NCBI GenBank assembly: GCA_021234155.1
Contig: JAJEKV010000921.1
Location: forward strand, 1 to 64,000
Direction: 5' to 3'
Origin: Isoetes taiwanensis
Lineage: Eukaryota > Streptophyta > Lycopodiopsida > Isoetales > Isoetaceae
DNA: 64,000 nucleotides
Position 1 is the first letter of the stretch, and every line of letters begins with the position of its first letter. A program made the position numbers and the translations under genes. The notes beneath the pieces were generated by a model. That model was given only the letters and a program-made list of their open reading frames with translations. It was not told where the DNA came from and did no database searches. This document shows positions 1-64,000 of the stretch, piece after piece.

Positions 1-182
1 TTGAATGGAGGAATTCGCGGTTGGATAGGAAACGGGTTCAGGAAGGAGGCATTGGCATTTGCCGCGGTGCTGGTAGGAAAGCTGCCTCATTAAATCAAAC
101 TATTTAAGCCGGTTCTATTGCTTCTTGTTTTCAACTGCGGCTTCGACCATGTCTCAAGTGCAGATAAAACTTCGACCTCCAT

Positions 183-226
183 AACGTAAACCCTACAATA
201 ACTAGCAACTTTGAGGGTTTTACGTT
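183..226. repeat. Imperfect hairpin with CCCTA/AGGGTTT arms
   Basis: The arm AACGTAAACCCT (183-194) is matched by AGGGTTTTACGTT (214-226) with one bulged T and a 19-base loop. It is the weakest of three similar hairpins (see 625-664 and 934-974), all built on the motif GTAAACCCTA, which resembles the plant telomere repeat without being a tandem telomere array. The role is unknown. It belongs to a degenerate local repeat family. Confidence 0.5.
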
Positions 227-624
227 AAGGAAGAACTCCTTAACCCGGTGGACGAGGATGTACACAATGTCATGCGGTAGTGGAGACATTGATGCAGTGA
301 GCCTAAAACCTTCACGAAGAAGTTAGATTTAAAGGTCCTCCTGCGGAAGGTGCGCACAGCCCGCGGGCGAAGACATCTCCCACCCCGGAACTGTGATCGA
401 CTCATAGCGGACTCGGAAACATGACATTACCACGGAGACCAAGTTTGACCCGCAACCGGGCGCCAAAGTAGCTCATGTCCCGTTGCTCGGCCTTGGTGAA
501 GGGATGCAGCCAAAGCAGCTCATGTCCAACAGGATTGGCCCCCGGAAAAAGCATGATTGAAACCGGGGCATGGTAGCATACACAAACTCCATGCAAAGGG
601 TTTGTGAGTAGATCTTGGTTCGAG

Positions 625-664
625 ATGTAACCCTAGCAAACCCTAGGGTTTTGATAGGGTTACA
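625..664. repeat. Near-perfect palindrome, telomere-like arms
   Basis: ATGTAACCCTAGCAAACCCT reads into its near reverse complement ending AGGGTTACAT, with essentially no loop. Copy two of the hairpin family; compare 934-974, which is perfect. The preserved pairing between diverged copies suggests the fold or inverted symmetry is a property of the repeat unit rather than chance. Confidence 0.65.
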
Positions 665-933
665 TTCTAGGGATGCTGGATGATTGAGAGGGACCCGGGA
701 TCGGCGTGGAATACGTCTTTGGATTACCCTCATGGCCTTTGGGAGCGAGCCAAATTTCCCGGTCGCGACATACCTTTTGGAACTCCCTTCACAAGCCCCT
801 TTCGGTGAAGGGGAGTGCGGAAAGCATCTTTGCTTGAGGGGATTTGACCCCCATCTCCGGGCATGGTCCCCGAGCATACAGAGAACTCCATGCAAAGTTT
901 AGGATGTGTTAGTCTCAGTCTTGGCCTTTCGAG

Positions 934-974
934 ATGTAAACCCTACCAAACCCAGGGTTTGGTAGGGTTTACAT
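934..974. repeat. Perfect 20-bp-arm palindrome with 1-nt centre
   Basis: The 20-base arm at 934-953 (ATGTAAACCCTACCAAACCC) is followed by one A and then its exact reverse complement (955-974). Both arms contain CCCTA or TAGGG, close to the plant telomere motif. The sequence could form a cruciform, or an RNA hairpin. It could also be the core of a small foldback element repeated at 625. Confidence 0.85.
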
Positions 975-1134
975 TAGGGGATGCTTTCCGTGTGGGATGC
1001 TCCTGTCGATCATGGCACTGGGAGAGCCAAATTTCCGAGTGCGGCATACCTTTGGAACTCCCCTTTGCCCCCCTAGGGGGGTAATTTGTTCGGATGACAT
1101 GGGCAGGTGGGATACAGGAGAACTCCATGCAGGA

Positions 1135-3960
1135 TGTGGCCTCCTCCATGCCCCAAAATAAAAAAACGTGGTCTAAACGTGGAACTTGTCCCCTAGGGAG
1201 GGCATTCGATGACATGGGTCGGGCCATCCCCAATAAAATCAAAAGCGTGGTCTAAACCTCACAGCGGTGAAAGGGTCTAAAGCTCACAGAAAATACGGGG
1301 GATTTTCTGTGCATTTCCGGGGCCACTTCAAGCCAATTTGGCTGAAAAACCATGATTTTTCCGCCCATGCATTAATCATGAATTTGGGATCATAAACACA
1401 AAGAAAAACCTGAGATAAAAATCAGGGTCTCGAAAAAGGTGAAATCTTGGCGGGGATGTGCGGCATGCTATTTGCACCGCTTGAGAAAAGAAAATGCAGC
1501 GGCAATAGAAGCCTGGCGAGAGGCATGAGGCGAGCTTAGAGCCAACCCCTTTGGGAGGCCAGGGTCGGTCGTGCGTCCCTCTTGGGCGGTGGAGCTAGCT
1601 TTGCTTCTCAGGTGGTCACATGTATACCACCCTAGCAGTCTAGTCTTTGCTATTCTCGCCGATCTTCTACCGGGGCCTGGGGTGACCCCAAGTATCTTGT
1701 TCATGAGGCTAGTCCAAAGCTGAAATTTGAGGGCCAGGCTGGACCCCCACTCAGGAGCGAGGCGGCTCGCCAATGGACCCGGAACATCCCCATTACCTAG
1801 GAGACCAAGTTTAGGTGGGGGAAGACCACCCCTCTCTCAAGCGCCAAAGTAGGTGGATTTACTACACACTTGTAGTCAATTGGCATGGAGGTGGATCTTT
1901 GAATACCTCTAGTGGGGGTAAGTGATTGATCCCACAGGGCTTGGTAGTGGAACTTGTCCTCTAGGGTAATTCCGGCATTCAGGACGATGTGGAGAGGTCG
2001 GATGCCAATCAGGGGCCTCCTCCATGCCCCAAAATCGAAAGCGATGGTCTAAACCACATGGGGCCAGCGGTGGCCATCCCAATCAAAAATCGAGGGTCTA
2101 AAAGCTCGCCAGAAAATCTGGGGATTTTCACCATGCGCTCGGTGACCACTTGGCAAGCCCGGTGGCTGAAAATCCAGGATTTTTTCCGCCCCATGCATTA
2201 ATTATGAATTTCGGAGCATAAACACAAAAAAAAACCGCGGATAAAATCGGGTCTCGAAAAAGGTGAAATCTTGGCGGGATATGCAACATGGCCTTGCACC
2301 GCATAAGAAAAAATGCAGACAATAGAAGCACAAGCGAGGAGGCATGAGGCGAGCTTAGAGCCAACCCCTTTCGGAGGCCACCGGGTCGGTAGCGTCCTCG
2401 GCGGTGGAGCTAGCTTTTCTTCTCCGTGGTCACATGTATACCACCTAGCAGTCCTAGTGCTCCTATTGTCACTTCAATCTTCTACGGGGGCCTCGGGGTG
2501 AACCCCAAGTATCTTGTTCTTGCGAGGCTAATCAATTTGCTGAGGGCGAGGACAATTTGGACCCCACTCCGGAGCCGAGGCTGGCTCGCCAATGGACGGA
2601 ACATCCCCATTACCTAGGGGACCAAGTTTTGGAGTGGAAGACCACCCCTCTCAAGAAAGCGCCAAAGTAGGTGGTTTACTACACACTTGTAGTCAATTGG
2701 CATGGAGGTGGATCTTTGAATACCTCCTAGTGAGGGGTAAGTGATTGATCCCACAGGAAAACTTGGTAGTGGAACTTGTCCCCTAGGGTAATTTTGCGTT
2801 CGGACGATGCGGCGGTCGGATCTGTAATCAGGGGCCTCCTCCATGCCCCAAAATCAGCGTGGTCTAAACCTGTCCAAGGCCAGCGGTGGCCATCCCAATA
2901 AAAATCGAGGGTCTAAAACTCATCCCAGGAAATCTGGGGGATTTTCCTATACTCTCGGGGCCACTTGGCAAACCAGCTGGCTGAAAACCAGGATTTTTCC
3001 TGCCCCATGCATTAATTATGAATTTCGGGACATAAACACAAAGAAAAGCCACGGATAAAATTCGGGTCTCGAAAAAGGTGAAATCTTGGCGGGATGTGCA
3101 ACATGGCTACTGCGCAGAAAAAAATGCAAACAATAGAAGCACAAAGCGAGAGGCATGAGGCGGCTTGAGCCAACCCCTTAGGAGACCCTTGGGGTCGGTA
3201 GCGATCCTACTAGGTAGTGGAGCTAGCTTTGCTTCTCAGGTGGTCACATGTATACCCACCTAGCAGTCCTAGTCTTTGCTATTCTCACTTCAATCTTCTA
3301 CCGGGGCCTCGGGGTGAACCCCAAGTATCTTGTTCTCTGAGGCTAGTCAAAATTTGGTGAGAGGCTGGACCCCACTCGGGAGCAAGGCAACAAGCCAATG
3401 GACCCGGAACATCCCCATTACCTAGGGGACCAAGTTGCATTGGGCGAAGACCACCCCCCTCTCCAAGCGCCAAAGTAGGTGGGTTTACTACACACTTGTA
3501 GTCAATTGGCATGGAGGTGGATCTTTGAATACCTCTAGTGAGGGGTAAGTGATTGATCCCACAGGAAAACTTCGTAGGTGGAACTTGTCCCCTAGGGTAA
3601 TTTCGCCGATTCGGACGGCCTTGTGAAGGTCGGATCCAATCAGGGGCCTCCTCCATGCCCCAAAATCGGCGTGGTCTAAACCTTGTCGGACCAGCAATGG
3701 GCCATCCCAATAAAAATCGAGGGTCTAAAACTCATCGGAAATACCGGGGGATTTTCCTATACTCGGGGCCACTTGGCAAGCCAGGCTGGCTGAAAACCCA
3801 GGATTTTTCCTGCCCCATGCATTAATTATGAATTTCGGACATAAACACAAAGAAAAGCCTGAGATAAAAATCCGGGTCTCGAAAAAAAGGTGAAATCTTG
3901 GCGGGATGTGCGGCATGGCCTTTGCATGCATAAGAAAAGAAAATGCACCAGCATATATAC
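1135..3960. repeat. Tandem satellite, unit about 0.81 kb, ~3.4 copies
   Basis: The phrase CTCCATGCCCCAAAAT starts at 1144, 2020, 2839 and 3651 (spacing 876, 819 and 812). A second marker, CATTACCTAGG, occurs near 1790, 2608 and 3416. Units share long recognisable stretches, such as the TACTACACACTTGTAGTCAA block and the GCATTAATTATGAATTTCGG block. They differ by many small indels, often next to GCG, CGG or TTT triplets. Reading frames up to 141 codons exist on the minus strand but follow the repeat and are not conserved in frame between units, so I treat the array as non-coding satellite DNA. Confidence 0.85.
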
Positions 3961-4184
3961 CTTTCGGAGACTCCCTTCACAAAGAAAGGGGCCGTCGAGG
4001 TGCTGCCCGGTGTTTGCGACACATCAAGGTCCATGTCACCATCATCTAGCCATGTCACCTAAAATTTGCCAACATCACCCAATGAAAAGACCAAAGATGG
4101 ACATCTTTGGTTTTAACCTAGTCAAAACTTGACCTTGCTTACTTGGCATGCCATGTCACTTGGGGTGCCCGTTGGTGGCACTTG
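3961..4184. other. Spacer between satellite and minisatellite, nothing recognised
   Basis: About 220 bp of unique-looking sequence separates the 0.81-kb satellite from the 19-bp minisatellite. It contains CATGTCACC-type phrases repeated three or four times (4030-4160), perhaps a decayed forerunner of the GGCATG repeat that follows. I see no gene. Confidence 0.4.
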
Positions 4185-5702
4185 AGACTAGGGGGTGCCA
4201 CCTGGCATGGTGGCATGCATGTTTGAGACTAGGTGGCATGTTGGAGCCACCTTGGCATGTTTGAGCCTAGCATGGCATGTTTGAGCCACCTTGGCATGTT
4301 GGAGCCGCATTGGCATTATGGGTCCGCGTGGCATGTTTGAAGCCACCTTGGCATGTTGGAGCCTGGGTGGCATGTTTGAGCCCACCTTGGCATGTTTGAG
4401 CCACAGCATGTTTGAGCTGGGTGGCATGTTGGAACCTAGATGGCATGTTTGAGCCACCTAGGAATGTTGGAGCCTAGGTGGCATGTTGGAACCCCGTGGC
4501 ATATTTGAGCCACCTTGGCAGAGTTGGACATGGGTGGTATGTTGGGCCAGCGTGGCATGTTTGAGCGTTGGAGCCCTGGGTGGCATGTTTGAGCCATTTT
4601 GTCATGTTGAAACCCCTAGGTGGCATGTTGGAGCCACCTTGGCATGTTGGAGTTTCCACCTTGGCATGTTTGAGCCTGGGTGGCATGTTTGAAGCCACCT
4701 TGGCATGTTGGGCCCGTGGCATGTTTGAGCCACCTTGGCATGTTTGAGCACGTTGGAGCCTGGGTGGCATGTTTGAGCCACCTTGGCATGTTGGAGCCAC
4801 CTTGGCATGTTGGAGCCTAGGTGGCATGTTGGAACCCACGTGGCATGTTTGAGCCACCTTGCCATGTTAGAGCCCTGGGTGGCATGTTGGGCTTGTGTGG
4901 CATGCTTGAGCCACCTTGGCATGTTGGAGCCCGTGGCATTTGAGCCACCTTGGCAGGTTGGAGCATAGGTGGCATGAAAAGCCCAAAGCGTGGCATGTTT
5001 GAGCATGTTGGAGCCTGGGTGGCATGTTGGAGCCACCTTGGCACGCGTGGCATGTTGGAGCCCGTGGCATGTTTGAGCCTAGGTGGGGGTTGGAGCCACG
5101 GTGGCATGTTGGAGCCCTAGGTGGCATGTTTGAGCCAACTTGGCATATTTAAGCCTAGGTGGCATGTTGTGAGCCACCTTGGCATGTTGGAGCCCTAGGT
5201 GGCATGGTGGGCCCGCGTGGCATGTTTGAGCCACCTTGGCATGTTTGAGCCTAGGTGGCATGTTGGAGCCTAGGTGGCATGTTTGAGCCCACCTTGGCAT
5301 GTTTGACCACTGGCATGTTTGAGCCCTAGGTGGCATGTTGGGAAACCTGGGTGGCATGTTTGAGCCACCTTGGCATGTTTGAGCCCTAGGTGGCATGTTG
5401 GAGCCACCTTGGCGTGTTGAACCTAAGTGAGCTGCATGGCATGTTTGAGCCTATGTGGCATGTTTGAGCCACCTAGGAATGTTGGACCCTAGGTGGCATG
5501 TTGGGCCCCGTGGCATATTTGAGCCACCTTGGCAGGTTGGAGCATAGGTGGCATGTTGGAACTGCGTGGCATGTTTGAGCACGTTGGAGCCCTGGGTGGC
5601 ATGTTTGAGCCATTTTGTCATGTTGGAGCCTAGGTGGCATGTTGGAGCCACCTTGGCATGTTTGAAACCTAGGTGGCATGTTAGAGCCACCTTGGCATGT
5701 TA
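4185..5702. repeat. 19-bp minisatellite (GGCATGTTTGAGCCACCTT family), ~80 units
   Basis: Two alternating unit types fill 1.5 kb: GGCATGTTTGAGCCACCTT and GGCATGTTGGAGCCTAGGT, each about 19 bases, often paired as a 38-base higher-order unit. Units lose or gain 1-3 bases, so every frame of the minus strand is open for 60-140 codons and gives a repeating MPxRLxHAKVAxTCH-like peptide. This follows from the repeat and does not indicate a protein. The 5' edge grades into GGCATGCCATGTCAC phrases. The 3' edge is sharp at GGCATGTTAGTTATACG. Confidence 0.9.
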
Positions 5703-5749
5703 GTTATACGTTATGCAAAAATAGGTGTTAAGTAATTGAAGTAGTTGAA

Positions 5750-6300
5750 GTAACTTGTGTTACATGGAATACTAGTATAAGAACATGTGATCGTGCGTGC
5801 ATCACATGTAGCAAATCAAGTACTCTGTCCTACCACTATAAAGCCCGTGATATGGAAGGATAGGACATGTAGAGAATCAAGTACTCTTTCCTACTTCTAT
5901 AAAGACATGTGAGAATAGAAGTATTACACATGTCGTAATTCATGTATTCTTTCCTACAATGCCTTGCAAATAAAAGTACTCTGTCCTACTACTATAAAAA
6001 GACATGTGACATGGAAGCATATGACATGTAGAGAATCAAGTATTCTTTCAGAGGCTTCTATAAAGACATGTGACAATAGAAGTATTACACATGTAAGTAA
6101 TTCATGTATTCTTTCCTACAATGCCTTAGCAAATAAAAATTACTCTGTCCTACTACTATAAAGACATGTGAATGGAAGTATAGGACATGTAAGAAATCAA
6201 ATATTCTTTCCTACATCTATAAAGACATGTGACAATAGAATTATTAGACATGTAGAAATTCAAGTACTCTTTCCTCACGATTGGATTGTATTATAAAATG
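5750..6300. repeat. Tandem repeat of about 160 bp with ~55-bp sub-units
   Basis: TACTCTGTCCTACYACTATAAA starts units near 5820, 5975 and 6140. Each unit holds two or three sub-units of the form ATTCTTTCCTAC...TATAAAGACATGTGACAATAGAAG...ACATGTA. A degraded copy reaches about 6320. The motif TATAAAGACATGTGA recurs at least seven times. No coding potential was recognised. Confidence 0.8.
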
Positions 6301-6479
6301 ACATGTCACAATAGAAGAAACTACAAAACAACGATTGGATGTTTTAGTCCCTGAAAAAAGAACACCATTATCGAACAAAACCATACCTTCACAAATCCAC
6401 ATGTAGGATTCTTTGAAAGCAGGACATGTAGACCTACCAAAACTGATGTGTTTCAACGGTGGACCAAAAACTTAGGGGT

Positions 6480-7500
6480 GAGTGTGTTTTCCTTGAATTC
6501 ATCAACAACTTCTTGGCCTCTTTGGTGCATGCTTCCACATAATCACTAGTCCTTCTTGGGTCAATATCTACTTTAGTGGCATACATAATAATATAGGAGG
6601 TTCCTTAAACATTTCCCCCTCACCTTCTTGTTCTTCGCGTGCTTTAAAGCAACTTCATCCGATTTCTTGAACATGCCAAATACACAAGCTGAATTGGTGT
6701 TTTGGGCCAAACATCCTTCAAGGCATTGATCTCTGTGCATCATCTACAATGAAGCATCACGGTTCCCAAGTTGGGTCTTCCCTATGTATCACGGTTCTTC
6801 ATTGCAATCAGCCAGGATGGATGTCCTTCTCGGTGGCACTAGAGGATAGAACCAAAGCAGCGAGGGGACACCATTTCCATGCGTGTCATAAACTAGCAAG
6901 GTATAAAAAGGCTGTAGCGATGGTCATTGGTCTTGAAGGTTGAATCAAGGCTCACGACATTCCTCCTTCCATGCTCGCAGGGATCTTCATTTGAAGCGGT
7001 GTGATGATGCCCAATGTAAAAGGACTCCCTCGATACATGAACACATATTACGGATGTAAATCAACCCACATCCTAACACTTGTGGCCACATTCTCAATGC
7101 GGCATCCACGTGTCGGCCGGCTAGCTTGGGACAAATTATATAAATCATCCATGGCTAAAGAATGCATCTCTGTTCTTGAGGGGCATTGGGATCCATCCTC
7201 TTTTCTATCTCCCATTGTTCCTCGTGTTGCGGAAAACCTCTTGGGAGTGTGGTTATGGAGTGTATTTGTTGGTAGGCCCAAGCCTTCTTACTCTTTGATA
7301 GCCATGGAGCTACATCATGCCTTGTTCTTGCACATTGGGGATCCTCAAATCCATGGCGGACTTTCTCTTGATTATCAATGTGCCTCTCATCTCATAGTAT
7401 GTAATTTTACATATCTCGGGCCCTCAAATACAAGCACTTCACTGAAAGTATGGCTGCAACCTCGCCTAATACTCATTCCTCTCCCACACACTCCTTGGTA
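6480..7500 (-). pseudogene. MULE-type transposase relic
   Basis: On the minus strand the conceptual peptide, read across several frameshifts, runs RMWVDLHPEYVF (about 7080-7031), PFTLGIITPLQMKI (about 7029-6985), VVSLDSTFKTNDHRYSLFIP (about 6963-6900), then YDTHGNGVPLAALVLSSSAT, a DIHPWLIAMK segment, and DDAQTEINALKDVWP (about 6747-6704). This is the order found in Mutator-like transposases: a first catalytic D in D-S-T-F-xx-N-xxY, a G-x-G-x-P strand, then a DD-A..E..ALKxVWP block. The family's DDE transposase mobilises DNA elements with long terminal inverted repeats. Stops and frameshifts break it repeatedly. No terminal inverted repeats were found. Some breaks may be sequencing errors. Confidence 0.62.
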
Positions 7501-7784
7501 GGAAGGATTCTTCTTCTTTTCTTGACAATTAGAGCTCGGGTTGTTTATCTTTGACCTCCGAGATCGTTCACGATAATCTTGAGGGCCATAGCTGCAGTGG
7601 TAGCTACAATTAAGTAGTTGTTAGATTTACAAACACGAGCAATAAGTCTCAGAATAAAAGCTAAATGCGGTGAGAAATAACATTTGAGTTTAGGTTTACT
7701 TCACTTGAAATTCCATGAATCAAATGGCTGAATGACAAATCAATTCACTTACTTGGTTATTTTAAGGTGGGCATTTTTGGTCAA

Positions 7785-8317
7785 CTATTTTTCTTGTGAG
7801 ATCCCTCTTCTACGCCACGAGATCACAGCTTCACGAAGTTGGTGTTGCACCACGGCAAATTCTGCTCCCCTTCCCACGAAATCTTGCACCCTGTTTGTGG
7901 GGATATAGCATGCATGCACTGGAATAGTTTTCTTTGTCGAGGGGTAGGTTGCTTGCACAACAGAATCTTGTCTATCTCCCATTACAATTCGGTCTAGAAA
8001 ATACTGATGGGGGGATCTTGAGCGGGGAGATGCCAAAGAGTCTGGAAGACAAAAATTACTAAATTACAAAGATTTGGCTGCTTGCTAAAACTAAACAATG
8101 TCAACCTCTATATATCCTTACCTGCTCTCTACACAGTAGCCATTATCCTCTGCCTCCATGCAAATTTCGACCGGGCGTTCCAATGGATCATTGAGCAGAC
8201 CGTAGAGCTTGGTTTTACGTGGTTCCCAATTCGGTGAAGCAGAATGGATCCCCAATTCCGTTTGAATTGGGCGGAAACTACCACCAGAGAATACATTGAA
8301 TGCACCTGTACAAACAA
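7785..8317 (-). pseudogene. Unrecognised two-exon coding fragment
   Basis: Two minus-strand stretches look protein-like and are separated by a short GT-AG intron. The first, ending at 8122, reads GLLNDPLERPVEICMEAEDN then GYCVES, followed by AGAGCAG|GTAAGG. The second begins after TTCCAG at 8041 and stays open for about 83 codons (SPHQYFLDRIVMGDRQDSVV, then HACYIPTNRVQDFVGRG). The intron would span 8042-8121. The two frames join only if one base is gained or lost at the AGCAG end of exon 1. I do not recognise the product. It lies directly upstream of the MULE relic on the same strand, so it may be another part of that element or captured host sequence. Confidence 0.35.
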
Positions 8318-8559
8318 GTCACAGGGGACACTTTATACAACTACAAGTCAAAAAAGTGTCACGTCCAAGCGTCCAAGCGCCTTCAAAAATATTAGTGGTG
8401 TTTTACGGACACAAAAGCAGCGCTGATTACATTCTTGTGATTGAAGATGGCGGGATGCATGCATCCTCGGGCGTCACAGGCATCGATGCATGCATGGACT
8501 GGCGGATGGGCATGCATGGGGTGTTTACGGGCGTCGAAACACCATAGTCCTATGTCAGG

Positions 8560-10380
8560 AAACCGGATCCGGACTCGATTCTGGGCGCCCTATTGGGTGG
8601 ACACTTCTGAAACTACGCTAAGTGGAAGATTTCCTTACTTCCTTCTCAAGCTGCCAGAAATATCAACAATTTCCTTGGGTTCATATGACGCCACGAGGAA
8701 CAGCAGTTCCCATGAAATTTGGAATATTACAAACCTTGAAGTTTTTTCCATAGCTTTTCTTTGGCCTAATTGGTGCCGCGATGCCAAAAAATTGGAAATT
8801 TGACATCTCTTTGGGCACTTGAGGTGGATTCTAGTTCATTTGAAGGCATAAGCATACGGAAGAATTGACCAAGCTGTATCAGCCTTCAGCGCTTGAGAAT
8901 TAGTGGGTGTGACTTCAAAAGGTACCTTTGCCTTCTTCTCTAGGAAAGCTTTGGCAACTAGAGGAATTTCTTGCAGCAAATAACATGTTTTCATGGGAGC
9001 ATCCCAGAATCATTATTAGGAATTGTATGAGTCGGTGATCTAAAGTTTAAATAATAATCTGCTTCGGGAAGCATGCCCTCTTCATTTGGGAATTTTTCCA
9101 AACTTCTATACCTCTATCTATTCAACAACTCTCTCTTAATGGTTACGTGCCTTCTAGTTTTGGAGCCTGAGAACTTGCTTGATTAGATCTTCCACGATAA
9201 CCAACTCTGGTCAAATCCACTGGTAGCCTTGGCGGTGTACCTCTCTACAACAACACTTTATCTTCCAATAATTTGCCAGGGGAGGATCACTGAAACTCTT
9301 AGCAAGTGCTCAAATCTCACAGTCTTGAGCTTATCTAGTAATTCCTTGGAAGGATCACGTACACGCAAGTCTAGAAATTTGTGCACAATTACAAAGACTT
9401 GATCTGGGAACAATCTGCTACCGTGGGAAGCTTGAAATCAATTTCACTAAGTTGCAATCCTTACTAGTTGTATCGGTTCCTCAAAGTGTCGGTAGGCGAG
9501 GTGCCTCTATCTCGGAGAAATGCTCAAGGTTGCAGCTTCTAGACTTGAAGGAATAACCTTCTTTGGAATTTATACTGCATTTCTTGGCGGGATGCCGGAT
9601 CTTAAGGTCTTTGAGCTTGGGTTATAACTTACTTGAAGGACCCTTCCCGGCTTGGATAGTGAATATGAAAAATCTTCAAGTGCTAGAGTTATCAAACAAC
9701 ATCTTTGGAAGGTGAAATTCCTACACACATGGACAAAATGGAAAGTTTAATTTTTAGTGAAGGCAACTTGACTCTACTTGCGTTTCGATAACAAAGACAT
9801 ATTATATCAAGACATTTTCTACCTAAAAGGTAGATCAGTTGAGCCTTTTACATATGTGCTCAAAACTACTACGCTCATTGATTTATCAAGCAATAGATTG
9901 GTGGGAAAAATTCCTCAAGACATTGGAAAGCTCACGGGGTTGCGTTACCTCGGTCTCTCAAATAACAATATCTACGGCTCTATTCCTACAAGCACAGGAA
10001 ACTTGGCCATTTTGGAGACCATGGACCTACACAACAACAAATTATTGGCGAGAATTCCTAGTGAGCTTGTTCACATGTAGCTGACTTAGCAAACTTTAAT
10101 GTATCATTCAACCACTTGGGCCGGGCTTATTCCAGCGGTGGTCAATTCAACACATTTACAAGCTCTAGTTACATAGGTAATGCTGGTTTGTGTGGCGATT
10201 GCAATAAATCATCTACACCACAAGAACCACACAAGCGAGATGTCATGGAAAACTACGGCGGAAAAGATGTACATTGTTGCATTTGTACTCGGAAACTTGA
10301 TAGGCTTATCGCTAGCCCTATATGCGTTTTTTTGTTGTTCTAGATGGATAACATCTTTGTATTTGCTAGAAGCGGTCTAA
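8560..10380 (+). pseudogene. LRR receptor-like protein, broken
   Basis: Leucine-rich repeats of the plant extracellular type (LxxLxxLxLxxNxLxGxIP) can be followed across many frameshifts. Examples are LSGRFPYFLLKLPEISTISL (about 8620), EIWNITNLEVFSIAF (about 8718), LTVLSLSSNSLEG (about 9320), NLQVLELSNNIFG (about 9670) and a clean run at 9778-10080 with IDLSSNRLVGKIPQDIGKL and NNNIYGSIPTSTGNL. The C-terminal part has GGQFNTFTSSSYIGNAGLCG (near 10137), the usual end of the LRR domain in receptor-like proteins and PSKR-type receptors. A hydrophobic segment, YIVAFVLGNLIGLSLALYAF (about 10270-10330), and a short cytoplasmic tail follow. No kinase follows, so a receptor-like protein is favoured. 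Frameshifts and stops make it non-functional as written. Confidence 0.75.
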
Positions 10381-10934
10381 CTAAATAAAAATAAGTTGCT
10401 CTACCAAAATTTGTAGAATAAAAATAAGTTGCTTACCAAAATTTGTAGAAGATATGGGAGCTACTTGGACTTGTTTTTATGTTTTTACATATATATATTA
10501 AGCATCACTTAGGTAGGAAATTCAGACTAGCCACCCAAAAATGAGCCAAGCTTATTTTTCTCTTTCCACCTTTCCCAATTATGCGTGATAATAAATGAAG
10601 TCAACTTTGTGCAATAAAATTTGTCATTCCTCTTTTTTTTTTTCAAAGACAAAATTGTGGGGACTACTATGCGATTTAACTAATTGAATACCGTAAAGCA
10701 TTAGCTTTTGTATTAAATTTAAATCATTGAATGTGCTTCAATTTTGACACAGGGTTGGATTGCTAAGTCCAATTTAGCATTACGAAGTGCTATGAATTGT
10801 ATTAGCTTGAGAAAAAGGATTTGGGTCTTGCAAAAGAATTGGCTTGCGGGTTACTTGTTGTTCATTTACGCTTGGCGAGTCAAAGGAAACAAGGCTTTCT
10901 AATTGGTGCTTTGAGAGACCAATCCTTGATTCTT
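10381..10934. other. A/T-rich gap between LRR fragments
   Basis: About 550 bp with no gene recognised. The sequence AATAAAAATAAGTTGCT is duplicated in tandem at about 10385 and 10419. The sequence downstream of the second LRR fragment (11520-11640) is similar, including TAAGTTGCTCTACCAA and CTACTTGGACxTGTTTTTATGT. The duplication of the LRR 3' end therefore extends into the 3' flank. Confidence 0.5.
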
Positions 10935-11640
10935 TGAATAGGCACATTATATCAAGACATTTTTCTACCTATCAAAGGTAGATCACTTGAAACCATTTAA
11001 ATATGTGCCGAAACTACTACCCTCGGTGATTTATCAAGCAATAGGTTGGTGGGAAAAATTCCTCAAGATCTTGGAAACCTCAAGGGTTATCTCGATCTGT
11101 CTTATTCCAACAAGCACTGGTAAACTTGGCCATTTTGGGCAGATGGACCTACACAACAATAAATCTTTGGAGAATTCCTAATGAGCTTGGTCACATGCGC
11201 TAGCTTATCAAGCTTTAGTGTATCATTCAACCCTCGAGACGGGCATATTCCAAGCGGGTCCTCAATTCCAACAAATTTACAACCTCTAGTTACATAGGTA
11301 ATGTGGGTTTGTGTGGTTAGCCCTTTGCCCATTTGCAATAGAATATCTAGACCAAGCTGTTGCATCACAAGAACGCACAAAGCGGATGTGGTGGAAAGGC
11401 TGTGGAAGAAAAAGATATCTATTGATGCATTTGTACTTTCGAAAACTTGATATATCACTAGCCCTATATGCGGTTTTGATGTTGTAGATCGACAACAACT
11501 TTGTATTTGCTAGAAGCGGTCAAACTAAATAAGAATAAGTTGCTCTACCAAGGCTGCCGGAAGATATGAATGCTACTTGGACGTGTTTTTTATGTGTTTA
11601 CAACATATATATGATAACCATGACTTAGAGGAGGTAATTT
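10935..11640 (+). pseudogene. Second copy of the LRR receptor-like protein 3' end
   Basis: Starting at ATATCAAGACATTTTTCTACC (compare 9808 in the first copy), this segment repeats the last LRRs, the GNxGLCG signature (SYIGNVGLCG near 11290), the transmembrane region and the 3' flank of the 8560-10380 relic. It carries more indels and stops, for instance loss of one LRR block near 11095. It is a partial tandem duplication about 1.14 kb downstream of the first copy and non-functional as written. Confidence 0.7.
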
Positions 11641-13290
11641 AGGCTAGAAAATCAATAGCGACAATACTTAAGCCCGACTTGCCGCACCAAAAATGAAGCA
11701 AGCTTGTTTAAAATCTCTTCTTCGCCTCTCCGGGCGTGATAATAAAAGCGAAATCAATCTTATGCACTCTTGCATTTTTGCAAGATAACATTGTGGAAAT
11801 TACACCGATCTAATATAAAATTGAACTAAGTTGCGGTGAACATGTGAAACCATGGTAGAAACATTAGATAAACCAAAGGAATTACAAACCTCCAAACTTT
11901 ATTCGCTTTGAAAAAATATCCTAAGCGTGAATGCAATAAAATGCTTAGCTTAGCAAATCTGATAGATGCGTGAGTTAGATCTGCATTCAAAACAAAAGCG
12001 ATTGTCTCAGATCTCCTTAAGATGTACGGCTATGTCTCAATCTAAAGTCTTCAATAACATTTTAGCTCCCTCTATATTTCCCATCGTGCTTCCTTCTTTT
12101 ACACCCATTCCTAGGTAGACTAGCAGGAATAGAGGCAATGCGATGAAAGATATAATGTTCCCAAAAGAATTTTATAATGATTTTCAAGGGATGGAAAGTT
12201 CTGAGATATAGATCTCATCTTCTGATGGAGACATGGGAGCATCACGGGGCACATGCTACGACTGCCAGACTACGGCATTATTAGGTCTTGATAACTACAC
12301 AAGAAAGCGAAAAACGGGGAGGGTTGCACTGCTATTATAGAACATCATTGGCACAATCAATCTTCCTACACAAGACAGACAAGCACAAGCGGTACACGTG
12401 GGTGCGGTACAAAATTTGCGGTGGCAAACCTCTCTTTGTGGCAGCTTTGCTATTTTCCACATGCAAAATAAAACTTCTATCACACCCATCCGGATGTGGA
12501 TAGGCGGACCCCTATGTCAACTAGTCGATCTATCGATGACATATAGTAGCTTCAAGCGGTTGGGCAATTTCACCCTCCTTGAAGACCTCAATGCATGTGA
12601 GGGTGGAACAACCCATGAAATTTGACCCCTTGGTTTGTGATGTATTACGGTTTGTGCCCTTCAAAAGTGGCTTGGCCATGGGCATCGAGATGATAGTCAG
12701 TGCACTTGCGGTGAGGAAGAACCAAGTGCGATTGGATTATATGCTAATGGGTGAGCAATATACATATGTGGTCAATCACTTCTGGTGGCATAGACAATAG
12801 AGATGAGGGCGTCGATCTAGTATCCCGATCTTGCATAGAAGAAACAAAGCGAAATGTCATAAAAATGAAATCAATTACAAAGAAAACAAGATCTTAATAA
12901 TGAGTTATCAAAGGCGTCCAAATTGCCACAAGCATCGACAAAATATTATGTACATGTCGTGTGAACATTAAATTGGTTAGTTGGAATTTCACAAAGCTAT
13001 AGAAGCTATATTTACATTTAGTATTCAAAGCACCTCAAAACAATTTGCCTTGAATTGGTTAGTTTGAACTTCACAAAATAACTATATTAAGTATTCTAGA
13101 ATGGGACTCGCATGAAGCCAATTGACTTAGACTTGCTTCTCATTCATCTCAGCAGATTTTCTACAATGGTGGATAGTGGGTAGCCGCACACATGCGAACT
13201 ACCCATAAAAAATAAAGGGAAAATCCAATTATATCATTTGGACCCCAACAAAATACAATGCTAATAGAGACTAGGCTAGTGTACTGCAGA
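11641..13290. other. No gene recognised
   Basis: About 1.6 kb of A/T-rich sequence. An open frame at 12579-12800 (plus, 73 codons) and overlapping frames at 12288-12625 show no family signature. I see no repeat structure beyond short A/T runs. Confidence 0.4.
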
Positions 13291-13292
13291 AA

Positions 13293-13354
13293 GCTTATCA
13301 GGGATTAAAACCCCGAATCCTTCGGGGTTTTCGAGGAAAAACCTAGTGATAAGC
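13293..13354. repeat. Strong nested hairpin
   Basis: The outer arms GCTTATCA (13293-13300) and TGATAAGC (13347-13354) enclose a perfect inner palindrome, AAAACCCCGAA (13307-13317), loop TCC, TTCGGGGTTTT (13321-13331). It resembles a bacterial terminator in shape, but the context is eukaryotic. It may be the core of a small foldback element or a small-RNA precursor. Confidence 0.7.
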
Positions 13355-13493
13355 CTTGACCAGGGAGGCTGGACAAGCGTAAGGCATAAAAATGCTCCCC
13401 AAAACCCACGAATGGAAAAGTGAAGCAGTCTTGGCTCGCTAACACGTACACGCACATCACCAACAAAACAACAAGACAAAAACAAACCTCCCA

Positions 13494-13813
13494 GGGTAAA
13501 AGCATGTTAGGGTGTCCCTTAAAAAGTATTATTTAGTGACCAAAAAAGTACCTAAAAAGGTACCGGAATTTGAGTCTTGGGTACACAATGTAATATCTCA
13601 ATAAAAGGTACATTCTAGAACTTTTATATATTTTGGTCTCCATTAGCATTATTTTTTATCTTAACTTTGAATATTAATCGTCCTTGACTTTTATTTTGGA
13701 CTTTTGTACTAGTTTTAATGAAGATAAAAATGAGAAAGTACCCGATTACGAAGTACCTAGTGTATGTACTTTGCGCGGGTTCAAAAGTGGTACACCCAAC
13801 ATGCTTTTACCCC
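13494..13813. mobile_element. MITE-like element with ~25-30-bp terminal inverted repeats
   Basis: The left end GGGTAAAAGCATGTTAGGGT (from 13494, continuing GTCC) is inverted at the right end, where the sequence GGTACACCCAACATGCTTTT and ACCCC ends near 13813. Flanking CCTCC and GGAGG extend the symmetry. The interior (~270 bp) is A/T-rich and non-coding. Several GGTAC motifs (about 13532-13750) are spread through it. Length, inverted ends and lack of coding fit a non-autonomous DNA element. I could not settle a target-site duplication, so the superfamily is open. Confidence 0.55.
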
Positions 13814-13877
13814 AGTGGAGGGGCTGATTCTGGCGTGCTTGTGATAAAAATACAATAACAAAGAAGGGGAGGGTGGG

Positions 13878-14428
13878 TTCAAAGAGAATAAAGATGCTTT
13901 GAGAGAAGAGGAAGTGCCGATGAGATGTTGATCGCGGAAACACGCCTAAAATAGCGAACTCCCCAGCAGAATGGGCATGCACCACCGCATGCATGCAAAA
14001 CATGCATGCTCGTCCCATTCTAGAATGGCGATCCGATGTCTCGGATCGATGGGATCTAGAATGGGACTCTTTATAAAACCAACAAACCTTAGAATACCAA
14101 AGGACTTCCTTACAAACTAGGATCGAGGGCCGAAGGTCGGGGCGAAGGCTAAAAAGGCGAGGAAAAGGACAGCAAAGAAAGAAATGCCAAATTGGCCAAA
14201 CCAAGCAGGAAGAAAGCCCCTCCCACGCACGGGAAACAATTCAAAGAGAATAAAGATGCTAGCTGAGAGAAGAGGAAGCGCCGATGAGATGTTGATGCGG
14301 CTTGGCGCCTAAAATAGCGAACTCCCAACGAGAATGGGCATGCGCCCGCGCATGCATGCAAAACATGCATGCTCATCCCATTCTAGAATGGCGATCCGAT
14401 GTGTCGGATCGATGGGATCGTTAGAATG
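13878..14428. repeat. 190-bp direct duplication, copies at 13878 and 14240
   Basis: TTCAAAGAGAATAAAGATGCT starts both copies, 362 bp apart. Each copy contains GAAGAGGAAG, GATGAGATGTTGAT, a CATGCATGCAAAACATGCAT inverted motif, CCATTCTAGAATGG (palindrome) and GATCCGATGTnTCGGATC (inverted). Copies end near 14067 and 14428. Differences are mostly at GCG/CGG/CTTGG sites. No reading frame is shared in a meaningful way. Confidence 0.7.
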
Positions 14429-14429
14429 C

Positions 14430-16780
14430 CTTCTGATGAGTTTCAACATCATCCATGCGAAAAACACAAGTATGCAATATGATGTTGCATGATCGTTATA
14501 CTAGAAAAACATCTTAGAGATTTGACAAAGTACATTACATCAAGAAGGCTCCCTTAATGTGGAAAACAAAGATACACAAAACAAATAATAGAGCAATTGC
14601 AAAACAAAATGCCTAACATGCTTCACATAAAAAATGATGCCCACATCCTCCTTAAAATCCCCATAAGAAATCCACGAAATCCCCTTTTCATGATAAACCT
14701 CAAATGTTTGAGTTTGGTATTCTGAGAGGAGCTTCTAGCAATGATCAGGACTATGATAAAGTGATGTATTGTATAGAAAGTCGTATAGATGTATTTATTT
14801 ATTTTGGTTCTTTTGTAACCATGTTTTCAATCGAGACCTTAGGAAGTGTCTTGTTTTTTACAAAAAGATCTTGTACGATGCGGTATGATACGGGCATATG
14901 CTAGAGATCCACGGTTAGGATTCATTCTCACGAATAAAACCCATTAAACATGTCTAATAAAAGTGATTTTTTAGAAACAAAGTATTTGGTACAACCCCCA
15001 CTTTGTGATTTTGCAATTTAATATAAGCCATTGTGTTTTGTTAGTTTAGTTATGGTTACGATGTTTTTGTTAGTTTAGTTATGGGCTAGATAATGTCTTG
15101 TGCAGAGGCGTTATGGCCCAGCCAAAAATGGCCTTGTGGCCATGTGCGAGGAAAGTCCTCGGCCTTCACGGCCCTTTCGCCATTTTTCCTTGGCCTGGCG
15201 CCTCTGCCGCGGGGCGTTATCGGCCTTAGCGTCTGAGAGAGGCATTTGGCTTTTAACGCCATAGCCAAGCTTGGCGGGTTAGCAATCTGGCTGTATTTCA
15301 TCATTGATGCACAACCACGGTATGCTCGATCAAAACAATATGCTCGATGCACAACACATTATGCTCTAATCTTTTATTTTACCCCGGCCTAATCGAAATG
15401 ATTAGAATGCATTTCAAGGTGAAATGGCGAGAAGGCCAGCCCTGTTTTTAAAGCGAGCATACGCTTTCTGATGACAAGCATGTGATTGGATCGGCGAACC
15501 CATTTTGCCAAGAAGCCAAACTCCGACAAATTTTGTTGTTTGAAGCTCCGGCAATCCCAATCTAACACAGGGAAAAGTATTGAAGAGGCTGCGGGGAGGC
15601 AAAGAAGTGGATTTAAAGCCGTGCGGCGATGGCGATGGATTTGTTGCACGGCTAGGGCATTTTGCTTTAGCTATGACCGGATTCTTTCGCGTAGCTATGG
15701 CGGGAGGCCTAAGCGTGAAAGCAGGGAAATGTTATGGACATAACATCTGTTATAGTCATAACCAATTTGTGACGAGAATGGTGCTTTGGATATGGGTGCA
15801 AAATCGGTCTTGGGTAGCGAAATCACCGTCACGGATGCCACTTACAAGTGCTTAAAATCGGTATTTTAAACACGGCGTGCGTGATTGATCAATTGACATG
15901 AGGATCTTGGCGAGTCAAATGGCAATTTGAGAGAATCAACACTTGAATGGTTGGAAACATGAATGCACATGTATACGCCATATTAGTGGATGGGCGGGCT
16001 TACCCATCTTACATTCAAGCAAAATGGAGGGACTAATTGTTTTCCAAAATTGCACGAACCGAAATTCAACAATTTGCCCTCACCAATTTTGCAATACGAA
16101 AAATCGGGATAGATGAAATCAATTCCTCTCCGTTCACTTTACAAAGCCATTAATCGGCAAGGGAAGAGATCGAGGCGAGAGATTGTATGCAAACAAGATA
16201 GCAATGAAGAAGAATTCCCTTCTAAAGATTAAGCCTTCAAAGAAGAATAAGAAATTGAGTGGCCAGTGACCCATGAATAAGAGAAATTTCGGGGAGAAAT
16301 ATTTGAAGTATTCAACAAATTAGTACAAATGTTGATGACAATGACAAAGGCCCGTATCCTTGGCGGTCTTCTTTGGAGGGCAAGGGATTTACCAATTGCT
16401 TCTATAAAGAAATCTAAGCGGTTACTATGGTAGAGCAAATGGTGAAGAATTTGAAGGAAACAATGCAAGAACATAAGTATGAGAGGAATCATGACATGCT
16501 TAGATGCAAGGAAGTCCATCGATAATGGCGGTGGCGGTACAAATGGTGTCAAGCCATTGAATCAAGCGAAGTGGCGATTGCTTTCGGCATCCCGGAAAAA
16601 TAATTTCAAATGCTTTTCAAAAGAAGGGTGCAAGCTAACAAGGGAAGGACCTTAGTCAATGTTAGGAGGAGGAAACAAATGGATAGCATGTTAGATTACA
16701 ATAGAAGCCGTTCTCAAAGTGGTCTGCAATTGTCATGAACTTGCATAAACAATTGTCATGAACTCCACTCCTCATCATCG
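14430..16780. other. No gene recognised; short GGCC-rich inverted motifs at 15100-15290
   Basis: Frames here are short and unsupported. At 15100-15290 the motif GGCGTTATGGCC is followed by GGCGTTATCGGCC and by the inverted TTTTAACGCCATAGCC, with several GGCC/CATTT pairs, giving a G/C-rich segment able to fold. At 16719-16729 AGTGGTCTGCA is inverted as TGCAGACCACT (16790-16800) around two direct copies of CAATTGTCATGAACT. Confidence 0.4.
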
Positions 16781-16784
16781 CCTT

Positions 16785-18411
16785 TGCTGCAGACCACTGT
16801 TACAACAGACCACCAATTGTTTATGTCCAAATTGATTTGCTCAAGCCCATACCAGAAGTGACCTATGTTGATCTGTTTTGGAACTAGCAAGGTGCAGTGA
16901 TTGAATTGGGTGGCCTCCCACCAAATTGTAGCATCTGTGGGAAAATGTTCCATGGAGGTGTAAAGTGCATCAGGAGTAGCGATTGGGTCGGAGGAGGATA
17001 CACAAAGGGGCGGAAAGTATCAGCTTTGACAGAAAAGTGTGTGCAGAGCCGGAAAGCGGATATAAGCTGTGACTATGGCCCCAAAAAAAGGATAAAATGG
17101 CCTTGGATTACGACAAACGAGGGGGAGACACACGGGCATAAAAAAAACTATAGAAAATTACAGAGGAAAAGACAAATTAGGGAGCGTGTCGGGGCAAGCT
17201 AGTGGGACCTCTCACAAAAAGGATCTTGCGAGGCTTTTGAAGAGAAGAAGGAGGGAAAAATCAACACAGCGGACCTCCAACACATACGATGAGGAGTGTC
17301 CTTTGCGGAAAAGGATCGGTGTGCTAAATTCAACAAAGATATCCCACCAAAGCGGGATATATATCCAGAAAACCGAGATCTAGATACAACATTAGCAGGC
17401 TACACCCAAGAGGAAACAAAGGCAGAAGGGTCTCACACTAACATGAACCGAATGGGAAGGACCTCGGACCCAAGATTTAAGCTTTGCTAGTAGAAAAGAA
17501 ACGGGGCAGGGGTTGAAACAATTCAAAGCAGACTGAATCGGGGAAGAACCTCGGATCCAAGATTTTAAGCCTTTGCTAGTGAGAAAAAACGGGGACGAGA
17601 GACTGAAACAACTCAAGCAGGAAAGATGTATTCAATTTGGGAAGACTATGATCACAGGAGGCAATAAGTGCGGTCTGCTTAATACCGCGGGGAAGCCAAA
17701 GAAGACACAGAGATACTAAACATTCAGACCGCGCCACAAGAGGAAGGACACTAACCTTCGAGGTAATAAAGAAAAAAGTGAACTCAAGGAAGATGGGAAG
17801 AAGATCCTGATGCAGTCGGGGACACTCTTTGGAAATTGCATCTCGATGCGAAGCCACTAAATCCATTACCATGTCAAACTAGCTCCCAAGCACCTCACCC
17901 CATAGCCAAATACCCCCCCCCAGTGAGAATCAAGAGCATCTTTGAGGATAATGTCTCTTTTTACAAGCTTTCATTCATTGTAAAAGATGATGGTAGGTAT
18001 CTTTGCTTGTGTTGAATGTTTTTGTTCTGAGGAGGCTTTGGAGGAATATTTAGGTGAGCAAAATCAAAAGTCTCAATGGATGATAAAGATGCTTCTGTCC
18101 AGGTAAGTATCCAACCCCTCAAGGATTTGAATATTTCAGACCCTGGATCTTGTGTTTCCAAAGATAGAAGAGTGAGCTGCACTCCAATACTTTCTAAATT
18201 CTGGGCAACAGTAGAAGATGAGATAGGAATGACAGACAATGAGGACCTAGACAGCATACCTAAGGATCTGGACAAGCTTAGTGACTATCTATGTGGAAAC
18301 ATGACAGACTTTACCCCCAATAGGAAATCTAGGAAACAGAGAAAGATCTATCAAAAAGATCCCAATTACAACGGGCCTGCTTCCAATACAAGGAGGACCA
18401 AATCCTGTTAA
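16785..18411 (+). pseudogene. LINE ORF1 (nucleic-acid-binding protein), broken
   Basis: The reading frame PPIVYVQIDLLKPIPEVTYV (about 16813) followed by GGLPPNCSICGKMFHG and GVKC (about 16908-16965) matches the end of plant L1 ORF1 proteins. There a VxVExDLxKPLP strand leads to a LPxxCxxCGxxGHxxxxC zinc knuckle. An in-frame TAG lies between the two parts. A charged tail rich in Lys, Arg and Glu continues to about 17620, with several frameshifts. A last frame at 18076-18411 ends 38 bases before the ORF2 ATG. ORF1 products coat LINE RNA. The upstream start is not visible. Confidence 0.6.
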
Positions 18412-18448
18412 AAGGTCTGCCCAATAGTTGCTTTCCCTTTCACTCAAA

Positions 18449-18927
18449 ATGAAGATCATTTCTTGGAATGTCAGGGGAATCAAGGGCCCCATAAAGAGAA
18501 GGAGATTCATTGCCTTAGCCAGGAACTACAAAGCAGACCTCCTTATGATCCAAGAACATCACCTACCCCAATTTGAAGCCTCCATTTACGGGGGGTGGAT
18601 ACACAAAGGAGCTGGATCAGCTTATACTACTGCTGATGGCACCAAAAGGTGGTCTAGCTATGTTTTGGACCACCCTTAATGTTGTCTCATCCTATTGTAG
18701 TCCTTCAAACAGATGGCACAGCATATCCATTGATATGCATGATCAATTACTGGGAATAATAAATGTTTATGCTCCCACAGAACCCAATGAGAGAGCCCCA
18801 ATCTGGGAGGAAATCAAACATTGGATGGCTAATCAGAACAATACAAAAGACTGGATCTTGGGTGGTGACTTAACACTAGAGTTGTCAGGGGACCATTTAC
18901 AGTCCATGGACGAGAAATGGTCCACCA
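18449..18927 (+). pseudogene. LINE ORF2 endonuclease domain, first part
   Basis: The ATG at 18449 opens MKIISWNVRGIKGPIKRRRF, with the N-W-N-x-R-G-like start of the exonuclease-endonuclease-phosphatase fold and the Q-E-H metal-binding segment (MIQEHH). The frame then shifts near 18640 to a second frame with GGLAMFWTTL, INVYAPT and WILGGDLTLELSGDH, where a functional enzyme normally has GGDFN. The domain nicks target DNA for target-primed reverse transcription. The sequence is cut at about 18927 by an insertion. Confidence 0.75.
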
Positions 18928-21485
18928 TACCCCCTGCCACTTAAACCGATATATCTCACAAGATAAATTTTAATTTTAAAATATACCACTACTATTTGAG
19001 TCTTCACTTGATTCTTAACGACCTGTGAGAATTTCATGACCATTGGATACACCTTTATATTGGTATGGTTGTTCAAACTTTGAAGAATTTGGCAGTTTTA
19101 CATCACTCTAGGCGCATTCTTCAATTTTCTAGCATAAAAGTGTCTAAACCTTGCTAAATATGAAATTAATTGATGTATTATGATAAAACATATCAATTTA
19201 CATGTTTCCATGTTTTGCCACTATCATTTGATTTTTAATTGAAATTAAGCCAAACCCTATTTTGCTTAAAAATCTGCATGAGGTTCAAGAATTATTTCTC
19301 TCTTATTATTACAAGTTTGGACTTAATATTTGTGACAATGAGTCCTTAACTAGGAAACCTATAGTCCAAAGATTTTTTTTTTTTATGTTTATATGTTTTA
19401 TTAGTATCGTTATTAACTAAAGAAATTATTGTACAGAATTCAAAATAAAAATATGGGTTAAAGTGCTTCAATAAATCCCATCCATAAGTCCCATAAGGAT
19501 AGTAAATGATGCATTCTAATCAACTCTATGTAGGAATTTACTTTATCAACATAAATATAGTGTAACTAGGGTATAACCATGCATTATCTAGATCTAAACG
19601 AGCTCTAATATAACAAGATGAACACAAAGAAATGTTCCAAAGTGCATTGATTATACCTTTATAGGTCTAAAACTCAACAATAATGTAGGTAGTGATAGTT
19701 ATTGATGAATAGAGGACAATATCACGAACTTTAGCCATGACTATAAATAAATAGATCAAAAAACTTTCCGTACACTGTTTTCTAGTTCATCTAAAAATTA
19801 ACTTATTGCACTATAATTCTTCCATAAGCCTTTGAAATGGCGCAATGTATGATAAAAGGGATATTGAGATCCTTGTTGTGGTCTTATTAGGAAAAAAATG
19901 AAGAAACTTACTTACTTTCCAATATTATAAAGTTAGACAATGTGTGGCTGCTCCAAAATGTTGTAGTCTAAGTAGGACCATAGTACATGTAGATCAACTT
20001 TTATGATAGGCTATAAATTTTGTAAATTTGAACCTTTGTTGGCAATATATATCTCAAATTTCATGTTAGGATAATATATTATATACAAGATTTGAATATA
20101 AATAAGCATGGACTATGTATAGGTCGAGTTAAACCAAGCTGGATTGAGAAAATTTCTCTATTTATTTGCATTGGCTCTATTCATTTTGTTCCCTACAATG
20201 ATATTATGATTTCTCATCGTCTATAAGATAATCTTTGAAGGTGTAAGTGGACTTTCTCATACATTCAAAGTGGCAGTAACTACTTAATTTTTGTGCTCGA
20301 TATCACCTTTTAGATAGACAATCCTCCCTAATCAACTAATGTTATCATATATAATGTGATATAAACTATATTCTAAAAAGAATTGATTAGGATGATGATG
20401 TTCTTAACTTTTAAATGAGAGGTCATGTGGACCAATAATTGGCATCGGCATAGCGGTCTATCTTGATCTTCTTTAGGCATATCTTTTCATATTTTTCCTT
20501 GGTTCATCTTGCATTGCTATCTTAACTTTGGGAAGCTTTGAAATATGGTGTTTGAAGTTCATTTTCAAGGCACAAATCTAGAATCAAATATGGAAAATAT
20601 TTGATGATAACTTGGAACTAATACTAAAAGTTTTAGCCCAAACCTAGCAATAAATATTTTTTATTGATAGAGGATCTCATGAAATACTAATATCCTAAAA
20701 ATTTGGCTTGAGATCCAATAAGGTAAAGAAGTTATTGATTTAAAATGAACACGTGGACCGATAATGGTCTTATATACGAAACCTTTATTGATTTATCATG
20801 ATCGTGCCTTTTGCTCTTTTTTCTTTACTTGTTTTCATTGGTTTCATATCCATACAAGCATTCATATATTATTTTTCAATGACATACTATTTCAATAAAT
20901 TTCTTTCAAATATAACAAAATAGACATCAATTAAAAGTTACTTAAAAGTGTTATTATAAATTAAAATTTGAAGCTTCAAATTACACCCAACAAATATTTT
21001 TATGCATGGACCAATTAGTCAAGTACTTATATACCAAATTTGAAGTAAAAAATCATTTTCATGCAAAAGTTATAGAATTTTAATTGAAGCTTGACCTTGC
21101 AGGAACCATTATTGGTCCCAGGAGAGGAAATGACTTATTTTGACTGTCATGTTTGGTGGCTATATCTTCCTTTCTAGACTTGGTTGGAACAAGGTTTTTG
21201 TGTATTAATCCTTATCTCGTATAGAAAAATACCATTATAATGAAAAAAAATCAAAAAATCCTTTTATTGAGGCAGTTTTACATTATGTAAACATGAAACA
21301 AAGCTGGACTTGACCCCCTTGATTCACCTAAATATAACTTTCAATTTTGGGGGTATATGCATTTTTAACTATTTTTCCTATGCAACATGACTGCCATATA
21401 TTAACATGTAGAAAGGGTTTAACTGAATTTTATGTCATTGATTTTATATGAATTTTAAAGCGAACTGTACAAATGAACCATTTAT
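18928..21485. mobile_element. ~2.56-kb A/T-rich insertion inside the LINE
   Basis: LINE endonuclease coding sequence stops at about 18927 and resumes at about 21486. ATGGTCCACCA (about 18917) before it and ATGGTCCATCA (about 21485) after it look like an 11-bp target-site duplication with one mismatch. The insert is strongly A/T-rich and has no long open frame. It contains two diverged copies of a GTGGACCxATAATxG block followed by a CTTTxTTT-rich stretch (about 20427 and 20752). No terminal inverted repeats were evident, so the class is unknown. It might be a non-autonomous Mutator-like element, given the duplication length. Confidence 0.55.
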
Positions 21486-22250
21486 GGTCCATCAAGGGAC
21501 AACTCTAGTGTTAAACAATACCCCCCATTGGGACCTCAAATTAGGAAATAAAATCAATATGTCGAGAGTAGAGAGAACGGAATGGGATAATCTATTGCAG
21601 GATACAAACCTTCTGTACATTCCTTCAGCCAATGCCAAGTACACTTGGTCCAATAAAAGAGAGGGAGCAGGAAGAACCTACTGTACTTTAGATAGGTTTT
21701 ATGTGACAAACCCAAATGTTCCCAGTCTGGATAACTGCATAGTCACGGGTGATGAAGGAAATATTCTGTCAGACCATTTCCCTCAAATTTTGGATTTTCC
21801 AGACACTCATAGAACTTTCAAACCTACCAATTCCCCCTTCAAATTCAATTGCTCCCTCCTAGGGAACTCCAGTTTTACCTCGGATTTGAAGTTTTTATCT
21901 TACCCGGTATGGGTGGGGAGTCATCAATCTATGAGAGGAATTTAGCAATAAACTTAAAAGCAAAAGCTGGATCAAGAGGTGGGAAAGGCAAAGGCAGAGA
22001 GAAAGTGTATTGAAGAGAAGAATAACCTCTAAAGGAAATGAAAGAAATTAGGCAAAACTTGAGATCACTCCTCTATGTGCTAGCCTGCACAAACAGGAAG
22101 TCCAGCTGGAAAATAGTATCAAAGCCATTGAAGAAAAAGAAGCAAAGTGTATGGCCTTAAGGGCCAAAATATAATACAATAAAATGGATTTAGGCAGCTC
22201 AAATATTTTTTAGTGGCTAAAAACAAATTAATTAATAATGCTATTCTGGT
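21486..22250 (+). pseudogene. LINE ORF2, end of endonuclease and linker
   Basis: The frame MVHQGTTLVLNN...KINMSRVERTEWD leads to YTWSNKREGAGRTYCTLDRF and the terminal ILSDHFPQ motif. These are the conserved T-W-x-N, L-D-R-F and S-D-H residues of the L1 endonuclease catalytic core. The frame closes at 21945. The linker to the reverse transcriptase (21946-22250) is read only across further frameshifts. Confidence 0.75.
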
Positions 22251-23693
22251 TTGGAAAAAAAGAAAATGGAGAAAATAGAAGATGAGAAAAACATTAAAAC
22301 AGAGCTTGTGGAGCAGTACAAAAATATGTTCAAGGACACCCAGCACAATGCTCAAGAGGAGGAGAATATGAATAGATTCTTCAATAACATTCCAGAAACC
22401 ACTCCTATGGAAGAAGATTTGGATGGCTACCCTGATGAAAAAGAGGTGTTGCAAGTCTTGAAAGACATGGAGAAGGGGAAAAGCCCAGGGCCTGATGGCT
22501 TTCCCCCTGAATTCTTTCTGGCTTTCTGGGTAATCATGAAAGAAGACTTTATGGAGTTCATTAAAGGAGCTTGGGATGCAGCCTCTCTTTACCCTGCTTT
22601 CAACTCTAGTCTTATCACCTTAATCCCAAAAGTTAAAAACCCCAGCAAAATAAATGACTGGAGACCAATATCTTTAACAAATACTACCTATAAAATCATT
22701 GCAAAGGTGTTAGCCTGCAGGATTCTCATGCACCTCCACAAATCAGTCAGCAGCTGTCAGTCAGGTTTTCTATCTGGTAGATTTATTCTCGACAATTACA
22801 TTGCTGCCAGTGAAGCAATTCATTGGAATAGACTGTCCAGGCAAAAGTGCATGCTACTCAAATTAGACTTTAGAAGAGCCTATGATACTATAACCTGGCC
22901 CTTCTTAAAGAAAGCAATGGCTCATATAGGTATCCACCATACTCTTATAGACAAAATCATGGCTCTTAACAGTCTTGCCTCCTCTAGTCTGGTTATAAAT
23001 GGTTCTCCTAGCAATTTTTTCCCTATCAGAAAAGGGGTCAGACAAGGATGCCCTTTGGCTCCATATCTTTTTCTTTGTGTAGCAGAAATGCTCACTAGGG
23101 TAGTCCAAGGTCTGCAAATGCAAGGGTTGATTCAAGGAATTCAAATGCCACAACTCACTATAATGCAATATGCTGATGACACTTTTATTCTTCTAAAGGC
23201 CAATCAGAACAGCTTCAATGCTCTCCTGGATAGTATACAATTTTTTGCCTCTGTCTCAGAAGTCCACCTTAATTTGAACAAATGCAGTATTTTGTGGGAG
23301 TGCCCCTCAGATACTATAGACACTAAGGGAATCAAGGTCAATCCAGCCAATCAAGCCATCACTCTTCTTGGTCTCCCTCTAGCTATCAATCTTCCAAACA
23401 AAGAGGTCTGGAGACCTATAGTAAATAGAATCAGGAAAAAACTTCTGTCTCTCTCCCCCACCCTATCCTTTGCTGGCAGAACCCTGATTGCCAATGTAGT
23501 GCTAGCCAGTACCCATGTCTACTTTTCCTCTGCTCTCATTGCAAACAAAGAAACCTATAATGACATTGAAAAATGTCTAAGAAAGTACATTTGGAAAGGT
23601 ATGCACTTTGTTAGATGGGAAGAAATCACACATAGTAAAAAGGAAGGAGAATTTGGGCACGAAAAATTCTCCAAAAACACAGTCAGGCCTTAG
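22251..23693 (+). CDS. LINE ORF2 reverse transcriptase domain
   Basis: A continuous 480-codon frame contains the non-LTR RT motifs in order: KSPGPDGFPPEFF (~residue 80), DWRPISLTNTTYKIIAKVLA (~135), SGFLSGRFILDN (~175), the motif A LKLDFRRAYDTI (~200), RQGCPLAPYLF (~265), the catalytic QYADDTFILL (~303) and LLGLPL (~370). It copies LINE RNA into DNA at the nicked target. The start of the frame lies inside the polyprotein; it is not a separate gene. The frame breaks at 23693 near a GAGAATTTGGGCA stretch and continues in another frame. Confidence 0.85.
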   Translation: MEKKKMEKIEDEKNIKTELVEQYKNMFKDTQHNAQEEENMNRFFNNIPETTPMEEDLDGYPDEKEVLQVLKDMEKGKSPGPDGFPPEFFLAFWVIMKEDFMEFIKGAWDAASLYPAFNSSLITLIPKVKNPSKINDWRPISLTNTTYKIIAKVLACRILMHLHKSVSSCQSGFLSGRFILDNYIAASEAIHWNRLSRQKCMLLKLDFRRAYDTITWPFLKKAMAHIGIHHTLIDKIMALNSLASSSLVINGSPSNFFPIRKGVRQGCPLAPYLFLCVAEMLTRVVQGLQMQGLIQGIQMPQLTIMQYADDTFILLKANQNSFNALLDSIQFFASVSEVHLNLNKCSILWECPSDTIDTKGIKVNPANQAITLLGLPLAINLPNKEVWRPIVNRIRKKLLSLSPTLSFAGRTLIANVVLASTHVYFSSALIANKETYNDIEKCLRKYIWKGMHFVRWEEITHSKKEGEFGHEKFSKNTVRP

Positions 23694-24820
23694 GAGCCAA
23701 GTATGTATGGAAAGCAATAAATGGCTGGGATTCCCCAGCCATGGAGTTTATCAGATATTGGCTGCAGATTAGCAGACCCTTTGGGATGAAAAAATATGCT
23801 CACCACATCCCTGATTCTATTTACTATCAATTTAAGTGTGCCCCCAATACTTCCCCACTAATGAGAAAAATTTTTGAAGCATGGAACTTAGTGGCAGAAG
23901 GATTCGACCACAAGGAGATTAGCTTTGACAGTGCTAATTTCTCCCTTTTCGGTCACCTATTTTTTGCTAGAGAGAATGAAGTTTCTGGGGGCTCTCAAAC
24001 ACCCCAAATATGGAAGAAATGGAAAGAAGCGGGGATAACTCAACTTCAACATCGTGGGATGGAGATAAATGGCATAAATGGGAATATATAAAGCAGGTAA
24101 TTAATGGCAAGAAAATAGACAAAAAGATCTTTGACTCCATTATGAATGTTGCTAGTAGCCAAAGTGAATGCGGCGGCCTTCAAGAGTCGGTGGCATATAA
24201 TGAACTCTGATCATTATAAAGTGGCTTTAGGATACAAGGTGCTGGTCCCAAACAAATCCCCCTTTCAGGCTACCAAATGGCATGTACCAAACAAACACCT
24301 CATGAACATATTGAGAAATAATTGGAAGTCCTATTCTCAACCTAAAATGCAAGTGTTTATATGGAGAACCATCCATAATGCTTTGCCCTCAAACTGTAAT
24401 ATGTTTGAAAGATGCAAGGATCTGCAGGATAACCCCAAATGTAAGCTTTGTGGAGACAGATCTGAAACCATAAATCATATGTTCGACTGCCCCAAAATAA
24501 GAGAGTTTTGGAGATGGCTTGATACTTATCTGAGTTCAAAAGGCCACAATCTAGGCAACTGGGCCAATATCATGGACCTCCTCAAGGGATCAAACAGATT
24601 TTTAAACACTATCAGGCAGACTGCACTATGGATCATATGGAAACACAGGAATAGGGTCAATTATTCAAATCAAAGGGTGGATGTTGCATGGATGAAAGTA
24701 GCTTTCCAAATTGAGATATCAAGATTAGCCATGGCTCATAAGAGCGATAAACAAGATAAATATGATAGTACTTGGTTGTCAATAGGGAAATTTGTTAGTG
24801 CACAATATCTTTGTTTGTGA
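23694..24820 (+). pseudogene. LINE ORF2 C-terminal region with zinc-binding domain
   Basis: The frame GAKYVWKAINGWDSPAMEFI (about 23700 on) and a second frame ending at 24820 hold the conserved plant LINE C-terminus. At about 24345-24500 the segment FIWRTIHNALPSNCNM...CKLCGDRSETINHMF-DCP is the zf-RVT zinc-binding domain with its C-x2-C-x(8)-H-x4-C pattern. Two frameshifts separate the blocks. The last frame ends with a stop at 24818-24820. Confidence 0.75.
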
Positions 24821-25487
24821 TGATATGCTTATCCCCTCCCGATCATTTTGTGATATTGTTTGCTGATTGCCTTGACAAGCGAGGATGAGCTGTAAGCCAA
24901 ACTTCCGACTTGTCAAATTATGCGGTACTCTGAGAGATTTTTAATAACCGGCAACTCGGTCTCTTTCACCAACTATTGACCAAGATCTGGCAAAACTGAA
25001 ACCCTTCATGCTAAGCGGCTACCAAGCTCATATCCTTGTGATTTCTTTTACGCTATGAGAGAACGCTTCTTGATGATCAATTCTCCCATTTGAGACATGT
25101 TCTATCACCATAAAGCCTTGCAAGATGCTCACGGAGGCCTTGATCCTTTTCTGCGAAACAGCCCCTCACGGTTTTGCTTTCCCACGAGAATGGAATGACA
25201 TTGGTTGGCGGTGGATCCGGTGGCCGGATTTGGTGATCATTGGCGAGGAGGAGACTGATTAGGACTTAGATTTTATAGTTCGGATCCTAAAGCTCTGAAA
25301 TCGAATGAAATACTTCTGCAGCTGGTTTTCTCTATGTACAAAGGTTTCTGATCCAAATTTTGATGTCATACATATGTGTGCTAAAGGCACAATTTTGAGA
25401 GCCTCTATGGCTCCCATATTTCCTGATGTAATTACTTGATGAGTAATATAAATCTTCCTTTTCTCCAAAAAAAAAAAAAAAAAAAAA
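24821..25487 (+). other. LINE 3' UTR and poly(A) tract
   Basis: Non-coding sequence after the ORF2 stop ends in 21 consecutive A residues (25467-25487), directly followed by unrelated sequence. The poly(A) marks the 3' end of the inserted LINE cDNA and sets its orientation. Part of the UTR (about 24890-25260) is rich in GCGG/CGG triplets, unlike the clean coding part. Confidence 0.75.
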
Positions 25488-25512
25488 GCTGCTTGATGTT
25501 GGCGTGTAAGAA

Positions 25513-25854
25513 ATGTGGGTTGGAAAAATTAGAAAATGTCCACGAGGAAATGGATGGCATGGGTTCATTACTAGTTACTGGAAGACATTTGAAAAGCAAC
25601 ACGTGGACCGGGATGACGGAGAATTCATGGATCCAAGAAAGTCTTTGAGGTACAAACCTGTCTTAAGATTAGTACATAAGGAGAGAAGTCCCAAACAGTT
25701 TCAAGAGGATGTGAAGGTAATATCAGATTTTGTTCCACACAAGCACATTGGCGAGGGGCCAATCGGTTTAAGCGGTGTGTATCATCATTTCGGAAGATAT
25801 AATGGTATACACGTTATTGACTTTCGAGAAAATTACAGCATCAAGATCGAATGA
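25513..25854 (+). CDS. Unrecognised 113-codon open frame
   Basis: An open frame begins at 25513, just past the LINE poly(A), with HGFITSYWKTFEKQHVDRDD and RLVHKERSPKQFQEDVKVIS. I do not recognise a family. Following sequence to about 26170 keeps a basic, protein-like character in one frame (for example ISMIKCMTHYLWNTAYKSIF) but contains a TAG. It could be a relic of an older element into which the LINE landed. A functional gene is not supported. Confidence 0.3.
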   Translation: MWVGKIRKCPRGNGWHGFITSYWKTFEKQHVDRDDGEFMDPRKSLRYKPVLRLVHKERSPKQFQEDVKVISDFVPHKHIGEGPIGLSGVYHHFGRYNGIHVIDFRENYSIKIE

Positions 25855-27160
25855 GCCCAGTCAATGCACGGCATCTGGACCAAGTTTCTATACTTCTTCA
25901 CATAACATATAGACATGACAAAAGTCTTTGATATTCCTGTTCACGTGTAGATAGAAGAAGGCTGTCCAAAGAAGAAAAAAAAAACGAGAAGATTGGAGCG
26001 GTCGGGGAATAGACTCAACAATGATAGGACGATCATAAAAAGAGACTCACTTTACATTTCGATGATAAAGTGCATGACTCATTATTTGTGGAACACTGCC
26101 TACAAAAGCATCTTTGCATGGCTTAAGGACGAGAAAATAGAGTATGAGAAGCATTGGGTTTAGAGTGATGGTACGCTCATCATAATTCAAGTCGACAAAA
26201 CCTTTTTTTTTTTTTCTTTGGCGGGTACATCACAATGAATGACAAAGAAATAGTGTGGAACTACTTTGCCACTTTGCTCATGGTAAAGGTGAACATGATG
26301 GTGCAGTCTTTGTTATCAAAAAAGGCTAAGTAAGAAACAACTCAAACCCAATGGTGTGCAAGCTGAGGCATGCCAAAGATATTGTAAAATTTGTGTACAT
26401 ATTTATTGATCTACCAGTTGATGAAACGAGATGAGATCAAAAAGATATTTTTGGGAAATTTAACTTTTTGTTGTGGCAAACATGCAAGAATATAAAATTG
26501 AAACACTTAAAGGCACAAAGAAGATTCACTATATCGGACTGTCGTGAGGGAATAGACCAAAGCAGGGCTTGCTCATAGATGCACGTCATGTTTACGCTTG
26601 TTTTGCATGGGTCGAAGTGGGACTCTGCAACAATCGGTGTAGATTTGGAAAGTGGGAATGCTTGACTTAAAACCGGGAGTTGAGAAGAAAAAGGAGACTC
26701 TTGAACAAGCCAATGAATGGATCGGTAATTTGATAGAGATAGGTGGCAATTTTGCGATTGAATCTTTGAGATAGACAATTAGGAGGGTGTGGACTTCTAC
26801 ATCCTCAAGTGCTGAGAACCCAAATGTGAAGATTCATACAAAGATGGATGGCGGCAAAAATTGGAGTGCATGAGGTTATCTTAAGTGAATTTGTATTATC
26901 AATTCTTGGGTAATTTCAAGTACATGTTGCTCACTAAACAACTTGAAGCCTCTGCTGACCACGTGGTAAGATATCCTAAAATTGATATGGACAAAATAGA
27001 AGGCACAGACATGTACAAAATTTCACAGGAGACCCATGAAAAAATTATGGCCAGTCTCCCAATAACATTGTAATTCTTTGAAACTTAACCAAATTGATGT
27101 AATTCGTTGCAAGTGATTTGTTGCTCCAGCACCTAAGCACGTAAGCACACATTTGTATAT
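25855..27160. other. No clear gene
   Basis: Short frames exist (26885-27073 plus, 62 codons; 26437-26778 minus), none with a family signature. Runs of TTTTTTTTTTTTT (about 26203) and AAAAAAAAAA (about 25974) are present. Confidence 0.35.
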
Positions 27161-27167
27161 ATATTAA

Positions 27168-27195
27168 CTAGAAAAAGTGCCCAGCGTTGCTGGGC
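27168..27195 (-). mobile_element. Helitron-like 3' terminus
   Basis: Read on the minus strand, a 7-bp-stem hairpin GCCCAGC-AAC-GCTGGGC (27195-27179) is followed seven bases later by CTAG (27171-27168) and then T. Helitrons end with a short G/C hairpin about 10 bases before CTRR and insert between A and T. All of these features are present. The body of the element would extend to higher coordinates. Its 5' TC end was not located, and no Rep/helicase coding sequence was seen, so it would be non-autonomous. Confidence 0.6.
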
Positions 27196-27491
27196 TTTTC
27201 ATCAAGCATAAAATTCAAGAACTAATAAAGATATGACTATGCTCCAAAAGTGATATTAATTTAAAGAAAATGTTTGTGCAATTCAAAATAGGATACACAT
27301 GAGCTATATCATGCTATGTACAACTTGCTAAATTTTTATTTCTAGACCTTCAGTCGGACCAACAATCCCATTAGGGATTTTTTGAGATTCTAAAAGGGCC
27401 TTCTAAGAGCTGCTGACTAAGCTATATGAACTACCAATCAGAAAATAGAACTGGTAATCCAGTCAGCAAAACAGTTATAACTAACTCACTG

Positions 27492-27783
27492 GATCACATT
27501 TTCTAGCATAAGTGTTGATAGAAAAGTCCAAATGAGCTCTCGTTTGGTGCAATAGATAGATCTCATTGAGATCTTTCCAACCTTGGGTGGCCTGCATATC
27601 TTTTAACCCTATAGGATAGTAAAAAATAGTAAAAACCATATTTTTTGGAGTTTTGACAATCATAAGTGGTTAAAATATGTGGAAAGCACCTAAGGTTGGA
27701 AAGATCTCAATGAGATCTATCTATTGCACTAAACGAAAAAGCTCATTTAATTTCTATCAATAGTTATACTAGAAAATGTGATC
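27492..27783. repeat. Foldback: ~93-bp inverted arms around ~106-bp centre
   Basis: The left arm 27492-27585 contains CACATTTTCTAGCATAAG, GTGCAATAGATAGATCTCA and TTGAGATCTTTCCAACCTT. The right arm 27692-27783 is its inverted, roughly 85% similar copy. Embedded AGATCTCAATGAGATCT is itself a palindrome in both arms. The unit could fold into a long hairpin and is either a foldback MITE or an inverted duplication. Confidence 0.75.
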
Positions 27784-27954
27784 GATCGAAGATTAATTCT
27801 TTGATTTCTTGGCCCCAGACCCGTCGACTACGATTTTACGATTGGTAATTCATTTACCTTCATTTGGCTTAGTTGGCATGTTTTGAAAGCCCTTTTTTAA
27901 TCTCAAAAAAACCCTAATGATAAGAGTACCTTAAAGGCAAAGCCTGGTTTGCTA

Positions 27955-28042
27955 TCTATCTATTTATCTATCTATCTATCGATCTGTCAATCCATCGATC
28001 GATCGATCGATCCATCCATCCATCCATCCATCTATCTATCTA
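27955..28042. repeat. TCTA/TCGA/TCCA tetranucleotide microsatellite
   Basis: Consecutive blocks of (CTAT)n, (CGAT)n and (CCAT)n, then (CTAT)n again, cover about 88 bases. This is interrupted tetranucleotide DNA that has spread by slippage and point change. Confidence 0.85.
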
Positions 28043-28503
28043 GTCTTATTTTGAGACTTCTATTTAGGTATTTAGATATTAAACCTGAATAGCGACTTTT
28101 GCAATTCAAATGATTTAATATGGGTATGATGGCTCTTGCAAGTATTTGAATTTATCAACCTTCTTTATGGGACTTGCCATAAGTTATGAAAGCTTTACAA
28201 CTATTTGCAATTCAATTATATTTTTTTCATACAACTCTAGCAATATATTCACATCTTATGCTTTGTAATTGTTTCTATAATTGACAATTGTCAAAGTGCT
28301 GTATCAAAATGGTGAAGGGTAATTCTTCTATAGAGTTGCATTCATGAGATGTGCATGTAACTCTTGGTTTTGTACACAAACATATGCCAAATGAGACACA
28401 CTTCAAAAACCACCAAAGTATCAACCTAAATGAACAATGCATACACTCCCTAGCATTGGTCCTTAAAAAAGCTAGGCAAAAAATAGATTGCATCCAAGCT
28501 CTA

Positions 28504-28662
28504 GTGATGGGATAAAGATAGTAAATATGTTTGTGATGGGATAAAGATAGTAAATATGTTTCAGGACTCCAAACTTTATACGTGAATAATACTTCCAGGA
28601 TAAGCACCCCTTTCATGAGCATAAACACGCTTAAGCACCCCTTTCATGAGCATAAACACGCT
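28504..28662. repeat. Two exact short tandem duplications (29 bp and 31 bp)
   Basis: GTGATGGGATAAAGATAGTA (29-bp unit) occurs at 28504-28532 and 28533-28561 without change. TAAGCACCCCTTTCATGAGC (31-bp unit) occurs at 28601-28631 and 28632-28662 without change. Two unrelated perfect duplications within 160 bp suggest very recent local slippage or an assembly effect. Confidence 0.85.
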
Positions 28663-29746
28663 GGAGCTTGATCCAACTTGATGACATGAATGCCTTTGAG
28701 CTTGCCCGGTTACGTTCTGGAAAGCACTTAAGTATTTGACTTTTACAATAAGCATTTGTTGATAGCTTTGTGACTTTAATTTATCTTCACCGTTGCCATT
28801 GTCATCAACGTTGCCATTCTCATTGCCAGTTATGTAGATATTCCAAGCTAGCTACAACAAGTAAAAGTTCTTATATTATTCACCACTGTGGTATACACAT
28901 ATCTCCCAACAATGTCTATCAACCATTTGCAAGATTGTGCCAAAAGGAAAAACACGAACTTTGGCATCAATTGCAAATGCTCTATCTAAACAGTGTAAGT
29001 TGTTCTCTGTCCTTGCTGTTTCTTCAACAAGCATTCTGTTTTCCAGAAAGTTGTTTGGCTTATGTCATAATGCAAATCCTTTTGTAATCTCGATAGAGAC
29101 AACTGTGGCATATCATATGGGCATTTTGAAAAATATTGATAAACATATGGGTACTCTGTAATTTTTTTTTGGAGATACAAAGTTAGGATTAGACTTTGGA
29201 CCTCCTGCCATAGTAGCATTAGACTCTGGACCTCCTGTCACATGTTCAACATTAGAATTTCGAAGTTGCAAGGTCTATCGTCAAAGCCTTTCACCTTTGC
29301 TAATATTATAGATACATGGTTTTGCTTAGCAGCCTTTAGTATTCCTCCTATGCTACAGGATTCCACAAAAAACCATAGAAAAGTCCCATCCGCACACTTT
29401 CTTATTGCTCCAAGTTAAATTTCACATTCGAGTCTGCAGTTACATCAATCTCCTTTTTCAAGGTATAAAAAAAGGCCTGACCTTCACCAGAAGTTCAAGT
29501 CCGTTACTTAGCACTGATATTTCTAGCTGTGCCCCAGTGATTTCCATCTTTGCTCTTTAGTTGCTTTAGAATTTAGTTTTGGAACCTTATCATAATCTCT
29601 ATTCCGACCATACGCATTTGTCAATCTATCGAGGCAAGCGTGATTCAATACTTTAGACACAATGCCATCATTGTAAGCTCAACAATCTGCATGTAATTAT
29701 ATAACATCTATAATAGAGTAAGTATCTTTAAAAGATCAAAACAAAC

Positions 29747-30176
29747 CTTTGTTCATCACGAATATCAAGTGGGAGAAAGTTTACCATACTGTAGTCGTCA
29801 ACCTGCATGCAACAGACCATGCCAACTATCAAGTACCATCTTCGAGCCACGGACATCTAAAAAGCAAAAAATTACCAATACGCAAGTGCTTCATTGAACT
29901 TTGTGAGCAGGTGGTGTCATGTGGTACATTGAGATCACCAAGTAGCAACCTTGCATCTGGCTCCAGAAACCTGGTCACGTAATCAGATCTAAGAGTGTAA
30001 TCATGGATAGCAAAAACCCTAAAAAAGAGCATACTTTTCAGCATCTCTCTTATTCAGCTCTTATTCAAAAGAAGATCCATCTTTGTCATAATATTAACGT
30101 GAGGGAGCTTGAGCTGAATCATTGCAGATAATGATGCCCAACTCCCACTTATAAACTTGGTGACATTAAAAACAAA
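29747..30176 (-). pseudogene. GPN-loop GTPase (GPN3-like) exon fragments
   Basis: Three minus-strand blocks match the C-terminal half of GPN-loop GTPases, which help assemble and import RNA polymerase II. The first (from 30176 after AAGGCAG) reads [20 protein letters not shown] then [15 protein letters not shown], including the TKMD guanine-specificity motif. The second (29988-29876, between CTTAG and GTAATT) reads YVTRFLEPDARLLLGDLN and, in another frame, LTKFNEALA. The third (29802-29747, between GCATGCAG and GTTTGT) reads VDDYSMVNFLPLDIRDEQ. A 73-base intron separates blocks two and three. The N-terminal half with the P-loop and GPN motif, and the last exon, were not found. A TGA ends block one and a frame change occurs in block two. 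A truncated, probably captured copy is most likely. Confidence 0.72.
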
Positions 30177-30977
30177 CTGCCTTATAGTTATTATAGTAAC
30201 AAAACTGCATTGCAAGCAGTTTCGAGGATCTTTCTTGCTACACAGGGATCTTTCTTGCATTGCCAGCTTATATATCTATGTTTTTTGTTACAAACTGCAT
30301 TCATGTATATCCCAAACAGAAAAACAAATGAGAAAAGAATAGAGCGAGAATAGAACATAAAAAAACATTACCTCATTTTCGACAATGCAGAGATGCAGCA
30401 GAGTGTCTTATTACAGACTGTCATATTATAGCTGCAATGCAATAATTTATGTGCAATTAAAATTCGAAGAGAATCAAATAAATTGCGATAAAGTAGACAA
30501 TTTTGCATAGATGACCTCTAAATAATGTAGGTAATAAGTGTTACAATTCTCAATGACTCCTCCTTTGCTGTTAAAAAGGGAAAACATGCAAGAAAAGCCA
30601 TATGGACTCCAAAAAACATGGCCGCTACAAACTTCTACCTAAACTCTACTACTCTGCAGTGCTTTGTGGCGTTTACGTGAATCCGACCCAGCAAGAGATC
30701 TGAAAAGAATAACATGGAGAAGCATCCTATGCATTACTTCCAGCATTGGACTGTGAGAAAACAATCTTTTCTACTGGATTTGAGAGAAATATAAAGTGGA
30801 TTATGCACTACATTATCCATTTTGATACTAAGATAGACAGTTTAATTTCTTAGTTATTGAAGTAACACGCCATGCGGAATCGATACATATCACGAACATC
30901 AAGGAAATGGATTGCATAGTGCATATGTCATTCAAAATGTCATGCAAGCATGAACTCTTGCCTTGTTACATGAAACC

Positions 30978-31040
30978 TGATCTCGAGGAGGGCCAGACAG
31001 TTGGCTCCAAGGTTTTGGTACAAAGTTGCGACGTACCTGT
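30978..31040 (-). other. Exon-like block, unassigned
   Basis: Between a CTTTCACAG acceptor and a GTTTCATG donor on the minus strand lies an open block reading YVATLYQNLGANCLALLEIR. Splice borders and composition look exon-like, but I cannot tie it to the GTPase downstream or the HERP-like exons upstream. Confidence 0.3.
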
Positions 31041-31344
31041 GAAAGAACCAACAAATGTGAGATAAAGCGGGATTAGAGCTCCATACATTCAGGGCCTCCT
31101 AAGTGATTTACCAGATTAGAAACCTTTGGTTTACAGAAATGGAATCGAACTTTCATTATTGCAAGTCTACTACCAGTGCATATTCTAAAAAGCAATATTA
31201 TTTCCCAAGCACCTCAAAGATGGTAATCAAGAATATAGAAAGCTTGCCGGATCCATAGCGAAATTCAAATTCATGAGTTCCTCACTACAATTCCAATAGG
31301 CGAGACATCAATGATATGAAGACAACTTTGTCAAAGCATCCACC

Positions 31345-31842
31345 ATGACCACCACGATTGCCATGCAGTTTGAGAAGGCAGGTCGGTACAAGCAATAACT
31401 GTTCGAATTGCATCTTTATACAAGGATGTAGCGATGGGCCCCGCCAATTGGATTGTTGGACCTGTTGTGGCTCTGCTATTTCTGCAGCATCTTGTACAAG
31501 ATTGCCATTCTGATCCTGAGCTGCTCCTGATGCTTGATCTTCAGTTGATGCATGGGAATTTAGTCTCGCAACTTGCATATTTGGAGTTTCATTTCCACCT
31601 GTGAAACAGCTTATGAATAAAATATCATGAATACAAAAGCCGCAACAAACATGTACCACTGGAAGATGGGGTTTAAACAGTGTATCACAGATGACTAACC
31701 AGGATTTGTTGGGACGTTATTAGCTGCTGGTTGTGGAGGTTGTTGCATAGGTTGCTGGATATGCTGCTGAGGAGGTGTTATTGCACGCTGAGCACTTAGC
31801 GAGACCCATCGTAAAAAAGGGGTTAATGCTCCAGTTTGATAT
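31345..31842 (-). pseudogene. Probable HERP-like ubiquitin-domain membrane protein, two exons
   Basis: The minus-strand exon 31842-31700, bounded by TAATTCAG and GTTAGTC, reads YQTGALTPFLRWVSLSAQRA then ITPPQQ and ends NNVPTNPG. It splices in phase (Pro-Gly|Gly-Asn) to an exon starting at 31598 after TTTCACAG, reading GGNETPNMQVARLNSH and then an acidic, Gln/Asn-rich tail to QQSNWRGP. The LYQTGAL-P--RW-S---QRA--PP pattern is what I recall for plant HERP-type proteins, ER membrane factors in protein quality control. The expected final hydrophobic segment is replaced by a WQSWWSWWML end. An exon-like block at 32730-32653 (AIFNYKFLTLLAVLESLAG) could be an upstream hydrophobic exon, but its splice phase does not fit. 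The assignment is tentative. Confidence 0.42.
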
Positions 31843-31849
31843 CTGAATT

Positions 31850-33500
31850 AGTAGACCAACACGTCATTCACGAAATAGCAAAACTACTGGCTATAGCAAC
31901 AAACTTGCAAGGCATACTCTGCCAAAATCTATACTTACATTCCAGCTACATTAGAAAGACAACAAGAATGGCAAATGACAGCAATATCAACAATTAGTGG
32001 GACATCACTTGTGAGCATGCTAGTTAAGGCATGCGATTTAAAAAACAGCGATTCTAAAATGGAATACAAATCATCATTTACCATGGCAAATAGCTCAAAG
32101 AGAAGAAGTTATCCATACTCAAATTCGACGCAATTCCTATCACGAGAAATTCAATCTACAGTCCACTGAAACAAAGATAGTTTATATAGGACCCCAAAGA
32201 GTGCCTATGCATAGCAATTTAATTGCAGATTACCCTTTCAAACATTAATAGATAAGCAATGGATGTACTATTAACAGGGAGTACTTGCATGAGCTAGCAG
32301 AAACCTTTATTAATTTGCTCAAATTTGGTTGCCAAGCTAGAGCTAGTTTGCAAAACATGTAAATACCAATAACACACAACGTTCCTCACGAAAGTGCAAA
32401 ATTACACGTGGAGCACCAAATGCATCAAATTGGATACATTAAATTTGTCCTCAAAGTAGGCATGCATGCATGTCTTACCTACACTCACCATAACCAACAA
32501 AAGATCACCTCTCGATTAATGAAGCCCATGAGAAACTTCATGAAAATATTCCACAAATGACTTCATAAATATAGAATGCCCTGCAATATATCCCCATGAT
32601 ATTTGATTAACATTCGTTCCCATGTGACACCTGAAAATGAATTCCAATTTACCTTGAAGATACATAGCAAGGATCCTGCTAAAGACTCCAATACGGCAAG
32701 AAGAGTCAAGAATTTATAGTTAAAAATTGCCTGCAACACCATTTTGCAACACCGGTTGAAGAAAACACTGCTCTTTTGCAAATGGGCATACATCGTCAAA
32801 AGCAGCAACACAATTGCCAAGACATCTCAAGCCAAAATGCAGATCAATTTGACCCACGATTGGATCTAGCAGACTTCTTAAAACAAAATTTCTATTCAAA
32901 TAGCCCGTCGACTATGCCAATTAGGGAGGCAACATTAGTAATGTGAAATGGGTGAGATTTAATATCAAAATGGAAGGCGAAAGCAAGCGAGAAAATGATG
33001 AAAATAATTTAAAACAAATGAAGTGACAAGATCTTTGCCTGGACTATCCACTTTGCCATATCTAGTGTGCGTTACCCACCCTGAGAGGAAAAAGATTTGT
33101 TGGAAACTTACATCAAGAATAGAATGGAAGAAACATACATTCACGGGAATAGGAATGGATCGAAAGATTGGAATAGAATGGAATAGACAACATATAGACA
33201 AACTGAAGTCGACTTTGTCCATAGCATAACCTAATCTTACTTTTATTCGAACCAACCAATTTGCAATGAACCCGTCCCTTAATGTATCTTTGAAAAGCAT
33301 GCGACCCATATCTACTACGCCCTAGGCATTCACGGCCTCCGTTTCCAAGAAAATGGAATAGGGCAAGATTGTTCACGGTAGTTTCTCCCGCATTGATCTA
33401 GCGAGGGGCAAAATAATAAGCGATTATTTAATGGCCTAAAATAAAAGTTTTCAGAAATAATAAAATCAACGGACAAGATGGCGACAAACTATCACAAACT
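31850..33500. other. Intron-like or non-coding sequence, A/T-rich
   Basis: Apart from the exon-like block at 32730-32653 (minus) no gene is supported. Frames on both strands are short and lack family motifs. The stretch ends in TTATTATTATTA followed by (TA)n at 33515-33545. Confidence 0.4.

Positions 33501-33514
<14 letters not shown>

Positions 33515-33545
<31 letters not shown>
33515..33545. repeat. (TA)n microsatellite at the 5' edge of the RT-element array
   Basis: About 15 TA dinucleotides, preceded by (TTA)n, directly precede copy 1 of the 6.9-kb element. A similar tract lies between copies 2 and 3 (about 46966-46988), which suggests that the element sits in, or carries, TA-repeat boundaries. 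Confidence 0.85.
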
Positions 33546-33546
<1 letters not shown>

Positions 33547-36500
33547 AATATATGGTTATGTACTGGTCAAGTAGTAATTGGTTTTGATAAATATCGGGAC
33601 TTGCTCTAGTAATGGTTTGATTTGATAGGGCCACAAGTGACCTAGTGATGACATGGTGCTAGTGGTAGTTTGTGGACAATAGACACGACCATTTCCCTTG
33701 TGGGTTGGGGTAATGTAGCACAAGTAAGTATTTTGGTAAGTTTTGGTAAAATGACACAAGCTAAATCACCACGACCTTTGGGGCATGGTATGCACAATAT
33801 TTTAGCCACAAAATGCACTATGTTAATATAAAAGCGTCTCTCTTTGTTAACACTGGTACTTCTTGTTTTTAAACATTAATTGTAAGGCATGGCTTGGAAT
33901 GGCGGATTATTTCATTATCAAAGCCTAATGGTGCATGTAATTGTGGATACATCGGGTTGGCAAGATCAACCAAAAATTTGGCATTATGGGGTAAGTGTGC
34001 TTTAATTGAGGCACCAACTAAGGTTTTTAAAAAATACATGACCCTTATTTTGGATTAATGTAAGGTGATTTGGTAGAATATCCTTATGCGTATGAGGATC
34101 CCATTAGGTTTTGCAAAATGGTAAAAAGGTTTTTAGGGTTGCTCAAGAATGAGCGCCCTACGATTTCCTGTTGGAGATTGCGGCACTTCTCCACATGATT
34201 GTAGGACCGTGATTTGTCCGGCAACATGAAGATACATGAGATATCCAAGTCAAGTGATGGCAAGGCATTCTTTGGTGTGATCTTTGGTATCTCAAAAATA
34301 GTTAGTATTAGCTGGTGCAACTCGGTTTAGTTAAGCAGATTTAGAAAGAGTATAAGCGAGCTAAAAGGGTCGATTGGACCATATTGCGGATGGGGAACAT
34401 GAGTATGGTGTTGTGGCCCGACAAAATTGCCTATATAAGCAGTTCTTGCTGTAGCAGGCAGAGCATTTTGAAGCTACAGGAGTGGCATGTTGGCGCCTGC
34501 AATGACTAAAGGTAAGCAGACCCGCCAGGATCTGCTGCAGCTAATCAATGGTGCAGGTCTTGATCTGGCAGCATTGTGCAAGAAAGAGGGAGAGGTCTTG
34601 GCACAACCGCAAAGCATTTTACGATTAGAATAGTGGACAAGTTTAATCATTTTGGAGCTCTTCAAAGCAAGAAGGATGATGGGATAATGAAATATGTTTC
34701 ACAATTTGTTGCATCAAAGACACCCTGCGAAGCTCTAGCTTTGAGCAAAGTATTTGAATCAATTGGAATCTGACAAGATCGGGAGAATAGGGAGGGACGA
34801 TGAGATTGAGCTTCTTCTTAACCAGGTTTCTGAGTAAATAGGTTGCTGCTTATTTGGTTTGATTGAGTAGCAGGGCATACACCTGTGTTAATGAACTTAA
34901 AGTTTTCACTAATTCTTGGAACAAACTGGTATCTAAGCTATTAATTGGTGAAGGGCGTTGAGCCATGTTGAGACCATTGCTTACCTGCTAATCCCTTTCG
35001 GTGTTACCCATTCTTGGCTAATATTTGATTGGTTGGATTGCGGTAACGGTCTTACATCTCAGTTTTCTTTTGAATTTTGGATGTTTGGAGACTTGGCGAT
35101 ACAAAGGAGGAAAGAACAAGCAGGAGATTGCTTAAAGACCCTGAAAACTATTCTGAATACTGTTTTAATTTCATGCATTCTATCTTTTCATAAGAAAGGT
35201 AAACTTTATGCATTTTACAAGTTTAAATCTAGCTTTCAAAGACGTCTGCATTGTGGCTTTATGGATACTATCGCTCAAGACAAATAAAAGTGTAAGCCTC
35301 TATGGTTTTTTTTGGGAGTTTAATGGAAGCAGCAATCAGTTTACTTTGTGTCTTTGTTAGTGTTTATTCATGAATTATCCTGCTGGAAATTTAAGGATTT
35401 TAGCATAATGCGGAACATAATCAATAGTGGCTTTAAGTTTTGCTTTAAAATATGCATTAGATGCATGTTAAGTATTCAGCATAATCAAATATAATTTTAG
35501 TAGGGTTCGGCATGGATCTACTGTTGGTGGTTAACTATCTTTTTTTTGAAAGATTAATAGTGAAAGGGTATAAAAATTTAAGTCTCATAGGTATTACCAT
35601 TAAGGAACCACGGTGATGGATTTTATAGGTAAATGGATGCGTGACATGTGCCTTATGGCATAATATTTTTATTCTTATTACGTTTAAGCTTAATCTTTGG
35701 AAAAATTATTTAGTCAAATAACCTAAGGCATCAAATATTGAAGTCGATAAATAATCATGAAGTATGATGGGTTGTCTGTAAATTCATTGAGAAAATGTAA
35801 GCATTGAGGGTGTAAGGTTTATTCTTTGAGCTGCGCCAATGATATCTGAGGGGAGATTAAGACTAAGGAACACTATGAATAATAAGTGTAAGCTAAGCGA
35901 GAAAGATCATTTTATCTAGTCATGGAAATTGAACATCAATACAATAATTAGAATAATTGCTTGTCTTTTAGTACTCTCAAAGAAGAGGAATTGGATTTAT
36001 AGAATTTGTATTAGGGTGGTAAATAAGTATTTATTTGGTTATGTACCTAAAGTAATATGACTAACATAAGATCTCCAAAGTTCCTCGAATAAAGTCACGG
36101 GGTGATAAGTTCTAAGGCTTAAGTGCTTTGGAAAGTCAAGTATATATGCTATGACTTGGGGACATTAGTTCAACTAATGTGGACTTTGGAGATCTAAGTC
36201 TTATGTTTTAAACTGTTGCTGTATTTGTTTGATAATCTAAACTGGCTACTATCTAATTTTGGTCTCGAAACTTTGCCTCAATGGAACTAATGTCTTTTAG
36301 CATGACAGGAGGGTAACAGTAAAGCAAAGGAAACTGCATTTGAGTTGGGTGACCAGCACATATTACGAACAGTCTTGACTATTGAAGTGGTATCGGGGAA
36401 CTTCTTTGAACTAGGATATGGTTATTCCCGTATCATCCCACCAAACAATGCTGTTCAAATAGTTCTCGGGTGTATATTGAAACCAGAGGTGCATAAATAC

Positions 36501-39500
36501 CTCATAAAGAGAGAAGCATTTCTTGATGATAGTGAGATTTCTGTTATCACTTTCCTGGGCGTCAACAATGTGTTCGATCTAGTCAACAAACTCAATATGG
36601 TGTACTTGATATAATTGCTTTGCATGCATTTGGTAGATGAAGTCTATAAAGGCTTTACTGCGGACACATGATGAAGAAAAAGCAGAGAGGTAAGTGATGT
36701 ACTTACTTTCATCAAATGTACTACAGCACTTGAGATGGCCAATGGGTTTAAAGTCACCAATCCTCGGATTAAAAATAAAAAGCCAGTCATGGATATTCCT
36801 AAGGAACCAGAACCAGTAAGATTCAGCAATTGCTTGTTTGATGTGAGTATGCTCCCGGAGGATAAAAGGCAAGCCATCATGAATAGTGGCACCAAAAGTA
36901 GAACTCATGAAACAATACAACAGTGCAGCAGTCTGCTTGATGAATACAATGTCAAGGCATTAACCTTTGAGTAAGCTGTGCTTTGTCCCATCATGTCGGC
37001 CAGGACTAGTGGAACTTCATGGAGTAAAAGGTGAAACCATACTGTGGGATCTGAAGAATCTTGGGATACTTGCTCCTATTAGTGTGGAAACTTGGAAAAG
37101 CATGTAACATCACCAATGCCGAGATTGAGCAGGGCAAACAAAGGCCAATTTGAAACCTTCAAGGAAGGATTGGTAAGGAGGAGGTTACTCTACCATGCAA
37201 AAGTACCCAATTCTTGGCAGAAGTGTGATAAAAATAACGGTATATGGTTGGGGTGAGAGAAAGGCCATATGGCCAAAAGTCACGAGGATAGGGATCGTTT
37301 TACATTGTAAAACTATGGAGGACCTTTGTTAGTTTAAAATGTAAATGTGATAAATTTAGTAAAAAGGCTCTTTGGGGGATGCAATGACAATATTACAGTA
37401 TGACCATGCGGTGCAGTTCATGATGAACAATATGCATGTCTTTTGGCTGATGAAAGTTGCACTAGTAGGTTACGCCTATTTTCTGACATGATGAACTCCA
37501 AAGCAATGAGAAAAGGTGCCATTGCATTTCTGTCCTATCTAAAAGTTAGGGAAACATTAATCCAGATGACTTCCAGGATGGCTGAGAACAAAAAAACAGA
37601 CTTCAAGGATGTATTTGGTAATACCAAGCTGGTAGACGATGCGGAAAAACAATAAAAATGCTAGCTTCATGGAAGGCGCCCTCCTTTGGATCTGAGGCGG
37701 TAATGTGTTCAAAAGCTCGTACAAAAGAAAAATTCAGACAATAGAGGAGGATGACATAAAGATCATCATGCCACCAAAACTTGGTAAGAAAGGTACTGCT
37801 GCTACTACCCCCACTACTACTAGTGGTCTTGAACAGGTTTCGGACTGTGCACATGATGTTGGAGTGGACACGGGGCACTCTGTCGGCCAAAAACAATCTT
37901 TTGGATCTGGTCATTATGGAGGGTGAGTGCGAACCAAAATCTCCTTCTAAGGAAAAGTAAGTTTCCACTAGCAACTTGAATAATGTTATTCTCATTTGCA
38001 AACGTATTATGTATGATTGTGTATTGCTGCTGTAAAGCACAGAATTCTGTGCTATACTGTCATATACTAACAAAGAATAATGACCTTAGGTCATAAAGTA
38101 GCCCTTTTATTAGGGCCTAACATATTCCAGTCTTACAAGGCCATGTGAGGATGGTCATACACTCCAAACATACATGTTACTTGTAACATGGATGCGAATC
38201 TTAGGTACTAACCGAGTGTGACTTTGTACAACAGGATAAGGATAAAATCCTGGTTAGGAAAGCTGAAGGTAGATGGGCTATTAAAACGTACAAAAGTAAG
38301 TCAAAAAAGACTTTTGTGCACTTCAGATTTTTCTCTAAAGCAATTGATAAGATCAGATTTCAGAAAGCATTTTCTGAGATAGTATGCCATAATTTTGGTA
38401 AAGTGGGAGAAAAAATTATGGAGCACACCACATTTGGCTGGTCGTATACGGAAAGCCTCAAAGGGATGCTGTACAAACCAAAGCTGGTTTTTCTTTGAAT
38501 CAATGTGGCCCCCCCCCATGCCATAATCCTACTCGAAAAAATTCATCTCCGTGAGATTGGGCATATCGCACGCTGCCCGACCTTACAATTGTACATAGTA
38601 AGGCCCTGCGAAAATGGCTGGCAATTGGCCTCAATCATATCCCGGATAAGCCATTCACATTAACCACATTCAAAAATGAAATGGCAAAAACTGTGGAACA
38701 GTTCTTCCGTATTCATAAGTACAGTTTTAAGGAGCTATTTGACAAAGCACGTCACGACGACCAAGAAGCGGATTATGGCCAAGGCTACTAAATTAGCTAG
38801 GGAGTTTATTAAGGCTAACTCCAGGAACCAGAAGAAATTTCAGATCATTGATGAGGCAGTGACCAAAAATATTGAGTGGTTAAATAATAATTTGTACATT
38901 TACGGGTGTGGATAAAGTGACAAATAACCTGCTTCCGCCCCGGACACATTAGGAGCAGTACATTTGCTAAGACTAGGCAGTGAGGATTTTATTGAGATTC
39001 ACTCCAATACGGTTGATTTAGTAAAATCTATTAAGTGTACCATTCGAGTTTCCTTGGGAATTTGGGAAATTAATTAGCCAAATCGCCTTTCCTTCTAGCC
39101 ATATACAAGGCACATAAAGCAGACTTCTGGTGGATCACAAGTGCCTTTGACTCAATTTTTCACAACTATCTTCTTTAGTTCTTTGCGAGGACTAAACACT
39201 TTTCTTACTATGGTAGGAGATATGTGAAAATAGTTTGGCAAAGGTCAATTTCTTTAGAAAAGGAAAAATCATAGCCTCTGGTGATAGACTGTTTATGACA
39301 TAACATGTAACTTCGGCGAAAATCACGGAAGTTTTTGTAGCGGACATAACAAGATGTTACGAGAATATCCCCATTGAAGGGGTTGATGGGATCTGCAATG
39401 TACTGGCACTGGTTGCTGGTATGGTATGGAAGCACCAAAAGGCCAAAAACAGTGAATATCAGATTTGGTATAAGGTTAAGAACAATGGGGAAATATTCTT

Positions 39501-40112
39501 TGGAATGGAAGGTTGACCGCCTACAAGCAAAAAGTGGACTGCATCGAGGAATCTAGATTCATAGAAATGAACTCGGCTTTTGAGAAATTGCTATCTGCGG
39601 ATGGGAGACAAATTCTGGCGACAGATTAAAGGTATTCCAATGGGTTTTTCCTCAAGCCCTGCGTGGTGCAACTTGTACCTCGCATGGTTTGAGCTAGAAT
39701 TCATACTCCGTCTGATAAGAAATGGCTGGCCGGAAGCTGCGGTGACCTTCTCTAACACATTTAGATACATAGATGACCTGGCCAGTATAAACAACAGGTA
39801 CATCAGAGGATTCTTAGGACTGGAAGAACAGGTCGTGACCCAAAATCCCATCTACAACCTCAACTACCTAACTATTCAGGATGAAACTGTTTATTGGCCT
39901 TTAGGTAGCGTTGGTGGTATGTGCACGGGAAGGTTGATTAACTTCCTCAACATGACTATTGAGGTAAGCGATACAGCGAATGGCATTTATGATATATACA
40001 AATGCGATAAAAAAGAAAAGTTGCCGTTCAAAGCGTCAAAGTTTGGCCATGCAAATGGTTGCGAGACCTTACCAAATGGCTAAGAATAATATTGTATCCG
40101 CAGATTCAACCT
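33546..40112 (+). mobile_element. Penelope-like RT element, copy 1, damaged and 3'-truncated
   Basis: Copy 1 follows copy 2 through the 5' leader, the TATA box (about 34434), exon 1 (34487-34825), the intron, exon 2 (about 36320-37980) and the RT exon (about 38230-40112). It stops inside the RT C-terminus at ...CAGATTCAACCTTG and is fused there to the 5' leader of copy 2. Parts are essentially identical to copy 2 (34382-34600 and most of the intron). Others carry many indels that break the frame, nearly always where copy 2 has CAG or CTG. Catalytic motifs FVADITRCYENIP and FRYIDDLASIN are still readable. Confidence 0.8.
39580..40083 (+). pseudogene. RT fragment of copy 1
   Basis: The longest surviving RT piece of copy 1 covers KGIPMGFSSSPAWCNLYLAW (motif B) and FRYIDDLASINN (motif C, catalytic YIDD), up to FGHANGC. 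It then runs out of frame at ETLPNG and stops. Copy 2 reads CRPYQMAKNN at the same place, so a single extra G ends the frame. Confidence 0.8.
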
Positions 40113-40948
40113 TGCTAGTAATGGTTTGATTTGATAATGGGGCCAGGGCCAAGTGACCTAGTGATGACATGGTGCTAGTGGTAGTTTGTGGACAATAGAC
40201 CTGACCATTTCCCTTGTGGGTTGGGGTAATGTAGCACAAGTAAGTATTTTGGTAAGTTTTGGTAAAATGACACAAGCTAAATCACCCTGACCTTTGGGGC
40301 ATGGTATGCACAATATTTTAGCCACAAAATGCACTATGTTAATATAAAAGCAGTCTGCTGTTAACCTGGTACTTCTTGTTTTAAACATTAATTGTAAGGC
40401 ATGGCTTGGAATGGCCGGATTATTTCATTATCAAAGCCTAATGGTGCATGTAATTGTGGATACATCAGGTTGGCAAGATCAACCAAAAATTTGGCGTATG
40501 GGGTAAGTGTGCTTTAATTGAGGCACCAACTAAGGTTTTTTTAAAAAAAATACATGACCCTTATTTTGGATTAATGTAAGCTGAGCTGGTAGAATATCCT
40601 TGTACGTATGAGGATCCCATTAGGTTTTGCAAAATGGTAAAGGTTTTTTAGGGTTGCTCAAGAATGAGCCGCCTACGATTTCACAGACTGGAGATTCTGG
40701 CACTTCTCCACATGATTGTAGACCGTGATTTGTCCAGCAACATGAAGATACATGAGATATCCGTCAAGTGATGGCAAGGCATTGCTGGTGTGATGCTGGT
40801 ATCTCCAAAAATAGTTAGTATTAGCTGGTGCAACTCAGCGGTTTAGTTAGAGCAGATTTAGAAAGAGTATAGCAGAGCTAAAAGGGTCGATTGGACCATA
40901 TTGCGGATGGGGAACATGAGTATGGTGTTGTGGCCCGACAAAATTGCC

Positions 40949-40956
40949 TATATAAG
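40949..40956 (+). promoter_or_regulatory. TATA box of copy 2
   Basis: TATATAAG lies 48 bases upstream of the exon 1 ATG (41004), within CCTATATAAGCAGTTC. It is conserved at the matching place in copy 1 (about 34434) and copy 3 (about 47879). Distance to the ATG implies a short 5' UTR. It is the best candidate for the transcription start of the element. Confidence 0.6.
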
Positions 40957-41003
40957 CAGTTCTTGCTGTAGCAGGCAGAGCATTTTGAAGCTACAGGAGT
41001 GGC

Positions 41004-41339
41004 ATGTTGGCGCCTGCAATGACTAAAGGTAAGCAGACCCGCCAGGATCTGCTGCAGCTAATCAATGGTGCAGGTCTTGATCTGGCAGCATTGTGCAAGA
41101 AAGAGGGAGAGGTCTTGGCACAACCCAGCAAAGCATTTCTGATTAGAATAGTGGACAAGTTTAATCTGGCTGGAGCTCTTCAAAGCAAGAAGGATGATGG
41201 GATAATGAAATATGTTTCACAAGCTGACTGCATCAAAGACACCCCTGAGGCTAGCCTGAGCAAAGTAGCTGAATCAATTGGAATACAGCAAGATCAGGAG
41301 AATGAGGAGGACGATGAGATTGAGCTTCTTCTTAACCAG
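41004..41339 (+). CDS. RT element copy 2, exon 1 (112 codons)
   Basis: The frame opens MLAPAMTKGKQTRQDLLQLI and ends DDEIELLLNQ; a second ATG at 41019 is also possible. Directly after CAG at 41339 comes GTTTCTGAG; without splicing the frame would stop nine bases on. Splicing to CAG|GAGGGTAAC at 42832 keeps the frame in phase 0. The peptide is small, charged and acidic at its end. No family was recognised. A coiled-coil or nucleic-acid-binding role would be a guess. Copies 1 and 3 carry damaged versions. Confidence 0.6.
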
Positions 41340-42831
41340 GTTTCTGAGTAAATAGGTTGCTGCTTATTTGGTTTGATTGAGTAGCAGGGCATACACCTGT
41401 GTTAATGAACTTAAAGTTTTCACTAATTCTTGGAACAAACTGGTATCTAAGCTATTAATTGGTGAAGGGCGTTGAGCCATGTTGAGACCATTGCTTACCT
41501 GCTAATCCCTTTCAGTGTTACCCATTCTTGGCTAATATTTGATTGGTTGGATTGCAGGTAACCGGTCTTACATCTCCAGTTTTCTTTTTGAATTTTGGAT
41601 GTTTGGAGACTTGCTGATACAAAAGGAGGAAAGAACAAGCAGGAGATTGCTTAAAGACCCTGAAAACTATTCTGAATACTGTTTTAATTTCATGCATTCT
41701 ATCTTTTCATAAGAAAGGTAAACTTTATGCATTTTACAAGTTTAAATCTAGCTTTCAAAGACGTCTGCATTGTGGCTTTATGGATACTATCGCTCAAGAC
41801 AAATAAAAGTGTAAGCCTCTATGGTTTTTTTTGGGAGTTTAATGGAAGCAGCAATCAGTTTACTTTGTGTCTTTGTTAGTGTTTATTCATGAATTATCCT
41901 GCTGGAAATTTAAGGATTTTAGCATAATGCGGAACATAATCAATAGTGGCTTTAAGTTTTGCTTTAAAATATGCATTAGATGCATGTTAAGTATTCAGCA
42001 TAATCAAATATAATTTTAGTAGGGTTCGGCATGGATCTACTGTTGGTGGTTAACTATGCTGTTTTGAAAGATTAATAGTGAAAGGAGTATAAAGAATTTA
42101 AGTCTCATAGGTATTACCATTAAGGAACCACAGTGATGGATTTTATAGGTAAATGGATCTGTGACATGTGCCTTATGGCATAATATTTTTTATTCTTATT
42201 ACGTTTAAGCTTAATGCTGGAAAAATTATTTAGTCAAATAACCTAAGGCATCAAATATTGAAGTCAGTAAATAATCATGAAGTATGATGGGTAATCTGTA
42301 AATTCAGCAGAAAATGTAAGCATTGAGGGTGTAAGGTTTATTTGCTGGCTGCTGGCCAATGATAATACAGGGAGATTAAGACTAAGGAACACTATGAATA
42401 ATAAGTGTAAGCTAAACAGAAAGATCATTTTTATCTAGTCATGGAAATTGAACATCAATACAATAATTAGAATAATTGCTTGTCTTTTAGTACTCTCCAA
42501 AGAAGAGGAATTGGATTTATAGGACTGTATTAGGGTGGTAAATAAGTATTTGACTGGTTATGTACCTAAAGTAATATGACTAACATAAGATCTCCAAAGT
42601 TCCTCCAGAATAAAGTCTGGGGACTGATAAGTTCTAAGGCTTAAGTGCTTTGGAAAGTCCAAGTATATATGCTATGACTTCAGGACATTAGTTCAACTAA
42701 TGTGGACTTTGGAGATCTAAGTCTTATGTTTTAAACTGTTGCTGTATTTGTTTGATAATCTAAACTGGCTACTATCTAATTTTGGTCTCGAAACTTTGCC
42801 TCAATGGAACTAATGTCTTTTAGCATGACAG
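41340..42831 (+). other. Intron in RT element copy 2 (~1.49 kb)
   Basis: The predicted intron has donor CAG|GTTTCT and acceptor ATGACAG|GAGGG, with both flanking exons in phase 0. It is A/T-rich, stop-filled in all frames and nearly identical in all three copies where the sequence is clean (for example 41352-42040 against 48289-48977). Retention in every tandem copy shows the copies did not arise from spliced mRNA. The alternative is that it is a spacer between two genes, but the phase match and lack of an ATG at the start of the next frame favour an intron. Confidence 0.6.
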
Positions 42832-44478
42832 GAGGGTAACAGTAAAGCAAAGGAAACTGCATTTGAGTTGGGTGACCAGCACATATTACCTGAACAGTCT
42901 GACAGCTATTCGAAGTGGTATCAGGAACTTGCTGAACTAGGATATGGTTATTCCCGTATCATCCCACCAAACAATGCTGTTCAAATAGTTCTCGGGTGTA
43001 TATTGAAACCAGAGGTGCATAAATACCTCATAAAGAGAGAAGCATTTCTTGATGATAGTGAGATTTCTGTTATCACTTTCCTGGGCGTCAACAATGTGTT
43101 CGATCTAGTCAACAAACTCAATATGGCTGGTAACGATATAATTGCCTGCATGCATTTGGTAGATGAAGTCTATAAGGCTTTACCTGCAGCACATGAAGAA
43201 GCTGAAAACAGAGAGGTAAGTGATGTACTTACTTTCATCAAATGTACTACAGCACTTGAGATGGCCAATGGGTTTAAAGTCACCAATCCTCGGATTAAAA
43301 ATAAAAAGCCAGTCATGGATATTCCTAAGGAACCAGAACCAGTAAGATTCAGCAATTGCTTGTTTGATGTGAGTATGCTCCCGGAGGATAAAAGGCAAGC
43401 CATCATGAATAGTGGCACCAAAAGTAGAACTCATGAAACAATACAACAGTGCAGCAGTCTGCTTGATGAATACAATGTCAAGGCATTAACACTGAGTAAC
43501 TGTGGCACCTGTCCCATCATGTCAGCCAGACTAGTGGAACTTCATGGAGTAAAGGTGAAACACGCCCTGTGGGATACGAAGAATCTTGGGATACTTGCTC
43601 CTATTAGTGTGGAAACTTGGAAAAGCTTATGTAACATCACCAATGCCGAGATTGAACAGGCAAACAAGGACGCTGAAACCTTCAACAGAAGGATTGGTAA
43701 GGAGGAGGTTACTCTACCATGCAAAAGTACCCAATTCTTCGGCAAGAAGTGTGATAAAAATAACGGTATATGGCTGGGGCAGAAAGGCCATATGGCCAAG
43801 AAGTCTGAGGATAGGGATACGTTTTACATTGTAAAACTATGGAGGACCTTTTGTCCGTTTCTGAAATGTAAATGTGATAAATTTAGTAAAAAGGCTGCTG
43901 GGGGATGCAATGACAATATTACCTGGTATGACCATGCGGTCTGGTTCATGATGAACAATATGCATGTCTTTTGGCCTGATGAAAGTTGCACTAGTAGGTT
44001 CTGCCTATTTTACAGCATGATGAACTCCAAAGCAATGAGAAAAGGTGCCATTGCATTTCTGTCCTATCTAAAAGTTAGGGAAACATTAATCCAGATGACT
44101 TCCAGGATGGCTGAGAACAAAAAAACAGACTTCAAGGATGTATTTGGTAATACCAAGCTGGTAGACATTCTGGAAAAAACAATAAAAAATGCTAGCTTCA
44201 TGGAAGACTGCCCTCCTTTGGATGCAGACGGTAATGTGTTCAAAAGCTCGTACAAAAGAAAAATTCAGACAATAGAGGAGGATGACATAAAGATCATCAT
44301 GCCACCAAAACTTGGTAAGAAAGGTACTGCTGCTACTACCCCCACTACTACTAGTGGTCTTGAACAGGTTTCGGACTGTGCACATGATGTTGGAGTGGAC
44401 ACGGGGCACTCTGTCAGCAAAAACAATACTGGATACAGTCGTATGGAGGGGGTGGTGCGAACCAAAATCTCCTTCTAA
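42832..44478 (+). CDS. RT element copy 2, exon 2, unknown module (~549 codons)
   Basis: Open from the acceptor at 42832 (EGNSKAKETAFELGDQHI) to TAA at 44476. There is no ATG before the conserved start, which supports splicing from exon 1. Visible features: an all-helical-looking N-terminal half with GYGYSRIIPPNNAVQIVLGC, a cysteine-rich stretch near residue 310 (CPFLKCKCDKFSKKAAGGC) that could bind zinc, a W-D/W-F segment (ITWYDHAVWFMMNNMHVFW), and a low-complexity ATTPTTTS tail. No GIY-YIG, gag or protease motif was recognised. It sits where other Penelope-like elements have a nuclease or an upstream ORF. Near the end a second frame reads ECEPKSPSKEK in copy 1, so the exact 3' border is uncertain. 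Confidence 0.65.
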   Translation, partial: EGNSKAKETAFELGDQHILPEQSDSYSKWYQELAELGYGYSRIIPPNNAVQIVLGCILKPEVHKYLIKREAFLDDSEISVITFLGVNNVFDLVNKLNMAGNDIIACMHLVDEVYKALPAAHEEAENREVSDVLTFIKCTTALEMANGFKVTNPRIKNKKPVMDIPKEPEPVRFSNCLFDVSMLPEDKRQAIMNSGTKSRTHETIQQCSSLLDEYNVKALTLSNCGTCPIMSARLVELHGVKVKHALWDTKNLGILAPISVETWKSLCNITNAEIEQANKDAETFNRRIGKEEVTLPCKSTQFFGKKCDKNNGIWLGQKGHMAKKSEDRDTFYIVKLWRTFCPFLKCKCDKFSKKAAGGCNDNITWYDHAVWFMMNNMHVFWPDESCTSRFCLFYSMMNSKAMRKGAIAFLSYLKVRETLIQMTSRMAENKKTDFKDVFGNTKLVDILEKTIKNASFMEDCPPLDADGNVFKSSYKRKIQTIEEDDIKIIMPPKLGKKGTAATTPTTTSGLEQVSDCAHDVGVDTGHSVSKNNTGYSRMEGVVRTKISF

Positions 44479-44762
44479 GGAAAAGTAAGTTTCCACTAGC
44501 AACTTGAATAATGTTATTCTCATTTGCAAACGTATTATGTATGATTGTGTATTGCTGCTGTAAAGCACAGAATTCTGTGCTATACTGTCATATACTAACA
44601 AAGAATAATGACCTTAGGTCATAAAGTAGCCCTTTTATTAGGGCCTAACATATTCCAGTCTTACAAGGCCATGTGAGGATGGTCATACACTCCAAACATA
44701 CATGTTACTTGTAACATGGATGCGAATCTTAGGTACTAACCGAGTGTGACTTTGTACAACAG
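44479..44762 (+). other. Candidate second intron or inter-ORF spacer
   Basis: A strong donor-like GTAAGT (44485) and an acceptor TTTGTACAACAG (ending 44762) bound this A/T-rich stretch in copies 1 and 2. The reverse transcriptase frame begins right after the acceptor and lacks an early ATG. However, the phases of exon 2 and the RT exon do not join at these exact sites without a frame change, so a true intron is not proven. Confidence 0.4.
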
Positions 44763-46835
44763 GATAAGGATAAAATCCTGGTTAGGAAAGCTGAAGGTAG
44801 ATGGGCTATTAAAACGTACAAAAGTAAGTCAAAAAAGACTTTTGTGCACTTCAGATTTTTCTCTAAAGCAATTGATAAGATCAGATTTCAGAAAGCATTT
44901 TCTGAGATAGTATGCCATAATTTTGGTAAAGTGGGAGAAAAAATTATGGAGCACACCACATTTGGCTGGTCGTATACGGAAAGCCTCAAAGGGATGCTGT
45001 ACAAACCAAAGCTGGTTTTTGCTGAATCCAATGTGGCCCCCTGCCCATGCCATAATCCTACTCTGAAAAAATTCATCTCCAGTGAGATTGGGCATATACG
45101 CACAACTGACCTTACAATTGTACATAGTAAGGCCCTGCGAAAATGGCTGGCAATTGGCCTCAATCATATCCCGGATAAGCCATTCACATTAACCACATTC
45201 AAAAATGAAATGGCAAAAACTGTGGAACAGTTCTTCCGTATTCATAAGTACAGTTTTAAGGAGCTATTTGACAAAGCTTCTGTCCTGACAGCCAAGAAGC
45301 AGATTATGGCCAAGGCTACTAAATTAGCTAGGGAGTTTATTAAGGCTAACTCCAGGAACCAGAAGAAATTTCAGATCATTGATGAGGCAGTGACCAAAAA
45401 TATTGAGTGGTTAAATAATAATTTGTACATTTCTGGTGTGGATAAGGCGGCAAATAACCCCTGCTTCATCTGCCCCAGACACATTAGGGAACAGGCGCTG
45501 CTAAGACTAGGCAGTGAGGATTTTATTGAGATTCACTCCAATACGGTTGATTTAGTAAAATCTATTAAGTGTACCATTCAGAGTTTCCTTGGGGACTGGG
45601 AAATTAATTGGCCAAATCTGCCTTTCCTTCTAGCCATATACAAGGCACATAAACAGACTTACAGGTGGATCACAAGTGCCTTTGACTCAATTTTTTCACA
45701 ACTATCTTCTTTAGTTGCTGCAGGACTAAACACTTTTCTTACTATATGGCCGGAGATATGTGAAAATAGTTTGGCAAAGGTCAATTTCTTTAGAAAGGAA
45801 AAAATCATAGCCTCCTGGCTGATAGACTCTGTTTATGACATAACATGTAACTTGCCGGCGAAAATCACGGAAGTTTTTGTAGCGGACATAACAAGATGTT
45901 ACGAGAATATCCCCATTGAAGGGGTTGATGGGATCTGCAATGTACTGGCACTGGTTGCTGGTATGGTATGGAAGCACCAAAAGGCCAAAAACAGTGAATA
46001 TCAGATTTGGTATAAGGTTAAGAACAATGGGGAAATATTGCTGGAATGGAAGGTTGACACGCCTACAAGCAAAAAGTGGACCTGCATCGAGGAATCTAGA
46101 TTCATAGAAATGAACTCCTGGCTTTTGAGAAATTGCTATCTGCAGATGGGAGACAAATTCTGGCGACAGATTAAAGGTATTCCAATGGGTTTTTCCTCAA
46201 GCCCTGCGTGGTGCAACTTGTACCTCGCATGGTTTGAGCTAGAATTCATACTCCGTCTGATAAGAAATGGCGAACTGGAAACTGCAGCAGCCTTCTCTAA
46301 CACATTTAGATACATAGATGACCTGGCCAGTATAAACAACAGGTACATCAGAGGATTCTTAGGACTGGAAGAACAGGTCGTGACCCAAAATCCCATCTAC
46401 AACCTCAACTACCTAACTATTCAGGATGAAACTGTTTATTGGCCTTTAGGTAACAGTGGTATGTGCACGGGAAGGTTGATTAACTTCCTCAACATGACTA
46501 TTGAGGTAACTGATACAACGAATGGCATTTATGATATATACAAGTACGATAAAAGAGAAAAGTTGCCGTTCAAAGCGTCAAAGTTTGGCCATGCAAATGG
46601 TTGCAGACCTTACCAAATGGCTAAGAATAATATTGTATCACAGATTCAGCCTTGCCTTTATGTGCACAGTAACCCGTCTAGAGCAGCTATGGATTTGAAT
46701 GATCTGATACAACAGTTCATTAACAAAGGCTTCAGTGCCAGTGACATTTGGTACACGGTTAACAAGACGCTAAAAAATGGAGTATTCCCTGGACTAAAGT
46801 TCAACCTTGCAATATCAAGGCCTCGAACTACGTAA
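44763..46835 (+). CDS. Penelope-like reverse transcriptase (copy 2, intact, ~690 codons)
   Basis: The frame runs from the acceptor (DKDKILVRKAEGRWAIKTYK) to TAA at 46833. Key features are: a CxC motif CPCH (45042-45053) followed by GHIRTTDL; DKAANN (45441), at the place of the DKG motif of Penelope-like RTs; a K-A-H-K block (motif 2-like); motif A FVADITRCYENIP with catalytic Asp at 45885; motif B KGIPMGFSSSPAWCNL; motif C FRYIDDLASIN with the Asp pair at 46317-46322; and a motif D/E region ending FGHANGC. All three catalytic aspartates are present, so activity is possible. The CxC domain and IPMG ally it with the Naiad/Chlamys-type Penelope-like elements, from what I recall of that family. 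The first in-frame ATG is at 44946, inside conserved sequence, so translation from a spliced upstream exon is likely. Confidence 0.82.
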   Translation, partial: DKDKILVRKAEGRWAIKTYKSKSKKTFVHFRFFSKAIDKIRFQKAFSEIVCHNFGKVGEKIMEHTTFGWSYTESLKGMLYKPKLVFAESNVAPCPCHNPTLKKFISSEIGHIRTTDLTIVHSKALRKWLAIGLNHIPDKPFTLTTFKNEMAKTVEQFFRIHKYSFKELFDKASVLTAKKQIMAKATKLAREFIKANSRNQKKFQIIDEAVTKNIEWLNNNLYISGVDKAANNPCFICPRHIREQALLRLGSEDFIEIHSNTVDLVKSIKCTIQSFLGDWEINWPNLPFLLAIYKAHKQTYRWITSAFDSIFSQLSSLVAAGLNTFLTIWPEICENSLAKVNFFRKEKIIASWLIDSVYDITCNLPAKITEVFVADITRCYENIPIEGVDGICNVLALVAGMVWKHQKAKNSEYQIWYKVKNNGEILLEWKVDTPTSKKWTCIEESRFIEMNSWLLRNCYLQMGDKFWRQIKGIPMGFSSSPAWCNLYLAWFELEFILRLIRNGELETAAAFSNTFRYIDDLASINNRYIRGFLGLEEQVVTQNPIYNLNYLTIQDETVYWPLGNSGMCTGRLINFLNMTIEVTDTTNGIYDIYKYDKREKLPFKASKFGHANGCRPYQMAKNNIVSQIQPCLYVHSNPSRAAMDLNDLIQQFINKGFSASDIWYTVNKTLKNGVFPGLKFNLAISRPRTT

Positions 46836-46879
46836 ATACGTGTACTTTCTTGCCTATACGTCACATTAAGTACAGTTGG

Positions 46880-46911
46880 CAGGGGGTCCCTAGAATATAG
46901 GGACCCCCCTG
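46880..46911 (+). repeat. 3' hairpin of the RT element
   Basis: CAGGGGGTCCCTA, loop GAATA, TAGGGACCCCCCTG pairs over 13 bp with one bulged C. It lies 44 bases after the RT stop and about 55 bases before the (TA)n border. It could be the structured 3' end recognised by the RT, or an RNA-processing signal. Only copy 2 retains this region. Confidence 0.75.
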
Positions 46912-46965
46912 TCCTTATAAATTCTAGGGTCTACTCGCCTTTCCGGTAGGTGGTAGGGTTTTAGC

Positions 46966-46988
46966 TATATATATATATATATATATAT
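46966..46988. repeat. (TA)n tract between copies 2 and 3
   Basis: About eleven TA dinucleotides join the 3' end of copy 2 (GGGTTTTAGC) to the intact 5' end of copy 3 (TCAAATTAACCCGCGG). Copy 1 also begins after (TA)n, so the tract marks the element border. Confidence 0.85.
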
Positions 46989-49586
46989 CAAATTAACCCG
47001 CGGTTATGTACTGGTCAAGTAGTAATTGGTTTTGATAAATATCAGGACTTGCTCTAGTAATGGTTTGATTTGATAGGGCCACAAGTGACCTAGTGATGAC
47101 ATGGTGCTAGTGGTAGTTTGTGGACAATAGACCTGACCATTTCCCTTGTGGGTTGGGGTAATGTAGCACAAGTAAGTATTTTGGTAAGTTTTGGTAAAAT
47201 GACACAAGCTAAATCACCCTGACCTTTGGGGCATGGTATGCACAATATTTTAGCCACAAAATGCACTATGTTAATATAAAAGCAACACTGTTAACCTGGT
47301 ACTTCTTGTTTTAAACATTAATTGTAAGGCATGGCTTGGAATGGCCGGATTATTTCATTATCAAAGCCTAATGGTGCATGTAATTGTGGATACATCAGGT
47401 TGGCAAGATCAACCAAAAATTTGGCGATGGGGTAAGTGTTTTAATTGAGGCACCAACTAAGGTTTTTTAAAAAAAATACATGACCCTTATTTTGGATTAA
47501 TGTGTCGAGCTGGTAGAATATCCTTGTAACGCATGAGGATCCCATTAGGTTTTGCAAAATGGTAAAGGTTTTTTAGGGTTGCTCAAGAATGAGCCGCCTA
47601 CGATTTCACAGACTGGAGATTCTGGCACTTCTCCACATGATTGTAGACCGTGATTTGTCCAAAGAACATGAAGATACATGAGATATCCGCCAAGTGATGG
47701 CAAGGCATTGCCGGTGTGATCTTGGTATCTCCAAAAATAGTTAGTATTAGCTGGTGCAACTCAAATGGGTTTAGTTAGAGCAGATTTAGAAAGAGTATAG
47801 CAGAGCTAAAAAGGGTCGATTGGACCATATTATGGATGGGGAACATGAGTATGGTGTTGTGGCCCGACAAAATTGCCTATATAAGCAGTTCTTTGTCAGA
47901 AAGGTGCGAGCATTTTGAAGCTACAGGAGGGCATGTTGGTTACCGCGAATGACTAAAGGTGCTGCTGACCCGCCAGATCTCGGCCGCAGCCTAATCAATG
48001 GTGCGGTGTCTTGATCCGGCAAAGATTGTGCAAGAAAGAGGGAGAGGTCTTGGCACAACCCAAAGCAAAGCATTTCTGATTAGAATAGTGGACAAGTTTA
48101 ATCTGGCTGGAGCTCTTCAAAGCAAGAAGGATGATGGGATAATGAAATATGTTTCACAAGCTGACTGCATCAAAGACACCCCTGAGGCTAGCCTGAGCAA
48201 AGTAGCTGAATCAATTGGAATACAGCAAGATCAGGAGAATGAGGAGGACGATGAGATTGAGCTTCTTCTTAACCAGGTTTCTGAGTAAATAGGTTGCTGC
48301 TTATTTGGTTTGATTGAGTAGCAGGGCATACACCTGTGTTAATGAACTTAAAGTTTTCACTAATTCTTGGAACAAACTGGTATCTAAGCTATTAATTGGT
48401 GAAGGGCGTTGAGCCATGTTGAGACCATTGCTTACCTGCTAATCCCTTTCAGTGTTACCCATTCTTGGCTAATATTTGATTGGTTGGATTGCAGGTAACC
48501 GGTCTTACATCTCCAGTTTTCTTTTTGAATTTTGGATGTTTGGAGACTTGCTGATACAAAAGGAGGAAAGAACAAGCAGGAGATTGCTTAAAGACCCTGA
48601 AAACTATTCTGAATACTGTTTTAATTTCATGCATTCTATCTTTTCATAAGAAAGGTAAACTTTATGCATTTTACAAGTTTAAATCTAGCTTTCAAAGACG
48701 TCTGCATTGTGGCTTTATGGATACTATCGCTCAAGACAAATAAAAGTGTAAGCCTCTATGGTTTTTTTTGGGAGTTTAATGGAAGCAGCAATCAGTTTAC
48801 TTTGTGTCTTTGTTAGTGTTTATTCATGAATTATCCTGCTGGAAATTTAAGGATTTTAGCATAATGCGGAACATAATCAATAGTGGCTTTAAGTTTTGCT
48901 TTAAAATATGCATTAGATGCATGTTAAGTATTCAGCATAATCAAATATAATTTTAGTAGGGTTCGGCATGGATCTACTGTTGGTGGTTAACTATGCTGTT
49001 TTGAAAGATTAATAGTGAAAGGAGTATAAAGAATTTAAGTCTCATAGGTATTACCATTAAGGAACCACAGTGATGGATTTTATAGGTAAATGGATCTGTG
49101 ACATGTGCCTTATGGCATAATATTTTTTATTCTTATTACGTTTAAGCTTAATGCTGGAAAAATTATTTAGTCAAATAACCTAAGGCATCAAATATTGAAG
49201 TCAAGAATAATCATGAAGTATGATGGGTAATCAGAAATTCAAAGTAAAATGTAAGCATTGAGGGTGTAAGGTTTATTTGCTGGCTGCTGGCCAATGATAA
49301 TACAGGGAGATTAAGACTAAGGAACACTATGAATAATAAGTGTAAGCTAAACAGAAAGATCATTTTTATCTAGTCATGGAAATTGAACATCAATACAATA
49401 ATTAGAATAATTGCTTGTCTTTTAGTACTCTCAAAGAGAATTGGATTTATGATGCATGTATTGGTGGTAAATAAGTATATTTGGTTATATACCTAAAGTA
49501 ATATGACTAACATAAGATCTCAAAGTTCCTCGGAATAAATCCAGGGCATGTAAAGTTCTAAGGCTTATATGCTGGAAAGTTTTATG
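46989..49586 (+). mobile_element. Penelope-like RT element, copy 3, truncated in the intron
   Basis: Copy 3 has the full 5' leader, the TATA box (about 47879) and exon 1 (about 47941-48276), then the intron to about 49586, where an expanded (TA)n tract takes over. 48080-49195 is essentially identical to copy 2. 47400-48075 and 49200-49586 carry indels at CAG/CTG sites, including some that break the start of exon 1. Exon 2 and the RT are missing. Weak similarity to the next intron bases may persist to about 49715. Confidence 0.8.
47998..48288 (+). pseudogene. Exon 1 of copy 3, 5' part damaged
   Basis: From KAFLIRIVDKFNLAGALQSK onward the frame matches exon 1 of copy 2 to DDEIELLLNQ, and ends at the same unspliced stop. 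Upstream of that point (47941-48060) small insertions and losses near CTG and CAG triplets destroy the MTKGKQTRQDLLQL part. Confidence 0.65.
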
Positions 49587-49592
49587 ATATAT

Positions 49593-49661
<69 letters not shown>
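49587..49661. repeat. Long (TA)n microsatellite
   Basis: About 75 bases of nearly pure TA end copy 3. It starts at the natural GTATATATGC site of the intron, so it may have expanded from within the element or be the target microsatellite. Confidence 0.9.
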
Positions 49662-49699
49662 TATACATTATATATATGTTCTTATGTTTGTCCTCTAAA

Positions 49700-50040
49700 T
49701 CCGGCTGGTTGATCCAGAGATCCCTACGGCTCACGTGGCTTTGGGGCGTATCCTGACCCGGATGGCTTGGGGAGTTTGTGTATAGACTTATATGTAAGCG
49801 ATCCCTACGGTCCGGTTGATTTGATCCTGATCGTCGGTCCGGGATCCTACGACACATTGCTTTGGGACACATCTTACGGTTGCACATGGCTTTGGGGAAT
49901 TATATAATCGATCCTATGGTCTAGGGTTCTTGATCTTGATCGTCGATCTAGGATCTCACGGCTCATGTTGCTTTTAATTTTTTGCCACATGGCGCGATCC
50001 TAAACCCTTGATCGGTCCAAGATCCCTGACCCATGTTGAA
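49700..50040. repeat. Degenerate ~110-bp tandem repeat with GATC cores
   Basis: Units of the form CGATCCTAYGGTC...TTGATCYTGATCGTCGRTC followed by GGATCCTACGRC-CATGTTGCTTTGGG recur near 49718, 49799, 49909 and 49992. Internal pairs GATCGTCGATC and GGTCCGGGATCC are self-complementary. No coding potential. Confidence 0.65.
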
Positions 50041-50159
50041 TGCTCATCCTTTGGGAAAGGCTTTTAAAATAAGGGCCAGATCCTGTTGTGTTGGATGCTC
50101 ATTTAAGGAACCACGGTTTCATTGACCCCCAGCCCCCATTCTAACCACTAAACCAAGCA

Positions 50160-50960
50160 TTAATTCTATGAATAATTTATGTTTCAAATATACTTAAGGG
50201 TAACAATCTAGTAAAGATAAAATGGGTATAACATTCTAACTAGTTCAAAAGGAATCTACAGGAAGGAAAGTTCTAGAATCTTCTAGAAAGTTCAAAATAT
50301 TCTAGAAAATTCTAGAACATAATAAAAATCTATGAAAATTCTTCGAGAAAGTTTCAAATTGTCTAATGGGTTCTAGAATGTTGAGAATGTAGGAATCCAT
50401 GGGAAGGTAAAAGAGAATTTAGGACATACTTCCGAAAAGTTCTAGGATATTTTGAAAGTCTCGAATGTTCGAGAGAAAGTCTTAGAATGTTCGAAAGCCT
50501 TAGAATGTTCTAAAAGTTCTAGAATGTAAAAGGAATCGAGGAAGAATCTAATGGAATCAAGAAAATCTCATAAAATGTGTGAGAGAATCTAGGAAAAATA
50601 TTTACAAGCCTAAAGGAATCTCTTAAAATCTAGGGGATCTAAGGAATCTTCATAAAATCTAAGGCAATCTAGGAAAATGTTGATAAATCTTAGGTATCTA
50701 AAAGGAATCTTTATAGAATCTCTTTGAATCTCATATAATAGGGAACCTAAAAGGCAATCTCATAAAATCTAAAAGGGATCTAAGGGGAATCTAAGGGGAT
50801 CGTCATAGAATCTTGGAGAATCTCAATCTAATGGAATCTGGGGGAATCTTATAAATTTAGAGAATCTCCACAGGAAACCTCAAGAGAACCTTGGTAGAAT
50901 CTTAAAGAATCCTATGAATTTAGAGTATTCTCAAGACATTCTTTTTAAAATGTAGAGACA
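50160..50960. repeat. Low-complexity TCTAGAA / AATCTAAGG repeats
   Basis: From about 50260 to 50520 the sequence is a string of TTCTAGAA, GTTCTAGAAT and AGTTCnAGAAT motifs. From 50520 to 50960 it turns into AATCTAAGGGGATCT and GGAATCTCATAAAATCT units of 10-20 bases. The whole stretch is a decayed short-period tandem repeat, purine-rich on the plus strand and non-coding. Confidence 0.75.
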
Positions 50961-51030
50961 CGACAAGAACTTAGAAGCATAGGAACATGCTAAAACTTCG
51001 AACATGCAAGTAGGGCCTTGTTAAATTTCT

Positions 51031-51032
<2 letters not shown>

Positions 51033-51103
<71 letters not shown>

Positions 51104-51106
51104 TAG
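51033..51106. repeat. (TA)n microsatellite
   Basis: About 70 bases of TA with a CC interruption near 51071, running into ATATAGAGAGCTATATATG. Frames crossing it give Ile-Tyr repeats only. Confidence 0.9.
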
Positions 51107-51419
51107 AGAGCTATATATGAGCAAACGGGTTGCCAGCATAAATAGAACTGGATTAGCGACGCTGGAGGCCTTTGTAGCGATCCAACCGAGGTTGACTGAC
51201 TCCATACTCTATACATACAACCATTAATTCTAGGAATATGTATACATACAAGTTCAAAATTTTATTCAAAAGATTCCTAAATTTTCATCTTTTCTAATCC
51301 CTCGGTGTAGGTTCATGCTCTTGGCATGAATGGTGCGAATCTTAGCCTCCCTCGGCTTTGAAACGGCTTCGAGATCCATTGTTGATGTGGTTAGGTAGTC
51401 ATTGGCCCATCTTGAACTC

Positions 51420-52200
51420 TCAATAGCCCTTTGATTTGGGCACTTTCGAAGGGGTTTTGGAAATCATCCGGTGAATACTGTGTTGTTGTCGAATATCTTC
51501 GGCGAATATGCTTTGAGCAGCTCTGGGCTGTGCTGGGATGGGGGGTGAGGGTGGCGGACCTTCTTCGGCAATGGAGTCGGGGTGGTGGAAACGCCTTCTT
51601 CTTCTGGGTACTCCATGTCTTGGTGGGCTACCTTCGTGATGTTGCCCCATTGGCGGATTGGATAATTCTTGCATCTTTGCCTTCTTCTTCGTATCCTTCT
51701 TCCATTAGATATAATTCCATTCCTCTTCTTCATCCTCCACTCTTCCTTCCTTCCATTGATTCCATTCCATTCCATTCCATTCTCCACCTTTCTTCCACCA
51801 CTGATGTTAAGGTTACTCCCTCCTTTCTTCCCTTTTTCATTCTTTGGGATTCCCATTTCCCTCTTCACCGAGTTGCTCTTGCCTTTCATCTTCATGCTCT
51901 TGTTGGTGTTGGGGTTGCTCCTACTGTTGTCAAGGTTGCTCCTGACTTTCGCGGCTGTCACGCGGTACTCTTCTTGGTGGGGTTTGCTTCGTTGCGAGCT
52001 TGCTCTTGCTACCTTCACCGCCCGGCGGGCGTTGTTAAGTCGTTGCTCCTCCTCTCAATTAAGCGATTAGACGTCTTGAAAAACTTAAGTGGCCAAGTTA
52101 GTGATCGTCGACCTAGATTGGCGGGGCCTCCGCAATTTGCCCAGCCGGCCTTACCGTGGAGATGCTTCGGCGTTCGGTGCAAAGCTGGAGCTTAGACCTT
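51420..52200. other. Pyrimidine-rich stretch with long but doubtful frames
   Basis: A 254-codon plus frame (51431-52195) and overlapping frames on both strands are open because the plus strand is CTT/TTC-rich, with (TTCCA)n at about 51757-51783. The translated products are Leu/Phe/Pro-rich with no domain. I treat them as by-products of composition. Confidence 0.4.
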
Positions 52201-53020
52201 CCTAGCTACTTGTTTGGTCCTCCCCAACAACAGCTTCCCTTGATGGTGGCCTCTTGGCGATCTTGCCTCTATCTTAGCGGCTCCTTTGGGTGATCTAAAT
52301 TTGTTAAGTTCGGTGGACACTCTTATGGCGACTTGATTAGCTTCTAATTAAGCCTTCTGAGGGGTAAAGGGAGGTTCAAGCTACCATTTGGGAACTTCTA
52401 CAGGGAGTAGAGGTGTTTCCATGGGTTTTATTAGCTACTTTTTCTTAAGAGTAAAATTTATTATAACTATGGGTTAATAATTAAGATTACTTCCCCTAAT
52501 CACTTAACTATTTCTAAAATTTCCTAATTCCTTTTTTGGGCCAAGTAGTGGTCATTTCCTAGCGATTTCTTTCAAAGCTTTATTTTTGGCGATTTCTCAT
52601 TCAATTTTTCCGCAGAAAGGATGCGGTTCATGAACAACTTGACTCAAATTTACTAGAAAATTTTGACTATATTATTTCTGCCTTAGACTATCACTATCCC
52701 AATCACGACCACTGCTAATGGGAAAAAACTTCTCCCATATTTGGCGGTTCGGACTGGAATTCTCATTCCATTCCATAGCTAAGAGCCGATTGGTCTACCT
52801 ATTAATGGGGATATGGTGGGTGCTGGCTCTTGGTCAGCCAGAACATTGCTCTACGATACCATTGTGGCAGCTCCCTGCTAAAATGCTCTGGCCTTTGGTA
52901 CACTTTTCGGCGGCAATCCCCATCGGTCCATCAGCATGGGCCTCAGATCTAACCACTGGGAGATACCAGATGCGAGGGGGACTACGAAATTGTCTTAGCC
53001 CTTCCCTATGGGCTCTATCC
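52200..53020. other. No gene recognised
   Basis: Plus frame 52718-53035 (105 codons) and minus frame 52834-53121 overlap and show no family signature. Confidence 0.3.
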
Positions 53021-53119
53021 TGTGAGCTTGCATAAACAACGTCGAGAACTAGCAATAACAATACAACATAAAGCGAGAGTTTCATTAAAGTTGGAATTAG
53101 AAGACAAGTTGAATGGTAC

Positions 53120-53410
53120 ATATAGTATACCTTGGAGGGGTTATGTATACCTCAATACTTATAGTATGGTTATGTGTATTACAAAGGTTATGTATACACT
53201 TTTGCATACTATGGTTATGTGTATTACAAAAGTTATGTATACGATAACAATAAGATTACAATAAGATAACAATAAAGGTACAAGCAGTTACAATAAGATA
53301 ACAGTACTATTATTTTACTATTACTTATATTGGTTATGTGTATTATTAAAAGGTTATGTGTCCCCGTTGTATACTAACACAGCAGTTACAATAAAGATAA
53401 CAAGTAATAT
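53120..53410. repeat. Short tandem repeats of GGTTATGTGTATTACAA type
   Basis: GGTTATGTRTATxCxx and ACAATAAGATAACA recur in runs across 53140-53405. They look like slippage-derived minisatellites of 16-35 bp. Confidence 0.6.
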
Positions 53411-53707
53411 TATTCTTCTACTATTACTCTACGAATGATCGAGAACTAGCGGCGGAAGAGCTCGGGAGATCCCTTCGATCATGAACATTTGATACTCCTA
53501 TTCCCGGGAGATGGATGATAACATCGCCGGGATGGGATAATGGCGAGGATTGAGAGCTTAGCGATGGTGAGCGGTCTTCAAGCGGCGGTATATCTGCATT
53601 TCGGCACGCTTGAAGTCCTCATGATTCATCTTGCAGTGATAGAATCGTTCAAGACGAGAATAAGTCATAGCTAGGCGGAGGCCAATGTTAGCGCACTTCG
53701 GCAATTT

Positions 53708-53830
53708 GATGTATATTTATACCCACCAAAATTATTGATGGTATACCCACCAAAATTATTGATGGTATATACTCATCAAAATTATTGATAGTATATACAT
53801 AGAAATTATTGGATCATATACATGTATGGT
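53708..53830. repeat. ~25-bp minisatellite, four units
   Basis: TATACCCACCAAAATTATTG (unit with GATGG, 25 bp) is present twice exactly and then as two diverged units (TATACTCATCAAAATTATTG and TATACATAGAAATTATTGG). The family extends weakly to about 53880. Confidence 0.75.
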
Positions 53831-53879
53831 ACTTCATTATAAAGGCAATGAACACCAATAATTCATCAATAATTTTACT

Positions 53880-55140
53880 TCACTATAAAAGCGGCTCCAT
53901 CCGGTGGTAGAGCTCATTCATCTCCCATGGCTTCCCTTGCCTGATCGTCGAGAGAACATCAATCCTTCAGGTGCTACCTTAGCTATAATGATGATCTGTG
54001 TGAATACTACAGAAATGGTATCAAACTTGATCCATGGCTGCAGTCCAAAGAGATGGTCCTGCGGTGATGCTTGCAGGAAGCTCACTCGTGTTAAGGTCCA
54101 CCTTTATTGGCTTCACGATCAGGAGATCTTTGCTGAATAGCATCCGTGCTTTGATGTTGATGATGAGTGAATGCGTATGCGCTAAGGATATAATAATGAC
54201 ATGAGTACCTATGAACTATGCAAAGGCGTCTTTTATTTTTCAATCACACCTATATTAGTCCGACAATGGCCAGTGAATCATCTATGATATGTATACACCT
54301 GGGATATAATAATACCACTTATGATTTGTGTATCTGTTGGGATATATATAATATAAGCATGGTAAATAGTTGATGTATAGAATCACGAGGTACATGATAG
54401 AATCATACAATGCGGTACATGATACTTGTATAACGGCTTCAATGATGGTCTTCTGGTCCACCCCAATAATTTCAATTTTTTACTTAAAAACTTGGCTCCA
54501 TTGAGGGCTAGAGGTCATTCGTCTCCCATGGTTATTTTCCTTCTTCTATTCACCCATCCGGCGATCAAGTGCTTTCAATGAGCCACTCGATCTTGTTGGT
54601 TTTGCCTGAATAGGCATCTTCTTCTTGATCCCTACACGAAGAGAAAGCTTTGGTGAGATTCATTGCCACTGCGTCAATTAGTGTTATGATCCATCATATA
54701 TGGCTTCACGCTTTGAGCTATGAGATATCGGGGATCACTACTAAATCTCGAAGATGATTGAATCACACGATTCAACATATAAGCACTTCGACCATCTTAT
54801 CTATGAATCATGTATGCATTTATATATTAAAGATGTAGCGATTATATATGATCTAAATATAGTAATGTTATGTATTAAGATGAAAGATATGTATTACAAG
54901 TACAAGATCTCATGTATTAAGATGAACAATGTGCTATGTCTTTCCACATGTCTACAATATATTTGAATTTGGATTTTTTCGGCCTCTTGCCATTGGCATC
55001 CCAAGCATAATGAATGGCATCTAAATTTTAGGTACCTTGAAGGATGTTCGAGGAAGGATTAGGCGTAGCGTTTAGTCAAGCGGTCTTTGTAGTCCCCCTC
55101 CGGTAGGCTTCCACCCGCGATACAAAAATATGGCCAAAAA
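53880..55140. other. No gene recognised
   Basis: Two segments start alike (TGGCTCCATTGAGGGCTAGAG near 54492 and CGGCTCCATCCGGTGGTAGAG near 53892, both followed by CATTC-TCTCCCATGG), so there is a diverged ~600-bp duplication. Open frames are short and unassigned. Confidence 0.4.
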
Positions 55141-55149
55141 TATGTAGAT

Positions 55150-56470
55150 TACGGATCCAGAAACGGCATTCTCCTCTGCATATCTAACCAAGTGGCGGTG
55201 TTATCATCTCGGTCGACTAGAACAAACATACCCTTTGTCACATGCGTGAGGATCAAACTCTTCAAGAGCAAGCAGACTGACCATCTGGCGAGCCACAATA
55301 AGATGGTAAAGGTGTGTGACCAAGCCGGAATCGTCGACCTACGGAACAAATGTTGTTTGTTCTAGAGGAACTTGTCTTGTTTGTGGCCAAAATGCATCAT
55401 TTTGAGGGCGTCTGGGCAACATCCTCAAAGAGATAAAGCTGGCTCCAATACTCAACACTTGCCCGTGTATTGCCTTGCAAACAAGCTAGTTTCTTGATTC
55501 TTACATATGTCCTTCCATGGGAGATGTATTTGTTGATGCTATCCTTCAACCACGGAAGATCTTTCAATGTTGGTCTAGGGAGAATATTTTTGTGGCACAC
55601 CACTTGGTATCATTGGCTGACCATGTTCATCCTCTTTCCACATTCTAACTCACGGAGAATCTGCTGGAAGCCACTCTTTATGTGTGGGGCGCATTTTGTA
55701 TTGCATACTTAAGGGCCAATCTGCCATCTTAAATTTGAAGAGCAATGGTTAAATTATGCCCAACCGGGCGTTGGCCCTTATCGAGGGGGATGAATCCCTT
55801 CAAAAATCCTTCCAATTTGGAACTTCATCAATAAAGTATAAGGTGGGGATTTTGCATTGCATTAACTAAACAAGTAAAGTAGCTACGGTAGTGTCAAAGG
55901 AAAAAACATCCATGGCGAACTCATCAAGGTTGAAAAATTTCCAAATAAAGCATCAATATCATCATGGGTGTGGCCGACCATCATAAAACCCACTTGGATC
56001 TCATCAAAGACCTTAAGCCAAGTCAAATAAGATAAGTATGAAAAAGACATACCTATTTTTGTTTTGCCTGCTTTGCATTATCAAGTTCAAATAGAGATTT
56101 GGAGGGAGAGGGTTGAACACCTCAGGATTTTGTAGTTGAAGCATTTGGCAATACTTCTCCCCATGAAGCAAGTTTGTTCTTCAAAGGATTGGTATCTTGT
56201 TGCTTGCATCCATTTGCAATCGCGGGGCTTACTTCCACATAAGTCACCTATCTTGTCCTCTTGTACCAATTCCAAGTTATGCAATATTCTAGAAAGTGAA
56301 CCAATGTGGAAGTTTGAATCATCTTTCCATAAATCAAGTGAAAATGACCATAGGCACGACCACCATGCCCATGAGTCAAAGCTCTGTCAAGCTACTCTTC
56401 AAGCGATCACCTCTCCATGGATTTTTGCTAGATGATGACTTCTAGGCACTAAAGTCTTTGATCCATCTTA
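55150..56470 (-). pseudogene. Transposon-associated DUF7869-like protein, broken
   Basis: On the minus strand FELDNAKQAKQK (about 56092-56055) leads across a frame change to SYLTWLKVFDEIQVGFMMVG then HTHDDIDALFGNFS (about 56040-55928). VGHTHDDIDxxF with a preceding LDN is the hallmark I recall for DUF7869, a domain of uncharacterised transposon-related proteins in plants, algae and animals. Downstream, KNILPRPTLKDLPWLKDSIN and a C-terminal frame to 55397 continue it. Another block runs to about 55150 (VDRDDNTATWLDMQRRMPF). An exon-like border (AAATAG|GTATGT) occurs near 56050. Several stops and shifts break it. Confidence 0.55.
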
Positions 56471-57830
56471 TCATGTATTATACATAGATGATTTTCAGGA
56501 GACGGCTGTGACAATGCTCTCAATGCCAATATTGACTTACGCAAGGCGTTGCTCTAGCATATGGACCGGCGTTGAATTGCAAGATTTAGATCTCTCTCTT
56601 GTATCTTTTGTTTTTCGGCTTTTGCTTAATTACCATTGAGATGTTGCATTTAGAAGAGGTATTTTTGCAATGCTAACATCACGGAAATTCCCTTTTTCCA
56701 TATACTATAAAAGAGTTCAAGGCTCTGAGTTGTTCATGTAAAGCTCTTCAGCATTTGCTCCAACTTCTTTTATGTATAAGCTTCTTATTAAGAATGGAAG
56801 GAGGCTTCCGTGCCATTTTCTCTTACATCATCTCTACCTCTTTTTTGCTCCTATGGGGGAATACTTTTCGACATTCTCTGAATGAACACATCCTACAGTA
56901 CATTAGGTTGGCGATTAGTGGATGATCTGGGCTTCTTAAGAGCCGGTATTACCATGTTCGACTACCTTTGCACACCTTCAAATCCGGTTTCTCAATTGTA
57001 AAATGTTGGTAGTGATACCCAAAGGCCATCGCCACTGCCAGGACAATTCCATCGCCAGGCACTATCCTGTCCTCTCCTTCTCACGTGTAGAAGTCACACT
57101 CAGCCGTCCAAAAAAATCGTAACCTTTGCATTTGTATGGTTGAGATAAAAATTCTTTCTTAATTCACATGCTTGATTAGCCGTAAAGTTTCTTGTTACAG
57201 TATTTTTTAAATGACTTGTCTTCATGAACTTTATTGATTGAAGTTGTGAATAGCCTTTCCTCTTTGCTCTTTCCCTTGGGTTGTCTTGGAATCCTATGTG
57301 TGTAAGTATACTTCCTTTTTCGTTTGAATTGAGCCTGAATGTTGTCCTCAAAGATTCTATTTCCATATCCTCATTTTTCTTTAGCTTCGAGCTTTGAAGG
57401 ATGTTTGTGAGACAGTCCTTCCATCTAGCGGCATCACGCCTATTTTCCCATTATTACAAGGTAATTTTTGGCGGCCTTCACGCACAAGCATGACGTTTGA
57501 GATCCTCGTAATTAGTGCGGAAGGATCTTTCCCCTGAGCCCACCTTTGAGGTCTCCTAAAATTCATCGTTAGCGGCATCACGGGGATCGCTGAAGACAAT
57601 TATGGCCTCATATTTGCCGGTCACATGCATGAAGAATGTGGCGATGCTTATCCAGAGATCAGTTCTTGAAAGCTTAGGTGAGTAGTTCATCATCGCCGAT
57701 GCTATCACCGCGAGAAAAGCGTGTACCTAAATCCACTTGTAGGATCAATTTCTTCATCGCATCATTGCCTCTCTGATTCTGCAATCGGGGTGGAATTGAT
57801 GGAGTAGCTAAATCCAATGGCATGATATCT
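56471..57830. other. Unassigned; basic minus-strand frame at 57100-57366
   Basis: The minus frame 57366-57100 reads RTTFRLNSNEKGSILTHIGF and is Lys/Arg-rich. A second at 57599-57381 reads LITRISNVMLVREGRQKLPC. Neither is recognised. They lie upstream of the DUF7869-like relic on the same strand and could be the N-terminal part of that element. Confidence 0.3.
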
Positions 57831-57839
57831 TATATCTTG

Positions 57840-58360
57840 CGAGCCGATCGATAGCATGCCCACCGGCCTCTTCCAATGTTGTCCGAGCCATCACATGTGG
57901 AATGGAAGGATGTGGGTAGGCACCCACGACCTCGATGACGCTTCGTTGAGTCGTCAGCATTCTTCCCATGGATGCAAGTTCTATTCACAAGACACCCTTA
58001 CCAACCCACGGTATTAACGACAAGGTTCACCATATTCTCGTCGCGCTACTTGTTTGAAGGGCGGGCGATCGACACTTAGTCGATGATGTTGTGGAGGGAC
58101 TACTAAAACAGGGTCCGAGTTCCCGATGTCCGGAGCCGTTTAGATGGTAAGTTGGGCTCCTTCCACGGTATTTCACTTGATTCGAGCCATTCGATAAATG
58201 TCCCCACGGCCCGGCCAATGTTATCTGCTCCCTCACGAATGGAAGCACATGGGTGAGCACCTATGAGCCCGATTGACCTCCCGCGACCACATTGCACCAT
58301 GGAATGTTCACATATGCGAGATAGCTCATACAATTCATATTTGGCGCTACCCCACATCCC
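57840..58360 (-). pseudogene. Duplicated ORF fragment, GADNIGRAVGTFIEW type
   Basis: The minus frame 58357-58103 reads GAHPCASIREGADNIGRAVG then TFIEWLESSEIPW. A diverged copy about 340 bp away (about 57990-57840) reads SDNIGRGRWACYR in a shifted frame. Plus-strand markers such as CCAATGTT-TC-G-GCC-TCAC and ATGGAAxGxAxxxxATGxGGGT occur in both. The HPCxSIxEGxDNIGRAVGT-IEW string reminds me of a domain found with plant CACTA-type transposon proteins (DUF8039-like), but I cannot confirm it. Confidence 0.35.
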
Positions 58361-58459
58361 CAGCCGACAAGGTTACGCGGGGGCCTTTTCACGTGAAATC
58401 AATACACATATATATATATATATACTTGTTAGAGGGCATACAGCCCTAGATGACATACT

Positions 58460-61400
58460 TGAGTGAAAATAAGCGCGAAATGTAGAAAGAAATTATCGAC
58501 ATGAGACAAATGGCGCGGTACGCTCCATTTACGAAATGGCTGGTGGCGCCATTGCCTTGAAATGCGGTACAGCCGTTTTTCATGAAATGGAGCAGGCTGG
58601 CGTATTTCGCGGAAATGGGCGGTGCCGACCCTTTAAATAGCGACTGGAATTTAATGGGAAATGGCGGTACGCCATTCAGAAATCGCGCCCAGTTGCTCCC
58701 ACATTCAAGAAAACAATGACAGTTAAATGGCATCTTTATTCTAAATGCTATATCTAATAGCTAGAGTTATGGATTCCTATTACTACAAGATTGACAAGAC
58801 ATCAATTGTTGAACTTATCACCCGAACAAAGATAGAAAGATCTACCCTTAAACTTATATTAAAATATTTAACATCCCTACATCCCTACATTAAACATACT
58901 AAAACATTTTACTGGGCTGAATAGCCTCTAACACAGATGATCATTGTGATTCGGTCGCCATATGGAGAATCTTTGAAGAATTTGGTCAAGCGCTGAATAA
59001 AATCTTGATGAAGAGTCACGGACAAAGCGCTTGGAGAATGGACAAACACGAAAAATGAAGGCAATGCTTCAGGAGATAAATAGCGCACGAAGAATAAGCC
59101 AGAAGCGCCCTAAGAAGCGAAAACTGCAGCGCTGAAAGAATGAACAAGGAGCTAAGCGGGCGCAAAAGAAAAATAGCGGCAAAAGCGTATGCTATCGTGG
59201 AGAACCAGCGATCTAAGACGGAATGGAAGAGCGTCGGAGAAGCGCCTGCTGTCGACCAAAGAGATATAAAAAGCGCCGCCCTCGAATATTGAAACGAGAC
59301 GAAATTCTCATCATAACCACGTCAGTCAGTATAAGCGCCTTCATGACCATAATACGCCTCGGCGGGGAAACAATGAAAAGCGCCAATATAGTGAATGACG
59401 GAGCAAATTCAAAGTTCAAAATGTGGTAGGGCAAATTCAAATTTCAGAGGTGAAGCTGAGTGAGGCGGGACCTGAGCGTCGCGAAGCGGAATGACAAATA
59501 CCTAAGATTTATAATGGCCGAGCGAGGCGGGGGCTTGAGCGGAAAAGTCAAAATTACAAAATTTGTGAGGCGGACTGGGAAAATCGAAATTTTCAAAATT
59601 CGGGAGGCAGACAGTATAAATTTGAGAAAGAGAGCGGGCGGGTAAAATTGGTTTTCTAACAGGCACTACCTTTTCTTTTCTTTAGTCAATTTTCATTTTC
59701 AATTTCATTGTTCTTTCTCCCTTCTCATGCCAGCCTTCCGCCTTCCTTGACGCCTAGCATGCATATACACATTCTCTCTCTATTCAACCATCTTCTCTCT
59801 CTAGCGCAGTCGGGGCCTTCGAGGAAAAAAAGTGGAGTAGGATATGCGGTCCTGTGCGCATACTTTTATACAATGGCAATCTTGATCAAAATCGAGCAGA
59901 CTGGTTAGTATCTACATTGTTTCTTAGGTGGTGTCTTAGGTAGGCGGAAGTGTAGTGTCTTAGGAGGTTGGTATCGTTGTTTCTTAGGTGGTGTCTTAGG
60001 TAGGCGAAGTGTAGTGTCTTAGGTATTGGCGAAATGGGGCCATTTTCGATAGGAAGGAAAGATGGGTTTTGTAGCGGCCTTTTCTCCTATAGTTTGTGAA
60101 ATGAAGCATTTAGCGCCATTTCCATAATGTCTATTAATATTCTTGTAGAAAGCGGACCCATAAAAGAGGGAAATGGCTTTTCGCCATTTTAGATAAACAG
60201 CGAGTCGCCGGCTGGGCAAATGGCGCTTTTCATCATTGCTCTTTATGAATCCCTTCAACTCAAATGGCGCTTTCGCCATTTGCTCTAATATATAAAAAGC
60301 TAAATGGCGCGGTAGCGCCCATTTTAGATCTAAATAAGCGCTTGTTGCGCCATTTTAGTCTAAATGGCGCTTACCCTGGCATCATTGGTCATACTTGGAT
60401 TTGCTGTTTTGGCTTTCCTTTTGTGCCATTTCTCTCACCGTAGCACCCTCGCGGCTAGTGCGCCCGGCGAAATGGAGCGTGGTGACTTGAGAACATAGTC
60501 CTGTTGGAAAGGTCTTGGTGTATGGAAGTCGTTAAGAGCCATACCCTTATTTGGCGTAGACTATAAAGGGAGACAAGCTGAGAACTTTGCCTCCTTGTCA
60601 AATCGAGTCTGAGTGAAGGAGCCTGTAGTGGCGGATGGGCATCATTGTCAACATAGAGAAAGTCAAGAAACAAGGGAAGACGGCTTTCTTGGTTGCAGTG
60701 GAAGATCCGGTCGATTGGCGGCGTGATCTCTATTGCATGGATTGGCGATTGCTACGAGCACCGCAATGATGGAGTCGGCGCGCGGAAGGACCAAACGTGG
60801 TAAAGAAAAAGGTTGGCGGCGCCATCTTATGAGTCCGAGGAGAGCAGCGAATATCAAAGGAAACCGCGGTAAAGATCCTCAAAGTTGATGTCTATGACCA
60901 TGGACATGTCAAAAGCTCCGGTGTCCCATTGTAGGCGAAGCTCTCGAGGAACAACTTATGCAGCCGATGGATAGCGGATGGTACAGCTGGGAGAGATCTG
61001 CGGGGAAAGGATTAATAAAATTAAAAATAAAGGCGGCGGAACAAAGCGGTGGAGGTGGTGATGTACCACGAGGATACGAGAACAAAGAAAGAAGGCGAAG
61101 AAGTTGAGAAGGGAGGGCATGGGGATGAGGATGGAGGCGGGGAGGCTCCTGAAACGCAATTCTCAAGTGAGAGATCCGCGAAACCTGGCGATGAAAGCGA
61201 TGGTGGTGGTGACAATAAAGGCTACAAGCATAGAAATGCGCATCCACGGCGGATGGCACTCCACGACCGAAAGCCGAGAGGAAACCAAAAGCGGATAAGA
61301 ACCAGAAAATTACAAAGATTGTGAGATCTTGAAGTGCAGGAACAAGATGGACCCCGTGGCGAAGAAGAAGAAATGGCGGAGGAAACACTAAAGAAAATAC

Positions 61401-62210
61401 CAAAACCACTGACCACATGTTTACTAGGTCACATGCAGAGAATATGTCACGGGGGATCTAAGAAGAGGCCCACACCTAATATGACGCGAGGTTATTAACC
61501 CAAGAGCATGTTAGGGAGGCTCACACTAATCATTCTTGAGGATCCACACTGCGTGTTACTCAATGAATGTAGTGCCCTTTGTCCAGGATACAAAGGAGTT
61601 CTTGTTTAGTCCACAGGGGAATACGACTTGGTCGGAGAAAAAAGATTTTCTCTTATCAATAGTATCCATTCGATCGGCTTCTTTCGGCTTCGATGTCTGA
61701 TAGAGGTTGAGACGAGGAGAAGAGATACTGGCCCGAAGCTTCAACCAAGATCTATGTCTATAAGGCCTCTCGAGGATTCTTTGCAGAGATGATGACTCTG
61801 GGCCTTCTACATTCCAGTGTGGATGTATTGAATGATATAGTAGCAAAAGGCTGTCTTCAAGGGAACCATATGGATGGAGGATGCATGTACATAGCGGTAC
61901 GAGTCTGGGAAACCAGCTATTTGGTAAGGGCGATCAAGAAGTGGCGAGTACAAGAGTATGTTTACGTCTCCTTACCATTCATTTATGAAATGGCTTGTTT
62001 GCCATTTGAACTGAAAATAAGCAGCATTGCGCCATTGAATTAATAAGCGGTATATTATTAAATAAGCGAGCGCGCCATTTAGATGAAATAAGCTATATTT
62101 GGTATAAATAAGCGCCAGTATATTTCAATTCAAATAGGCGGCTTGTAAACCATTCAAATAAGCAGCATTCGCATACATTAAATAATGCTGTATTTGAAAT
62201 TCTAAAATGT
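58460..62210. repeat. Scattered short inverted repeats AAATGGC...GCCATTT
   Basis: Pairs of AAATGGCG and CGCCATTT facing each other over 4-20 bases recur at about 58500-58710, 60020-60370 and 61985-62170, e.g. AAATGGCGCTTTCGCCATTT (60263). AAATAAGCG units are mixed in. The centre is usually a variable GCG/CGGTAC/TTTT stretch. One copy keeps TACAGCC, so an original core like GGCTGTACAGCC is possible. No protein was recognised. Intervening parts (59100-59650) are purine-rich, with AGCG repeated about every 15-25 bases. Confidence 0.55.
59924..60026. repeat. Tandem duplication of ~68 bp
   Basis: TTGTTTCTTAGGTGGTGTCT followed by TAGGTAGGCG-AAGTGTAGTGTCTTAGG occurs twice in a row. Inside each copy GTGTCTTAGG is itself repeated. 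The copies differ by one G and a few bases. Confidence 0.8.
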
Positions 62211-64000
62211 GACTCTCTTGCGGCACCACCTTGAAATGGCGGACAGATTGAGGCAACACCGAAGGATGTAAACCGTTTAATCTTCCATGCCGGAGCGATG
62301 TCTATGCATAGGATGTGGAACAGTGGAGGAAGGAGAGCTAAGAACAGCAGGGGGTCAAGCTATAGTAAATGGTTGCAAAGACAAAGTTGCTTGGGCAACT
62401 ACCTTAGATGCATGAGGGGCGGACTATGACCAGTTAATGAAAGGTCCTCGAAGAAACTTTAAAGCGGGGATATATACGTCCAAAGTCACCTCAGTTACAG
62501 TAATTTCTTCCGGAAGCTGAGGCGCTGAACTTAAGAGTACTTACATGAAGAAGGAAGTCGCATTGGATCAGACCAGCTAAGTACAAGAGAATTGAGAGGA
62601 CCCACAAGGAAAGCCCACAGAGACCCGCTTCTCGATTACGCACTTGGTTTTGGGGTATACACTATAAAATTAGATGAGGAAGGAATACTCAAAGAGAGTT
62701 CATGGTAACAATACCATTCTCCTTGGCGGGTCCATTGAAAAATCCTTGACTGAGAAGCGAGAAAAGGCCACCGCCAAGATGGTTTTATTGGAGCATGTCA
62801 CTGGAAGTTAGAGAGCAGGCGATGCGCCGGTTACACTTTTTGCCCGGCGAAACAGTATGTTTAGATGCTGGGCGACACTCAGGCTGGAAAAATTGGCTGT
62901 AACAGCGTTCTTCAATAATGTCTCACGAATGGCGGACCAAGAACCTCTTGGATTCTATGTTCGTCGAGGGCGAAGACGCAACACTGTTGCCGGTCGTAAG
63001 AAAGGCCGAATCAGTCTAGAGTGTTTGTAGGAATCTATGAAGAAAAAGGCACGGGCTTCGAGTGGATTCCGAGAATCAAGAGCCACAGCTCTTTATTTGC
63101 TGTCGAGGATTTATTACAGACGGAAACTGTGAAGGCCTTACGGACCTTAGGCTATTTGGCGACCATCCTAGAAAGCTCGCGAAATTCCTCCTATTCTAAA
63201 GGAAGCCATCGGAGAGTAAAGCGATGTTATAATAAAACTCATAAAGAAACGGAGTTTAAAGTGGAGTTAGCGAAATTATGGAAGGAAATATCGGTGCATA
63301 AAGCAGTTGGATCACACTGCATTGCCCGTTCTGCTTGTTGATAAGCTGCCCTCAAGGTAACATTGTCTCAGATTTCTTCTGCGGTGGAGCCTTCTCTGGG
63401 GCATCCTTCATGTAGGAAGGTCGGTGTGACATCACGACATGAGTTGGGAAAGATGAAATCATTGGGCATTACAGGTAGAGGTCCGAGAGCGTCATGTACC
63501 CACGGCGACCCAAAGGCCGTGACCAGCATAGCAGGGGAAGTCTTGACTTTGCAAGATGGTGAAAGATCTGAAGAGGCCGAATGGCTATCTGAGAGAAAGG
63601 TGAGAGCGTGTGCGGCCCAAGGCTGGAGCGAGAAGCGGGGATCAAATTGACCCTTGATGAAATTAAGCGGACGTTATGAGAAAGTCTCGATGAACATAGC
63701 CAATGACTATTAAAAAATTACGTGTTTTTGAAAAATTGTATCTTATATAATATTTCTATTAATATATATATCATGGTCTTGAGAAATATGTGTTATCTAT
63801 AGCAAATGGCCCGAGAGCACTATTTGCCCAGTGTTCCGTTCATGACCGGCGCTGCACTGTTGCTGCGGCTCTTAAATAAGCGGCGATGCGCACTTTATTT
63901 TGCTTTCGTTCGAGGCATGGCACCATTACTTCCTTTCCGCGTTAAAGCAAATATCCCGTTCTTGCTTTAATGGTTATTCTAAGCTAAAAGGAAGCGGCCA
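62211..64000. other. No gene recognised; two plus-strand frames
   Basis: Plus frames at 63021-63341 (FVGIYEEKGTGFEWIPRIKS and on) and 63363-63650 are open but carry no motif that I recognise. Sequence from 62460 to 63350 has a coding-like feel in short pieces (for example EDLLQTETVKALRTLGYLAT), possibly a retroelement relic. No RT or integrase signature was found. Confidence 0.3.

Follow-up and report, generated by a model that had tools for sequence, protein, structure and literature searches.

A Penelope-like element of the quillwort Isoetes taiwanensis that lies in TA microsatellites and probably starts reverse transcription on a structured intronic RNA

Described relatives and the array in the window

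Coprina is a fungal, endonuclease-deficient Penelope-like element (PLE) associated with telomeres, and the Penelope elements of conifers go by the name Dryad. Endonuclease-deficient PLEs are also described at telomeres in rotifers (Athena and the Terminons) and in the spike moss Selaginella (PMC6431247, PMC3846280, PMC12477314), and the conifer elements are described as transferred from arthropods (PMC10473749). Poseidon, a Penelope element of the anole Anolis carolinensis, is reported to start reverse transcription internally, at an RNA stem-loop within the unit (PMC11167929), and the reverse transcriptases (RTs) of telomerase and Penelope elements are given a common ancestry (PMC3846280). 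Open questions about these elements include intron retention by Penelope elements, the making of their LTR-like repeats, and the choice of targets by those that have no endonuclease.

Here, we analysed a window of 64,000 nucleotides from Isoetes taiwanensis (contig JAJEKV010000921.1, positions 1 to 64,000), in which a single arrangement touches all three questions: an intron holds the apparent start site, whose sequence matches that of the target repeat. What is new is a group of elements that are embedded in TA tracts and whose downstream end is an LTR-like partial copy with a recurrent stop inside a covarying intronic RNA. In the literature searchable here, we found no description of an intronic, target-matching reverse-transcription start site. 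Poseidon resembles the quillwort element in its telomerase-like RT, tandem units, LTR-like repeats with a tail, internal start and AT-rich targets (PMC11167929). By contrast with Penelope and Poseidon, no GIY-YIG endonuclease or hammerhead was found in the quillwort element, which has a second protein of no recognised kind and an LTR-like repeat of 2.4–3.1 kb. Athena, the Terminons and the Selaginella element share with it an RT without endonuclease, head-to-tail arrays and an RNA end complementary to the receiving repeat; compared by description with the Athena/Coprina type, however, the quillwort element sits in interstitial TA tracts (11 mapped loci) and not in telomeric repeats. The conifer elements, again compared by description (PMC10473749), are likewise of the Penelope type in a land plant.

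A direct-repeat search (repeats of at least 150 nt) delimited three head-to-tail units at approximately 33545–49586. Near-identical direct-repeat families with spacings of about 6514–6545 and 6932–6937 bases span 33554–49435, and no inverted pairs occur there among repeats of this length, which bears out the three head-to-tail copies proposed in a first-pass annotation. The shared unit of about 6.9 kb proposed at the same time holds as a tandem repeat, but the units are unequal. All units, exons, introns and RNAs lie on the forward strand. Unit 1 (about 33545–40115) follows a (TA)n tract (33514–33544) and is decayed, with an RT that is frameshifted and cut before its end. Unit 2 (about 40116–46965), joined to unit 1 at a short microhomology, lacks about 66 nt of its 5′ end, and its exon 1, exon 2 and RT are all open, as first claimed. 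A (TA)11 tract (46966–46988) separates it from unit 3 (46989–49586), a partial unit of the kind referred to below as A′, which has the 5′ end CAAATTAACCCGCGG, continues through exon 1 and intron 1, and ends inside the intronic fold RNA-B at an (AT)n tract (49587–49677). The host repeat that follows this tract also adjoins two other insertions. By blastn, the first 560–980 nt of the unit, including the promoter, were not matched in any of the loci retrieved from other contigs. The second intron, the conserved RNA folds, the TA target and the LTR-like partial copy ending in structured intronic RNA were all absent from the first-pass annotation.

The reverse transcriptase, coding exons and introns

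The RT exon (44763–46835) encodes an N-terminal region that aligns with the telomerase (TERT) region preceding the RT, which we take to be the RNA-binding domain in human numbering, and then the RT itself, for which the nearest solved fold appears to be that of TERT. In hhalign comparisons, the RT family matched the RT of P0009 at E 6e-28 and P0011, a sequence carrying RT domains and an end read as GIY-YIG, at E 1.4e-6 (hhalign probability 90, 388 columns). By contrast, the plant LINE of the window was matched at only E 0.29 with the RT motifs unaligned, giving no kinship to LINE (L1 type) RTs, and the first part of the host TERT at 0.18, also with the RT not aligned. The Penelope-type RT proposed from the first reading is borne out by this profile comparison. 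The element RT is 32–33% identical to its closest relatives. In a tree from which TERT, whose RT motifs did not align, was omitted, the two PLE references pair, and because the reference and LINE end branches are very long (2.7–10 changes), the tree gives no firm placement inside or outside Penelope elements.

The telomerase RNA-binding domain PF12009 was not among the Pfam matches of the element RT at E ≤ 1; the TERT of the host genome matches it at 1.1e-31. GIY-YIG had no Pfam match at E ≤ 1 in the window RT, exon 1, exon 2 or 11 exon-2 copies, and an NCBIfam search for it elsewhere in the element returned a chance match only. The RT profile had no matches among the sequences of solved structures, and viral contigs searched with three queries yielded no relatives. 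We consider this element to be probably a Penelope-like retrotransposon without recognisable endonuclease that inserts in (TA)n microsatellites, a judgement made jointly with the priming mechanism discussed later.

The coding part of exon 1 (41019–41339) ends in phase 0 at an AACCAG/GTT junction (the slash marks the splice site), and CAGGTT is found at this point in 12 of 13 aligned copies. Intron 1 (41340–42831) carries a branch-like ACTAA and a CAG/G acceptor in all 13 aligned copies. Intron 2 (44485–44762) has the donor GTAAG or GTATG, TACTAACC, and the acceptor CAG/G in 17/17 copies. Splicing is predicted from intron sequence and splice sites that persist in 13 aligned copies for intron 1 and in 17 for intron 2, and the earlier claim that the intron is retained in copies is well founded. 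The coding part of exon 2 (42832–44478), with an ORF of 549 aa that starts one codon ahead of the exon, has a conserved C/H/W-rich core. As this ORF had no homolog at E ≤ 0.01 and the exon had no Pfam match at E ≤ 1 in 11 copies, the “large unknown module” first reported keeps that description. Three matches of the exon-2 profile to solved structures (0.055 to 0.6) were disbelieved, and a structure predicted from the exon-2 ORF alone (pLDDT 33) was set aside. Separately, glucose-6-phosphatase constructs hit in a first single-sequence structure search (0.0053 and weaker) were dismissed as chance.

Median dN/dS ranged from 0.055 to 0.149 overall (exon 1, 0.149 in 8 copies; exon 2, 0.055), using 28/28 pairs for exon 1, 36/66 for exon 2, 35/36 for the RT and 39/45 for RT residues 11–72, with copies containing stops, copies without a settable reading start and pairs with saturated dS left out. 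In 10 copies, most of which have no early ATG, purifying selection acts on residues 11–72 of the RT. The proteins would arise by splicing of exon 1 to exon 2 in phase 0 or, alternatively, of exon 1 to the RT exon, since the coding constraint on the RT begins at its splice acceptor. A different reading, which concerns expression only and is compatible with the others, is that exons 1 and 2 are joined and the RT is translated as a second cistron downstream of the exon-2 stop, with no splice from exon 1 to the RT. The aligned exon-2 stop codon starts 6–9 nt 5′ of the intron-2 donor in 17/17 copies, as in a two-cistron message, and residue 12 of the RT is encoded by a Met codon in two copies. However, the constraint on residues 11–72 in copies that mostly lack an early ATG, together with a reading frame across intron 2 that is broken in 7/17 copies, makes this arrangement somewhat unlikely. 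Loss of the frame in these seven copies also rules out a fusion of exon 2 and RT by stop read-through.

Structured RNAs and TA-bounded partial copies

RNA-A (41457–41610) is a near-invariant hairpin in intron 1 with a buried donor-like CAG/GTAACC. It is 90–97% identical across 18 loci, and the exons there are 68–81% identical outside the close C1069 copies. Its fold has a z of −4.3 (41474–41620), with just one pair changed on both sides in an alignment of 17 of the 18 matches that omits the decayed unit 1 of the window. RNA-B (42589–42717), also in intron 1, is a multi-branched fold (z −7.35) and the proposed start site of reverse transcription. Eight of its pairs changed on both sides among 18 copies, and 0/500 shuffles scored as high. 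These copies are full-length sites located by a pattern search that allowed few mismatches, which leaves out decayed copies; several rows are close kin from one array or tandem, and A′ copies, in which the 3′ half of RNA-B is missing, were excluded.

RNA-C (46872–46965) consists of hairpins 3′ of the RT stop. Six two-sided pairs, each from one sequence, were found in 18 forward matches, which omit reverse-strand palindrome matches, L012 and one truncated L025 site. The fold energies of RNA-C and intron 2 were each better than all but 1 of 300 shuffles. We regard RNA-C as weaker than RNA-B because of this near-top shuffle score and because three of the six pairs stand at the helix base and come from single decayed or shifted copies. 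The divergent locus L049 (4.6 kb) contains relatives of exon 1 and exon 2 and a 46-nt match to RNA-B; RNA-A had no match in it.

TA tracts flank 11/11 mapped loci and are present at most junctions. A downstream partial unit (A′) follows in 9 of the 11, in agreement with the head-to-tail partial copies first noted. In six of the 11 loci, A′ ends at one nucleotide position, in the UAUAUAU of RNA-B, and in two more it ends elsewhere inside RNA-B; the corresponding TATATAT lies at 42664–42670 in the window. Between limits of A and A′ that were set by hand, A′ is 95.5–99.2% identical to its own upstream copy (8 loci), whereas identity between elements is 72–81%, which argues that A′ is remade.

Proposed priming on the intronic RNA and its alternatives

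As part of the same overall explanation, we think it probable that the end of a (TA)n tract acts as primer at RNA-B of the unspliced transcript and that the cDNA then jumps to the RNA 3′ end. Retention of the intron, together with conservation of the RNA folds in it, makes unspliced RNA the likely template. RNA-B, within intron 1, would be bound by the telomerase-like RT, a (TA)n end left by a break or nick would pair with UAUAUAU, and synthesis primed there would run back to the RNA 5′ end to give the partial copy A′. The TA-ended cDNA would then jump to a (UA)n 3′ of RNA-C, at the RNA 3′ end, after which one or more whole units would be copied. The predicted product, (TA)n-[unit-(TA)n]n-A′-(TA)n, has the order seen. 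A start site on an intronic RNA fold would explain both the location in TA repeats and the retention of the intron.

More tentatively, this could be a telomerase-like transposon whose template RNA resides in its intron. The RT might hold RNA-B and extend (TA)n breaks on UAUAUAU, possibly repeatedly as telomerase does, with the intron kept as the priming site and splicing deciding between messenger and template; the element might then belong to a deep branch of PLEs that has so far gone unreported and that has a family of accessory proteins to itself. It shares with TERT the apparent extension of a DNA repeat end along a short repeat that lies in a structured RNA, but differs in being mobile and multicopy and in that its presumed template RNA is the element itself. 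In view of the ancestry that telomerase and Penelope RTs are described as sharing, an element that starts at the end of a DNA repeat, on a short repeat held in a structured RNA, may offer a living analogue of the retroelement-to-telomerase step.

It is conceivable that RNA-B is instead self-cleaving or processed, such that tandem read-through RNA is cut after UAUAUAU and the RNA 3′ end, rather than internal priming, sets the A′ stop. Penelope elements are tandem and are described with hammerhead ribozymes in their repeats (PMC11167929, PMC6431247), RNA-B is compact and conserved, and the single end position in six loci would fit a cut. However, neither the window nor 13 loci contained any Rfam family at gathering score, hammerhead and other ribozymes included; at E ≤ 10, 42480–42780 matched just one miRNA model and one snoRNA model. 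The hammerhead core is absent. Moreover, the closing 14-bp stem of RNA-B straddles the end point, so that the fold requires sequence 3′ of the cut, and we consider cleavage unlikely. Permissive Rfam scans of three stretches gave sub-threshold, chance-like matches only.

Alternatively, DNA recombination between TA tracts, not reverse transcription, might have made the arrays and partial copies. Besides the TA tracts at most junctions, the joints between units 1 and 2 and between the unit and A′ of C1025 lack a TA tract and resemble joints left by recombination or deletion. Yet recombination would not make the A′ copies of separate loci end at one shared internal nucleotide, nor would it hold the repeats of one element ~97% alike while elements differ by ~25%, and we regard it as highly improbable compared with priming on RNA-B.

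The element is old, multicopy and under purifying selection, and is not a cellular gene that was duplicated. Searching the 1.66-Gb genome at the DNA level with the RT as query gave at least 43 match places on many contigs, some of them pieces of one copy and some copies decayed; this dispersal removes the single-locus case that the first-pass annotation had allowed for. We sampled 20 stretches (L009–L028) and the flanks of 10 loci from these places. Long-term purifying selection would suit a cellular RT gene that had been duplicated or domesticated, but the number, spread and decay of the copies leave that reading a negligible probability, as do the insertions with LTR-like repeats, which are found in either orientation next to one common dispersed host repeat.

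A three-unit array and its dispersed family

The window spans nearly the whole of one 64,891-base contig, and the three head-to-tail units that the first-pass annotation recognized as copies of a putative Penelope-like element (PLE) are borne out, at about 33545-49586, by direct repeats spaced about 6.52 and 6.93 kb. Unit 2 (about 40116-46965) possesses exon 1 (41019-41339), exon 2 (42832-44478) and the reverse transcriptase (RT) exon (44763-46835), each open. Unit 1 (about 33545-40115) is frameshifted and terminates inside the RT, and unit 3 (46989-49586) breaks off within intron 1, next to a long (AT)n. Small differences of units 1 and 3 from unit 2 cluster, by eye, at GCTG/CAGC-like words; as these look like residual long-read errors, some of the decay in the two units may be assembly error.

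A DNA search with the RT across the assembly (1,658,258,908 bases in 1110 contigs), in which 40 of 500 candidates were scored, identified at least 43 match places, a lower bound that includes the window's own two and some pieces of single copies. The matches share 65-99% identity (the query itself apart) and are spread over many contigs, several as tandem pairs, which removes the single-locus outcome that the first-pass annotation named as a possible refutation. In the copies examined, open frames are frequent for exon 1, exon 2 and the RT, with median dN/dS of 0.149 (8 copies), 0.055 (12 copies; individual pairs up to 0.768) and 0.076 (9 copies), respectively, and a median dS above 1 in these comparisons. 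That lineages of this age have kept frames open and under purifying selection argues for an element family that is both long-lived and active. In five protein relatives of the element RT (P0004-P0008), the catalytic box is RMMDD in place of RYIDD.

Introns and reading frames

Intron 1 (41340-42831) is kept across copies, as initially proposed: an ACTAA branch-like site and the CAG|G acceptor are present in 13/13 aligned copies and the CAG|GTT donor, which is weak beyond GT, in 12/13. Intron 2 (44485-44762) is located 3' of the exon-2 stop, with TACTAACC and CAG|G in 17/17 copies and a donor reading GTAAG in 15 and GTATG in two of the 17. Three small hairpins (ATGACC..GGTCAT, GCCCTT..AAGGGC and CATGTTAC..GTAACATG) are also seen in intron 2 of most aligned copies.

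RT coding constraint begins at the intron 2 acceptor, with a median dN/dS of 0.129 (10 copies) over residues 11-72, a stretch that extends to where the window's ORF has its first Met codon. Stops occur in frame immediately 5' of this acceptor in five of 10 translated copies (L013, L014, L015, L016, L020), and a Met codon at residue 12 is found in two (L014, L015). Constraint from the acceptor onward, the upstream stops and the restriction of this Met to two copies together suggest that in most copies the RT start codon is supplied by another exon. The exon-2 frame is not continuous into the RT in 7/17 copies, and the acceptors of exon 2 and the RT are both in phase 0 relative to exon 1. The simplest reading of these frames is alternative joining, in which either exon 2 or the RT would be the splicing partner of exon 1.

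Structured RNAs in intron 1 and 3' of the RT

RNA-B, a fold in intron 1 (42589-42717), comprises 39 pairs with 98.3% of cells paired in 18 copies. Two-sided changes occur in eight pairs, where shuffles give 1.9 (0/500 as high), and this covariation signal is lost when partners are slid. Because shuffle tests can be inflated by shared descent, the two-sided pairs, which fall in three of the five helices, are the weightiest evidence for RNA-B. RNA-C, hairpins 3' of the RT stop (46872-46965), has six two-sided pairs (0/500 shuffles as high), each in a single sequence; for three of the six, that sequence is a decayed or shifted copy.

A second intron 1 fold, RNA-A (41457-41610), retains 90-97% identity to the window's across the 18 loci carrying it, versus 68-81% for the exons of these loci (close C1069 copies excepted). 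As RNA-A has one two-sided pair only, its structure is supported by folding energy (z -4.3, 41474-41620) and conservation. In a near-invariant hairpin, CUUACCUGC pairs with GCAGGUAAC, burying a donor-like CAG|GTAACC that resembles the U1 pairing sequence. RNA-A may be a splicing regulator or a small-RNA precursor; a brake on splicing is our guess. The divergent copy L049 has a 46-nt match to RNA-B and no match to RNA-A, so that retention of either may be less than family-wide.

TA-flanked insertions and a candidate internal start site

Insertions were mapped at 11 loci. A TA tract lies on the 5' side in 11/11, although the tract of C1039 comes after the end of another unit and that of C908, where the start motif was unrecognised, served as the edge; on the 3' side a TA tract is present in 10/10 loci with a visible end (about 8 to 106 nt long). 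Outside the element, the window holds three (TA)8-or-longer runs (78/47,850 nt). The same dispersed host repeat adjoins three insertions (window, C1034 and C919), in both orientations, beside the TA tract (49678-50677 in the window).

An LTR-like downstream partial unit copy, A', is preceded by a TA tract in 8/9 loci having it, the exception being C1025; this tract usually has 10-14 repeats, but C908 has about 7, and C1039 and C941 have about 40. A' was not found in C963b or C1069 among the mapped loci. Its 5' end is at or close to CAAATTAACCCGCGG. In C11, C1034, C1047, C908, C919 and C941 its 3' end is GGCCAA(G)TATATAT, with TA next. The A' of C1039 and of the window end within RNA-B some 10-35 nt earlier, and that of C1025 continues through exon 2. 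Repeats are 95.5-99.2% identical within elements (12 comparisons at 8 loci, whole-unit pairs included), versus 72.4-80.5% between elements over 824-2068 aligned nt (28 comparisons). A' is therefore renewed from its own element, as with LTRs, which requires that the end point be set at every renewal.

We propose that a (TA)n DNA end primes on the UAUAUAU of RNA-B (42664-42670), that synthesis would run to the RNA 5' end and that, via TA pairing, it could jump to the RNA 3' end beyond RNA-C, for one or more rounds, which would account for the observed arrangement, (TA)n-[unit-(TA)n]n-A'-(TA)n. Cutting of RNA-B by itself or by the host, creating the RNA 3' end, is a less likely but still plausible alternative. 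Priming within RNA-B would share the internal-start principle with the anole Penelope, for which Frangieh et al. (PMC11167929) describe reverse transcription by purified protein beginning within its own RNA at an ORF stem-loop, and genomic tails terminating at those internal start sites. By contrast with that description, the proposed start site in the plant element lies in an intron rather than the ORF and has the sequence of the target; the plant element also differs in that an endonuclease was not detected.

The word Penelope is absent from the main text of the genome papers on Isoetes taiwanensis (PMC8566536) and I. sinensis. Reports exist of telomere-attached PLEs in Selaginella (PMC12477314) and of Penelope elements in conifers (PMC10473749). 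In the literature searched, which includes PMC8566536, PMC12477314, PMC6431247, PMC3846280, PMC10088271, PMC10473749 and PMC10541799 and has key subscription papers outside its coverage, no PLE was seen described from Isoetes, nor TA targeting combined with a structured start site within an intron, nor the exon-2 protein.

The assembly also contains a telomerase gene on contig C1056 and a second, low-complexity telomerase-like gene on C1062 that may come from another organism. Elsewhere in the window are a tandem array of about 40 copies of a 38-bp repeat (4217-5701) and the remains of an L1-type plant LINE (18549-24820), whose endonuclease-like, RT and C-terminal pieces, named by reading translations, form separate ORFs.
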